From NCBI GenBank assembly GCA_030789695.1, contig CM061130.1, positions 8,733,860 through 8,797,859 on the forward strand: DNA of 64,000 nucleotides, written 5' to 3'. Under the pieces are notes generated by a model that ran no database searches, was not told the DNA's origin, and saw only the letters and a program-made list of their open reading frames with translations. The DNA comes from Scilla litardierei. Lineage: Eukaryota > Streptophyta > Magnoliopsida > Asparagales > Asparagaceae. Position numbers and translations under genes: made by a program. Positions within the stretch are counted from its first letter, which is position 1, and each line of letters starts with the position of its first letter. This document shows, piece after piece, positions 1-64,000 of this stretch.

Positions 1-1160
1 GTCCATTGATATTGGAGCACTTCGTTCAGTTCTCCGATTTCCCTCATCTCGCCGATCTTCTTTCCTCTTGCGGCCTAATAGATTATCTTCGCCATGACCC
101 CAAGGCGAACCCTCACCCGTACCCCCGTCTCATCAAATTATTCTATGCGAATCGTGTCCGTGGTCAGTATGACGACACTCACTCCATTGAGACGACTATC
201 TTGGGGACACCTATTGTCCTCACGTCAGAAATCTTAGGGGAGTTGATTGGTGTGTCATCCTCTGGCCTTCTTCCAGCTGATATCTCTGTGGATGATATTT
301 CTGATCTTGACCAGTCGATGCTTGCCGAGATGTTCCATGTCATCCCTCCCGCCATGATTGGCGTCCCCTCGAAGTCTTTTAAGCCAAAAGCTTGGGTCTT
401 AAATCTTATCCTGAAGTCGTGCCTCCTTCCGAAGTACGGCTCATCTAGCTTACCCTCCCAGCCGTTCCTCAAGATGATCTACGCTCTCTTCATGGGGAGC
501 GAGATCAATTGGGCTCGTATCATCCTAGATAAGATGGACTCTTTTGAATGTATCCGAAAATCCACCAAGTCTGCTCACATTCCATATCCGTGCCTATTGA
601 CTCTCGTTTTTCGTCACTTCGGAGTCCCTCTCCCTCCCGATGACTAGCGTCCTCTTGGTCCTCCCCTGAATGCGACAGCAGTCAAGAAGTCTCTTGCAGC
701 GCTTCTTCACGTTCAGAGGACGACCCCTTCAGCTTCTGCTTCAGTTGCTCATGCTCCTTCTCCTACTCCGTCGCTCGCTGAGTTTGCAGTTTTCCTGTGA
801 CGTGTGGAGTCTCGTGTTTCTCGTTCCGAGGAGATGCTTGCTCGCATCTGCACTCACTTGGGCATTGAGGTTCCTCCGCCGGTTTCTGACGACGAGGAGA
901 TGGATGAGGCTGAGCTCCAGGAGCTTGTTGGATCTCCTGCTCGTGCCCCTGAGGGTACCTCTGCTCGTGCTGCTGCTGCTTCTGCCGGTGCTCCCGAGAG
1001 CACACCTACTGCCACCATTCCTTCGGTGGATGTTTCTGTTGGGGCTCCCGAGACCACTACCGTTGCCACTCTCCCATCAGTTGACACTCCGGTCGTTCCT
1101 GAGACCACCACATCTTCTGCAGAGCCTGCTGCTGCTACAGATCATCCCTCCGCCTCCTGA
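1..1160 (+). pseudogene. Env-like ORF of Sirevirus C1 (5'-truncated by window, two stops)
   Basis: This is the ORF after pol in Sireviruses, called env-like by position; its function is unknown. It reads in one frame from about position 6 to the stop at 1158-1160, but is broken by TAG at 645-647 and TGA at 798-800. At both sites the C2 copy has a sense codon (CAG and CGA). The visible part holds the conserved globular region with the FYANRVRGQYDD motif near 145-180, a short heptad-like helix near 800-870, and an Ala/Thr/Pro/Ser-rich tail containing APE-S/T-T repeats. No signal peptide or membrane segment is visible. The ORF ends 15 bp before the G1 insertion, so G1 did not disrupt it. Confidence 0.85.
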
Positions 1161-1170
1161 GCTTGCGTTG

Positions 1171-1175
1171 GAGGA
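1171..1175. repeat. Target site duplication of G1, left copy (GAGGA)
   Basis: GAGGA lies directly before the G1 LTR terminus TGACGTG and recurs at 11644-11648 after the other LTR. A 5-bp duplication is normal for gypsy integrases. The same GAGGA precedes G2 at 60039-60043. Confidence 0.93.
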
Positions 1176-2788
1176 TGACGTGCCCCCGGTTTGCGAGCCG
1201 CAAATGGCCAGGGGACCTGCGTGAGGGTTTAGATATTTGTAACTGCAAGCACACGGTGTTGTAGTGTGGCTTGGGGGTCGAACACAGGGAGGCTAGGATG
1301 TGCTTGTGTCAAAGAGGACCAAAATCACCCCGTGGGCGAGCTAGCCCAGATCGGATGATGGGTTGTCACGGTAAAGGAATGCAAGGTATAAACAATATGG
1401 AAATAAAACCCGGGACTTTGGTTTCCACTCCATCGAGCGACTCTCGCCGATACGGCCTACGGGTAGGATGGCGATCGGAATTAGGGTCTAATGGTGAGAC
1501 GTTGCCTCTAAAAGTGGTACCGGCATCCCATGGGCCCGATATTCCGGTCGGTGCCCAGGATGATACATCGGACTTTCCGGGTTCGATCAGTGGGCACTCC
1601 TGTGTCCATTAACACTGGTCAACTCCGGGAGCACTAAGCTCGCAACGATAACTCCCAACGTCTCATCCTGCCGCTCCCGCGCGCTAGGATTCGGCGTCTA
1701 CGCTAAGGGCGTGAGCTATGGCTAGGGAGTCAACCGCCAAGTTTATTCCCCCTTGGCCCAACGGTCAAAGGCGGTCTTTTTCCCGCCGATGACAATAAAA
1801 CACCCAGCGTAACCGTTAGATTCCTAATCCCTATCGATTTCCTAACCCTACGGACGCATCGGGAAGAGCCCCCGAAGGGGTTTCCGCCAAAATCCCAGAT
1901 TTGGGAACTGCTCACAAATATTCATTAAAAAGCGATCTAAACGAAAATGAACCGTTAAAATCATAATCAGACAATAGGAATGCAAAGGTAGTAAATCAAT
2001 TAAGATAATACTAAAGTTTTACAAAGATCTGAAAACTTACAAAAACTGGAAAATTACAGCCGTCATAAAATGAAGAAAACAGTAAAAAATAACCAACTCT
2101 CGAATCTGGGAAACATAGGGTTTTATTTTTAGAAAACGACATCACCCGATCGGTTGACAAGTCAACCGGTCGGGTGAGCCGCTTCACAAAATAACAGCGC
2201 AATGCGGGGGTTTCACCCGGTCAGTATGAACCGGTCGGTTGGAACTTGGTGCGGTCGGTTGGATCTTGGTGCCGACCGGTTGGATCTTGGAGCGGACCGG
2301 GTGAGGAGATCGGTTGGAGCTTCGAGTCTTGGCTGTTGAAATTCACCTACAGGTGAACTGATCGGGTGAAGGTCACCCGATCGGTTGGAAATCAGCTTCA
2401 AATTTCCAAAGACTTTGAGCTTTTGACCCGGTCACTAAACCGACCGGGTGACTTCTCGTGAGCTCCAAGCTGCGCCCGGGTGGTGTACGCGTGCATCACC
2501 CGATCGGTTGGAGATGACCAACCGACCGGGTGAGGGGCTGAAAGATGCAATCTTCGTCGTTTGACCCCCTGGATCACGCGTGACTCCTCCCGTTGCTCCA
2601 GGGACACATGATATCATCGTTTTACGCCCCAAATGCCAGCAAACTCCTGCAAAACACGGAAAATACGGAAAAGTGAAAGAAAACAAGAAAATACAAGAAA
2701 ATACGAGAAAACAAATAAAAGACGGCGGTAAATACGGAAAAACACGGAAGAAAACGCGCGTAAATATATGAAATATAAACGCACGTTA
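1176..2788 (-). repeat. 3' LTR of G1
   Basis: 1613-bp LTR bounded by TGACGTG on the left and CACGTTA on the right. The expected CACGTCA has mutated, so on the element strand the LTR opens with TA instead of TG. It matches 10484-11643 and the G2 LTR (60044-61657). It contains the hairpin array (2143-2535) and a decayed TATA box (TATTTTTAG on the plus strand near 2124, where the 5' LTR has TATTTATAG). Confidence 0.93.
2143..2535 (-). promoter_or_regulatory. Palindrome array in G1 3' LTR
   Basis: Repeated CACCCGATCGGTTG and CCGACCGGGTGA motifs. Neighbouring copies are inverted and form hairpins, for example CACCCGATCGGTTGAC then AA then a near-perfect complement at about 2143-2178. In the 5' LTR the same array stands 11 bp upstream of the TATA box. 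The same motif recurs in the internal pol-env spacer at 6136-6479. A role as transcription-factor sites or enhancer is inferred. Confidence 0.7.
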
Positions 2789-2802
2789 AAATCCCCCAAG
2801 CT
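2789..2802 (-). other. Polypurine tract of G1
   Basis: On the minus strand AGCTTGGGGGATTT abuts the 3' LTR. This is the expected primer site for plus-strand DNA synthesis. It is preceded by an inverted repeat around CCTCGAGG (about 2811-2830). Confidence 0.85.
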
Positions 2803-4512
2803 GAACTCTTCCTCGTCCTCGAGGAAGACGAGTGAGAGTAGGAGCTCGGAGGGAAAAATAGAGAGAAAGAGAGAAAAAGAAAACTCTATATCCTAGATCG
2901 CCCGTCAGGGCCAACAAAATAAAAAACGGCACACCAAGCAAGCCAATGCCAAATCACATCACTAAACCTAGGAATACGAGTCCAAATAAGTGCCGTAGGC
3001 CCACGCGGTGAAGCGCGAGTGAGTGTGGTCGTGCGCTAGCAGTCGGTGTCGCTATCTACGATGTGCAATAAAGCTTGATATACACAGACCCAGGAAATGA
3101 CCCAAATACTGATTCGAATTTGAAATTGCGGTGAATATTAGTTCAAGCATGCATGAGAAGAGTATAAGAATAGAAGCGTATCATGCATCGGGGACTCCAC
3201 AACTAGGGTTAAGGAAATCACACCACTATAGCCAAGATACTAGCTAAAAAGTTCCTAAGCCAAGTGTTTTCGGAACCGATGGGGGTTGAGATGATGTGGA
3301 GAAGAACACTCGGTACAAATTCTCGCCTTCCCTTTATTCTCGGCAAGTAGGAAAATATTCACACGAGAATTTTTTTTTGGGTTTTGGGCATTTGTATAGT
3401 TTGTTGTTTTTGTTTTTTTGGCTATACAAAATTTTTCTTTTCTTTTTGGGTTTTTCTTTTCTTTTCTCTTTTTTTTTGGATTTTTGGGTTTTTTTGGCTA
3501 TACACATGTGTACTCTCCCAAGTGGGAGAACGGTACACGACGAGGGGATTTGCACCAAGTAAAACAAAAAAGAAATCGGAATCTAAACACTTGGGCAAAG
3601 GAAACTATTCTCGCAATATATAGCATGGGCTAAATGGGTTATCCTAGTCCTTAATTGTGGAATCCCGAGACATGCGAAATGAAGCGTACGATATATATAG
3701 CATGCAGAAGAAGCAGACAGTAGAAATAAGTACCTCACATTCATATCGAAACATGATAATCTAGGGGTCATTCCTGGACAGGTATATAAAGTAAATCACA
3801 AAGTAGAAGCACACCACACGGTTAGGCACGACACATGACTCACAAAAAGCTAAGTGGACCCACGATGCGTGAAATGCAAGATGACTCGAAATCCTAGGGT
3901 TAGTGAATGTGATGCTAGGTGCTAGGTGTGTGTGATTTTGTGGCGATTCATCATAGGGTTCATCTCTAGGAGAAAGAGATAAAAAGAAGATAAGAAAAAA
4001 TAAAAACACAATGAAAATGACATAAAAACGAAAAAGAAAGACTCAAATGACGCACCAAGTGCGACTCCCCCAAGCTGAATCTTGCATTGCCCTCAATGCA
4101 ATAAGAGTGAATACGGGAGGGCAATGAAAATGGGGGGGGGGGGGGAATACGCACCGACACAAAAAGAAATGAAAAACGAGGAAAACACAAATACGAAACT
4201 GAAAATAAAAGAAAAATCAAAATCAAACCACATGACACAAAAAACGAAATAAAACCACACGACACGACAAAAAGCACACGACATGACACGAAAATGGGGA
4301 AAAAAAGCACACACACAAAAAGAAAATAAAACAAAACACGACAACACACCAAAATAGACGTCCCCCAAATTGGACATGACAATGCTTGCAATGAAATATG
4401 ATCGTGAAATGCAGAAATATGCGAGGGGGGGGGGGGGGGGGCAATCGGATTCGCTGGTACTAGAATGGTAGGGGGAGGGAGAGGAGGGTGGGGAATAGCG
4501 AATGAAAGAATC
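2803..4512 (-). other. Post-env non-coding region of G1 with PPT-like repeats
   Basis: No credible gene; the long frames here are T/F-rich low complexity. Two further PPT-like sites (minus AGCTTGGGGGAGT at 4064-4075, AATTTGGGGGA at 4360-4370) resemble the true PPT. The first is preceded by a perfect hairpin, TTGCATTG (4082-4089) paired with CAATGCAA (4094-4101). Homopolymer G runs lie at about 4131-4145 and 4427-4441, and a T-rich stretch at 3370-3500. The region is repeated in G2 (61658-63367) with shorter G runs. Confidence 0.75.
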
Positions 4513-5667
4513 CTAAGAGGATGAGGAGGGCGTGCCTACAGGGGAAGGAGGGGCGACAGGCTGGATCACGGGTGGATCGATATGTACCGGTGGGCTGTGG
4601 TGGATAAAGATTGTACCGGGCGGGCCGACAGTTGGGTGCCAATCGGGAGGATCCAAGGGTGGCAGATGTACTAATGGAGAATACCAAGGATCGGGGTAAA
4701 ACTCCCATGGCAGATGAGACGGGGGGTAGGGTAGCCGCAAAGGTGCTAAAGGTGGCAGGATCGCGAAAGGTGCGTAGGCGGGGCTATAGAGATAGACTGC
4801 ACGGTCTTCACCGAAGGGAGTGAGCATATTGATATCGATCAAGTAATCACGATCAATACGGCTACGTCCAGGCAAAATAGGGAGGTCGGGCGGCACTCTC
4901 AAAACACAGCTGACAATAAGAGTGATCATCCCACCGCAACAGATGGATCCAGAATTGGCGCGGCTACCAGCAAAAATTTCGTGGATGATCCAATGAGCGG
5001 CGTTTATGGGCATAGGGATGTGCCCGAGGATCCTGTCTTCGGACATGGCATAGAGGAAGAAAAGCTCATCCCTAGATACAGTGGACACATCCACGCGGGC
5101 GAAAACAGTGTTGGCGAGGATGCAATGGGCGAGGCGGTAACACGGGTGAATAATGTAGGAGGCAAGAGCCTCAGGTGGAAAGGCGGTGTACCGGGTAAAT
5201 CGTTGCCAAACACCATCAGCCCGAAATTGAGAGTAGATGTCAGTTCGATCGTGGGTGGAATGTTCAGTATTAAGATCAGGGTGACGGAGATTGAGGATAT
5301 TGTTCAACTCGATGAAACCCAGAGAAAAATCGCAGTTGAAAGCGCGGAAGGAGAAACCCCCGTCAAACACCTCGAGGGAACCGAGGAATTCAAGCGTGAG
5401 ATTTCGGTGTGTGAGAGCATGGATGTAAGAAAGGGTATGGCACCATATACAGTTGAAAATTCTGCCGACGCCGTTCGAAAGCCCTAGAGCTTCGAGTGTG
5501 GGGCGATCGGCAAAGAGTGTAGGTCGCATTGGGCGATGAAGTAGTGCTCGCAAACAGTCAGACTGCTCTTCCGTAGAAGGGTTTATGCCAAGGAAAGAGG
5601 GCGAAAAGGGGCCGTAGAGCGGATCACGGCGCGAAGATGAGGCAATCTCTTTCCCTTTCTTAGACAT
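4513..5667 (-). CDS. Env-like protein of Athila-type element G1 (intact ORF, 384 aa)
   Basis: Positional env-like ORF downstream of pol, related to the Athila ORF family; its molecular role is unknown. I chose the ATG at 5667, which opens a basic Ser-rich N-terminus (MSKKGKE...). The frame stays open to 5748, so a start 27 codons upstream is possible. The core at residues about 89-130 (LTLEFLGSLEVF through FIELNNIL) is the part typical of the family. The last 85 residues are Pro-rich with PP repeats and a Ser tail. No signal peptide or clear membrane helix is seen. Unlike the pol of the same element it has no stop or frameshift. It lies 448 nt downstream of an internal TATA box (6115-6122), which suggests its own transcript. 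Confidence 0.82.
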   Translation of the reverse strand: MSKKGKEIASSSRRDPLYGPFSPSFLGINPSTEEQSDCLRALLHRPMRPTLFADRPTLEALGLSNGVGRIFNCIWCHTLSYIHALTHRNLTLEFLGSLEVFDGGFSFRAFNCDFSLGFIELNNILNLRHPDLNTEHSTHDRTDIYSQFRADGVWQRFTRYTAFPPEALASYIIHPCYRLAHCILANTVFARVDVSTVSRDELFFLYAMSEDRILGHIPMPINAAHWIIHEIFAGSRANSGSICCGGMITLIVSCVLRVPPDLPILPGRSRIDRDYLIDINMLTPFGEDRAVYLYSPAYAPFAILPPLAPLRLPYPPSHLPWEFYPDPWYSPLVHLPPLDPPDWHPTVGPPGTIFIHHSPPVHIDPPVIQPVAPPSPVGTPSSSS

Positions 5668-6114
5668 GACGACTATGTGTGTGGCGAAAAGGAGAGTGGG
5701 AGCGTGCCTATGATGATTAAAAAGCAGGTGAAGCAGGTATAACACCAACTCAGGACATTACAGATAAGGTAAGAGATGTGTAGAGTGGAAAGGTGTTACC
5801 CATCAATGTAGCAAGATCAAGCTCCCGGGGGACTCGCGCAGTAGGAGGAAGCAATTCGGGAAGCCGCCGCTCGCTGATCCGACAAGAAACAGGTTTTCGA
5901 AAATTTTGGGGGCTAGGGTTAGGGTTTGGGTGTTTTGATGATGGAATGTTGATGATGGCAAGGTGGCGAGGGTGGGGAAGTATGGGAGTGAGTGGGGATG
6001 AGGGTTTAGGGGCAGTATGTTGGATGGGGGGGGGGTCGATTCGACAGTTGGAGGGTGTGTAACCGCGTGAAGGGGATTTTTGGGGGTCGGGTGGCGGTCA
6101 TCGTGCGGTAGGGG

Positions 6115-6479
6115 TATTTATAGGGGTGAAACTGTACCGATCGGGTGAGTTCTCACCCGATCGGGTGGACGAATTTCGAAAATTTCCTGTCGGCCAACAG
6201 CTACAGGTGAACTGATCGGGTGAAGGTCACCCGATCGGTTGACCGCATCCCAAATCTTTCCCGAGAACATGTGATATTTCACCCGGCCACTCACCCGATC
6301 GCGATAGTACTCAACCGATCGGTTAATGCGATCTCCAAATTTCCCGAAAGTTCAGCACTACCCACACGGTCAGCGACCCGGTCTCGGCTATTGTCACCCG
6401 GTCGGTTCGTTAGGTGACTGATTCGGCCATTCCGCTGATACGTCCAAACCGATCGGGTGAGGTCTCACCCGATCGGTTG
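6115..6479 (-). promoter_or_regulatory. Candidate internal promoter for the G1 env-like ORF
   Basis: Lies between pol (ends 6676) and env-like (starts 5667). On the minus strand an array of the LTR-type palindromes (6136-6479) is followed after 13 bp by TATAAATA (6115-6122). The 5' LTR has the same order and spacing: array, 11 bp, then TATAAATA at 11000-11007. Perfect hairpins include CCGATCGGGTGAG/CTCACCCGATCGG (about 6137-6164), and a second pair near 6450-6479. Promoter function is inferred from this copy of the LTR layout. Confidence 0.65.
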
Positions 6480-6675
6480 GGGTCTTGTTTCCTGCAAAAG
6501 ACCAAAAATCGCCTAAGTTTCACGACGGAAGTTGTTGCGGCTGGATTTATTTATAAAAATAGATAAAAATAAAGTAGAAAAAGTCCTAAAAAGCGAAGCA
6601 AAAGTTTAAAACATGGGTTGCCTCCCATGAAGCGCTTTTGTTTAACGTCGTTTAGCTCGACGCCTCTAGCGGTGG

Positions 6676-9600
6676 TCAATTAGGATCCGGAGGGTTAGAG
6701 GAAGAGTTGTCACTCGTTGGGGATCCGACCGGAGAGAATTCTGGTTCTCCAACCGCATAGTGTTTCAGACGCTGTCTGTTGACTTTAAACGGCTCATCCC
6801 TTCCCATTATCTCAATAGCCCCATGCGGGAAAACCTTGGTGACACGGAACGGTCCCGACCACCTTGACTTGAGTTTTCCAGGAAAGAGCTTCAGCTTTGA
6901 GTTGAATAGGAGAACTAAGTCCCCTTCTTTGAATTCCCTCTTCAAGATTCACTTATCGTGCCACCGCTTCAGCTTCTCCTTGTAGATCTTGGCGTTCTCA
7001 TAGGCATTGAGCCGGATTTCGTCGAGCTCGTTGAGTTGTAACTACCGGTGCCCCCCTACCTCCTTGGCGTCGAAGTTCAGATTCTTAATTGCCCAAAATG
7101 CCTTATGCTTCAATTCCACAGGAAGATGGCAGGCTTTCCCATAGACAAGCCGGTAGGGAGTCGTGCCGATCGGAGTTTTAAATGCCGTCCTGTAGGCCCA
7201 AAGCGCATCAGGAAGCTTTGATGACCAGTCCTTTCTAGAATTGGCCACCGTCTTTTCTAGTATGCTTTTAATCTCCCGGTTAGAGACTTCCGCCTGACCG
7301 CTGGTCTGCGGGTGGTAGGCACGCCCCACCCGGTGTTGTACCCCGTATTTTTTAAGAGGGCCTCGAATTTCTTCTCTATAAAGTGGCCCCCTCCGTCACT
7401 GATCAGGACACGGGGTACACAGAACCGCGGGAAGATGTTGCTTTTGAAGAACTTGGCCACCACTCTGGAATCATTGGTTGGACTGGCCATCGCTTCAACC
7501 CATTTCGACACGTAGTCCACAGCCACCAATATATACTGGTTCCCTGAGGAGGAAGGGAACGGTCCCATGAAGTCCACTCCCCATACATCAAAGATTTCTA
7601 CCTCCAGGATGTAGTGTTGAGGCATCTCATTCCTTTTGGAGATATTCCCCGATCTTTGGCATTTATCGCAGGCTTGGACATAAGCATGTGTGTCCTTGAA
7701 GAGTGTAGGCCAGTAGAATCCGCTTTGGAGAATTTTTGCGGTGGTCTTGTAGGTGCTCGCGTGCCCTCCACATTGCTGCCCGTGGCAGTGGGAAATGATG
7801 GAGGTCGCCTCAGTTTCAGGTATGCATCTTCGTATCACCCCATCATTGCAGGTTTTGTATAGGTGGGGGTCATCCCAATAAAATTTGCAGACCTCATGGA
7901 AAAATTTCTTCTTCTGCTGAAAGCTCACATTGTGGGGGACGATGGCACAAGCCAGATAATTTGCGATGTCGGCGTACCAGGGGGTCCAGGAGGAGGAGAC
8001 AGAGAAAAGATGCTCATCAGGGAGTGAATCATCGATCGGCGTAGCATTTAGATCAAGGGTAGGCATCCTGGACAGGTGATCGGCAACAACATTCTCTGCC
8101 CCCTTCTTGTCTCTGATTTCCAGGTCGAATTCCTGGAGGAGGAGAATCCATCTAATGAGTCGCGGCTTAGCTTCTTTCTTGCTCAATAGGTATTTAAGAG
8201 CCGCGTGATCTGTGTGCACGATCACCTTGGCACCAACGAGATATTGTCGGAACTTATCCATGGCGTAGATGACCGCTAGCAATTCTTTTTCCGTGGTAGT
8301 ATAATTTCTTTGGGCGGCATCAAGGGTTTTGCTCGTATAATATATGACATGAAGATTTTTATCCTTCCTCTGCCCCAAGACGGCACCAACCGCATAATCA
8401 CTAGCGTCACACATCAGCTCAAAGGGCAGATTCCAGTCCGGTGGCTGTATTATGGGCACGGAAATCAAAGCTTGCTTCAAAGTGCGGAAGGCCTCCATAC
8501 ACTCCTCGCTGAAGACGAAAGGCACGTCCTTCACGAGGAGTTGGGTCAGCGGCCTGGAAATCTTTGAGAAGTCTTTTATGAAGTGTCGATAAAATCCCGC
8601 ATGTCCTAAGAAACCACGGACTCCACGAAGATTGAGCGGTGGTGGAAGCTTTTTAATCACCTCAACTTTAGCCTTATCAACCTCAATTCCCCTCGAAGAG
8701 ATGACGTGCCCCAGCACAACTCCTTCTTGGACCATGAAGTGGCACTTCTCCCAGTTTAGGACTAATCCCTTTTCTTGACATCTCTCCAGGACTTTAGTTA
8801 GATTACTGAGGCACTAGTCAAACTTAGTTCCATAGACGGAGAAGTCGTCCATGAAAACCTCCATGATGTCCTGGGAGTAGTCGGAGAAGATAGCGGACAT
8901 GAGTGTTTGGAATGTAGCAGGGGCGTTACAAAGTCCGAACGTCATTCTTCTATAGGCATATGCCCAGAATGGGCAAGTGAAAGTCGTCTTCTCCTGGTCA
9001 TCGTTATGAATAGGGATCTGAAGAAATCCTGAATACCCGTCCATGAAACAGAAATAATTATGCTTCGCCAGTCTCTCGAGCATCTGGTCAATAAAGGGGA
9101 GAGGGTAATGATCCTTCCTCGTTGCCTTGGTCAGCTTTCTATAGTCAATGCACATCCTGTACCCCGTGACGGTCCTCGTTGGTATTAGCTCGTTCTTCTC
9201 GTTGCGAACCACCGTCATTCCTCCTTTCTTGGGTACGACGTGCACCGGGCTAACCCAGTGACTATCGGAGATAGGGTATATAATACCGGCATGTAGAAGC
9301 CTAACAATCTCATTTTTTACAACTTCCATCATTATGGGATTTAGCCTCCGCTGTGGCTCAATCGAGGAGGCTTGCTCATCTTCAAGCAGAATTCTGTGTG
9401 AGCAGAGGCCTAAGCTAACCCCTTTTAAATCCTCAATTGTATATCCGAAAACTCCTTTAAACCTTTTTAAAACACCAAGAAGTTTGGTCATTTGGTCTTC
9501 AGGCAGTGAAGAGTTCACTATGACCGGAAGGGTCGAGCCAGCCCCCAAATATTCATACTTTAGCCCGGGGGTAACTCTTTCATCTCAACTTCATGAGGCC

Positions 9601-10204
9601 CCGACGCATACTTTTCAAGCTGAGCATCCTCAAGGGAAAGGAGTTCTTCGTGGATTTCTTGGAAGCCAGCATCCAGAATCTCACTCCAAGCCGCGGTTCC
9701 GTATGGCAAAGTTTTGCAAGGTATTGTGGGAACGATCGAGGAAGGCACTGTGTTTCTTTCAAGCTCATAATAATTGTCTGGGAAGAAGGCTTCTAAGTGA
9801 AAACAGGTTTCAACTGTCGATAGTTCCCCACAACTGTTTCTAGCTTCCTCATTGTCCAAAGATCTGAGATGCTCGATAGTAGTCTGCAAGGAATAGATCG
9901 GTTCCTGTCCAACGTAGCCCACAGACTCAGCCTGATGGTTCTCCTGACATAACTCCGCGAACAACTCTTCTTCACTAAATTCGGGACTAGGAATGTCGAT
10001 ATATGCCACTTCGCCATGAGGAAAGAAGGTTGCCGTGGCAAGGTGCTCCAGCGTATCTCGATATCTCCTCTGATTTTCCACGGCGGCAGACAGGAGGGAA
10101 AGTATATTCGAAGTATTCAGGGATTCCGCTAAACTTCGTGCTAAACAGCGGATATGGTGTGAGTGATCCCAGATGTCTCCTGAAACTGCATGCAACATCC
10201 TCAT
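6676..10204 (-). pseudogene. Gypsy pol remnant of G1 (linker, RT, RNase H, INT)
   Basis: Athila-type pol reading right to left. 10204-9560 is the region upstream of RT ending in MKELPPG. RT follows (about 9548-8640), with the VPKKGG and YRKLTKATRKDHYPLPF motifs and catalytic FMDD at 8844-8855. RNase H is at about 8500-8090 (TDHAALKYL). INT has a zinc-binding [14 protein letters not shown] and a later SDGGGHF. Breaks: TAG at 8814-8816, a frameshift near 7325 just before the third INT catalytic region ([10 protein letters not shown]), and a stop near 7040. The C-terminal INT tail ends at 6676. Gag and the protease motif are absent. It cannot make a working polyprotein. Confidence 0.9.
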
Positions 10205-10458
10205 CGTGGGGCAAAGAACCTATACGAAAGGAGAGAGAGAACTGCACAAGTAGCAAACACGTCAAAAGCACGGGTTGCATAAACGGGAACCGAAAGTAGC
10301 GATGGTGGCACGTCGATTCAGTCAATTAGTACTATAAAATTGCTATCTACAATATGTACAAGTGAAATTGAAAAGTGTAGAGTGCGATAATTATCGCGAG
10401 GTAGGGATAAGTGCTAGACACTAGGGTTCATGAGATCCTAAAATAACAAGCACGTTGC

Positions 10459-10477
10459 CTCCCTGGCAACGACGCCA
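10459..10477 (-). other. Primer binding site of G1 (Asp-tRNA type, decayed)
   Basis: Minus strand TGGCGTCGTTGCCAGGGAG, six bases from the LTR end. It resembles the TGGCGCCGTTGCCGGGGA site of Athila-like elements, complementary to the 3' end of plant tRNA-Asp, with two changes. Confidence 0.8.
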
Positions 10478-10483
10478 TAAACT

Positions 10484-11643
10484 TGACGTGCCCCCGGTTT
10501 GCGAGCCGTAAATGGCCGGGGGACCCACGTGAGGGTTTAGATATTTGTAACCGCAAGCGCACGGTGTTGTAGTGTGGCTTGGGGGTCGAACACAGGGAGG
10601 CTAGGATGTGCTTGTGTCAAAGAGGACCAAAATCACCCCGTGGGCGAGCTAGCCCAGATCGGATGATGGGTTGTCACGGTAAAGGAATGCAAGGTATAAA
10701 CAATATGGAAATAATACCCGGGACTTTGGTTTCCACTCCATCGAGCGACTCTCACCGATACGGCCTACGGGTAGGATGGCGATCGGAATTTGGGTCTAAT
10801 GGTGAGACGTTGCCTCTAAAAGTGGTACCGTTAAAATCATAATCAGACAATAGGAATGCAAAGGTAGTAAAGCAATTAAGATAATACTAAAGTTTTACAA
10901 AGATCTGAAAACTTACAAAAACTGGAAAATTACAGCCGTCATAAAATGAAGAAAACAGTAAAAAATAACCAACTCCCGAATCTGGGAAACCTAGGGTTCT
11001 ATTTATAGAAAACGACATCACCCGATCGGTTGACAAGTCAACCGGTCGGGTGAGCCGCTTCACAAAATAACAGCGCAATGCGGGGGTTTCACCCGGTCAG
11101 TATGAACCGGTCGGTTGGAACTTGGTGCGGTCGGTTGGATCTTGGAGCGGACCGGGTGAGGAGATCGGTTGGAGCTTCGAGTCTTGGCTGTTGAAATTCA
11201 CCTACAGGTGAACCGATCGGGTGAAGGTCACCCGATCGGTTGGAAATCAGCTTCGAATTTCCAGAGACTTTGAGCTTTTGACCCGGTCACTGAACCGACC
11301 GGGTGACTTCTCGTGAGCTCCAAGCTGCGCCCGGGTGGTGCACGCGTGCATCACCCGATCGGTTGGAGATGACCAACCGACCGGGTGAGGGGCTGAAAGA
11401 TGCAATCTTCGTCGTTTGACCCCCTGGATCACGCGTGACGCCTCCCGTTGCTCCGGGGACACATGATATCATTGTTTTACACCCCAAATGCCAGCAAACT
11501 CCTGCAAAACACGGAAAATACAGAAAAGTGAAAGAAAACAAGAAAATACAAGAAAACACGAGAAAACAAATAAAAGACGACGGTAAATACGGAAAAACAC
11601 GGAAGAAAACGCGCATAAATATATGAAATATAAACGCACGTCA
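10484..11643 (-). repeat. 5' LTR of G1 (internal deletion)
   Basis: 1160-bp LTR, TGACGTG to CACGTCA. Compared with the 3' LTR it lacks 432 bp (equivalent of about 1523-1954) between two ACCG tetramers, plus one about 21-bp repeat unit in the array. It holds a TATA box (TATAAATA, minus, 11000-11007) and the palindrome array 11018-11400. Confidence 0.93.
11000..11400 (-). promoter_or_regulatory. LTR promoter of G1: palindrome array plus TATA box
   Basis: Array of CACCCGATCGGTTG/CCGACCGGGTGA motifs (11018-11400) followed on the minus strand by CTATAAATAG. This is the standard place for the genomic RNA promoter in U3. Confidence 0.75.
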
Positions 11644-11648
11644 GAGGA
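11644..11648. repeat. Target site duplication of G1, right copy (GAGGA)
   Basis: Matches 1171-1175 exactly. Confidence 0.93.
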
Positions 11649-12560
11649 CTCTCCCATGTGCACATTGGATGATATATTTGTTGTGAGAGAGTGGGGTAGG
11701 ATAGTTGGGTGGTGATGGATTTTTGATGTATTTTTTGGATGTTTTTATGATGTATTTTCATGTATACATGTTTTGAGATACTTCGATGTATGCTGTGAGA
11801 TATGTTGTATGATGTGCCCCGATCTGAGAATCGTTTATATTATTGTTGGCAGATGTATACTTTTGATGTATCCATGTTCTTATATATATATACATCGTGT
11901 TTCCATTTACTTCTTTGTGCACATTATATTATTGTCTCTGATGTTGATTTCGTCGTTCAACGATTTTAATTGATTAAATAGAAATTAATTCTATGAAAAC
12001 ATAGAATTATTTTCCATGCACTTAATTCATCAAGAATGTTGATATTGGAGAGTATGTTCCATAACTCAATATGTGCAATTGATTTGAGTTTTGATGATTT
12101 CATTTTCGATTTTCGACTATGGTCTCGTTGGCACACTTTGATTTCCTTCGTGATTTTACTTTGGTGTCATTTGGACCATGGTCGCATTCTTCGACTCCCG
12201 TGCTTTTATTTTTTTAGCCATTGTTGTTGTCGTTGATCTCCTCCCGCTCTTTTTGCTAATGCCAAAGCGGAAGAGAATTAATAATGACGATGTGCTAAAT
12301 GACAATTTAAAGCAATTTATCTTGAATCTAATTTGATATGTTAGATTCAGGGGGAGTTAAGATATAAAAATGGATTTCAAATCCGATATTACAATAATTG
12401 AATTCTCATTTTATACTTTCCTCGTCTGCTTGATGCGTATGATTATTATTTAATTTGGAATTAACGTGTCATCAATGCAGGGGGAGTAAGTAAATTTCTT
12501 TTGATTCATTATTATTGATTATTATTTATGTTGGTTTGTCATCACCAAAAAGGGGGAGAA
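11649..12560 (+). other. Sirevirus C1 post-env region with internal polypurine tracts
   Basis: No gene seen. CAGGGGGAGTTAAGAT (about 12349), GCAGGGGGAGTAAGTA (about 12478) and AAAAGGGGGAGAATG (ending at 12560, the true PPT beside the LTR) form the multiple-PPT pattern known from Sireviruses. The fourth site near 12262 has decayed to AAAGCGGAAGAG. Closely matches 36098-37029 of element A. Confidence 0.85.
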
Positions 12561-14281
12561 TGTTGAGTATTGATTCCCCAGATTTGGTTTTGATGATGAA
12601 CAAACATAAATATCGTGAACTAACTCTTTGTGAGCGCAGTTATGGAGATCGTCGCCAAATTTCTATGAACATCAAAAGCGACGTCTCAAGACTTCTCAAA
12701 GCGCGTGATTGTGTGCTTGATGCTTCGTTGAAGCTCAAGGACCATTATTGAAGTCAAGAAGATTCGATTGAAGCTTTTGAAGACGGTTCGTCAAGTTTTA
12801 TTTATTGTCTTCTAGCTTCTTTTCGTAGAATGTTAAGCCTTGAGTAGGTCTTACGTTTTAATCTTCATAACGCTCATATCATTAGAGCTAGGATCATATT
12901 AGAAGCCCATAGAATCTTTCCCGAAGCTTAACGCTTCTTATCGCGGCTTCTTGTGCATCTTAGTTGGTTCAAGAAGAAGAACCAACCGACTAGATGGCAA
13001 TCTTGTCGGTCGGCAATCCTTCTTGAACCGACTAGATCTCCTAACTCATTTCAGCCTAGACACTGTTTATCAATTTGTCGGTCCAAGAAGGTTCACCGAC
13101 CGACTAGTTGTCAAACTAGTCGGTTAGGAATCCTTCTTAGACCGACTAGTTGAGCTTTCATTTTCCAGCCTAACTCACTGTTTACAGTTAGTCGGTCAAA
13201 GAACATCGACCGACCGACTAGTTATGAAACTAGTCGGTTGGAATTTGCTCTTAAACCGACTAGCTGTCTTTGGATTCAGCCACTTTGATTTCATCTCTTA
13301 GTCGGTCAAAGAACACTCACCGACCGACTCGTTGTGAAACTAGTCGGTTGGCAAGTCTTCTTAGACCGACTAGTTCTTTATGTCTGAACTTTCTCTTTTG
13401 GCTGTTCTCCAGTTAGTCGGTTCATGTTGAATCACCGACCGACTAGTTGAGAAACTAGTCGGTCAGTGATCCTTCTTTGACCGACTAGACTGCTTCAAAA
13501 TAGAGCCGTTGGAGCATTAAATGCCACGATTTTTGCTCTCTCTTTCCTCTATCCTATATTTACTTGAAGGGCTTCTTGCTAAGCATTCAAGGCTGATATT
13601 TATTGCATTTTAGAGAATCAAAGAGAAGAGTTAATTATCATTTCCAAGCTCATTCATTTCTCAAGAATCTCTCTCTCACTCTTATTTCCAAAGAGAGATT
13701 CTCATTGATTGTGAGCCACTCAAGCCAAGAGCTTGATCCAACGTCACCAACATCTTCCTAGCCTCCCATTGCTGGTCAACATCTTAGAGCTAGGGTTTGG
13801 TGCCTTCTTCTTTCCCCAAAATCCTTCTTGCCCTAACTCGTAAGTTTTACTCAAGGCATAGGGTTTTGTGGTAAGCATTTATTATTTCATTTACATTGCT
13901 ATTGCAAGTTTTACTCTCGGTTGTGAGAGTTGTGTGTGATCCTGGTTTGTGGGAGTCACATTTTCATTTGTGTATGATTTGATCTTGTAGAGGTTTTCTA
14001 CAAGTATTTCATAGTGCAAATTTGAGTTAGAGGTTCCTAACTCAAGTATCCGGAGGGGATCCGGGTGTTTGGGACGTAGGATCACCGGAAACAAGTCGGG
14101 GAGACTTGGGTGGATCCAAACCCGTTATATCGTTTGTTTGCGATTGTATTTTATTGTTGTCTATTTTCATTTCCGCATTGTTGGTTGAGTTTGCAAGATA
14201 ATTAGGAATTATCTTCTTAATTATTTTAAAGTACTATTCACCCCCCTCTAGTACTTGTGTAGTAGCTATCAGGGCATTACA
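12561..14281 (+). repeat. 3' LTR of Sirevirus C1
   Basis: 1721 bp from TGTTGAGTATTG to GGCATTACA. About 97% like the C2 5' LTR (50548-52266) by eye. Contains the CCGACTAG/CTAGTCGG array (12964-13490) and TATATTTA at 13555-13562. Confidence 0.93.
12964..13562 (+). promoter_or_regulatory. LTR promoter of C1: five-unit hairpin array plus TATA-like box
   Basis: Five units of about 105-110 bp, each an imperfect palindrome built on ACCGACTAGTT and AACTAGTCGGT with arms of roughly 35 nt. TATATTTA follows about 65 bp downstream. The same motif occurs in the pol-env spacer of C2 and A. Confidence 0.7.
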
Positions 14282-14286
14282 ATACT
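14282..14286. repeat. Target site duplication ATACT, right side of element C
   Basis: Follows the C1 3' LTR. The partner ATACT stands before the C2 5' LTR at 50543-50547, more than 36 kb away. Confidence 0.88.
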
Positions 14287-14740
14287 AACTTTTTTTTTTC
14301 ATTCCAACATGAATTAGCAACTCATCCACCCACTCCTAAGAGGAAAACAAAGCATGCACAATTGGCCAAATCCAATCCAATTAAAAACTACACCATTCAT
14401 CCTAACTCATGCAATTACTTATACCAAACTTTTCCCAAATTATCTCAAAGAGAGTATCACAACATATAAAATAGCTTCATACATGGTATATTAACATTTG
14501 AATCCAAATTGGAAAAGAAATGAAAACGTGCCAATCAAACATCGAGAAGTTGATACCAAAATGATAATCCGAAAAAATTGCATGGAATTAAAGCATGTAG
14601 GGACTACATAAAGCAAGCGGCGTAAGGATAAGGAGGCCAAATATGATATGCAATGAAGATCAATGGGTGATGGCGAAATGGAGGTATCTCAAAAAAAAAT
14701 TTAGCTCAAAATCCTAACAAACCTAAATATTCTAACACTC

Positions 14741-14774
14741 TCCCCCCAACTTAAAATAAGCATTGTCCTCAATG
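14741..14774 (-). other. Athila-type motif: CATTG/CAATG hairpin and purine tract in G3
   Basis: Minus strand reads CATTGAGGACAATG (stem CATTG/CAATG, loop AGGA), then AAGTTGGGGGGAG 14 nt later. G1 carries the same pair near 4065-4100. Confidence 0.65.
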
Positions 14775-14863
14775 TTGGAAGAGTATTAGATCTCACAAAA
14801 GATCCTAGAAAAGAAAAAGAAAAGCATACGAAAGCAATAAAATAAAATATTTATTTATTTACA

Positions 14864-16539
14864 CTATTGGAAAGAACACACCGTGGCAAAAGGCGGATCT
14901 CGAATGTATAACGGTGGTGGCAACTGCTCGATCATATCATTTTGCTCCTCCGCAAGCTGCTTTGGAGCTAGGCCTCCACCGACCTCCTTGGATTCCAGCA
15001 ATGCAACTCCAAGCATCTCCTTGGGATAATATATGTCATGTGGGAGACGAGCTGCATCAATCCAAGTCATGTCCTCATGAGCTGCATCAATCCAAGTCAT
15101 GTCCTCATGCCCTGCAAAAGCATTCCAAAATGGGTCGTCAAAACAAATAAAAGAATTTAAATGCAATGGACGTCAATCTGAAACAAATGTATATGGAAGT
15201 GAAAATTTGGTTTCAGAAATGCAAGGCATGAGATGGTGGAAACTTCCCTGAATAATGGTGCTAGGTGTGGCATAACACGCTGCCTCAGGAGGAGGGAGAA
15301 GCGGCTGCAGAGAGAAAACTGGAGTAGGAGGGAGATCGGGCTCAATATATACCATCTCGCAATCCCCGTCACTATCCTCTTCCTCGACATCAACATCAAT
15401 AATCTCTGCCGCACTCCCCACAAGTGGTAACTGCTCCTGACAAATCTCCTCGATGACTGGCAAGTGCGCATCCCGAGGCGAGGGAAGTGACATCTGTGAC
15501 AGGACTAGAGGTAGACTCGTCTTGGGCAAATCCAAGCACGCATCATCCTCGTCATCCCGGAAATAGTTCATCTCAGTCGTCCTCCCTAAGTACTCAATCG
15601 CCTCAACCTGTGAAGCTAACTCTGAAGTGGATTGTGGCTCAGGCCCCATGGTGTCCTCGATCTGCTCTCAGCCATCATGCACATCCGCTTCATCCTCAAC
15701 CTCAAAGTGAAAATGCATCGTGTCACCGTCGTGGTCGACACGCACTCCATCATCTGTCTCCTTCGACTCCTCAAAATATATTCTGTCAGTATCCTCTACC
15801 TGGCTCTCATGCAACCCATCCTTCTGCTCTGCTCTGTATCCCATGGGGTCGCAAGAAAAAGAGCCCAAAGGTGGCTCCTCAAACTGACACTGGACCTGTT
15901 GCTCTGCATCCTAAAATGGAACCAAGGAGTGGCCATCATCGTCATATCCAAGTGACGGCTCTCCAGATGGCACAGTCTGCTCCCACTCTGCAAGGTCCCT
16001 CAGGTACAACCATGAATCCTCGGTCGAATAATCAAAGAACTCCCCACTGCAACTCATCTGCACAAAATCCCGCCCAAATGGCGATAATCCGGTGTATAAG
16101 ATCTGCAGAAGATGATCCTCGTGAAAGCTCTGGTGTGGGCACGTAAGCACCAAATCAGTGAACCTCTGCCAAGCCTGATAGTAGGCCTCCCACTAAGCCT
16201 GGATAAAGCTCGCTATATGCTCCATGGCCTGCCGCCCCTGTACCTGCTCCAAAAACATGGGCAAAAACACTCGGAGAAATTCAGCCTGAAACGACAACCA
16301 AGTAAAATGTGAGTCCAGAGACAAAGAATCAAACCAAAGTCTAGCGTCATCTTGTAAAGAAGAGGGAAAAAATCTAAAGTATATGCAATCATCATCAATA
16401 TTCCCACCAAGACATGAAAACATCCACTCTTCAAATTTTTTATATGTAAATGAGGGTTCTCCCACTCCGAGCCATGAAAGTATGGCAGAAGTGGGATATC
16501 CTCCAAATCAATGTCGGAAAAGTCTGAAGGTGATGACAT
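14864..16539 (-). pseudogene. Athila-like gag remnant of G3
   Basis: Begins at 16539 (MSSPSDFSDIDLEDI). After a frameshift near 16440 it shows a retrotransposon gag core with DDARLWFDSL (about 16330) and a WEAYYQAWQRFTDLVLTCPH stretch after a stop at 16193. Further stops occur near 15911 and 15668. Downstream an acidic segment (VDVEEEDSDGDCE) and a tail with a duplicated HEDMTWIDAA follow, ending at 14864. No zinc knuckle and no pol motif follow. Gag would form the particle. This copy is dead, and whether the parent tail was coding is uncertain. Confidence 0.75.
15049..15108 (-). repeat. 30-bp direct tandem duplication in the G3 gag tail
   Basis: Two adjacent 30-bp copies starting at 15049 and 15079. 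The in-frame length duplicates ten residues. Confidence 0.9.
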
Positions 16540-16691
16540 GTTTTTTAAAAAAATTTCAAAGTAAATGAAAATAAATAACCAAAAGACTCAATAAGTGGAA
16601 ACTAAATAAACGGAAAGACACACACTAAGAGATAGAAGTATCAAACTAAAGCTTTCAAAATCAATCAAAAATTGCTAATAACAGAAACCGT

Positions 16692-16711
16692 TGTCCCCGG
16701 CAACGGCGCCA
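16692..16711 (-). other. Primer binding site of G3 (Asp-tRNA type)
   Basis: Minus strand TGGCGCCGTTGCCGGGGACA, six bases inside the LTR end. An intact Athila-type PBS. Confidence 0.88.
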
Positions 16712-16717
16712 ATTGGT

Positions 16718-18229
16718 TGACCGTGAGACGTGCACAATCCAAGTAGGATGCACACGTTCACCTCCCAAGCGTAGGAGTGTCAATGTAATAAAAATAACTG
16801 GTGAGTACCGGGTCGGATCACAGGGACAAGTCGTTTTATGTTCACAAATTTGATGGATAAAGAAAAATAAAGTGTTTCACAACTAACTCAACTAACGGTG
16901 GATGGAAGGGTGTGGGAAAAAGTGGTGAAAACTAAAATCCTAATCTGGGTAGGGTTGGAAAGCCAAATGGGATTTAAGATTGATAGGCGAGGAGAATGGG
17001 TTGTGGGTTCATTAAGATTGGCGTTAATTAAGCTCTAATTGCCGCATATAACTCAATTGGTCATCCGGCTAAGGAAGCCCAATCGGAAAGTTTAGCTTTC
17101 AAGAACACGAAATTTTTCAATAGGGATGGACGTATGATCGGAGCACTAATCAAATTAAGATCATGGTATTTTCTCAAATTGTGCCCTCTCGGGTCTTAGC
17201 CAATAAAATTGTGCCCTAATTACACATCCAACATTAGCAATGAAAATGGGCAAGAGGGAATTAGGGCTAAAATTAACATCCAACTCAATTAATCACAACC
17301 CAAACCATTTACACTACTCAATCATCATGAAATAAACGATTGAATTTTCATTCACAACTAATTCAAATTCATTACAAATTGTGAGATGCAAAAATACAAA
17401 AGGGGAGAGGAAAAATTTCACCCAAGATCCCCCAAATGAGTCTTCCCTTCCAAATTAGCACCTCCACCAAGCTTCTCCACCATCCATGGCCTCCAAGCCT
17501 AACCCTAGCCCTAAGGGGGAAGAAGAACCCCTTAGAACCCTAAAAAACTGCTGCTGTCCGAGAGACTGAAAAAAAGAACTCCGCCTCCAAAAAACGCTCC
17601 CAGGGCAAGTATAAGTCATTGCGGGTCGGGTTTACTGCGCCCGACCCGCCGGCAGCTAACGCGCGCCTGTTCTGCATAAATGGAGCGGGGCGGGCCGGGT
17701 CGGACCCCAGCCCGTATGCCATCTGCCCGCTCGAAGAGCGGGCGGGTGTGAAATCTGCTCGCTCGACGAGCGGGCAGGCTGAGAAGCCCGCCTGTCGATA
17801 CAAGCGGGCCGGCCGCTGCTGGGCCGGCCCGCATAGAAAAAAACAATTTTTTTAAATGAAACGGCGGCCTGAAACGCGGGCCGCCCCGCATGGGCTTTTT
17901 ATTAACTTTTTTTTGTTTTGTTTTTTTTATAATTACCAGAAACTCCTAGAAATGCTTCTTAGGCTCCAAAAAATCCCCAAAATTAGCTCCAATCTCCAAA
18001 AAAAATTTGGAAAAATTCCAGAAAACCCAGAAAAATTCCAGAAGTACCTGAAAAATAAGAGGAGCAAAAATTAGTCCATAAAAACCACATTTTATGTATA
18101 AACTAGAGATAGGCTTAAATAAATCACGATATCACAAATACACCCGTATTAAGTCACAATTAACATGATATACACATAAAATGCCCAGAAATGGGGGGGG
18201 GGGGAATATGCAATTTATATCCCGAATCA
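16718..18229 (-). repeat. 5' LTR of G3
   Basis: 1512 bp. On the minus strand it opens TGATTCGGG and closes CACGGTCA beside the PBS. Its 17731-18229 part matches 49465-49938. Contains a GC-rich palindrome array and a TATA-like box. Confidence 0.88.
17606..17890 (-). promoter_or_regulatory. GC-rich palindrome array and TATA-like box in G3 LTR
   Basis: Motifs such as GCCCGCTCGAAGAGCGGGC, GCTCGACGAGC and GGGCCGGCCC form short hairpins (17621-17890). CTTATACTTG follows on the minus strand (17606-17615). Same order as in the other LTR families but with a different, much more GC-rich motif. Confidence 0.6.
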
Positions 18230-19022
18230 CCCTCTTACACAGTGCATCAATCGACTATGTTTTGTTCAACAGTCGACTGTCGAATGTGTAAATTCTATCC
18301 GTCGTCATTTTCTCCACGGATTTCAAAGGGTGTTTTGGGGATTCTGGTTGGGGGTTTTGGGGAACCTATAAAGAGTGCTCCTTTTGTTCCATTGAGGGGT
18401 TACTCAACTATTCAAGCATTTCATTTTCTTGATCAAAGCTCTCAAATCCAAAAGCCCTAGAATTCCAATCTTTTTCTTCTCTTGCTCTCTAACCTAGAAT
18501 CAAAGTGTTATCTTCTAGGCAATTGGTGGTGACAAGAGAAAGTGCTTTTCTCGCTTGCAAAAGAGACCTCAACACACAACACACTTGCTCCTTCAAGTTC
18601 TACTTCAAGGCATATGTGATTATAAGTGTTGTTATTTCAATATTTCATATTTTTCGTTATTAGATTAACTCTTGGTTTGTGAGAGTGGTTTGGTTGCTCC
18701 CAAGTTGTGGGAGTCAAGGACATCGAGTGTATTTCGATTTCACTTGTAGGGTTGCTACTAGTGGGGTTTTAAGGAAACATCAAGTTAGAGTTCTAACTTG
18801 AGTATCCGAGGGTATCCGGGTGGAAGGGATATATGATTACCGGGAACAAGTCGGGAGTTGACTTGGGTAATCTGAACCCTTGAAACATCCTTGTGTTAGC
18901 ATTGTTTCAATTTAGGATTTATTTACATTCCGCATTAATCGTTGGTTGGGAATTTAATTTGGTATAACTATCATTTTAAATTGCATAAACACTATTCAAC
19001 CACCATTCTAGTGTTTTCCTTA
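18230..19022 (+). repeat. 5' LTR of B, 3' part only
   Basis: Matches 44135-44942. TATAAAGA at 18367-18374. The LTR end and the first PBS bases are missing: after CCTTA the sequence continues TATCAAAGC, the rest of a Met-type PBS. Confidence 0.82.
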
Positions 19023-19030
19023 TCAAAGCG

Positions 19031-21298
19031 TTGGTTTATAGCTATGGCATCCATCAAAGCGTTCGTCCTCTGCGTTTCAATGGCACGAATTTCGGCTATT
19101 GGAAATGCCGGATGGAAATGTTTCTTAGGAGTGCTTCTCTTTGGAGAACCCTCCACAAGGAATACGTTGAACCCTCTGAAGAGGATTTACACAAATGGAC
19201 TCCCTCTGAGAAGTCCATCGAAGTGAACAACGCCAAGGCAATGAACGCTCTTCATTGTGCATTGGATCCGGATGAGTTCAATAAGATATGCACATGTAAG
19301 AGTGCACATCAAATTTGGAACCATCTAGTCGTTACCCACGAGGGAACGGATAAATTAAAGTTGTCTAAATTATATGTTGCAATACAAAACTTCGATATGT
19401 TTCATATGCAGGATAATGAGAGCATTGCAACGATGTACGGACGTTTCACCAACATCACCAATGAACTTGAAGCTCTTGGACAAGTCTACACCCAAGAATA
19501 GAAGGTGAGAAAGATCATCAAGAGAATGACCTAGAAATGGGAAAGAAGAGCAATTGCCATTGAGGAGGTCAATAACATAAAGAACTATACCGTGGTAAAT
19601 CTCATCGGTACTCTCATGTCTTACGAAGTAAGAAGGAAGAACCGATTGAACATTCGAGCAATGATAACCCAACGGAGGCCAATAAGAAAGCATTAGCATT
19701 CAAGGCTACTTCTTCATCCTCCGATAGCGAAGAGTCAGAGAATGAAATGGACTTGGAAGAAATGGCACAAATGGCGAAGAAGTTCCAACGCTTCTTTCGC
19801 AAAGGTAAATTTCCTTCCAAAAATAAATTTGATTCCACTAACAATACTTCATCTCTTTGTTTTAAGTGTAACAAGTCGGGGCACATCAAGAAGGATTGCC
19901 CAATGCTTAGAAACAAAGAAAAGTGGAAAGCTCCAAAGTACCACAAGTCCGACAAATACAAGAAGGATAAGAAGAAATGACTTTTTGGGACGTTCGATGA
20001 TTCAAGTGGAGATTCCTCAAGTGAATCTGAGGATGAAAAGGGTGAAAGTGCCCATATGTGTTTCATGTCCCAAGAAGATCCACTCCCCAATGAGAGTGGT
20101 AGTGACTTCGATGAACCCGAGGTAACCATGGATGAACTTCGTATTGCTAACGAGGAATTATTTTCTAAGTATCAATCTCTTATTCTTAGATATACTAGTT
20201 TAATGAAATCAAATGTTAGTAAATCATCCATGCCATGCATTATCAACAATGACACCATTGTTGATAAACTTACACTTAAGAAAGCCACTTTGGTTTCTCA
20301 AAATGACATCTTGCGAAATGAGGTGAATTCTCTCAAATCTCAACTAGATCAAACTTATCCTAAGGATAGTATTGATCTAGCTTCACATAACACACAATCG
20401 GGTATTGAGAATGATTCTCTTAAAACCCAAGTGCACAAGCTCAAAACATGGGTGTCCACCTTGGATTCCAATATTTCTTCTCTTACGGATAAATATGAGC
20501 TCATGTCCTCCCAAGTTAAGAGATTTAGCAAAGTGAGAGGACAATTGTATGAATTGCTTGCAAACCAATTTCCGGCCACACATCGTGTTAGACTTGGTTA
20601 TGTGGAAGCAAATGCATCCAAATCTCGCACCTCTTATAGTGGTTTAACTATAGATTTTGTGAGGCCATCCTCTGGTGCATCCACAAGTGGTGTCAAAAAC
20701 ACTATTGGTAGCAAACCTACCAAGAAGGCCACTACTTCACAATCTCTTCATTTTGGTAAGAAATCCACTAAGGGTGGAAACCAAAAGAGATGTCATGCAT
20801 ATATGTACACTAACTTTCATCCACGTAGGAAATCTCCTACTTCACAAGTGGACACTAATGACACTTTTTATGCTCTACACCCACAGACACGTGTAAACCC
20901 GCACATGAGAAATACTCATGCACGTGCCCCTACACGTTCATATGCTCATACACATCATTCTTTCATGTATGCTCATCCACCTCATGTTATGCATGCTCCA
21001 TATATTGCATATAACATGCATGTCCCTAAGTTTGCATACAACCCAAATATGTCCAATGCTTATCCGCCTCCATCTTCATATGCTAGAACTCATGCTCCTA
21101 GGAAGCACACACCACATAGAAATCAATCAAATGTGCATGCAATTAGGAAAAGGACACCCAAAACATAGACAATTTGGGGGTCCTAAGAACACAAGCATAA
21201 TTGATAGGAATGCTTATGTTGACTCCTATTTTAATGATGTAATAAATAGTGGTAATTATGTTGGGAAGCGAAAGTCCACTTGGACTTAGCTTCTAAAG
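19031..21298 (+). pseudogene. Sirevirus gag of element B
   Basis: UBN2-type capsid region (FNGTNFGYWKCRMEMFLRSASLW near 19075-19145; AMNALHCALDPDEFNKICTCKS), stop TAG at about 19499, then a zinc knuckle (CFKCN at about 19858, C-X2-C-X4-H-X4-C), an acidic linker, a coiled coil (20056-20540) and a His-rich tail (about 20880-21060). The gag frame stops at 21166-21168. The +1 frame continues through FGGPKNT to 21298, where the candidate intron begins. The start codon is unclear because of a small indel near 19044. The stops at 19499, 19978 and the one replacing Trp at about 21286 make it non-functional. Confidence 0.85.
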
Positions 21299-21358
21299 GG
21301 CTAATCTCCTTGGACCCAACAAAGCTTGGGTATCATGAGCTTATAGTATATTATGTAG
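21299..21358 (+). other. Candidate 60-nt intron, element B (donor decayed)
   Basis: Segment between AAAG and GTACCCAAG, ending TATGTAG. The expected donor GT is GG here. Removing 60 nt keeps frame 2, which is the frame of both the upstream FGGPKNT exon and the downstream protease. See 30599-30657 and 54532-54590. Confidence 0.5.
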
Positions 21359-24300
21359 GTACCCAAGAAAAAGAAAGAAAGAAATAAAAGTCGTATTATC
21401 TCTAAAAAGAAAGGATGGATACTTAGTGGTTGCTCCAAACACATGACAGGAGATCCCACATTGCTCTCTGAAGTGATTAGCATCAAGGATGGTGCAACAG
21501 TCACTTTTGGAGGTAATCAAAAGGGAACCATGATTGGAGTAGGCAAAGTCGGTAATCCTTCCAACCCACTTATTACAAATGTCTATTTAGTTAGTGGTTT
21601 ATGTCATAACCTTATCTCCATTAGTCAACTTTGTGACAATGGTTACAATGTTAACTTTGGAGAGGGTATGTGTAAAATTGTAGATATTGATTCTCATATT
21701 CTATTTACCGGTATTAGGCATAAAAACATTTATTATTTGAGCTTGCCTAAAACCATAGAGCATTGCTTAGTTGCTAATACAAAGGAACAACTATTACGGC
21801 ATCGTCGTTTTGGTCATTTTCATTCTAAGAACTTATATAAGTTAGCTAAGCATGATCCAGTAAAAGGTTTTCCGAAAATTGTTTTTAGTATGAAAAACTT
21901 TTGTGATTCTTGTGAAACATGTAAACTTAGTAAATCATCTTTCAAACTTAAAGAAGGCATAACTTCTAAGAGGCCCATAGAATTACATTATCTAGATTTA
22001 TTTGGGCCAATTAGAACCGCCTCTTTAGGTAATGCTCATTATGGATTAGTTGTCGTTGACGAATTCTCTAGATTTACTTGGGTTTCATTTTTAACCAATA
22101 AGAATGAAGCTTTTGAATAGTTTACTATATTTGCAAAGAAGATTCAGAATTTCTTAGGATTCACCATTATCACTATCCGTAGCGATCATGAAGGAGAATT
22201 TGAGAATGAATGTTTTACCAAGTTTTGTTATGACAACGGGATTACTCACAAATTTTCTTTTCCTCGTGCACCACCACAAAATGGTGTTGTAGAGAGAAAG
22301 AATCGGACCCTAATAGAGTGTGCATGTACCATGTTCCATGATAGTCATCTTGGACTATAATTTTGGGCGGAGGCTGTGCACACGACATGTTATGTGCTTA
22401 ATAGGATCCTAGTGAGACCCCGAACGAACGAAACTTGTTTTGAGTTATTTTATGATAAAAAGACACAAGTTAAATATTTTCATGTTTTGGTTCAAAATGT
22501 TTTATAAAGAACATTTTTTGGTAACTTAGATAAATTTGAGCCAAGATCCGATGAAGGAATTTTTGTTGGATATTCCACACGTAGTAAAGCCTACCGGATA
22601 TACAACAGACCATCTTCTATGGTTGAGAAATCACTACACGTATCATTTTATGAAAATTTTGATTTTCATCATGTTGTTGATGATATTGTAGATGTTTTAT
22701 GTGATTCTCTTAGTAATGTTAAAATTTATGATTCTATTATTGAGACTAACAATACTAATGAATTATTGATGATGTTCCAAGTGATGCAGTGATTCCTAAA
22801 GCTTATCCAACCGTTCGTAATCACACCCATGACCAAATTATTAGAGATATTGGTGTGGGTGTTCAAACGAGGTCAAGAATTGATGAATTCTCTCACTGTG
22901 CACTTGTATCTACCATTGAGCCAAAGAACATCCAAGAAGCATGTGAAGATAGCTCTTGGATAGTTGCAATGGAAGAATAGCTCATGCAATTTGCGAGAAG
23001 TGAAGTTTGGGAGCTCGTTCCTCTTCCAAGTACTCACCAAGCGATTGGGACCAAGTGGATTTTTAAGAACAAGACCGATGAGAACGAGGTCTTCACAAGG
23101 AATAAAGAAAGGTTAGTAGCTCAAGGCTATCGGCAAGAAGAAGGTATTGATTTCGAAGAATCATTTGCCCCTGTAGCTAGATTAGAAGCTATTAGATTGC
23201 TTTTATCTTTTGCATCCCATAAAAATTTTAAGTAATTTCAAATGGATGTTAAAAGTGCATTTTAAATGGTATTGTTAATGAAGAAGTTTATGTTTCTCAA
23301 CCACCCGGTTTCATTCATGAAAAATTTCCAACCCATGTTTTCAAACTTAAGAAAGCGCTATATGGGTTGACACAAGCTCCTAGAACTTGGTATGATCGAA
23401 TCAAAACCTTCCTTTTGGATTTAGGTTTTAAAATGGGTGAAGTTCATTCAACTATTTTCATTAAAAATTATGAAAATGACATCCTGTTAATTCAAGTCTA
23501 TGTAGACGATATTATATTTGGTTCTACTAACTTTAATCTTTGCCATGAATTTTCTAAATCTATGAAGGATGAATTCTAAATGAGCCATATGGGTGAGCTC
23601 AACTACTTCCTTGGACTACAAATTCGGCAAATGAAGGATGGAACTTTCATACTTCAAACAAAGTACACCGGTGAACTCATCAAGCGATTCGGGATGGAAT
23701 CGTCTTCCTGTAAAATCCCATGAGTACGACAACCCATCTACACAAGGATGAGAATGGAAAAGATGTAGACGTTCGTCTATATCGATGTATGCTCGGTAGC
23801 TTACTTTACTTAACCGCTAGTAGGCCCGATATTATGTTCTCCATATGTCTTTGTGCTAGATATCGTGCTAGACCTAAAGAGTCACACTTGATTGCGGTTA
23901 AACGAATTTTTCGTTATCTCAATCATTCACTTGATTATGAGTTACTTTACCCTAAGTCTAGCACATATGAGTTAATCTCATATAGTGATGCCGACTTTGC
24001 CGGATGTAAATCCGATAGGAAGAGTACTAGTGGCACTTGCCATTTTCTAGGAAATTTCCTAGTTTCTTGGGTTTTCAAGAAACAGAACTCGGTATCATTG
24101 TCTACAACTGAAGCGGAATATATCGCTGTGGGTCTTGCATGTGCACAAGTTCTTTGGATGAGACACACACGTAAATACTATGGTGTCAATTGTGATATTT
24201 TCCCTATCATGGTTGATAACCAAAGTGCAATTTATCTTTCCAAAATCCAGTACATCATTCCCATACCAAACATATAGATGTGAGACACCACTTTATTAAT

Positions 24301-24405
24301 GATCATGTAGCTAAGAAGGACATCATCTTAGAGTACATTGAAACTATATGCTCATACTTTCATGTTGCGGGGAGAATTAGGGATTATGGGTGAATCTGAA
24401 TAATA
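21359..24405 (+). pseudogene. Copia pol of element B (PR, INT, RT, RNase H)
   Basis: The protease region reads WILSGCSKHMTG: the codon for the catalytic Asp of DSG is missing (about 21424). INT follows with the H-X-H/C-X2-C finger (RHRRFGHFH, CDSCETCK), LDLFGP, IRSDH and NGVVERKNRT (21790-22310). RT begins near 23040 (GTKWIFKNK) with YVDD at 23499-23510. RNase H contains SDADFAGCKSDRKS, STTEAEYIA and DNQSA (to about 24240). Many lesions: TAG at 22118, stops near 22360 and 22506, a frameshift near 23262, TAA at 23577, and loss of the KQITDIFTKPL region at the end. Confidence 0.88.
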
Positions 24406-24673
24406 GGAGTTCATACTTTCATGTTATATCATGTTTGAACTTATATCATCATTTTACTTCTCTTGTTTTGATGAACTATATGTTTCTCATATATTTTCTT
24501 AAGAGATGTATTTGAGATTTTGATGATTTCGCTTGTTTGGATTAATTTAAATTTGTACGTTAATCTATAATATTTTGATATTGATTTCTTGATTAGATTT
24601 GTGTTAAAGTATAGGTCATAGGGTGAGTTGTCTCAATCCTCTGGATTTAAACCTCATTGTGCATTTTTGGACC

Positions 24674-25080
24674 AGGACAGACGACTGTCATTCCTTCGAC
24701 AGTCGCCTACCCAACTAAATCTCTCTAACTGGAGACTGAATTTTTTGCACAGGCGATTGATGGACAATTTTCAATCCACTGTCCCTGCAACAGGCGACGC
24801 CTGTCCAAATCTTGAGATGTCTCTGTTTTATCAACACATTTTTTGATTCTCTATCAGACAACTGTTGTATAAGTTACAGTCGACTGTCTCTCTGACAGGC
24901 GACTGTGAGTTACTCAACAGGCGACTGTCTGTCAACCTAGGCTGATCTCTATCCAATTGACGAGTCGACTCATGATTGTACTTCAGTCGACTGTCAACTT
25001 CTGTGGCGGTTCATTAACTCGATCTGAGCCGTCGATCTGTCGATCCAACGGCCCAGATTCTTTTGACACCATCTTATAAT
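24674..25080 (+). promoter_or_regulatory. Pol-env spacer of B with LTR-type palindromes
   Basis: 24406-25315 contains no gene. CAGTCGACTGT, ACAGGCGACTG and related motifs (24674-24995), the signature of the B LTR array (43418-44187), recur here. A TATA-like CTTATAATC follows at about 25073. The env-like ATG is at 25316. Promoter role inferred. Confidence 0.55.
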
Positions 25081-25315
25081 CTCGGGGCTGTCATTTATTT
25101 TGAGTTTTTATCTCTCATTCGACTCGTCTTCCCTCGTCTCCTCCCTTCGAATTCCAACCGTTTGTGTCGATTCAAACATCCATCCACTGATCTTACTTCC
25201 CAATCTTCCGATTGCAAGTTCGGTTCTCTCCTTCTCCGTCGATCGTCGCGGATTAGGTGTCTCTTTCGATTGTCGTTCTATTCGTGCGTTACTTTCGTTT
25301 CTCTTGATTCGTGCA

Positions 25316-26601
25316 ATGGCTCCCAAGACCAAAGGAAAGGCCGTTGTTCCTAGACGACCTAGGAACCCTAAGCCTAATATTGCCAAAACCAAGAAAGCAT
25401 ACAATGCCTGCACTAAGCATCCATATCCTCCCTCCGACGTTTCGGCTTCCGACTCCACTTCTTCTTCCACCGAAGAAGAAGCCTTCATTGAGCCTCTCCT
25501 GAAGCATCTGCGTAAACCCATTGGTGTTAGCATCAATGAGCCTATCACTGAGGTTGAACCTACTCGGGTGGCTGCCGACACCCACCCCGAGTCTATTCCC
25601 GCTTCGACCCATGGCCAAAATCCTACCATGCCTCCTCCTGAGGATCTCCTTGTTCCCATTTGCCGAGACGATGCTTGTCTGGCAAAATTTCATGCCATGC
25701 TAGGGATCAAGCTCCTTCATAAGAGATTCATTGTGTTTCAGGCCTTCATTGCTGAGAGACTTTCAGAGATTCTCACGTCGACCCATTTGGGTGATCTTTT
25801 TTGTTTCTCTCATGTGGACTCCCCTCGTGCATATCCCTTCCTTGTCAAACTATTTTATGCCAACCGCATTCGCTGTAAGTATGCTGACACTGGTGAGATT
25901 GACACAGTTGTTCAGGGGACCCGTATCAGACTTGACCCTACTCTCCTAGGAACCATTCTTAGGATTCCCTCCACTGGCTCCTTACCTGCTGGTATCTCCC
26001 TCTCTGATGTTGGAGATCTTGAACAGACTGTCCTTCAGAACATGTTCTCTGTGATCCCTTCCTACCTCTCTTCTGGCGTCGGGGCTTTCATGTCTCTGCT
26101 AGAGGCTGGGCTGTTCACCTGGTGGTGAAGTCCAACATCTTGCCGAAATATGGCTCATCTGATCAGCCTTCTCAGGAAATCCTCCGCTGTATGTATGCTA
26201 TTTTTTCTGGTATGTCTGTGAACTGGGTCAGAGTCCTCCTTGATCGGATGGACAAGGTCGAGTTCACTACTGCCTCCTCTCACATTCCTTATGATGGTCT
26301 CCTCACTTTAGTCTTTTGTCATTTTGGGAACGATTTGACTCCTTATGAGCCCATGCTCCTTGGCCCTCTTCTCGATGCCTCTGTAAAGTTGAAGTCCTCT
26401 TTGGCTCTGTAGATGGCATCAAAGAAGATGCAGTCTTCTTCAGCTCCGTCTTCATCCACCATTCCACCATTTGATCAACCTTCTTCCTCTGCTGCACCCT
26501 CTCGTGACTTGTTGGATGAGAAGGTATCTGGTATCTATGAGTTGTTTCATCTGCTGTTCCAGCATCAAGGCATTCCTTTCACTGATCATCTCAGATCTTT
26601 T
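25316..26601 (+). pseudogene. Env-like ORF of B, 5' part
   Basis: Starts MAPKTKGKAVVPRRP (Lys/Arg-rich), with a Ser/Glu stretch, then the conserved core VKLFYANRIRCKYADTGEID (about 25840-25905) shared with the C and A env-like ORFs. A frameshift near 26105-26122 and TAG at 26410-26412 break it. It is then split by element A after position 26601. The frame resumes at 38778. Confidence 0.82.
26597..26601. repeat. Target site duplication of A, left copy (CTTTT)
   Basis: Precedes TGTTGAG of the A 5' LTR. Identical copy at 38773-38777. Confidence 0.95.
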
Positions 26602-28344
26602 TGTTGAGTATTGGACTCCCCGGATTTGGTTTTGGATGATGAACAAACATAAATATATCGTGAACTAACTCTTTGTGAGCGCAGTTATGGAGATCGTCGC
26701 CAAACTTCTATGAATATCAAAAGCGACGTCTCGAGACTTCTCAAAGCGCGTGATCGTATGCCTAAAGCTTTGTTGAAGTTTATGGACCATTATTGAAGTC
26801 ATGAAGATTCGATTGAAGCTTTTGAAGATGGTTCATCAAAGTTTATTTATTGTCTTCTAGCTTCATTTTCGTAGAATGTTAAGCCTTGAGTAGGTCTTAC
26901 GTTTTAATCTTCATAACGCTCATATCTTAGAGCTAGGATCTTTGTGGAAGTCCATACGAACTTTCCCGAAGCTTCGCGCTTCGATTCGCGACTTCTTGTG
27001 CATGTGAGTTGGTTCAAGAAGAAGAACCAACCGACTAGATGGTGATCTAGTCGGTCGGCAATGCTTCTTGGACCGACTAGTTTGCCTCCTTCAATTCATA
27101 GCTCTTTACTGTTTACAGTTAGTCGGTCTACGTTGAATCACCGATCGACTAGTTGGTGAACTAGTCGGTCAGTGATCCTTCTTAGACCGACTAGTTGAGC
27201 CTCTACTGTACATGCCTAGTTATTGTTTATCGTTAGTCGGTCTATGTACATTTGGCGACCGACTAGTTGATGAACTAGTCGGTCAACATTTGTTCTTGGA
27301 CCGACTAATTCAATTTGTTCTCAGACTATTTGTTTTATCTCTTAGTCGGTCTAAGTTCACTCACCGACCGACTAGTTGTGAAACTAGTCGGTTGGCAAGT
27401 GTTCTTGGACCGACTAGTTCTTTAAGTCTGAAACTTCATCTATTCACTGTTCACCTCTTAGTCGGTTTATGTTGTTTCACCGACCGACTAGTTGATGAAC
27501 TAGTCGGTCAGTGGTTGTTCTTTGACCGACTAGTTTGGTTCAGAATAGAGCCGTTGGAGCATTAAATGCCACGATTTTTGCTCTCTCTTTCCTCTATCCT
27601 ATAAATACTTGGAGTGCTGCATTCATTGCACTCGAGGCTGATTTTAAGAGAAGTTTAGAGATCAAAAGAGAAGCATTCAATCTCAATCAAAGCTCATTCA
27701 TTTCTAATCTTGAATCTCTCCCTCACTCTTATTTCAAAAGAGAGATTCATTGATTGTGAGCCTTTCAAGCCAAGTGCTTGATTCTAGGTCACCAACATCC
27801 ACCTAGGACTCCATTGCTGGTCATCTACTTGGAGCTAGGGTTTGGTGCCCTTTCATCTTCCCCAAAATCCGTTTTGCCCTAAATCGTAAGTTTACTCAAG
27901 GCATAGGATTTTGTCGGTAAGAATTTCTATTTCAATTTACATTGATATTGTAAGTGTTTCACTCTCGGTTGTGAGAGTTTGTTTGTGATCCCGGGTTGTG
28001 GGAGTCACATTTCGATTTGTGTATGATTTGATCTTGTAGAGGTTTTCTACAAGAATTTCATAGTGCAAATCTTGAGTTAGGGTTTCTAACTCAAGTATCC
28101 GGAGGGGATCCGGGTGGTTGGGACGTAGGATCACCGGGAACAAGTCGGGGAGATTTGGGTGGATCCGAACCCGTTAAATTGCTTGTTTACGATTGTTTTC
28201 TTTGTTGTCTAATATTTACATTTCCGCATTTTCCGCATTGTTTGGTAGAGTTTGCAAGATAATTAGGAATTATCTTCTTAATTATTTTAAAGTACTATTC
28301 ACCCCCCCTCTAGTACTTGTGCAGTAGCTTAGCAGGGCATTACA
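26602..28344 (+). repeat. 5' LTR of A
   Basis: TGTTGAG to CATTACA. Array 27008-27537; TATAAATA at 27600-27607. Confidence 0.96.
27008..27607 (+). promoter_or_regulatory. LTR promoter of A: five hairpin units plus TATA box
   Basis: About 110-bp units of ACCGACTAGTT/AACTAGTCGGT palindromes end about 62 bp before TATAAATA. Each unit can fold into a hairpin with about 35-nt arms. Confidence 0.72.
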
Positions 28345-28346
28345 TT

Positions 28347-28359
28347 TGGTATCAAAGCC
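28347..28359 (+). other. Primer binding site of A (initiator-Met type)
   Basis: TGGTATCAAAGCC two bases after the LTR. One base off the TGGTATCAGAGC of most plant copia elements. Confidence 0.9.
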
Positions 28360-28371
28360 AAGTCTATAGCT

Positions 28372-30598
28372 ATGTCTGCCAACGACAACAAGACGTCCAC
28401 CTTCAGATTACAGCACCTTCAGGAACCGTGAAGGAGCGTCTTCGGTGATGAAAGTACACTCCTCGACGAGGCCTCCTTTCTTCAACGGTACCAACTACAG
28501 TACTGGAAATGTCGGATGGAAACCTTCCTCCGGAGTGCTTCATTATGGAGAGCCACAATGAAGGAGTATGTCGAGTCCGCCGAAGAAGATTTCAAGAAGT
28601 GGACTACCGCGGAGATCACCGCGGAGGTAAGAAATGCCAAGGCAATGAACGCGTTGCAATGCGCTTTGGAGCCCGAGGACTTCAATAAGATATGCACATG
28701 TAAGAGTGCATATCAAATATGGAACTCCCTCCTCATATTGCATGAAGGAACGAGTAGGGTAAGAGACTCTAAACTCGTTGTGGTTAATAAAGATTACGAG
28801 TTATTTCATATGCTACAGGGTGAGAAGATGAAGGAGTACTATGCTCGCTTCGTCGACATCACAAACGAGTTGGAGGCTCTCGGTAAGACCTACACCCAAA
28901 AGGAGAAAGTCTCGAAGATCATCGATGGACTTCCTTCTTGTTGGGAGAAACGTACCTTCGCCATCGAGGAAGGTAATGACATGAAAACATATACCGTTGT
29001 TCAACTAATGGGTACCTTGATTTCTTATGAGGTACGCAAGGATAGCAAGCTAAGTTACAGGACAAGATGAAGTCCTACTTGAAGCAAGACGAGCCAAAGA
29101 AAAAGGTGATTGCATTCAAGTCCGCTCCATCCACATCCACATCTACCGACGATGAAGAATCGGAAGAAGAGTTAGACTTGGAATCCATTGCCCTTATGGC
29201 AAAGAAGTTCAACCGGTTCTTCCGGAAAGGTAACTTCAAAAACAAATCGAAGTTTAGTTCTACTAAAGCCTCCTCTCCTTTGTGTTTCAAATGCAACAAG
29301 CCAAGACACATGAAAGCGGATTGTCCTCAAAATAAGCAAAAGGAGAAGTGGAAGGCGCCGAAGTTCGACAAGTCCAAGAAGTACAAGAAAGGGTATAAAA
29401 AGGGGCTTGTCGGGACTTTCACCGACTCCGAGGATTCCTCAAGTGGAGAGTCGGACGATGAGCAAGTGGAGCAAGCACACATGTGCTTCATGGCTAGAGA
29501 GGAGCAAGATAAAGATTCCTCCTCCGATGATAGCGATAACGAAGGCGATGGGGTAACCATGGATGACCTTAGAAATGCTAATGAGCAATTATGGTCGAAA
29601 TACACTAAATTAGTAAATGGGTATATTAAAGTAAAAGATGATTTAGCTAGCATCCAAACCTCACCTAAAACTATCATCACCAACAACGACACCGTTGTTG
29701 AAGAGTTGAAAAATGAGATTGTAAATCTCAAATCTCAACTTGAACATGTTAGCATTGAGGATCCGGATGAACACAAGATAGCGGATTTGACTTCTCAAAA
29801 CTCGACTTTGAGTTTTGAGAATGAAAATCTCAAATCTCGTGTTTATGTGCTCACATCGCAAGTATCCACTTTGGATGCTTCAATGCGTTCTCTCACCGAG
29901 AAGTATGAGTGCATATTAGGCCGAATTAATAAATTCAATAAGGGTAAGGACCATTTGGATAAAATCCTAAATGACTTACTTCCGGCCAATCACCACATTG
30001 GCTTGGGGTATACGATGGGAAGTTCATCCAAATCGGTCACTACCTTTGTTAGGCCAACTTCCGGTGACTCAACGAGTGGTAGCAAATACTCTATTGGTAG
30101 TTCATCTACCAATGGTGCTTTCACCTCGTACACACCCTCATTTGGAAAGAAACCCACTTTGGGTGGACCTCCAAAGAAGGGTCATGCCTACATGTACACC
30201 AATACCAGGCCACGTAGGAACACACGTCCTACTCCACCGGCTCACACATATGATGATTTTTATGCACTACATCCACGGGCACGTGCACACCATATGCGAC
30301 ACCCTCATGCACGTGTTCCTCCACATGCGTATGTTCACCCACATCATCATATGAATAAGTATCATCATGCACCATTTCATCATGTTCCTTATGCCTAACC
30401 ACGACATGCAACACGTAGAAATCAACAACGCATGCATGCACCCAATAGGATGAGGGCTCCCAAAATTTCACTATTTGGAGCCCAAAGGACACAAGCATGA
30501 ATGAAAAACAAGTTTACATGAATGCTTATTTTTCGAATGTCGTGCATAGTGATAATTATGTGGGAAAGTCTAAGTCCAATTGGACTTGGCTTCCAAAG
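28372..30598 (+). pseudogene. Sirevirus gag of element A
   Basis: ATG at 28372, but a 5-bp loss (AAGAC-GTCC) shifts the frame at once. The open part runs 28516-29070, then a second shift, then 29067-30398. Domains: UBN2-like capsid, zinc knuckle CFKCNKPRHMKADC at 29283 (Gly replaced by Arg), acidic Ser/Asp linker, long coiled coil (about 29620-29960), His-rich tail (about 30280-30390). Stop TAA at 30396-30398. Missing bases near 30465 and 30478 relative to C2 shift the gag-pol overlap. The pol-side frame runs to 30598 (LPK), where the intron candidate starts. Confidence 0.87.
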
Positions 30599-30657
30599 GT
30601 CTAATCTTTAGGACCCAATGACCTTGGGTACCATGATACGATATTTTCTATCTTTAG
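30599..30657 (+). other. Candidate 59-nt GT-AG intron, element A
   Basis: AAAG/GTCTAATC at the left and TCTATCTTTAG/GTACTC at the right, with a pyrimidine-rich acceptor. Removing 59 nt joins frame 2 (upstream) to frame 1 (protease). Retained, it gives TAA two codons after LPK. Confidence 0.6.
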
Positions 30658-33600
30658 GTACTCAAGAAAAAGAAACGGAGCAACAAATCCAAATTTGGCT
30701 CCAAGAATAATTAGATACTCGATAGCGGGTGTTCAAAACACATGACGGGTGACGCTCAATTGCTCTCCAGAGTGGTGCCCATTGCAAATGGAAACCGGGT
30801 AGTCTTTGGAGGCAACGAGAGCGGAACCATCATATGTATTGGAAAAGTGGGTAATCCTTCTAAACCTCTAATAAGTGATGTTTACCTTGTTAAAGGATTA
30901 AACCACAATCTTATTTCAATAAGTCAACTTTGTGACAAAGGTTACAAAGTTAGCTTTGCGAAAGGAATGTGCCATATTTTAAGAAAAGATAATAATGATT
31001 TATTATTTTTCGGCACATGCCATAAGGATATATACATCCTAGATCTTCCAAGATCACATGAACAATGTCTCATTGCCAACACAAGTGAACACCACTTATG
31101 GCATCGACGTTTTGGTCATGTGAACTTTGGAACACTTTTTAAGCTTTCCAAGTTAAATTCTATTAGAGGCTTCCCTAAGCTTGTCTTTTAAAAGAAAAGC
31201 TTTTGTGACTCGTGTCAACGAGGCAAGCTTCCAAAATCGTCTTTTAAACCTAAGAAAAGCATTTCTTCTAAGCGGCCACTAGAGCTATTACATCTAGATT
31301 TATTTGGGCCAACTAGAGTTGCTTCATTAGGAAATGCACGATATGGACTTGTCATCGTTGATGACTTTTTTTGATTTACTTGGGTATTTTCTTTAAGTAA
31401 TAAAAATGACGCTTTTAAAAACTTCACAATATTTGTTAAGAAAGTACAAAATCTCATTGGAACCACTATTGTCACTATTCGTAGTGATCATGGAGGAGAA
31501 TTTGAGAATGAGTCTTTCTCAACTTTTTGTGATGAAGTTGGTATTACACACACCTTTTCATTCCCTCGCGCACCTCCTCAAAATGGTGTTGTTGAGAGAA
31601 AGAATAGGACGCTAGTGGAATGTGCTCGCACTATGCTTGATGATAGCCAACTTGGCCATCAATTTTGGGCGGAAGCGGTACATACCGCTTGCTATGTGTT
31701 TAATAGGATAATTTTGAGGCCCGGTACCAAACAAACTTGTTATGAATTGTTGTTTGGTAGATTGCCTCAAGTTAAACATTTTTCGAGTTTTCGGTGCAAA
31801 ATGTTTTATTAAAAACACGTATGGTAGTTTGGACAAATTCGATCCAAGATCCGATGAGGGGATTTTTGTTGGATATTCCTCACATAGCAAAGCCTACCGG
31901 ATATACAACAAACGAGCCTCAACGATCGAGGAATCTCTTCATGTTTCATTTAATGAAGGTTTTGTCCCCACTAGAATTACTAATGATGATGACTCCATGG
32001 ATGTCTTATGTGATTCAATTGGTAATTCTAATTCTATTGATTCTATTGATACTAACCCGATTAATGAAGTTTTGAGAATGTTCCTAGTGATCAGGGAATT
32101 CCCAAACGGCTTCATACAGTTCGTGATCATCCCCATGAGCAAGTCATTGGCAACATCCATGATAGTGTCAAGACAAGATCTCAAGTCAACTATTTCGCTC
32201 ATTGTGCCTTTGCCTCCTCAATAGAGCCAAAGAATATTAACGAAGCGCGCGAAGATAGTACTTGGATCCTAGCCATGGAGGAGGAACTCATTCAATTTGA
32301 GAGGAATGAGATTTGGGAGCTTGTTCCATTGCCTTCGAAGAACCACACCGTTATAGGAACAAAGTGGATTTTCAAGAACAAGACCGACGAGAACCAAATC
32401 GTCGTCCGGAACAAAGCTCGGTTAGTAGCTCAAGGTTATCGGTAAGAGGAAGGTATTGATTTCGAAGAATCCTTTGCTCCGGTAGCTAGATTAGAATCAA
32501 TTAGGTTATTGTTATCTTTTGCATGCCACAAAGATTTTAAACTCTTTCAAATGGATGTTAAAAGTGCGTTTTTAAACGGAGATGTTGTTGAGGAAGTTTA
32601 TGTTTCTCAACCTCCGGGTTTTATAAATGAAAAATTCCCAAACCATGTTTTCAAACTTAAGAAAGCACTTTACGATTTGAGACAAGCTCATCGAGCTTGG
32701 TATGATCGTTTAAAGAATTTTCTTTTGGATTTAGGTTTTAAAATGGGAAAAGTTGATTCTACATTATTCGTTAAGTATTCGAATTATGATATAATTTTAG
32801 TTCAAATTTACGTTGATGATATCATTTTCGGTGGCACTAACTTCACTCTTTGCGAAGAGTTTTCTAATGTGATGAAGGATCAATTTGAGATGAGCCACAT
32901 GGGTGAGCTCAAGTATTTCTTAGGTCTCCAAATTCGCCAAATGAACGATGCAATCTTCATCCACCAAACGAAGTACACGGTGGAGTTGCTAAAGCGATTT
33001 GGAATGGAGAATGCCTCTGGGAAGAAGACTCCAATGAGCACTACTACGCATCTTGATAAAGATACGGGCGGAAAAGATGTAGACATTCATCTATATCGAG
33101 GTATGATAGGTAGTTTACTATATCTTACCGCAAGTAGGCCCGATATAATGTTTGCCGTATGTGTATGTGCTCGTTATCAGTCTTAACCTAAGGAATCTCA
33201 CTTAGTAACGGTAAAACGTATTTTCCGTTATCTAAGTTACACACTTGATTTTGGATTACTTTATCCAAAATCTAGCACATATGAGTTAATCTCATATAGT
33301 GACGCAGATTATGCGGGATGCAAATCCGACAGGAAAAGTACTAGTGGCACTTGCCATTTTATAGGAAATTCTCTTGTCTCTTGGTTTTCCAAGAAGCAGA
33401 ATTCCGTATCACTTTCAACCACCAAGGCGGAATATATTGCCGCCGGTGCCGCGTGTGCTCAGGTTCTTTGGATGAGACACACACTTAAAGACTTTGGTAT
33501 AAACTGTGATACTTGCCCTATTATGGTGGACAACCAAAGTGCAATTTGTCTCTCTAAGAACCCTGTACATCATTCCCGTTCTAAACACATAGATGTCTGA

Positions 33601-33759
33601 CACCATTTCTTAGATGATCATGTTGGTAAAAAGGACATCATATTAGTGTACGTTGAAACCCAGAAGCAAATCACCGATATTTTCACGAAACCCCTAAAGG
33701 AAGACTCCTTTGTGCGGTTACGTCGAGAATTGGGGATTATGGGTGAATCCGAGATTTAG
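30658..33759 (+). pseudogene. Copia pol of element A (PR, INT, RT, RNase H)
   Basis: Protease ILDSGCSKHMTG just after a TAG replacing Trp (about 30711). INT with HRRFGH, CDSCQRGK, LDLFGPT, IRSDHGGEF and NGVVERKNRT. RT from GTKWIFKNK (about 32358), YVDD at 32809-32820. RNase H with SDADYAGCKSDRKS; its catalytic TEAEY reads TKAEY (Glu to Lys, about 33422). The end is the usual KQITDIFTKPL and a TAG at 33757-33759. Other breaks: TAA about 31189, TGA about 31372, frameshift about 31783, TAA about 32442, 33184, TGA about 33598. Confidence 0.9.
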
Positions 33760-34010
33760 GATTCATATTTATTCAATAATCTTGCATGCTATCAATTTCG
33801 TTTATATTTGCACATGCTAGATTTATTGGAATTTTCTGGATTTTTCGTTGAATTTTCAGAATTTTCGCTCGATTTATTCTTGAACGTCAATTTTAAGATT
33901 TTCGATGTTTAATGGGGTAGTATAATGATTAGTGAGATTATTTCGATGTTTCGTCCAAGTGCGATTAGGAGAGAACTCAAAATTTCAAATTCTAAAATTT
34001 TTGAACTCTG

Positions 34011-34283
34011 TTAGTCGGTTCATGTTCATTGACCGACCGACTAGATCATGATCTAGTCGGTCAGTGAATGAACTCAGACCGACTAACTCAAGCCCTAAAT
34101 TTGGCTTCAGTTACTGTTTGCACTTAGTCGGTTCAAGCTCATTGGCCGACCGACTAGATGGTCATCTAGTCGGTCAGTGCTTGAACTCTGACCGACTAAG
34201 TGCTCAGGGACTGCTTGGTCTTTTCACATTCCGATCGACTTAAAACTCAATCTAACCGACTTCTCTTCATTTTAGTCGGTGCT
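34011..34283 (+). promoter_or_regulatory. Pol-env spacer of A with LTR-type hairpins
   Basis: 33760-34534 has no gene. Two long imperfect palindromes (34011-34089 and about 34122-34202, arms about 38 nt) use the same CCGACTAGAT/ATCTAGTCGG core as the LTR array, followed by a degenerate third. No clear TATA box follows. The env-like ATG is at 34535. Confidence 0.6.
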
Positions 34284-34534
34284 TTGTCTTTCTCCAGCTC
34301 AAAAACTCCCGAGCCCGTTCGTCTTCCACCCTCCTCCTTCGTCGATTCCGGCCATCTCTCCGGCCATCTCTGCCTGTGCCGTCGACCCCTCTCATCCTCC
34401 TAGGTATCTCTCTCTATTCTAGGGCTAGATTTCAGCATCTAGGGTTATGGTTTCTATCAATTTCTGTTCGGCTAGGGTTTGCTTTAGGGTTTCCTTTGTC
34501 GATCTCATTTGATTGCACGTGTCTCATCGCGCTT

Positions 34535-36097
34535 ATGGCGAGAAAACGTATCCCGATCGAAACTACTCGTCCATCACCAATGACCGTCGATTCACCTCCT
34601 TCGGACCCACCGCAACCCAAACGTCGATCGAAATCCACCCATCCCTCTTCGTCTTCGCCTCCTCTTAAGCAAAAGAGGACGGCGATAGCGAAGCCCCGAT
34701 CACAACCCAAGCCTAGGAAGCAACCCGTTTCACCAGCTTCGTTCCGTGCACCCACTCCTCCTTCTGATTCCGACACGGAATACATTCCGGAGACCAAGCA
34801 TACCGCTCGGGATCATACTCCTCCACTCCGTTCTAGCACCCGACAGCCTAAGGGGAAGGCTCAGATGCCAGCTGGCGGTGTCGATATCTCGCTATGTCGC
34901 GATGACCCTTTGTGTCTCGCGGCGTACAACCGTATCGAACACTGCCCGCTGCTGTTGGAGCACTTCGTACAGTTCTCTGACTTCCTAGGCCTTGCTGATC
35001 TTCTGTCGTCTAGCGGTCTTATCGATTATCTTCGCTTTGACCCTAAGGCGAATCCACATCCTTACCCCCGTCTGGTCAAGCTATTTTACGCAAACCATGT
35101 CCGGGGTCAGTACGACGAGACCCACTCCATTGAGACGACTGTCTTGGGGACACCGATTGTCCTCACGATAGAAATCTTAGGGGAGTTGATTGGTTGCTCC
35201 TCGTCTGGCCTCCTCCCTTCCGATATCTCCGTCGATGACATTTCTTCCTTTGACCAGGTCATGCTTTCTGAGATTTTCCATGTGATCCCTCCTGCCAAGA
35301 TTGGCGTCCCTTCCAAGTCATTTAAGCCGAATGGCTGGGTTCTAAATCTGATCTTGAAGTCGTGCCTCCTTCCGAAGTACGGCTCATCTTCCTTGCCTTT
35401 CCAGCCTTTCCTTAAGCTCATTTACGCCATCTTCATGGGGAGCGAGATTAACTGGGCTAGGATCATTCTCAATAAGATGGAGTCTTTCGAGTGTATCTGA
35501 AAGTCCACGAAATCTGCTCATATACCATATCCGTGCCTTCTGACACTTGTTTTCCGTCACTTCCGTGTCCCTCTGCCCCCTGATGATGAGCGTCCTCTCA
35601 GCCCCCCTCTGAATGCGACGGCCGTCAAGAAGTCTCTTGCGACGCTTCGTCACGTTCAGAGGACGACCCCGTCTGCTTCTGCCTCTGCTTCAGCCTCAGC
35701 TGCTCCCTCTCCTACTCTTGCTGACCTCGCACATTCGTTGAAACGTGTGAAGTCTCGTTATGCTCGTACTGAGGAGATTCTTGCTCGTATCGCTTCTCAT
35801 TTGGGTATTGCCATCCCACCGTCAGTTTCTGACGAGGATGAGTTGGATGGGGATGAGATCGAGGAGCTTGCTCGTGCTGCTGCTGCTCGTGCCCCTGAGG
35901 GTACTTCTGGTGCTGTTGCTACTTCTGTCGTTGATCCCGAGAGCACACCTGTCGCCACCGTTCTTCTGATGGATGCTTCGTCTGTTGCTGCTCCCGAGAT
36001 CACTCCTGTCGTGCCAGAGATTTCCACTCCTGCCATTCCAGTGACCACTCCTTCTGCAGAGCCTGTTGCTACTGCAGATCCTCCCACTGCCTCCTGA
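34535..36097 (+). pseudogene. Env-like ORF of A (single premature stop)
   Basis: 520-codon frame from MARKRIPIE to a TGA at 36095-36097, with one internal TGA at 35498-35500 where C2 has CGA. N-terminal 110 residues are basic and Ser/Pro-rich with NLS-like patches (PKRRSKS, LKQKRTA). The central conserved core contains VKLFYANHVRGQYDETHS. A short heptad helix (about 35738-35800) and an Ala/Thr/Pro tail follow. No signal peptide or membrane helix, so env-like is positional only. The frame is open on both sides of the stop. Confidence 0.85.
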
Positions 36098-36328
36098 GCT
36101 TCTCTGAGGACTCTCTTAGTGCACTTTGGATGATAGATCTAGTATGAGAGAGTTGTGTAGGATAGTTTGGGTGGTTATGATATTTTGATGTATCTCGTAT
36201 GATGTTTTGATATTTTTGTATGTATGTGATACTCTGATATATGCTGTGATATGATGTTGTATTTTGTGCTTCGATCTGAGGATCGTTTATGTATGTCGCC
36301 GATGTATGATTTTGTTGTATCATGTTTC

Positions 36329-36361
<33 letters not shown>

Positions 36362-37029
36362 TCGATGTTGACATTTATCCCTTGTGCACATTATATTTTT
36401 ATGTCTCTGATGTTTGATTTCGTCGCTCGACGATAATAAATTGGTTAAATAGAAATTATTTCTATGGAAACATAGAATTTTTTTCCATGCACTAAATTAA
36501 CCAAGAATGTTGATATTAGAGAGTATATTCCATAACTCAATTCGTAAAATTAATTTGAGTTTTGATGATTTTATTAATCATTTTTCGACTTTGGTCTCAT
36601 TGACACGTTTTGATTTAACTCGTGTTTTTCTTTGGTGTCATTTGGACCGTGGTCATATTCTACGACTCCCGTGCTTTTATTTGAAGCCATTGTTGTCGTC
36701 GTTGATCTCCTCCCACTCTTTTTGCTTATGCCAAAGGGGGAGAGATATAATAATGACGATGAGCTAAATGATAATTTAAAGCATTTTTCCAAGAATCTAA
36801 TTTGATATGTTAGATTCAGGGGGAGTTAAGATATAAAAATGGATTTCAAATCCGATATCTCAATAATTGAATTCTCATGTTTTACTTTACTCGTCTGATT
36901 GATGCATATGATTATTGTTTAATTTGGAATTAACGTTTCATCAATGCATGGGGAGTAAGTAAATTACATTTGAATCATTATTTTTGATTATTATTTATGT
37001 TGGTTTGTCATCACCAAAAAGGGGGAGAA
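36098..37029 (+). other. Post-env region of A with four polypurine tracts
   Basis: No gene. AAAGGGGGAGAG (36734), CAGGGGGAGTTAAG (about 36818), CATGGGGAGTAAG (about 36947) and AAAAGGGGGAGAATG ending at the LTR. An (AT)n(AC)n microsatellite lies at about 36329-36361. Confidence 0.88.
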
Positions 37030-38772
37030 TGTTGATTATTGGACTCCCCAGATTTGGTTTTGGATGATGAACAAACATAAATATATCGTGAACTAACTCT
37101 TTGTGAGCGCAGTTATGGAGATCGTCGCCAAACTTCTATGAATATCAAAAGCGACGTCTCGAGACTTCTCAAAGCACATGATCGTATGCCTAAATCTTCG
37201 TTGAAGTTTATGGACCATTATTGAAGTCATGAAGATTCGATTGAAGCTTTTGAAGACGGTTCGTCAAAGTTTATTTATTGTCTTCTAGCTTCATTTTCGT
37301 AGAATGTTAAGCCTTGAGTAGGTCTTACGTTTTAATCTTCATAACGCTCATATCTTAGAGCTAGGATCTTAGTAGAAGTCCATACGAACTTTCCCGAAGC
37401 TTCGCGCTTCGATTCACGACTTCTTGTGCATGTTAGTTGGTTCAAGAAGAAGAACCAACCGACTAGATGGTGATCTAGTCGGTCGGCAATGCTTCTTGGA
37501 CCGACTAGTTTGCCTCCTTCAATTCATAGCTCTTTACTGTTTACAGTTAGTCGGTCTACGTTGAATCACCGACCGACTAGTTGGTGAACTAGTCGGTCAG
37601 TGATCCTTCTTAGACCGACTAGTTGAGCCTCTACTGTACATGCCTAGTTACTGTTTATCGTTAGTCGGTCTATGTACATTTGGCGACCGACTAGTTGATG
37701 AACTAGTCGGTCAACATTTGTTCTTGGACCGACTAATTCAATTTGTTCTCAGACTATTTGTTTTATCTCTTAGTCGGTCTAAGTTCACTCACCGACCGAC
37801 TAGTTGTGAAACTAGTCGGTTGGCAAGTGTTCTTGGACCGACTAGTTCTTTAAGTCTGAAACTTCATCTATTCACTGTTCACCTCTTAGTCGGTTCATGT
37901 TGTTTCACCGACCGACTAGTTGATGAACTAGTCGGTCAGTGGTTGTTCTTTGACCGACTAGTTTGGTTCAGAATAGAGCCGTTGGAGCATTAAATGCCAC
38001 GATTTTTTGCTCTCTCTTTCCTCTATCCTATAAATACTTGGAGTGCTGCATTCATTACACTCAAGGCTAATTTTAAGAGAAGTTTAAAGATCAAAAGAGA
38101 AGCATTCAATCTCAATCAAAGCTCATTCATTTCTAATCTTGAATCTCTCCCTCACTCTTATTTCAAAAGAGAGATTCATTGATTGTGAGCCTTTCAAGCC
38201 AAGTGCTTGATTCTAGGTCACCAACATCCACCTAGGACTCCATTGCTGGTCATCTACTTGGAGCTAGGGTTTGGTGCCCTTTCATCTTCCCCAAAATCCG
38301 TTTTGCCCTAAATCGTATGTTTACTCAAGGCATAGGATTTTGTCGGTAAGAATTTCTATTTCAATTTACATTGATATTGTAAGTGTTTCACTCTCGGTTG
38401 TGAGAGTTTGTTTGTGATCCCGGGTTGTGGGAGTCACATTTCGATTTGTGTATGATTTGATCTTGTAGAGGTTTTCTACAAGAATTTCATAGTGCAAATC
38501 TTGAGTTAGGGTTTCTAACTCAAGTATCCGGAGGGGATCCGGGTGGTTGGGACATAGGATCACCGGGAACAAGTCGGGGAGACTTGGGTGGATCCGAACC
38601 CATTAAATTGCTTGTTTGCGATTGTTTTCTTTGTTGTCTAATATTTACATTTCCGCATTTTCCGCATTGTTTGGTAGAGTTTGCAAGATAATTAGGAATT
38701 ATCTTCTTAATTATTTTAAAGTACTATTCACCCCCCTCTAGTACTTGTGCAGTAGCTTAACAGGGCATTACA
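37030..38772 (+). repeat. 3' LTR of A
   Basis: 1743 bp, same length as the 5' LTR. Array 37435-37965, TATAAATA 38029-38036. Confidence 0.96.
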
Positions 38773-38777
38773 CTTTT
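38773..38777. repeat. Target site duplication of A, right copy (CTTTT)
   Basis: Matches 26597-26601. Confidence 0.95.
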
Positions 38778-39005
38778 ATACCATCTCCTCAGTCTTCTAA
38801 GCATCCTCCTCCGGGCGTCACTGAGATTTTGGAGCATCCCGGTGTCATTGCTCCTGAGCCGGTTGCTTCTCCGGCTCCTAAGGATGTTTCCTCTACTGTT
38901 GCTTCTGCTCCTCTTCCCGAGGATTCTTCGGTTGATCCAGAGGCCCATGAGTTCCAAGTTGAGTTGGCTACTCATGTTCGCTCCTTAGCTACTGATGTGG
39001 ATTGA
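38778..39005 (+). pseudogene. Env-like ORF of B, 3' part
   Basis: Frame resumes with IPSPQSSKHPPPGVTEIL in the same phase as the part left at 26601, giving a Pro/Ala/Ser-rich tail and TGA at 39003-39005. Composition matches the C-terminal tails of the other env-like ORFs. Confidence 0.8.
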
Positions 39006-39288
39006 CACTCTGCAGAGACTACTCACCCTTAGGCCTATATTTTTTTTGTTAGGGTTGAGAGCTTGAGTGTCAGTTTGTATTTTGACTTGTTTTGAGTTCT
39101 GATGTATGATGTTGTATGTATGATGATCATATTTTTGGATGTACTTGGAGTTGTAGCTGTATTTTGTACTCCTTGTATCTTATGACTATATATATGACAA
39201 TGTTTTACTTTCTCATATGCTGTTTCACACTGTGTCTCATTTTTTATGTTAATTGTGTGAACATTGTTATATTGTCTCTCTTTGTATG
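39006..39288 (+). other. Start of the B post-env non-coding region
   Basis: T-rich, no gene. Continues at 42443 after the inserted LTR. Confidence 0.6.
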
Positions 39289-39558
39289 TGTCATGCCCTA
39301 TTTAGCACTATATGTGTATTCTACTGAACACACATGGTATTTCTACCTACGGTGCATACGTAGGCATAAAATAAACGTGGATATCGATGTATGTAACGTG
39401 TGCAAGGGGGATTGGGCCGTAATACGTGGCTAATGGAAGTGAATGCGAAATGTGAATGCGGGAGAAGAACGAATGACATCGTGGGTGTAAAACAACAGGA
39501 ATGTGTTGGACGTGTGTGCGTGGTGCATGTATGCATGTGTAGGCATGCATGGGTATGT

Positions 39559-39750
39559 GTAGGGAAGCTATGCAAGTGTGAAAGGGGTTAGGGGTCAATG
39601 GCAACCCCCGTAAATTTTTAGAAAAGTGAGGGGCAAAATGGTCATTTGGACGTATATGTAGGGAAGATATGCAAGTGTGAAAGGGGTTAGGGGTCAATGG
39701 CAACCTCCGTAAATTTTTAGAAAAGTGAGGGGCAAAAATGGTCATTTGGA
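39559..39750. repeat. 99-bp tandem duplication in the solo LTR
   Basis: Copies start at 39559 and 39658 (GTAGGGAAG), nearly identical. Confidence 0.9.
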
Positions 39751-39885
39751 CCAAAGGTGCTGTGCATACATACTAAAGCGGTGTGTGCATAAAGTAATGG
39801 CATACTTGTAAATACTTGAATATGTGAGGGGTAGTTTGGTCATTTAATAAATAACATGGCTTATGGGATAAGCCATGAATCATTC

Positions 39886-39975
39886 TAGATTTCTCTCTCT
39901 TCTTCTCTTCTCTTCTCTTCTTTTCTTTTCTTCTCTTTTCTTCTCTTTTCTTCTCTTTTCTTCCCTTATCCCTTT
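39886..39975 (+). repeat. CT-rich low-complexity tract
   Basis: Repeats of CTTCTCTT and CTTTT after ATTTCTCTCTCTT. Could be a leader region of the LTR. Confidence 0.8.
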
Positions 39976-42442
39976 CTTCTCCATTTCTTTTCTAATTTCC
40001 CCCATCTCTCTCTCTCCCATATCCCCATCCCCACTTATACTGCCCGAAATTCATTCATAAGAAAAATTAAAGAGAAAATGGGAAGAAGAGGAGGAAGAGA
40101 GGGGAAGAGAAAGAGGAGAAGATGTTGTAGCAAGATGGAGTTTCATTGAGGCTAGGAGCTAGGAGGAGGTAGGAGGCTTGGGAGAAAGCATGAGGACTTG
40201 GAAATTCATCATCTTGAGGTAGGAATCCCTTCTCTAATGGTTTATTATGTTAATATGGGTTAAATCAATGTAGTTTCATGTAATCATCAAGCAGATTTTT
40301 GAGGACAAATTCTGTTGCATGTTCATATAAGCATATCTCTTAATTTAGGAATAAATAAATTCTGAAAAATATATATATTTGTAGATCTCGAAGTCCTATA
40401 TCAAAATAATATAAATTTTGATATATGTTCAATTCAGAAATTAGGAGCAAAAATTCCATCTTTACAACATGTCTGTTTGATCTTCAGTCTTGACACAGTT
40501 TAGCGAAATTGACTTAAATACCTGCACACACAATGGAATTTTATGTTCTTGATCTCGTTAGAAAATTAACAAGTTTATCTATAATTTCATCACAGTGCTT
40601 ATATTTCGAAATTCTGGCTAAAACATGCCCAAAAACAGCAATCTTTAAAGACTCTGAAATCTGTCTGGAAAACAGATTTGACACACTTCACCAAATAATT
40701 CACCATAAATCATCTAATTAAAATTTTGTCTGAAATTTTATCTGAAAATCCAAAACTATCATACCTACAACTTTCATTTAGGAAGTTTCTTTAAATTCTG
40801 ATTAAAATTGGGTGAAATCAGTCAATTGTTTGGACTGTTTGCAATTTTCCAGCAAGTTGAAACATTTGAGTAGTGATATAAATTGTGTATTGTTGTTATT
40901 CTACCCACTATGGTATATGATTATTGTTTTTACATGGAAGGTATACTAATGATATGTTTTGCTAATTGATTTGCTAATGGGCGTGTGGACATACACGTCA
41001 CGTTCACCACGTGTTTGTGAAAATGCCACAGTGACATGAAAGTTGAGTAATATGAGAAATGGCTTGTAAACACTTGTATCATGAATCGTGTTATAAATTG
41101 GTGATGATGGGATCATGAAAAGCATGGTTTCATATGTTATGAACGATGAGATGAAATGGCTATGATGAAGGGCATGACACTTGGGTGCATGACCCATTTG
41201 ATATATGATTTGATTACAATGGAGGGCATGACACTTCAGTGCATGACCCATGTTGATATGAGTGTGGAATGTGATGCCATGCACCACGATTCCTTCATTA
41301 CTAAATGATAAAATGAAACTCTGGAATGTCTCAGTCCTCTCTAATGAGGGCGAGTTAGCAAAACCTGGGGTTTAGGTGGGATTTGAGTAAATTATGGATA
41401 TGAGGCCTGGACTGAGAAGTTGGGGGAAGTGATTATGTGATATGTGATACTTATACCCACTCGCCTTTACCGGGAGTGGATGGGATATTTATACCCATTC
41501 GTCTTTACCGAGAGTGGAGGGGACATACGGAGGTTGTGTTATTATGGGAGAGCCTCACTCCTGCCAGGAACGGGGGAGCTGAGAGGCCCGGCGCACAGTG
41601 CCTGTGTTCACTGCGTCATGTGCTATATTCACACCAAATTTGGGGTGAAGTCCAGGTCCTGGTATCATACAGTTTACCCAAGTTTCCAATCAATTCAATT
41701 ATAAAAATAAGAATTTTGCATGTTACTTCTTCTGCTTGCAGCACTTCTCTCTACTTGTATTGATGTGACACTGTGTACTTGTAGTTGCCTTGTTGTTCCC
41801 TTCCTTATATATTATTTGTAATACTAACACTCTTTTGCAGCAATTCACTCCCTAGCGGCAGGTACGTCTCTATCTCATTTGCTTTTACGTCATATTGTGG
41901 TATACCTTACTGTATGCTATGTCACTTAGCCCCATGATCATACCTTAATTTATAACCAGAGTACTTAAAAAAGTAATAACATAATTTACCATTAGCGTTG
42001 GGATATCCTATTGGGGCACGCATTGACGTGTTCCTCCCCTTTTTCAGGTGGTAGTGGGTGGGGTCTTCAGCAGTTAGCTTAGAGATAGAGAGTGGGTAGT
42101 TCAGGGAGTTGAGACGTACTCTGGGGTAGTGGAGTTGGCAGTGTCCTTTGGAGGTGTAACTTGAGTTTAAATTTATTGATGCATATTGATACCTGATGTT
42201 GTGTTGGCCCTTATATTAGAAATATGAAATTTTGCATGTACTCTTTGTGATGTTGTATTATTGGAATGTGATATCCTTGTTGTATATATAGAGCATTACA
42301 TGTACTATCACAGCATGTGCGCAGTGGCCTGCCTCTGTCTTCATCATCTCTCTTCCATTCCTTTTCTTCATCACCTCTGCTCTTCAGGATACTTGGAAAA
42401 AAAATTAGAAGCTTTAGGTATTATGGAGATCGGGGCGTGACA

Positions 42443-43025
42443 GTTGCTATATGATATACATGATGTGATGTGAGACATTTTTCTCATTTGGTTTGAAATG
42501 TTGATATTGGATTCTCGTTCCTTTAGTTAGCTAGGATTTCTTATGTTTTATGAGTTTTTGGTATATATATATCAATAAGATGCAAGATTAGTTTTCTCCG
42601 ATTATATGTTAGCATCACATTTGATATACATCCTATCTTTAGACTCTCATGATTGTTTTAGTACTTATTTAGCACTATTGTTGTTGTTATTCTACTCCCA
42701 CTTTTTGGATAATGCCATAGGGGAGAGAAATAAACATATTATAATTATGTGCTAAGTAAATTCTAATTCTAAACTTAAATCTAAGATTGAAGTTGCCTTA
42801 GATTCAGGGGATAATGAAGTTGGATTATAAAAGCCTAGATATCAAGATTTCAATGAAAAATCATTTCATCATTCATATCTTACATACTTGATTCAATTGA
42901 TCTATAGATGCCCTTATATACATTGACTAACTTGATTGGCATCTATGTAGGGGGAGTAAGTTTTCATTTAGCACAATTATTTATCTTTTTGTTTATGTTT
43001 GTTTGTCATCATCAAAGGGGGAGAA
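42443..43025 (+). other. Post-env region of B with polypurine tracts
   Basis: No gene. ATAGGGGAGAG (about 42717), CAGGGGATAATG (about 42808), TAGGGGGAGTAAG (about 42949) and AAAGGGGGAGAATG next to the LTR. Confidence 0.82.
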
Positions 43026-44942
43026 TGTTGAGTATGGGACTTCTCCCTACTTGGTGTTAATGATGAGCAAACATAAATACTTGTGACTAATCTCCTATTT
43101 GCAGTTAATTCATTGCCTAAGCATATCATGAAGATCAATTAGAAATGGATGTCACTCAAATATCAATGAAAGCAAGGAAAGTGGATTGCATGATCAAAGA
43201 TGGTGATTGAAGCTCCTAGAAGACTTCAAGCTCATACTTTGGATAGAAGAGAGACTTCTTGAAAATGTAATCTTTTTATTCTCTTCTAGTATGTAGCTTA
43301 GAAGTAGAACTATGTTGGAGCACACACACATCTTCATTTATGTCCTAGGAAATCATTAGATCACATTTCCTTAGACTCCAATTCTCATTTCTCAAGCATG
43401 TGCATGTTGTGATTTCAACAGGCGACTGCAGAACGATTTACAGTCGCTTGTCTCGAAATAGTCGATTGTAATTTGTTCTACAGTCGCCTGTTATGCACAT
43501 GCTTAATCAATTGATTTTGGGCTTTTAAGCTTTAACTCCTTCAGGCGACTGCTGTACAAAATACAGGCGCCTGTCCAAGCTACAGTCTCTTGTCTATCTT
43601 CAACCCAAAAGTCACTTTCAGTTTCACCTGGCCAGTCGACTGATGTTGTATTGACAGTCGCATGTCCAAGGCATAATCGACAGTTAATGCTTCAACAGTC
43701 CCATGTCTATGATTCCTCTGCAGAATCTGCTCTCTAGAATATTTCAAGTTTTAGTGTCAGTCGACTGATGTTGTATTTACAGTCACATGTCCATGGCACA
43801 GTCGACTGTCAAAGATTCAACAGTCGTCTGTCTAATATTTCTCTACAGACTCTGCTCTCTGGAAAGTTTTAGGTTTTAGTGACAGTCGACTGATGTTGGT
43901 TTCACAGGCGCCTGCCCATGGCACAGGCGCCTGCCCATGGCACAGGCGCCTGTGTGTTCCATATCAGTCGCCTGTCATGTCGTCCCAAAACTTTCTGAGA
44001 TTTTCTAAGCTTACCCATACTGCGGCCCGTCGCCTGTAGAAGGATTTGCAGTCGCCTGTTAGTTTTACAGGCGCATGTCTTCTCTTCATCAGTCGACTGT
44101 CCACGTGGTAAGTTCCCATTTGAATTCTCACCTACCCTCCGACATAGTGCAGCAGTCGACTGTGTTTTGTTCAACAGTCGACTGTCGAATGTGTACATTC
44201 TATCCATTGCCTTTTTCTCCACGGATTTCAAAGGGGGTTTTGGGGATTCTGTTTGAGGGTTTTGGGAAACCTATAAAGAGAGCTCCTTCTGTTCCAGTGA
44301 GGGGTTACTCAACTATTCAAGCATTTCATTTTCTTGATCAAAGCTCTCAAATCCAAAAGTCCTAGAATTCCAATCTTTTCTTCTCTTACTCTCCAACCTA
44401 GAATCAAAGTGTTATCTTCTAGGCAATTGGTGGTGATAAGAGAAAGTGCTTTTCTCTCTTTCAAAAGAGACCTCAACACACAACACACTTGCTCCTTTAA
44501 GTTCTACTTTAACGCATAGGTGATTGTAAGTGTTGTTATTTCAATATTTCATATCTTTTGTTATTAGATTAATTCTCGGTTTGTGAGAGTGGTTTGCTTG
44601 CTTCCAAGTTGTAGGAGTCAAGGACATCGAGTGTATTTCGATTTCACTTGTAGGGTTGCTACAAGTGGGGTTTTAAGGAAAACTCAAGTTAGGGTTCTAA
44701 CTTGAGTATCCGACGGTATCCGGGTGGAAGGGACGTAGGATTACCGGGAACAAGTCGGGAGTTGACTTGGGTAATCCGAACCCTTGAAAAATCCTTGTGT
44801 TAGCATTGTTTCAATTTAGGGTTTATTTACATTCCGCATTAATTGTTGGTTAGGAATTTAATTTGGTATACCTATCATTTTAAATTGCATAAACACTATT
44901 CAACCTCCCTTTTAGTGTTTATCTTATAGCCATGTCCTTACA
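43026..44942 (+). repeat. 3' LTR of B
   Basis: 1917 bp, TGTTGAGTATGG to CCTTACA. Palindrome array 43418-44187; TATAAAGA at 44272-44279. Confidence 0.88.
43418..44279 (+). promoter_or_regulatory. LTR promoter of B: SalI/NarI-type palindromes plus TATA box
   Basis: More than fifteen CAGTCGACTG, ACAGGCGCCTG and intermediate copies, including a tandem CCCATGGCACAGGCGCCTG run at about 43914-43950. TATAAAGA follows 84 bp downstream. Confidence 0.68.
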
Positions 44943-45091
44943 TCCATGACTTCACATCTCCACATACTGAAGTTGATCTTTCCATCAAACTTCTCAATCT
45001 TGAATTTTGTGTTAGACACAATAGTTCGGGAAGATGAAGAATACCCAGAAGTCAACGCCTTTGAAGAATCGTCATCGCCACCGCTACTCAT
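44943..45091 (-). pseudogene. Copia gag N-terminus of E (truncated)
   Basis: ATG at 45091, 35 bp after the PBS, opens MSSGGDDDSSKAL and then NTKFKIEKFDGKINFSMW, the usual start of a copia UBN2-type gag. The ORF is cut at 44943 by the B 3' LTR. Family assignment rests on the EKFDG motif and the PBS position. Confidence 0.75.
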
Positions 45092-45125
45092 CTTCGTCTT
45101 CTATGTTGATCTCCAACACTGTATA

Positions 45126-45137
45126 GCTCTAATACCA
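45126..45137 (-). other. Primer binding site of E (initiator-Met type)
   Basis: Minus TGGTATTAGAGC, three bases from the LTR end. Confidence 0.85.
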
Positions 45138-45140
45138 ATT

Positions 45141-45984
45141 TGTTGTGCGGCGAAGGCCCAGCAATTGCTACACAGAACAACGGAATAACACAAGATCGTG
45201 GGGATCGAGGACGAAGGGTAAGCAGCGAACAAATAGAGCACGAACAAGATTGATTTTAGGCCATAGACGGCTAAGGGGGAACACCGGTGAACTTTAATAC
45301 GAAAGGGAGATCGATACAAATCTTCTCTCTTCGTCCAACGAAGAAGAAGCACACAAGATCTCTCCAAAAGATCACGCTACAATCTCCCACAAAGTTGGCT
45401 TTCACAATGGCGGCTCTCTCCAAGGATACGAATGTGTTCCACACGAAACCCTAACATAAAACCCCATATTTATAACCCTAGGTTATAATAGGTGTCATCA
45501 TTGGCTAAGGTCTCCTATCGGATACGGATCCCAACATTTCCAGGATACGATCCAATCGTCGCTCTACGCAATTAATGCCGCTGCAACATAGTGGGCCAGA
45601 CGTCGCATCCTAGTGGGCCGCATCCCAATGGGCTCCCTTCGACCGATCGGCCTTCCTTCTGTGGCGAGCGACCTTAGTGCCGAGCCTTGCGTATGAGCCT
45701 TCTTCCTTCGAGTCTCCATACGACCGATCGACCGAACACAGACTCTAACCCCGATATGACTGAGCGACCCAATACCGAGTGATTGACCTTCAGTCTCGAA
45801 CTGACGACCGATCGATCCAACTGCGCTGATGAAGCCATATGCCCAGCATCATCGTATCTGACTTGTGTAGAGTCAGATAGGTCAAATCCAGGAGCAGTCG
45901 AGTTACCTCTGCACAAGATAACTCGTATGCCAAACAACTGCTTCTCCTGCACTAAATCGAGCTAACTTCTCCAACGAAATTTCA
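45141..45984 (-). repeat. 5' LTR of E
   Basis: 844 bp, on the minus strand TGAAATTTCG to CGCACAACA. Confidence 0.72.
45466..45818 (-). promoter_or_regulatory. Palindromes and TATA box in E LTR
   Basis: CGACCGATCGA/CCGATCGG motifs at 45640-45818. Minus TATAAATAT at 45466-45474, about 165 bp downstream. Confidence 0.55.
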
Positions 45985-46848
45985 TTGTTGGACTCTGATT
46001 CAAGAGAGTATTAATGTGTATCAGCTATCTCAGTTTTGGAATGTACTTCAGTTGTATCAAATTTAATATGAATGAATTAAGTTCTTTATTGCATCATACT
46101 ACAACATAAATGCATACAAATATACATAACACAACAACGTATATACTACAACTTCACATTTTGGATTCACATCACAAATGTACAATAATGGGACTATTCT
46201 ATGGATTCACATCATGAAACTTCACATTTTGGACTTTACATCTTCTGAACACTACCCACCTTCTGAACATTTCAAGCAAAATGACATTTCTGAGCAGCTC
46301 TATGAGGGCACCTGAACCTACTGGCAAGGTGAGGAAGCTGAACAGAACATAAAAAGGAGTTGCTATAAAGTCTTAGAGTCAAGATATAGGTGATGTCGAC
46401 ATATTTCTACAACACGTCCCTTGCTGCTATTATCTTAGCAATCTTTTTCTATGGAATAAGAATCAGTGATGAGCACTAAAAAGCATGTTGAAGAAAACTA
46501 TATTGTGTAATTAGACTCGGATATAATGATATAGAATAGTTAGTATCATGAAGAAGTGTCGATTCAGTTGTGAATTGATGAGGGCTCCTTGGTAGCCATT
46601 TATAGATGAATTGGACATGGATGAGGATGAGTCTACAGAAGATTGACCGTGAGTCTACAGAAGATACCCCATGAGTCTCAGAGGAGTACTCGTGAATATA
46701 CAAAAGAGTGCTCGTGAATCTACAGAAGATTTCTCGTGAATCTACCAGTTGTTGTGTGCGTTGAACAATTTTGTTAGACCGTAACGTAATTGCTCAACGC
46801 GCACAATCGGCATAATTATGCCGGTTGTGTGTGTTGAGCAATTACGTT
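45985..46848. other. Unassigned DNA between E and D
   Basis: A/T-rich, no gene or TE coding motif recognised. Contains a dispersed doublet of CTTCACATTTTGGA (46152 and about 46219), a run of imperfect GTGAATCTACAGAAGAT repeats (about 46628-46744), and the palindrome below. It could be a remnant of an older insertion. Confidence 0.5.
46785..46846. repeat. 62-bp near-perfect palindrome
   Basis: CGTAATTGCTCAAC pairs with GTTGAGCAATTACG, and the arms continue through GCACAATCGGCATA/TATGCCGGTTGTGT to the centre near 46815-46816. It ends two bases before the D LTR. A single related half copy (GTTGTGTGCGTTGAACAAT) lies at about 46752. Confidence 0.9.
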
Positions 46849-47292
46849 TGTTGAGTATTGGTGTTTCATACCAATCTTATTTTGATGATGATCACAACAT
46901 TATGTTGTTGCTAATGACTCTCTGGTTTAAGTCTCACAGTTTTAGTCCTAGAATATCTTTCTTGGAGACTAATCACTTGGTGCAAGGATGGACATCAAGT
47001 GGAGAAGGGCCAAAGCATGGACTCAAGTAGTGCCAAAGCTTGGAGATGATGGAGAGCTTCAAGGCATCAAGATTGAAGATTTAGACTCTAAGGAAAGCAA
47101 TGTAATCCATGCAATATTTACTTTATTGCTTTCTCTCTCTTTTGAGTCTGGGATAATGTAATGCCTTGATAGATGGTCTACTCATTCATGCGTATGCATT
47201 TAGCCATCTTAGTGAGCCTTAGGATTATCTTAGAATCCAACCCAATATGCTCATCTTGTCCAAAGACTTATTTGGAGTCTCTGGCTTTCCAT

Positions 47293-47874
47293 CAGTCGCC
47301 TGCTGAAGGATACACAGTCGACTGGGTGATTTCCAGTGGCATGTAGATCCTTCTACAATCGCCTGATATGCACTGCTCAAGTCAACATTTCAATTGACTT
47401 AAACTTGAGCTTTACGCACAGTCAACTACTGCTCAGTTTACAGTTGCCTGGGAATTGGCCAACAGTCGTCTGAGAAGCGTAAGTGCAATCTCTGCCTCCT
47501 TCTGTTTTTCTCCATCTTTTGCAGCAGACGACTGATGAAGGTTTTACAGACGACTGACTCTTTGACAGTCGACTGTATTATTGACATCAGTCGACTGTAT
47601 GCTTTTCTGGAGAAAGAGTGCAGCTCTCTGTTTTATTCCATCCCCTGCAACAGTCGCCTGCTGAAGGTTTTACAGGCGCCTGTCCTGTTTTCAGTCGACT
47701 GTACTGGCTCAAATTATAGCCGTTGGATATTTTCTAGCCATTGATCAGTCGACTATCTTTTGATCATCAGTCGACTGTTGATGTCGTTTTCGCCCAGTTT
47801 CTAGCCGTTGCAGCTTTGGGCTATTGGCTGTTTTCTTGGGTTTTGAGGGTTGATATAGGGTTCCTATATATATG
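47293..47874 (+). promoter_or_regulatory. LTR promoter of D: palindromes plus TATA box
   Basis: Uses the same CAGTCGACTG core as B, about 85 bp upstream of TATATATAT. Confidence 0.62.
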
Positions 47875-48130
47875 GGTGTGCTGATATCTCTAGAACTTCT
47901 TGATGCTATTGAAAATCACAAGAGACCAATAAGCCACTCTCAAACTCCCTCATTTCCCTCTTTTGAGCTCTCATTCCTCTTCATGCATTGAAGTCCAGCT
48001 CAAGGGAAATCATCCAAGTGCTTTCAAGCATATCTCAACACTTGGAGATACTCTTCCATGCCTTGCATTCATCCATGAGTAAGCATCTCAAGGCATAGGT
48101 AATAGTATTTATTTTACTTGGAGATTTTGT

Positions 48131-48392
48131 AACACAAGTTCTCTTTGTGGGAATTAATCTTTCTCTCTTTGTGGGATTAGGATACTCTCTTTGTGGGAGT
48201 AACTCTCTTAGTGAGAGTTTGGTGTCCTAGTGTAGGGCTAACCCTAATTCTCTGAGTGGGAGTTAGTGATTCTCTTGGTGGGAGTCTTGATCCTCGTATA
48301 GGGTTGGTTGGGTCCTTGTGTAGGGCATAAATCCTCTTGGTGGGGTATCTCCTTGTGAGATTTGTATTCACTTCTCTTTGTGGGAATATAGT
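48131..48392 (+). repeat. Degenerate TCTTTGTGGGAGT repeats in D LTR
   Basis: About nine copies of CTCTTTGTGGGA(G/A)T-like units with variable spacing, in the R/U5 part. Confidence 0.8.
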
Positions 48393-48603
48393 GAATATTG
48401 GTGTGGCTGGACGTACCCAAGTTTGGGGAACCAGGGTAAAATCTTGTGTTTGCGTTTGGATTGATTATGTCAATTATTTCCTCTTGCATTTATTATTCCG
48501 CATTTGCAAGTTTAATTTTAATTGGATAATTTTATTGCCATTACACTATTCACCCCCCTCTAGTGTATTGTTAGTATTGCAAGAGTAAGGCGATCCTTAC
48601 AAT

Positions 48604-48615
48604 TGGTATCAGAGC
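48604..48615 (+). other. Primer binding site of D (initiator-Met type)
   Basis: TGGTATCAGAGC, exact plant copia consensus, two bases after the LTR. Confidence 0.92.
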
Positions 48616-48637
48616 GAGGTTGAAGCATACAACAACG

Positions 48638-49464
48638 ATGGCATACAACGATTCATCTCATGAAGAAGGTCTATCAACCGTTCGACCCCCGCTCTTCAAT
48701 GGAACCAACTACGAAGATCAATATGATGATCTACTTGGAGGGTCAAGACCTTTGGGATATCATAGAGTCGCCATTTGAGAAGCCTACTACACCCGTGGCT
48801 TTGAGAACAAAAGCAGAGAAGGACTCGATCAAATTTAATGTGAGGGCTATGAATGCATTCCATTGCGCCCTCACTTCAAATGAGTTCGATCGCATCTCCA
48901 TGTGCAAAACGGCCAACGAAATTTGGCATACATTGGAGATTTCTCATGAAGGGACTTCGAAGGTAAAGAAATCTAAAAAATGCGTATTTAGATCTAAATA
49001 TGAGTTGTATAAGATGCAGGAAGGTGAAAACATCTCGAAGATGTTCAAAAGGTTCACAGAAATCGTGAACGCTTTGGAAGGACTTGGGAAGGTGATTTCC
49101 TAAGAGGATCGAGTGGTGAAGATCCTTGACTCACTTACATCTCAATGGGAGTCAAAGGACACCGGTATTTTGGTGTCTTACGACATGTCCAAATACACCG
49201 TTGAGGAGTGCATTGGGAATCTCATGGCATATGAAGTAAAGCTTCAACACAAGAAGGAGATTCAACCATCCAAGTCCGAGAAGCCTGAAAAACAAAAGGG
49301 GGTTGCATTCCATGCCAAGGAGGAGCCAATCAAATGGAGGAAGAAATTCCATCAAGAAGCTCCTAGTGAATAAGATGGAGAAGATGAGGCTAGTGGAGAT
49401 GAAATCTTGGAGATTGCCACGCAACTAATAGCATTCCTCAAAAGCAAGCAAGGTAAATCTTCTT
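48638..49464 (+). pseudogene. Sirevirus gag of D (truncated)
   Basis: ATG at 48638 opens MAYNDSSHEEGLSTVRPPLFNG. A frameshift near 48712 moves to the frame with MMIYLEGQDLWDIIESPF, AMNAFHCALTSNEFDRISMCKTANEIW and the usual gag helices. TAA at 49101-49103 and 49371-49373. The ORF is cut before the zinc knuckle by fusion to the G3 LTR at about 49465. Divergent from the gags of A, B and C2. Confidence 0.83.
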
Positions 49465-49471
49465 CGAAGAG
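49459..49471. other. Junction D gag / G3 LTR (probable duplication breakpoint)
   Basis: The G3 LTR match (17731 onward) begins at TCGAAG, 49465. To its left the D gag frame is unbroken. No LTR terminus and no TSD is present, so this is not an insertion edge. Confidence 0.7.
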
Positions 49472-49938
49472 CGGGCGGGTGTGAAATCCGCCCGCTCGAC
49501 GAGCAGGCGGGCTGAGAAGCCCGCTTGTCGATACAAGCGGGCCGGCCCGCATAGAAAAAACAATTTTTTTAAATGAAACGACGGCCTGAAATGCGGGCCG
49601 ACCCGCATGGGCTTTTTATTAACTTTTTTTTGTTTTGTTTTTTTATAATTACCAGAAACTCCTAGAAATGCTTCTTAGGCTCCAAAAAATCCCCAAAATT
49701 AGCTCCAATCTCCAAAAAAATCTGGAAAATTCCAGAAAATCCAGAAAAATTCCAGAAGTACCTAAAAAATAAGAGGAGCAAAAATTAGTCCACAAAAACC
49801 ACATTTTATGTATAAACTAGAGATAGGCTTAAATAAATCACGATATCATAAATACGCCCGTATCAAGCCACAATTAACATTTTATACACATAAAATGCCC
49901 AGAAATGGGGGGGGATATGCAATTTATATCCCGAATCA
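49465..49938 (-). repeat. 3' LTR of G3 (truncated)
   Basis: Matches 17731-18229 with small deletions. Ends at TGATTCGGG (minus). Confidence 0.88.
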
Positions 49939-50334
49939 CACCCCCAACTAGCTTTTTGCTAGTCGCTAGCAAAATATGTGAAAAATTCGGATTAAATTGA
50001 AAAACATGCACCAACTCAAGATATCCTCATGGCATATCCAAAATGGTATTTCCAATTGATTTCAAAGCCAATATACCCAATGTATGAAAGTAAATAACAA
50101 ATGACACACTCTTCAATCTAATTCAAAGAAAAGTTAGATAATAAGCACCGTATCACATAGGTTGGGATATATCACGATGTCAAAATTTCCAATTTTCATG
50201 AAAATGGCCAAAACAAAAGAAATTTTCTCTAAGTTATGGGAGATGAGATTGCATTACTCATGTTGCTTATTCTTTCATTTTTTTCTTTTTCTTTTCTTTT
50301 CGTTTTTTTCGTTTTTTCGTTTTTGTTTTACATT

Positions 50335-50448
50335 CACGCGATAACGCCATAAATGCAAACACAGCCCACTTTGCATACACGCGATAACGCTATAAATGCA
50401 AACACCTGTACATTTGCATACACGCGATGACGCTATATATGCAAATGG
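50335..50448. repeat. 43-bp tandem repeat in G3 (about 2.6 copies)
   Basis: CACGCGATAACG starts at 50335, 50378 and 50421. Each unit contains ATAAATGCAAA or ATATATGCAAA. Confidence 0.9.
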
Positions 50449-50542
50449 ATGGAATGATATCCTAAATCTCATTTTTGGCGTCCTCCCCAATGTTTCGTGG
50501 GGGCACCGGCTACTCAATTCGATTAGAAAGAAACATTCACTT

Positions 50543-50547
50543 ATACT
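50543..50547. repeat. Target site duplication ATACT, left side of element C
   Basis: Precedes the C2 5' LTR; partner at 14282-14286 after the C1 3' LTR. Confidence 0.88.
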
Positions 50548-52266
50548 TGTTGAGTATTGATTCCCCGGATTTGGTTTTGATGATGAACAAATATAAATAT
50601 CGTGAACTAACTCTTTGTGAGCGTAGTTATGGAGATCGTCGCCAAATTTCTATGAACATCAAAAGCGACGTCTCAAGATGTCTCAAAGCGAGTGATCGTG
50701 TGCTTGATGCTTTGTTGAAGCTCAAGGACCATTATTGAAGTCAAGAAGATTCGATTGAAGCTTTTGAAGAAGGTTCGTCAAGTTTTATTTATTGTCTTCT
50801 AGCTTCTTTTTGTAGAATGTTAAGCCTTGAGTAGGTCTTACGTTTTAATCTTCATAACGCTCATATCATTAGAGCTAGGATCATATTAGAAGCCCATAAT
50901 CTTTCCCGAAGCTTAACGCTTCTTATCGCGGCTTCTTGTGCATCTTAGTTGGTTCAAGAAGAAGAACCAACTGACTAGATGTCAATCTTGTCGGTCGGCA
51001 ATCCTTCTTGAACCGACTAGATCTCCTAACTCATTTCAGCCTAGACACTGTTTATCAATTAGTCGGTCCAAGAAGGTTCACTGACCGACTAGTTGTCAAA
51101 CTAGTCGGTTAGGAATCCTTCTTAGACCGACTAGTTGGGCTTTCATTTTCCAGCCTAACTTACTGTTTACAGTTAGTCGGTCAAAGAACATCGACCGACC
51201 GACTAGTTGTGAAACTAGTCGGTTGGAATTTTCTCTTAAACCGACTAGCTGTCTTTGGATTCAGCAACTTTGATTTCATCTCTTAGTCGGTCAAAGAACA
51301 CTCTCCGACCGACTCGTTGTGAAACTAGTCGGTTGGCAAGTCTTCTTAGACCGACTAGTTCTTTATGTCTGAACTTTCTCTTTTGGCTGTTCTCCAGTTA
51401 GTCGGTTCATGTTAAATCACCGACCGACTAGTTGAGAAACTAGTCGGTCAGTGATCCTTCTTTGACTGACTAGACTGCTTCAGAATAGAGCTGTTGGAGC
51501 ATTAAATGCCACGCTTTTTGCTCTCTCTTTCCTCTATCCTATATTTACTTGAAGGGCTTCTTGCTAAGCATTCAAGGCTGATATTTATTATATTTTAGAG
51601 AATCAAAGAGAAGAGTTAATTCTCATTTCCAAGCTCATTCATTTCTCAAGAATCTCTCTCTCACTCTTATTTTCAAAGAGAGATTCTCATTGATTGTGAG
51701 CCACTCAAGCCAAGAGCTTGATCTAAGGTCACCAACATCTTCCTAGCCTCCCATTGCTGGTCAACATCTTGGAGCTAGGGTTTGGTGCCTTCTTCTTCCC
51801 CAAAATACTTCTTGCTCTAAATCGTAAGTTTTACTCAAGGCATAGGGTTTTGTGGTAAGCATTTATTATTTCATTTACATTGCTATTGCAAGTTTTACTC
51901 TCGGTTGTGAGAGTTGTGTGTGATCCCGGTTTGTGGGAGTCACATTTTCATTTGTGTATGATTTGATCTTGTAGAGGTTTTCTACAAGTATTTCATAGTG
52001 AAAATTTGAGTTAGAGGTTTCTAATTCAAGTATCCAGAGGGGATCTGGGTGTTTGGGACGTAGGATCACCGGGAACAAGTCGGGGAGACTTGGGTGGATC
52101 CGAACCCGTTATATCGTTTGTTTGCGATTGTATTTTATTGTTGTCTATTTTGATTTCCGCATTGTTGGTTGAGTTTGCAAGATAATTAGGAATTATCTTC
52201 TTAATTATTTTAAAGTACTATTCACCCTCCCTCTAGTACTTGTGCAGTAGCAATCAGGGCATTACA
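50548..52266 (+). repeat. 5' LTR of C2
   Basis: 1719 bp, TGTTGAG to GCATTACA. Array 50948-51475, TATATTTA 51540-51547. Confidence 0.94.
50948..51547 (+). promoter_or_regulatory. LTR promoter of C2: five hairpin units plus TATA-like box
   Basis: Same units as 12964-13490, with TATATTTA about 65 bp downstream. Confidence 0.7.
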
Positions 52267-52268
52267 TT

Positions 52269-52281
52269 TGGTATCAGAGCC
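52269..52281 (+). other. Primer binding site of C2 (initiator-Met type)
   Basis: TGGTATCAGAGCC two bases after the LTR. Confidence 0.93.
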
Positions 52282-52293
52282 AAGTTCATAGCT

Positions 52294-54531
52294 ATGTCTA
52301 CCAATGACAACAAGACCGTTCGTCCACCTTCAGATTATAGAACCTTCAGGAACCGTGAAGGAGCCTCTTCGGTAATGGAAGGACACTCCTCAACTAGGCC
52401 TCCCTTCTTCAACGGTACCAAATATGGGTACTGGAAATGCCGGATGGAAACGTTCCTCCGGAGCGCCTCACTATGGAGAGCCACGATGACGGAGTATGTC
52501 GAGCCCGCCGAAGAAGATTTCGCGAAGTGGACTACTGCGGAGGTCGTCGCGGAGGTAACCAATGCCAAGGCAATGAACGCCTTGCAATGCGCATTGGAGC
52601 CCGAAGACTTCAACAAGATATGCACATGTAAGAGTGCATATCAAATCTGGAACTCACTCCTCATCTTGCATGAAGGAATGAGTATGGTAAGAGACTACAA
52701 ACTCGTTGTTGTAAATAAAGATTACGAGTTATTTCATATGCAACAGGGTGAGAAGATGAAGGAGTACTATGCTCGCTTCATTGACATCACCAACGAGTTG
52801 GAGGCGCTTAGAAAGACCTACACCCAAAAGGAGAAAGTCTCAAAGATCATTGATGGACTTCCTTCTTGTTAGAAAAAGCGTACCTTTGCCATCGAGGAAG
52901 GTAACGATATGAGTAAATATACTGTCATTCAACTAATGGGTATCTTGATGTCTTATGAGGTATGCAAGGACAATAAACTAAAGCTGCAGGACAAGATGAA
53001 GTCTTACTTGAAGCAAGACGAGCCAAAAAAAAGGCGATTGCGTTCAAGGCCACTCCATCTACATCTACATCTACCGATGATGAAGACTCGGAAGACGAGT
53101 TGGACTTAGAATCCATTTCCCTCATCGTAAAGAAGTTCAACCGATTCTTCCGGAAAGGTAACTTCAAGAACAAATCTAAGTTTAGTTCTACTAACGCCTC
53201 CGCTCCTTTGTGCTTTAAATGCAATAAGCCAGGACACATGAAAGCGGATTGTCCTCAAAACAAACAAAAGGATAAGTGGAAGGTGCCAAAGTTCGACAAG
53301 TCAAAGAAGTACAAGAAAGGGTACAAGAAAGGGCTTGTCGGCACATTCACCGACTCCGATGAGGACTCCTTAAGTGGAGAGTCGGATGATGAACAAGTGG
53401 AGCAAGCACACATGTGCTTCATGGTGAGAGAGGAACATGATCAAGGATCCTCCTCCGATGATAGCGAGGATGAAGGCGATGAGGTAACTATGGATGACCT
53501 TAGATTAGCTAACGAGCAAATTTGGTCTAAATATTCTAAATTAGTAAATAGATATACTAAAACCAAAGATGAGTTAACTAGTCTTCAAACCTCACCTAAG
53601 CCTAACGTCATCAACAACGACACCGTTGTTGAAGACTTGAGAAATGAGATTGTAAATCTCAAATCTCAACTTGAGCATGTTCATATTGAGGAATCGGATG
53701 AACGCGAGATGGCGGATTTGATTTCTCGAAACTCAACTTTGAGTATTGAGAATGCGAATCTCAAGTCTCGTGTTTGTCTACTCACCACTCAAGTGTCCAC
53801 TTTGGATGCTTCTATACTTTCTCTCACCGAGAAGTATGAGTCCACATTAGGCCGGATTAATAAATTCAATAAAGGTAAGGACCATTTGGATAATATCCTA
53901 ATTGACTTACTTCCGGCCAATCGTCGCATTGGCTTGGGGTATAAGATGGAAAACTCATCCAAATCGTCTACCACCTTTGTTAGGCCAACTTTCGATGCCT
54001 CAACGAGTGGGGGCAAACACTCTATTGGTAGTTCATCTACCAATGGTGCTTCCACCTCGTACACATCCCCAGTTGGAAAGAAACCCACTTTGGGTGGACC
54101 TCCAAAGAAGGGTCATGCTTTTATGTACACCAATACTAAGCCACGTAGGAACACACATCCTACTCCACATGTTCACACATATGATGATTTTTATGCCCCA
54201 CATCCACGGGCACGTGCACACCATGTGAGACACACTCACGCACGAGTTCCTCCACATGCATATGTTCACCCACATCATCATATGAACAATTATCATCATG
54301 CACCATTTCATCATGTGCCATATGCCTATCCACGGCATGCATCACGTAGAAATCAACAACGTATGCATGCTCCCAATAGGAATAGGGCTCCCAAAATATT
54401 CACTATTTGGGGGCCCGAAGAACACTAACATGCATGAAAAACAAGCATACATGAATTCTTATTTTATGGATGTCGTGCATAATGATGATTATGTGGGGAA
54501 GTCTAAGTCCAATTGGACTTGGCTTCCAAAG
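52294..54531 (+). pseudogene. Sirevirus gag of C2 plus pol-side exon
   Basis: ATG at 52294 (MSTNDNKTVRPPSD). UBN2-like capsid with FNGTKYGYWKCRMETFLRSA; TAG at 52870-52872 replacing Trp; a frameshift in the A-run near 53027. From 53100 the frame is open: zinc knuckle CFKCNKPGHMKADC (about 53211), acidic linker, coiled coil (about 53620-53890), His-rich tail (about 54200-54320), TAA at 54426-54428. The +1 frame carries LPKYSLFGGPKNT and on to LPK at 54531. Two lesions in the first part kill it, but the second half is intact. Confidence 0.88.
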
Positions 54532-54590
54532 GTCTAATCTTTTAGGACCCAATGACCTTGGGTACCATGGAATGATATTTCTATCTTTAG
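54532..54590 (+). other. Candidate 59-nt GT-AG intron, element C2
   Basis: AAAG/GTCTAATC donor, CTATCTTTAG/GTACTC acceptor. Upstream frame 1 and downstream protease frame 0 become continuous only if 59 nt are removed. If retained, TAA at 54535-54537 ends the upstream frame. Confidence 0.62.
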
Positions 54591-57500
54591 GTACTCAAGA
54601 AAAAGAAACGGAGCAACAAATCCAAATTTAGCTCCAAGAATAATTGGATACTCGATAGCGGGTGTTCAAAACACATGACGGGTGATGCTTAATTGCTCTC
54701 CGGACTGGTGCCCATTGCAAATGAAAACCGAGTCGTCTTTGGAGGCAACGTGAGCGGAACCATCATAGGTGTTGGTAAAGTTGGTAATCATTTTAAACCA
54801 CTAATAAGTGATGTTTACCTTGTTAAAGGATTAAACCACAATCTTATTTCAATAAGCCAACTTTGTGACAAAGGTTATAAGGTTAGCTTTGCGATAGGAA
54901 TGTGCCATATTTTAAGAAAGATAATAATGATTTGTTATTTTCTGGCACACGCCATAAGGATATATATATCCTAGATATCCCCAAGTCACATGAACAATGT
55001 CTCATTGCCAACACAAGTGAACCACACTTATGACATCGACGTTTTGGTCATGTGAACTTTGGAACACTTTTTAAGCTTTCCAAGTTAAATTCTATTAAAG
55101 GATTTCCTAAGCTTGTCTTTCAAAAGAAAAGCTTTTGTGACTTGTGTCAACGAGGCAAGCTTCCTAGATCGTCATTTAAACCTAAGAAAAGCATTTCATC
55201 TAAGCGGCCTCTAGAGCTATCTAGATCTTTTTGGGCCAACTAGAGTTGCTTCATTAGGAAATGCACGATATGGACTTGTCATCGTTGATGACTTTTCTAG
55301 ATTTACTTGGGTATTTTCTTTAAGTAATAAAAATGAAGCTTTTGAAAGCTTCACAATATTTGTTAAGAAAGTACAAAATCTCATTGGAACCACCATTGTC
55401 ACTATTCGTAGTGATCATGGAGGGGAATTTGAGAATGAGTCTTTCTCAAATTTTTGTGATGAAGTTGGTATTACACACACCTTTTCATTCCCTCGCGCAC
55501 CTCCTCAAAATGGTGTTGTTGAGAGAAAGAATAGGACGCTAGTGGAATGTGCTCGCACTATGCTTGATGATAGCCAACTTGGCCATCAATTTTGGGCAGA
55601 AGCGGTACATACCGCTTGCTATGTGTTTAATAGAATACTTTTGAGGCCAGGCACCAAACAAACTTGTTATGAATTATTGTTTGGTAGATTGCCTCAAGTT
55701 AAACATTTTCGAGTTTTCGGCGCAAAATGTTTTATTAAAAACACGTATGGTAGTTTGGACAAATTTGATCCAAGATCTGATGAGGGGATATTTGTTGGAT
55801 ATTCCTCCCGTAGCAAAGCCTACCGGATATACAACAAACGAACCTCAACGATCAAGGAATCACTTCATGTTTCATTTAATGAAAATTTTGTCCCGTCTAG
55901 AATTACTAATGATGATGACTCCATGGATGTTTTATGTGATTCTATTGGTAATTCTAATTCTATTGATTCCAATGATACTAACCCTACTAATGAGTCTTTT
56001 GAGAATGTTTCTAGTGATCAGAGAGTTCCCAAACGGCTTCATACAGTTTGTGACCATCCCCATGAGCAAGTCATTGGCAACATCCATGATAGTGTCAAGA
56101 CGAGATCTCAAGTCAACTATTTCGCTCATTGTGCCTTTGCCTCCTCAATAAAGCCAAAGAATATTAACGAAGCGTGCGAAGATAGTACTTGGATCCTAGC
56201 CATGGAGGAGTAACTCATTCAATTTGAGAGGAATGAGATTTGGGAGCTTGTTCCATTGCCTTCGAAGAACCACACCGTTATAGGAACGAAGTGGATTTTC
56301 AAGAACAAGACCGACGAGAACCAAATCGTCGTCCGGAACAAAGCTCGGTTAGTAGCTCAAGGCTACTGGCAAGAGGAAGGTATAGATTTCGAAGAATCCT
56401 TTGCTCCGGTAGCTAGATTAGAATATATTAGATTATTGTTATCTTTTGCATGCCATAAAGATTTTAAACTCTTTCAAATGGATGTAAAAAGTGCGTTTTT
56501 AAACGGAGAGGTTGTTGAGGAAGTTTATGTTTCTCAACCTCCGGGTTTTATAAATGAAAATTTCTAAATCACATTTTCAAACTTAAGAAAGCACTTTACG
56601 GTTTGAGACAAGATCCTCGAGCTTGGTATGACCGCCTAAAGAACTTTCTTTTGGATTTGGGTTTTAAAATGGGTGAAGTTGATTCTACATTATTTGTTAA
56701 GTATTCAAATCATGATATTATTTTAGTTCAAATTTATGTTGATGATATCATTTTCGGTGCTACTAACTTCACTCTTTGCGAAGAGTTTTCTAATGTTATG
56801 AAGGATCAATTTGAGATGAGCCACATGGGTGAGCTCAAATATTTCTTAGGTCTCTAAATTCGCCAAATGAACGATGCAATCTTCATCCACCAAACCAAGT
56901 ACACGGTGGAGTTGCTAAAGCGATTTGGAATGGAGAATGCCTCAGGCAATAAGACTCCAATGAGCACTACTACACATCTTGATAAAGATACGGGCGGCAA
57001 AGATGTAGACATTCGTCTATATCGAGGTATGATAGGTAGTTTATTATATCTTACTGCTAGTAGGCCCGATATTATGTTTGCTGTATGTGTATGTGCTCGT
57101 TATCAGTCTCAACCTAAGGAATCTCACTTAGTAGCGATAAAACGTATTTTGCGTTATTTTAGTTACACACTCGACTTCGGATTACTTTATCCAAAGTCTA
57201 GCACATATGAGTTAATCTCATATAGTGACGCAGATTATGCGGGATGCAAATCCGACAGGAAAAGTACTAGTGGCACTTGCCATTTTATAGGAAATTCTCT
57301 TGTCTCTTGGTTTTCCAAGAAGCAGAATTCCATATCACTTTCAACCACCGAGGCGGAATGTATTGCCGCCGGTGCTGCGTGTGCTCAGGTTCTTTGGATG
57401 AGACAACTCTTAAAGACTTTGGTATAAACTGTGATACTTGCCCTATCATGGTGGACAACCAAAGTTCAATATGTCTCTCTAAGAATCTGGTACACCATTC

Positions 57501-57684
57501 CCGTTCTAAACACATAGATGTCCGTCACCATTTCCTTGATGATCATGCTGCTAAAAAGGACATCATTTTAGTGTACGTTGAAACACAGAAGCAAATCACC
57601 GATATTTTCACGAAACCACTCAAGGAAGACTCCTTTGTGCGGTTACGTTGGGAATTGGGGATTATGGGTGAATCCGAGATTTAG
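54591..57684 (+). pseudogene. Copia pol of C2 (PR, INT, RT, RNase H)
   Basis: Opens VLKKKKRSN, then protease ILDSGCSKHMTG (catalytic Asp present, about 54654). [48 protein letters not shown] at 56735-56746. RNase H: SDADYAGCKSDRKS, STTEAEC (Tyr to Cys), DNQSS. KQITDIFTKPL and TAG at 57682-57684. Lesions: TAA about 54690, a deletion about 54925, TGA about 55032, a 5-bp deletion about 55218, TAA 56211, TAA 56565, TAA 56855, and an indel near 57410. Confidence 0.9.
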
Positions 57685-57934
57685 GATTCATTTTGTTCAA
57701 TAATCTTGCATGATAATAATTTTCGTTATATTTGCTCATGCTAGATGTGTTGAGATTTTTTGGATTTATATGTGAATTTTCGGAATTTATGCTCGAAATA
57801 TTCATGAACGTCGTATTTAAGATTTTCGATGTTTTATGGGGTAGATTAATGATATATGAGAGTATTTCGATGTATCGTCCAAGTGCGATTAGGAGAGAAC
57901 TCAAAATTTCTGAATTTCAAATTTTTGGACTCTC

Positions 57935-58207
57935 TTAGTCGGTCCAAGTTCAATGGCCGACCGACTAGATTCAGTTCTAGTCGGTCAGTGAATGAACTCA
58001 GGCCGACTAACTCTTGCTCAAAAGTTGGCTTCAGTTACTGTTTGCACTTAGTCGGTTCAAGCTCATTGGCCGACCGACTAGATCTCATTCTAGTCAGTCA
58101 GCACTTGAACTGTGACCGACTAAATGCGTCAGGGGCTATTGCATCTTTTGGTCTCCTAGTCGATTTAATCTCTTCCGCACCGATTAGATTCATTTCTAAT
58201 CGGTGCG
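57935..58207 (+). promoter_or_regulatory. Pol-env spacer of C2 with LTR-type hairpins
   Basis: 57685-58458 has no gene. Palindromes with CCGACTAGAT/ATCTAGTCGG cores at about 57935-58013 and 58048-58126, as in A, then a small CACCGATTAGA/TCTAATCGGTG hairpin (about 58178-58207). Env-like ATG at 58459. No clear TATA box. Confidence 0.58.
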
Positions 58208-58458
58208 AAAAACTCTCTCAGCCCAAAACCGTTCGTCTCCCTCACTCTCCTCCAATGTTTGCCGCATTTTTCGGCCATCTCCGACCAAGTTTGCCGTCGA
58301 TATCCCTCTCTCTCTCCTCCACCTAGGTATCACTCCCTCTCAGCTCTCTGCGTTTTTTAGGGTTTCATTCTAGGTTTCTTCGATTTCCGTCGTGTTAGTG
58401 TTTGTTCTAGGGTTGTTTTCCGACCTAGCTTTCGATTGTGCGTTGTCTCGTCTCGATC

Positions 58459-60028
58459 ATGGCGAAGACTCGTATTCCTATCCGTCCATCTAGTCCGTCT
58501 CCCATGACCGTCGAGTCTCCTCCTACGGACCTCCCTCAAACCAAACGCCGTGCCAAATCGACCCATCCATCTTCCTCTTTGCCTCCTCTTAAGAAGAAGA
58601 GGACGGCGACTACTAAGCCTAGAGCCCGATCGTCCTCGCAGCCCAAGTCCAAGCCTACTTCTTTCCGTGCTCCTACTCCTCCCGCTTCTGACTCCGACAC
58701 TGAGTATATTTCGGAGACCGAGCCTATCGATAGGGCTCCTACTCCTCCTCCTCGATCTAGCACTCGTACGTCTAAGGGGAAGGCTCCCATGCCTTTGGGC
58801 GGTGTCGATATATCGTTGTGTCACGATGACCCGTTGTGTCTCACGGCTTACAACCGTATTGAGCACTGTCCATTGATATTGGAGCACTTCGTTCAGTTCT
58901 CTGATTTCCATCATCTCGCCGATCTTCTTTCCTCTAGCGGCCTAATAGATTATCTTCGCCATGACCCCAAGGCGAACCCTCACCCGTACCCCCGTCACGT
59001 CAAATTATTCTATGCGAATCGTGTCCGTGGTCAGTATGACGACACTCACTCCATTGAGACGACTGTCTTGGGGACACCTATTATCCTCACGGCAGAAATC
59101 TTAGGGGAGTTGATAGGTGTGTCATCCTCTGGCCTTCTTCCAGCTGATATCTCTGTGGATGATATTTCTGATCTTGACCAGTCGATGCTTGTCGAGATGT
59201 TCCATGTCATCCCTCCCGCCATGATTGGCGTCCCCTCGAAGTCTTTTAAGCCGAAAGCTTGGGTCTTAAATCTTATCCTGAAGTCGTGCCTCCTTCCGAA
59301 GTACGGCTCAACTACCTTACCCTCCCAGCCGTTCCTCAAGCTGATCTACGCTCTCTTCATGGGGAGCGAGATCAATTGGGCTCGTATCATCCTAGATAAT
59401 ATGGACTCTTTTGAATGTATCCGAAAATCCACCAAGTCTGCTCACATTCCATATCCGTGCCTATTGACTCTCGTTTTTCGTCACTTCGGAGTCCCTCTTC
59501 CTCCCGATGACCAGCGTCCTCTTGGTCCTCCCCTGAATGCGACGACCGTCAAGAAGTCCCTTGCGGCGCTTCATCACGTTCAGAGGACGACCCCTTTAGC
59601 TTCTGCTTCAGCTGCTCATGCTCCTTCTCCTACTCCGTTGCTAGCTGAGTTTGCAGTTTTCCTGCGACGTGTGGAGTCTCGTGTTTCTCATTCCGAGGAG
59701 ATGCTTGCTCGCATCTGCACCCACTTGGGCATTGAGGTTCCTCCGTCGGTTTCTGACGACGAGGATATGGATGAGGCTGAGCTACAGGAGCTTGTTGGAT
59801 CTCCTGCTCGTGCCCCTGAGGGGTACCTCTGCTCGTGCTGCTGCTGCTTCTGCTGGTGCTCCCGAGAGCACACCTACTGCCACCATTCCTTCGGTGGATG
59901 TTTCTGTTGGTGCTCCTGAGACCACTCCCATTGCCACTCTCCCATCAGTTGACACTCCGATCGTTCCTGAGACCACCACATCTTCTGCAGAGCCTGCTGC
60001 TGCTGCAGATCATCCCTCCGCCTCCTGA
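58459..60028 (+). pseudogene. Env-like ORF of C2 (one frameshift)
   Basis: Opens MAKTRIPIRPSSP. Basic Ser/Pro-rich first 110 residues with TKRRAKS and LKKKRTA patches, conserved core with VKLFYANRVRGQYDDTHS at residues about 181-198, heptad helix RRVESRVSHSEEML, then acidic VSDDEDMDEAELQE. An extra G near 59820 (GAGGGGTAC versus GAGGGTAC in C1) shifts the frame so it ends at 59919; the original Ala/Thr/Pro tail reads on in another frame to TGA at 60026-60028. C1 lacks this insertion but has two stops instead. Confidence 0.87.
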
Positions 60029-60043
60029 GCTTGTGTTGGAGGA

Positions 60044-61657
60044 TGACGTGCCCCCGGTTTGTGAGCCGCAAATGGCCGGGGGACCCGCGTGAGGGTTTAG
60101 ATATTTGTAACCGCAAGCGCACGGTGTTGTAGTGTGGCTTGGGGGTCGAACACAGGGAGGCTAGGATGTGCTTGTGTCAAAGAGGACCAAAATCACCCCG
60201 TGGGCGAGCTAGCCCAGATCAGATGATGGGTTGTCACGGTAAAGGAATGCAAGTTATAAACAATATGGAAATAAAACCCGGGACTTTGGTTTCCACTCCA
60301 TCGAGCGACTCTCGCCGATACGGCCTACGGGTAGGATGGCGATCAGAATTAGGGTCTAATTGTGAGACGTTGCCTCTAAAAGTGGTACCGACATCCCATG
60401 GGTCCGATATTCCGGTCGGTGCCCAGGATGATACACCGGACTTCCCGGGTTTGATCAGTGGGCACTCCCGTGTCCATTAACACTGGTCGACTCCGGGAGC
60501 ACTAAGCTCGCAACGATAACTCCCAACGTCTCATCCTGCCGCTCCCGCGCGCTAGGATTCGGCGTATACGCTAAGGGCGTGAGCTATGGCTAGGGAGTCA
60601 ACCGCCAAGTTTATTCCCCATTGGCCCAACGGTCAAAGGCGGTCTTTTTCCCGCCGATGACAATAAAACACCCCACGTAACCGTTAGATTCCTAATCCCT
60701 ATCGATTTCCTAACCCTATGGATGCATCGGGAAGAGCCCCCGAAGGGGTTTCCGCCAAAATCCCAGATTTGGGAACTACTCACAAATATTCATTAAAAAG
60801 CGATCTAAACGAAAATGAACCGTTAAAATCATAATCAGACAATAGGAATGCAAAGGTAGTAAAGCAATTAAGATAATACTAAAGTTTTACAAAGATCCGA
60901 AAACTTACAAAAACTGGAAAATTACAGCCGTCACAAAATGAAGAAAACAGTAAAAAATAACCAACTCCCGAATCTGGGAAACCTAGGGTTCTATTTATAG
61001 AAAACGACATCACCCGATCGGTTGACAAGTCAACCGGTCGGGTGAGCCTCTTCACAAAATCACAGCGCAATGCGGGGGTTTCACCCGGTCAGTATGAACC
61101 GGTCGGTTGGAACTTGGTGCGGTCGGTTGGATCTTGGTGCCGACCGGTTGGATCTTGGAGCGGACCGGGTGAGGAGATCGGTTGGAGCTTCGAGTCTTGG
61201 CTGTTGAAATTCAGCTACAGGTGAACCGATCGGGTGAAGGTCACACGATCGGTTGGAAATCAGCTTCGAATTTCCAGAGACTTTGAGCTTTTGACCCGGT
61301 CACTGAACCGACCGGGTGACTTCTCGTGAGCTCCAAGCTGCGCCCGGGTGGTGCACGCGTGCATCACCCGATCGGTTGGAGATGACCAACCGACCGGGTG
61401 AGGGGCTGAAAGATGCAATCTTCGTCGTTTGACCCCCCTGGATCATGCGTGACTCCTCCCGTTGCTCCGGGGACACATGATATCATCGTTTTACGCCCCA
61501 AATGCCAGCAAACTCCTGCAAAACACGGAAAATACGGAAAAGTGAAAGAAAACAAGAAAATACAAGAAAACACGAGAAAACCAATAAAAGACGGCGATAA
61601 ATACGGAAAAACACGGAAGAAAACGCGCGTAAATATATGAAATATAAACGCACGTCA
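60044..61657 (-). repeat. 3' LTR of G2
   Basis: 1614 bp, TGACGTG to CACGTCA (intact, where G1 has CACGTTA). TATTTATAG is intact here (about 60992), with the palindrome array at about 61010-61402. Confidence 0.93.
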
Positions 61658-63367
61658 AAATCCCCCAAGCTGAACTCTTCCTCGTCCTCGAGGAAGACGA
61701 GTGAGAGTAGGAGCTCGGAGGGAAAAATAGAGAGAAAGAGAGAAAAAGAAAACTCTATATCCTAGATCGCCCGTCAGGGCCAATAAAATCAAAAACGACA
61801 CACCAAGCAAGCCAATGCCAAATCACATCACTAAACCTAGGAATACGAGTCCAAATAAGTGCCGTGGGCCCACGCGGTGAAGCGCGAGTGAGTGTGGTCG
61901 TGCGCTAGCAGTCGGTGTCGCTATCTACGATGTGCAATAAAGCTTGATATACACAGACCCAGGAAACGACCCAAATACTGATTCGAATTTGAAATTGCGG
62001 TGAATATTAGTTCAAGCATGCATGAGAAGAGTATAAGAATAGAAGCGTATCATGCATCGGGGACTCCACACTAGGGTTAAGGAAATCACACCACTATAGC
62101 CAAGATACTAGCTAAAAAGTTCCTAAGCCAAGTGTTTTCGGAACCGATGGGGGTTGAGATGATGTGGAGAAGAACACTCGGTGCAAATTCTTGCCTTCCC
62201 TTTATTCTCGGCAAGTAGGAAAATATTCACACGAGAATTTTTTTTTGGGTTTTGGGCATTTGTATAGTTTTTTGTCTTTGTTTTTTTGGCTATACAAAAT
62301 TTTTCTTTTCTTTTTGGGTTTTTCTTTTCTTTTCTCTTTTTTTTTTGGATTTTTGGGTTTTTTTGGCTATACACATGTGTACTCTCCTAAGTGGGAGAAC
62401 GGTACACGACGAGGGGATTTGCACCAAGTAAAACAAAAAAGAAATCGGAATCTAAACACTTGGGCAAAGGAAACTATTCTCGCAAAATATAGCATGGGCT
62501 AAATGGGTTATCCTTGTCCTTAATTGTGGAATCCCGAGACATTCGAAATGAAGCGTACGATATATATAGCATGCAGAAGAAGCAGACAGTAGAAATAAGT
62601 ACCGCATATTCATATCAAAACATGATAATCTAGGGGTCATTCCTGGACAGGTATATAAAGTAAATCATAAAGTAGAAGCACACCACACGGTTAAGCACGA
62701 CACATGACTCACAAAAAGCTAAGTGGACCCACGATGCGTGAAATGCAAGAGGACTCGAAATCCTAGGGTTAGTGAATGTGATGCTAGGTGCTAGGTGTGT
62801 GTGATTTTGTGGCGATTCATCATAGGGTTCATCTCTAGGAGAAAGAGATAAAAAGAAGATAAGAAAAAATAAAAACACGATGAAAACGACACAAAAACAA
62901 AAAAGAAAGACTCAAATGACGCACCAAGTGCGACTCCCCCAAGCTGAATCTTGCATTGCCCTCAATGCAATAAGAGTGAGTATGGGAGGGCAATGAAAAT
63001 GGGGGGGGGGAATACGCACCGACACAAAAAGAAATGAAAAACGAGGAAAACACAAATACGAAACTGAAAATAAAAGAAAAATCAAAATCAAACCACATGA
63101 CACGAAAAACGAAATAAAACCACACGACACGACAAAAAGCACACGACATGACACGAAAATGGGGAAAAAAAGCACACACACAAAAAGAAAATAAAACAAA
63201 ACATGACAACACACCAAAATAGACGTCCCCCAAGCTGGACATGACAATGCTAGCAATGAAATATGATCGTGAAATGCAGAAATATGCGAGGGGGGGCAAT
63301 CAGATTCGCTGGTACTAGAATGGTAGGGGGAGGGAGAGGAGGGTGGGGAATAGCGAATGAAAGAATC
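61658..63367 (-). other. Post-env non-coding region and PPT of G2
   Basis: PPT at 61658-61671 (minus AGCTTGGGGGATTT), extra PPT-like sites near 62935 and 63225, T-rich and G-run tracts. No gene. At the third site G2 keeps AGCTTGGGGGA where G1 has AATTTGGGGGA. Confidence 0.75.
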
Positions 63368-64000
63368 CTAAGAGGATGAGGAGGGCGTGCCTACAGGGGA
63401 AGGAGGGGCGACAGGCTGGAGCACGGGTGGATCGATATGAACCGGTGGGCTGTGGTGGATAAAGATTGTACCGGGCAGGCCGACAGTTGGGTGCCAATCG
63501 GGAGGATCCAAGGGTGGCAGATGTACTAATGGAGAATACCAAGGATCGGGGTAAAACTCACATGGCAGATGAGACGGGGGGTAGGGTAGCCGCAAAGGTG
63601 CTAAAGGTGGCAGGATCGCGAAAGGTGCGCAGGCGGGGCTATAGAGATAGACTGCACGGTCTTCACCGAAGGGAGTGAGCATATTGATATCGATCAAGTA
63701 ATCACGATCAATACGGCTACGTCCAGGCAAAATAGGGAGGTCGGGCGGCACTCTCAAAACACAGCTGACAATAAGAGTGATCATCCCACCACAACAGATG
63801 GATCCAGAATTGGCGCGGCTAACAACAAAAATTTCGTGGATGATCCAATGAGCGGCGTTTATGGGCATAGGGATGTGCCCGAGGATCCTGTCTTCGGACA
63901 TGGCATAGAGGAAGAAAAGCTCATCCCTAGATACAGTGGACACATCCACGCGGGCGAAAACAGTGTTAGCGAGGATGCAATGGGTGAGGCGGTAACACGG
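63368..64000 (-). CDS. Env-like protein of G2 (C-terminal part, open)
   Basis: Aligns with 4513-5145 of G1 and is open throughout the visible part, ending in GTPSSSS. The start lies beyond the window. Few amino-acid changes from G1 are seen, for example at the FAGSRAN site. The Pro-rich tail is conserved. Confidence 0.78.
   Translation of the reverse strand, partial: PCYRLTHCILANTVFARVDVSTVSRDELFFLYAMSEDRILGHIPMPINAAHWIIHEIFVVSRANSGSICCGGMITLIVSCVLRVPPDLPILPGRSRIDRDYLIDINMLTPFGEDRAVYLYSPACAPFAILPPLAPLRLPYPPSHLPCEFYPDPWYSPLVHLPPLDPPDWHPTVGLPGTIFIHHSPPVHIDPPVLQPVAPPSPVGTPSSSS

Follow-up and report, generated by a model that had tools for sequence, protein, structure and literature searches.

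Arrays of LTR-type palindromes ahead of the env-like genes of an Athila-type element and three Sirevirus-type elements: a candidate internal promoter

In the available parts of two papers, the expression route and the function of plant env-like genes are stated to be open (PMC2829016, PMC3414828). The spacer between pol and the env-like gene of the retrotransposon G1 raises the question of whether such a gene might be transcribed from an internal promoter that reuses the upstream elements of the long terminal repeat (LTR), as an earlier note on this DNA had proposed. The whole stretch that was analysed, hereafter the window, is 64 kb of plant DNA filled with nested LTR retrotransposons. The features discussed below are collected in Table 1.

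Table 1. Positions of the G1 element, the Sirevirus-type elements S1 to S3, and their palindrome arrays in the window.
Feature	Positions	Strand	Remarks
G1	1176-11643	minus	5-bp target duplication GAGGA
G1 5' LTR	10484-11643	minus	without ~430 bp found in the 3' LTR
G1 3' LTR	1176-2788	minus	array 2143-2532, 12 motif matches; TAAAAATA in place of TATAAATA
G1 primer-binding site TGGCGTCGTTGCC	10465-10477	minus	6 nt from LTR end
G1 broken pol	7257-9548	minus	reverse transcriptase 8814-9548; RNase H and integrase 7257-8735; separate ORFs
G1 env-like ORF	4513-5667	minus	384 aa from first ATG at 5667
G1 pol-env spacer array	6136-6479	minus	13 ACCGATCGGGTG matches, at most 2 mismatches
Putative internal env TATA box TATAAATA	6115-6122	minus	13 nt past last spacer palindrome
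G1 5' LTR palindrome array	11019-11387	minus	12 motif matches
G1 5' LTR TATAAATA	11000-11007	minus	10-11 nt past array
Putative G1 env leader	5668-6090	minus	65% C+T, 2 upstream ATGs; start inferred ~30 nt after TATA
S1 pol-env spacer	34003-34201	plus	two hairpin units 113 bp apart, TAGTCGGT core; env ATG 34535
S2 pol-env spacer	57927-58125	plus	two units of own LTR type; env ATG 58459
S3 pol-env spacer	24670-24993	plus	CAGTCGACTG/CAGGCGACTG motifs; env ATG 25316
S1 5' LTR array	26997-27535	plus	five units, 109-116 bp spacing; 3' LTR copy 37425-37963
S2 5' LTR array	50937-51475	plus	five units
LTR of other S2 copy	12561-14281		array 12952-13490
LTR array assigned to S3	43410-44190	plus	CAGTCGACTG type

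The G1 element and its pol-env spacer

The G1 element presents reverse transcriptase, RNase H, and integrase in the gypsy domain order, with the env-like ORF between pol and the 3' LTR. Read from 5748, the ORF at 4513-5748 matches the ATHILA ORF-1 family (Pfam ID PF03078) with an E value of 2e-9, and on the basis of the domain order and this match we classify G1, which is degenerate, as an Athila-type (Ty3/gypsy) element. For a third ORF (9560-10204) no Pfam match was obtained, and the named entries among the 120 similarity matches listed for G1 are plant proteins. The description of the env-like ORF as the only intact gene of the element agrees with our results, pol being split into separate ORFs and no other G1 gene being found undamaged; its first ATG lies 448 nt downstream of the spacer TATA box (5667 versus 6115), as had been stated. 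The primer-binding site TGGCGTCGTTGCC may be of the tRNA-Asp type. Calypso and Diaspora are described, in the available part of the source, as having a tRNA-Asp primer-binding site 5 bp from the LTR (PMC1142308).

A Copia/Sirevirus-type element carries G1 as an insertion in its env-like ORF, and the interrupted ORF before G1 matches PF20167 and shares 79% identity with the env region of S1. Positions 1-5145 and 58868-64000 are 97.2% identical in the self-alignment of the window, in which alignments shorter than 60 bp were dropped from a total of 215. A second G1 copy occupies the same insertion site in a Sirevirus-type env, which suggests that the two nested elements were duplicated together, for example by a tandem segmental duplication with a period of ~58.9 kb. 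The ~430 bp missing from the G1 5' LTR are present in the 3' LTR and in the second copy (1523-1950 versus 10827-10830). The two alignments overlap by 4 nt where they meet, which points to a deletion at microhomology. Between the G1 env and the 3' LTR, two extra polypurine-tract-like sequences occur on the minus strand (4066-4095 and ~4362), which are reminiscent of the multiple polypurine tracts of Sireviruses.

By eye, five palindrome clusters can be read on the minus strand between 6479 and 6136. When both strands of the 64 kb are searched for the motif ACCGATCGGGTG with up to two mismatches, 48 matches are obtained, 13 in the spacer and 35 in the three G1 LTR copies (12 each in the 3' and 5' LTRs and 11 in that of the second copy), and none elsewhere. 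The claim that the spacer carries the palindromes of the G1 LTR thus stands for the motif, which is common to both and confined to them, but the two arrays are only partly collinear. In a pairwise blastn comparison the spacer and the LTR align at 71% identity over 156 nt (E value ~1e-19 to 1e-20); within this stretch, 41 nt match the 3' LTR exactly. The collinearity would be accounted for if template switching or gene conversion had brought a piece of the LTR into the spacer, where it was retained as a functionless by-product. We hold such neutral copying to be improbable: beyond the 156 nt, the best matches between spacer and LTR are short and do not keep the LTR order, and further evidence against it comes from the other elements described below.

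On the strand of the env-like ORF, TATAAATA follows both the 5' LTR array and the spacer array at the distances given in the earlier note (there 11 and 13 nt, respectively), and the second G1 copy reads TATAAATA at this place as the 5' LTR does. A further exact TATAAATA lies upstream of the spacer array, at 6555-6548. The minus strand of the 64 kb holds six exact occurrences, so that ~0.003 would be expected in any given 30-nt stretch. The richest in CpG of 102 300-bp windows of G1 also falls in the spacer (28 CpG, at 6174), and spacer windows make up four of the top nine.

In our judgment the G1 spacer, with an open env-like ORF downstream of it, probably serves as an internal promoter from which Pol II transcribes env, using the LTR's own upstream elements. 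The palindromic upstream elements specific to the G1 family recur ahead of a second TATA box before env, and env transcription would start near 6090 on the minus strand. Because the LTR palindromes recur ahead of this second TATA box, we infer that the genomic RNA and the env mRNA would be co-regulated, both answering to the binding of the same DNA-binding factor(s).

Paired arrays in the Sirevirus-type elements

Three further elements in the window, S1, S2, and S3, are assigned to the Copia/Sirevirus type by their copia domains, env-like ORFs, and LTR arrays. S1 has a copia-type reverse transcriptase domain, RVT_2, S2 a copia-type gag, and S3 the gag_pre-integrs and Pol_BBD domains. ORFs matching PF20167 follow pol in S1, where the match is below the Pfam cut-off, and in S2; the env-like ORF of S3 shows a weak match to the same family (E value of 0.006). 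The arrays of these elements are of two other motif types and lie always between pol and env. The hairpin units in the S1 spacer belong to S1's own LTR type, and the CAGTCGACTG/CAGGCGACTG motifs of the S3 spacer match those of the LTR assigned to S3. Because this assignment is based on the 91.6% identity between the S3 5' LTR remnant (18202-19023) and positions 44107-44927, the assigned LTR may be a close copy rather than part of the same insertion. S1 and S2 are sister families, and each array matches the other's spacer; S3 shares its motif with S4, and both of their arrays match the S3 spacer.

We counted the 8-mers of the five LTR arrays (G1 and S1 to S4) in 200-bp windows across four internal regions, S4 contributing its LTR array, as its internal region lies outside the window, and took 100 dinucleotide shuffles as the baseline. 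The peak of 8-mers shared with the element's own LTR array falls in the pol-env spacer in all four elements tested, with 55 in G1 (shuffle maximum 17), 60 in S1 (16), 54 in S2 (18), and 38 in S3 (20). The windows above the shuffle maximum, which are 5 of 75 in G1 (starts 5995-6395, all overlapping the spacer), 4 of 85 in S1 (33870-34170), 3 of 76 in S2 (57790-57990), and 3 of 74 in S3 (24630-24830), all overlap or adjoin the element's own spacer. Elsewhere, the highest counts are 9 in G1, 10 in S1, 13 in S2, and 15 in S3, those of S2 and S3 again adjoining the spacer. That counts above the shuffle maximum are confined to the spacer and its borders speaks against neutral copying.

Across the families, the G1 array gives peaks of 10, 10, and 11 in S1, S2, and S3, within the shuffle maxima of 14, 14, and 13, and the arrays of S1, S2, S3, and S4 give peaks of 8, 12, 19, and 7 in G1, within the maxima of 14, 19, 20, and 17. 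The total counts, as opposed to the peaks, weaken the picture of family-matched arrays: the total for S3's own array, at 249, is not above the shuffle maximum of 249, and the totals of the S1 and S2 arrays in S3 are above the shuffles (170 versus 164 and 213 versus 183, respectively) without forming a peak.

The same paired placement of the array, with other motifs, is therefore found in three Sirevirus-type elements, and this shared arrangement supports the reading of the G1 spacer as an internal env promoter. For neutral copying, an array at the same place in three further elements is unexpected. A tree of 24 S1/S2 hairpin units, 20 from LTRs and 4 from spacers, sets the four spacer units apart from all LTR units as a single clade (support 96/93), and therefore they were not recently copied from the LTRs. 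The difference between spacer and LTR units is 6% in the columns of the octamer core (TAGTCGGT/ACCGACTA) compared to 52% in the other columns, a contrast that is inflated because the core columns were chosen from the consensus. The S1/S2 spacer units are an old, separate lineage with conserved cores, so that any copying would be old and yet the cores were kept, which again speaks against a functionless by-product.

Two simpler marks of the spacers were tried and rejected. Perfect inverted repeats (arms of 10, gap of at most 20) number 11 in G1, 11 in S1, 2 in S2, and 0 in S3, and are not a general mark. The DRE-like sequence RCCGAC is absent from the S3 and S4 LTR arrays and from the S3 spacer, and does not qualify as a common host-factor site.

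Positions 14285-18230 hold a further gypsy-like element, which has its primer site, TGGCGCCGTTGCC, at 16699 (minus strand). Two of its ORFs were scanned and gave no Pfam match. Its LTR has an apparent GC-rich palindrome cluster near 17620-17870, and a part of the element recurs at 49464-49939.

Env leaders, splice-like sequences, and folding

The putative env leaders of G1, S1, S2, and S3 have a C+T content of 65-67%, and the distance from the array to the ATG is 333 nt in S1, 332 nt in S2, and ~322 nt in S3, the limits of the arrays being set by eye. For G1, S1, and S2, the number of upstream ATGs is not significantly below expectation (2, 1, and 1 versus 3.1, 3.3, and 3.3 expected), whereas the S3 leader has none versus 3.5 expected (nominal P of 0.02); depletion of upstream ATGs as proof of a leader thus fails for the first three elements. 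In the S1 and S2 spacers we saw no exact TATAAATA and no other TATA box, and the only TATA-like sequence in the S3 spacer is CTTATAATC. The leaders of S1, S2, and S3 contain a donor-like TAGGTRTC, read by eye at 34402, 58325, and 25255, which might hint at an intron in the leader of the env mRNA.

The proposal of an internal env promoter stands as the best reading of the G1 anatomy, and S1, S2, and S3 share the layout, but the earlier note did not mention a splice-acceptor-like sequence close to the G1 spacer array. By eye, TTTTTGGTCTTTTGCAG, which ends at 6492, 13 nt before the spacer array, resembles a plant 3' splice site, and because it precedes the array, some weight must be given to an alternative in which env is expressed, as in retroviruses, from a spliced RNA initiated in the LTR, the spacer array lying in its leader with a structural or silencing-related role. 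The splice-acceptor-like TTTTGCAGG occurs five times in the window, always on the minus strand (first bases 6499, 2654, 11509, 61523, and 15119), namely, upstream of the arrays in the three G1 LTR copies and the spacer, and at 15119 in another element. Splicing of the Bagy-2 env-like RNA has been reported and splice acceptors have been predicted for Athila, according to the available parts of the literature. We nevertheless regard a spliced env mRNA as unlikely. It leaves the LTR motifs and the TATA box in the spacer unexplained, as well as the corresponding position of the arrays in S1, S2, and S3, and a leader beginning at the 6492 acceptor would hold six upstream ATGs versus two from a start at ~6090.

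The arrays might also act as RNA, with long foldbacks in the spacer and the 3' U3 of the genomic RNA serving in packaging or export or as a Dicer substrate. The G1 spacer (z of -7.6 as RNA), the G1 LTR array (z of -8.2), and the S1 spacer (z of -10.8) fold far beyond shuffled sequences, but the dyads fold about equally well with DNA parameters (z of -7.0). The covariation test counted the 22 distinct of the 24 S1/S2 units, identical rows being dropped. Two measures are above all 500 shuffles, namely, the score for the whole-unit hairpin (0.155 versus 0.114) and the number of cells in which both sides changed (32 versus 20.9), a result that related sequences can give without any structure, whereas the pairs changed on both sides (9 versus 9.3) and the further pair types (22 versus 23.8) show no excess over the shuffles. 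A foldback scan of 852 150-bp windows placed two S1 and two S2 spacer windows in the top 60 but no window of the G1 or S3 spacer, and the scan was therefore rejected as proof of a special structure in G1. As an RNA role also leaves the TATA box unexplained, we see little prospect for it as the main function of the array.

Relation to known systems and implications

The closest known parallel to the proposed internal promoter is found in Sireviruses, whose RM boxes, according to the available parts of the description, are palindromic and element-specific and occur in many copies before the TATA box of the LTR (Bousios et al. 2010, PMC2829016). In the same account, nine Sireviruses with ENV have extra RM copies in the linker, 77 of 79 upstream of ENV, and four RM-bearing Sireviruses without ENV have no linker copies. 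The authors there take RM to support an internal env promoter, a suggestion for which Peterson-Burch and Voytas 2002 are cited, without conclusively identifying the promoter. G1 has 12 palindromic matches in each of its 5' and 3' LTRs, where RM requires at least eight boxes before the TATA box; in its 5' LTR the TATA box comes 10-11 nt after the array, and its spacer has 13 extra copies just upstream of env. The CpG-rich G1 spacer also resembles the CpG islands of Sireviruses, as far as these are described in the available text (PMC2829016).

G1 differs from these elements in several respects. The RM core is CGG-CCG, whereas the G1 monomer has CCG-AT-CGG, with CGG...CCG contained in the longer dyads. 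A clear TATA box follows the spacer array in G1, unlike in the description of the Sirevirus RM. RM is called Sirevirus-specific and absent from the classic Ty1/copia elements compared, again in the available parts of PMC2829016, and its hosts are Ty1/copia elements, whereas G1 is assigned to Ty3/gypsy. G1 thus seems to work like the RM system but is no Sirevirus, because of its gypsy domain order.

Within Athila, an "ENV ORF promoter" of Athila6A, with transcription start sites said to be defined, is reported in a 2016 paper (PMC4977677). It resembles the proposal for G1 in that the promoter is internal, lies before env, and belongs to an Athila element; the available part of that paper mentions no LTR-shared motifs or palindromes for Athila. 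Bagy-2 and SIRE1 also have an env-like gene downstream of pol, but the expression routes described in the available parts of the sources differ, with splicing in Bagy-2 and stop-codon suppression in SIRE1 (PMC2829016, PMC3414828, PMC7264820). In general, env-like genes are stated to be transcribed from the 5' LTR in the accessible portion of one of these accounts (PMC7264820).

The idea of an internal env promoter is partly anticipated by the promoter suggested for Sireviruses and the one reported for Athila6A, as far as the available parts of these accounts go, and the novelty claimed earlier holds for the reuse of an LTR array before env in an Athila/gypsy element. A literature search, which covered few subscription journals, found no such reuse in Athila or another gypsy element. 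The only new points are the occurrence in an Athila/gypsy element and the presence, side by side in one window, of pairs that are specific to each family and matched within it. Spumaviruses have a second, internal promoter, and one virus-encoded factor activates both it and the LTR. They are animal retroviruses, whereas G1 is a plant element for which such a factor is hypothetical.

The comparison of arrays among Athila families covered the G1 family, which has arrays, and one other family, represented by a plant Athila-like element in two bacterial genome assemblies (L001, NZ_QPKJ02000021.1, and L002, NZ_JABGCL010000066.1), which apparently are contaminated with plant DNA. The two sequences are 99.6% identical over 9 kb and were therefore counted as one family; ORFs of 2001 and 1998 aa, respectively, extend over the pol match. 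The suggested search of other Athila families could thus be followed in this one family, which has no array between pol and the polypurine tract. The 2.9 kb after pol contain no perfect inverted repeat with 10-nt arms. Of the repeats in L001, 20 of the 45 direct families and 25 of the 33 inverted pairs were considered, and of those in L002, 20 of 41 and 18 of 18, respectively. No sense ORF longer than 133 aa was found after pol and no LTR was recognised, so that this family neither supports nor refutes the proposal. In the searches for relatives, the G1 env-like ORF had none at an E value of 0.001 and the G1 pol none in viral contigs in two scans. In genome contigs, the search with the single pol protein gave no relatives and that with an alignment gave three, including L003 in a bacterial MAG, which may be plant contamination too. 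Phages gave no match and plasmids gave three remote ones.

As the motif varies between families and agrees within each, whatever reads it must follow these changes, be it a factor encoded by the element or a host factor chosen separately in each family. The three unrelated motif types, each shared by the LTR and the spacer of its own family, speak against a single conserved host factor that would recognise every array. A far-reaching extension, which we put forward as highly speculative, is that env-bearing plant LTR elements of two superfamilies form a two-promoter regulon with private operators and an element-encoded trans-factor, possibly the env-like protein itself. The motif would then change in concert at the LTR and the env site as families diverge. 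The four Sireviruses described with LTR boxes but without an ENV gene speak against the env-like protein as the trans-factor, on the available parts of that description (PMC2829016). If Athila elements and Sireviruses both place LTR motifs before env, this would indicate selection for LTR-matched env transcription in both superfamilies.
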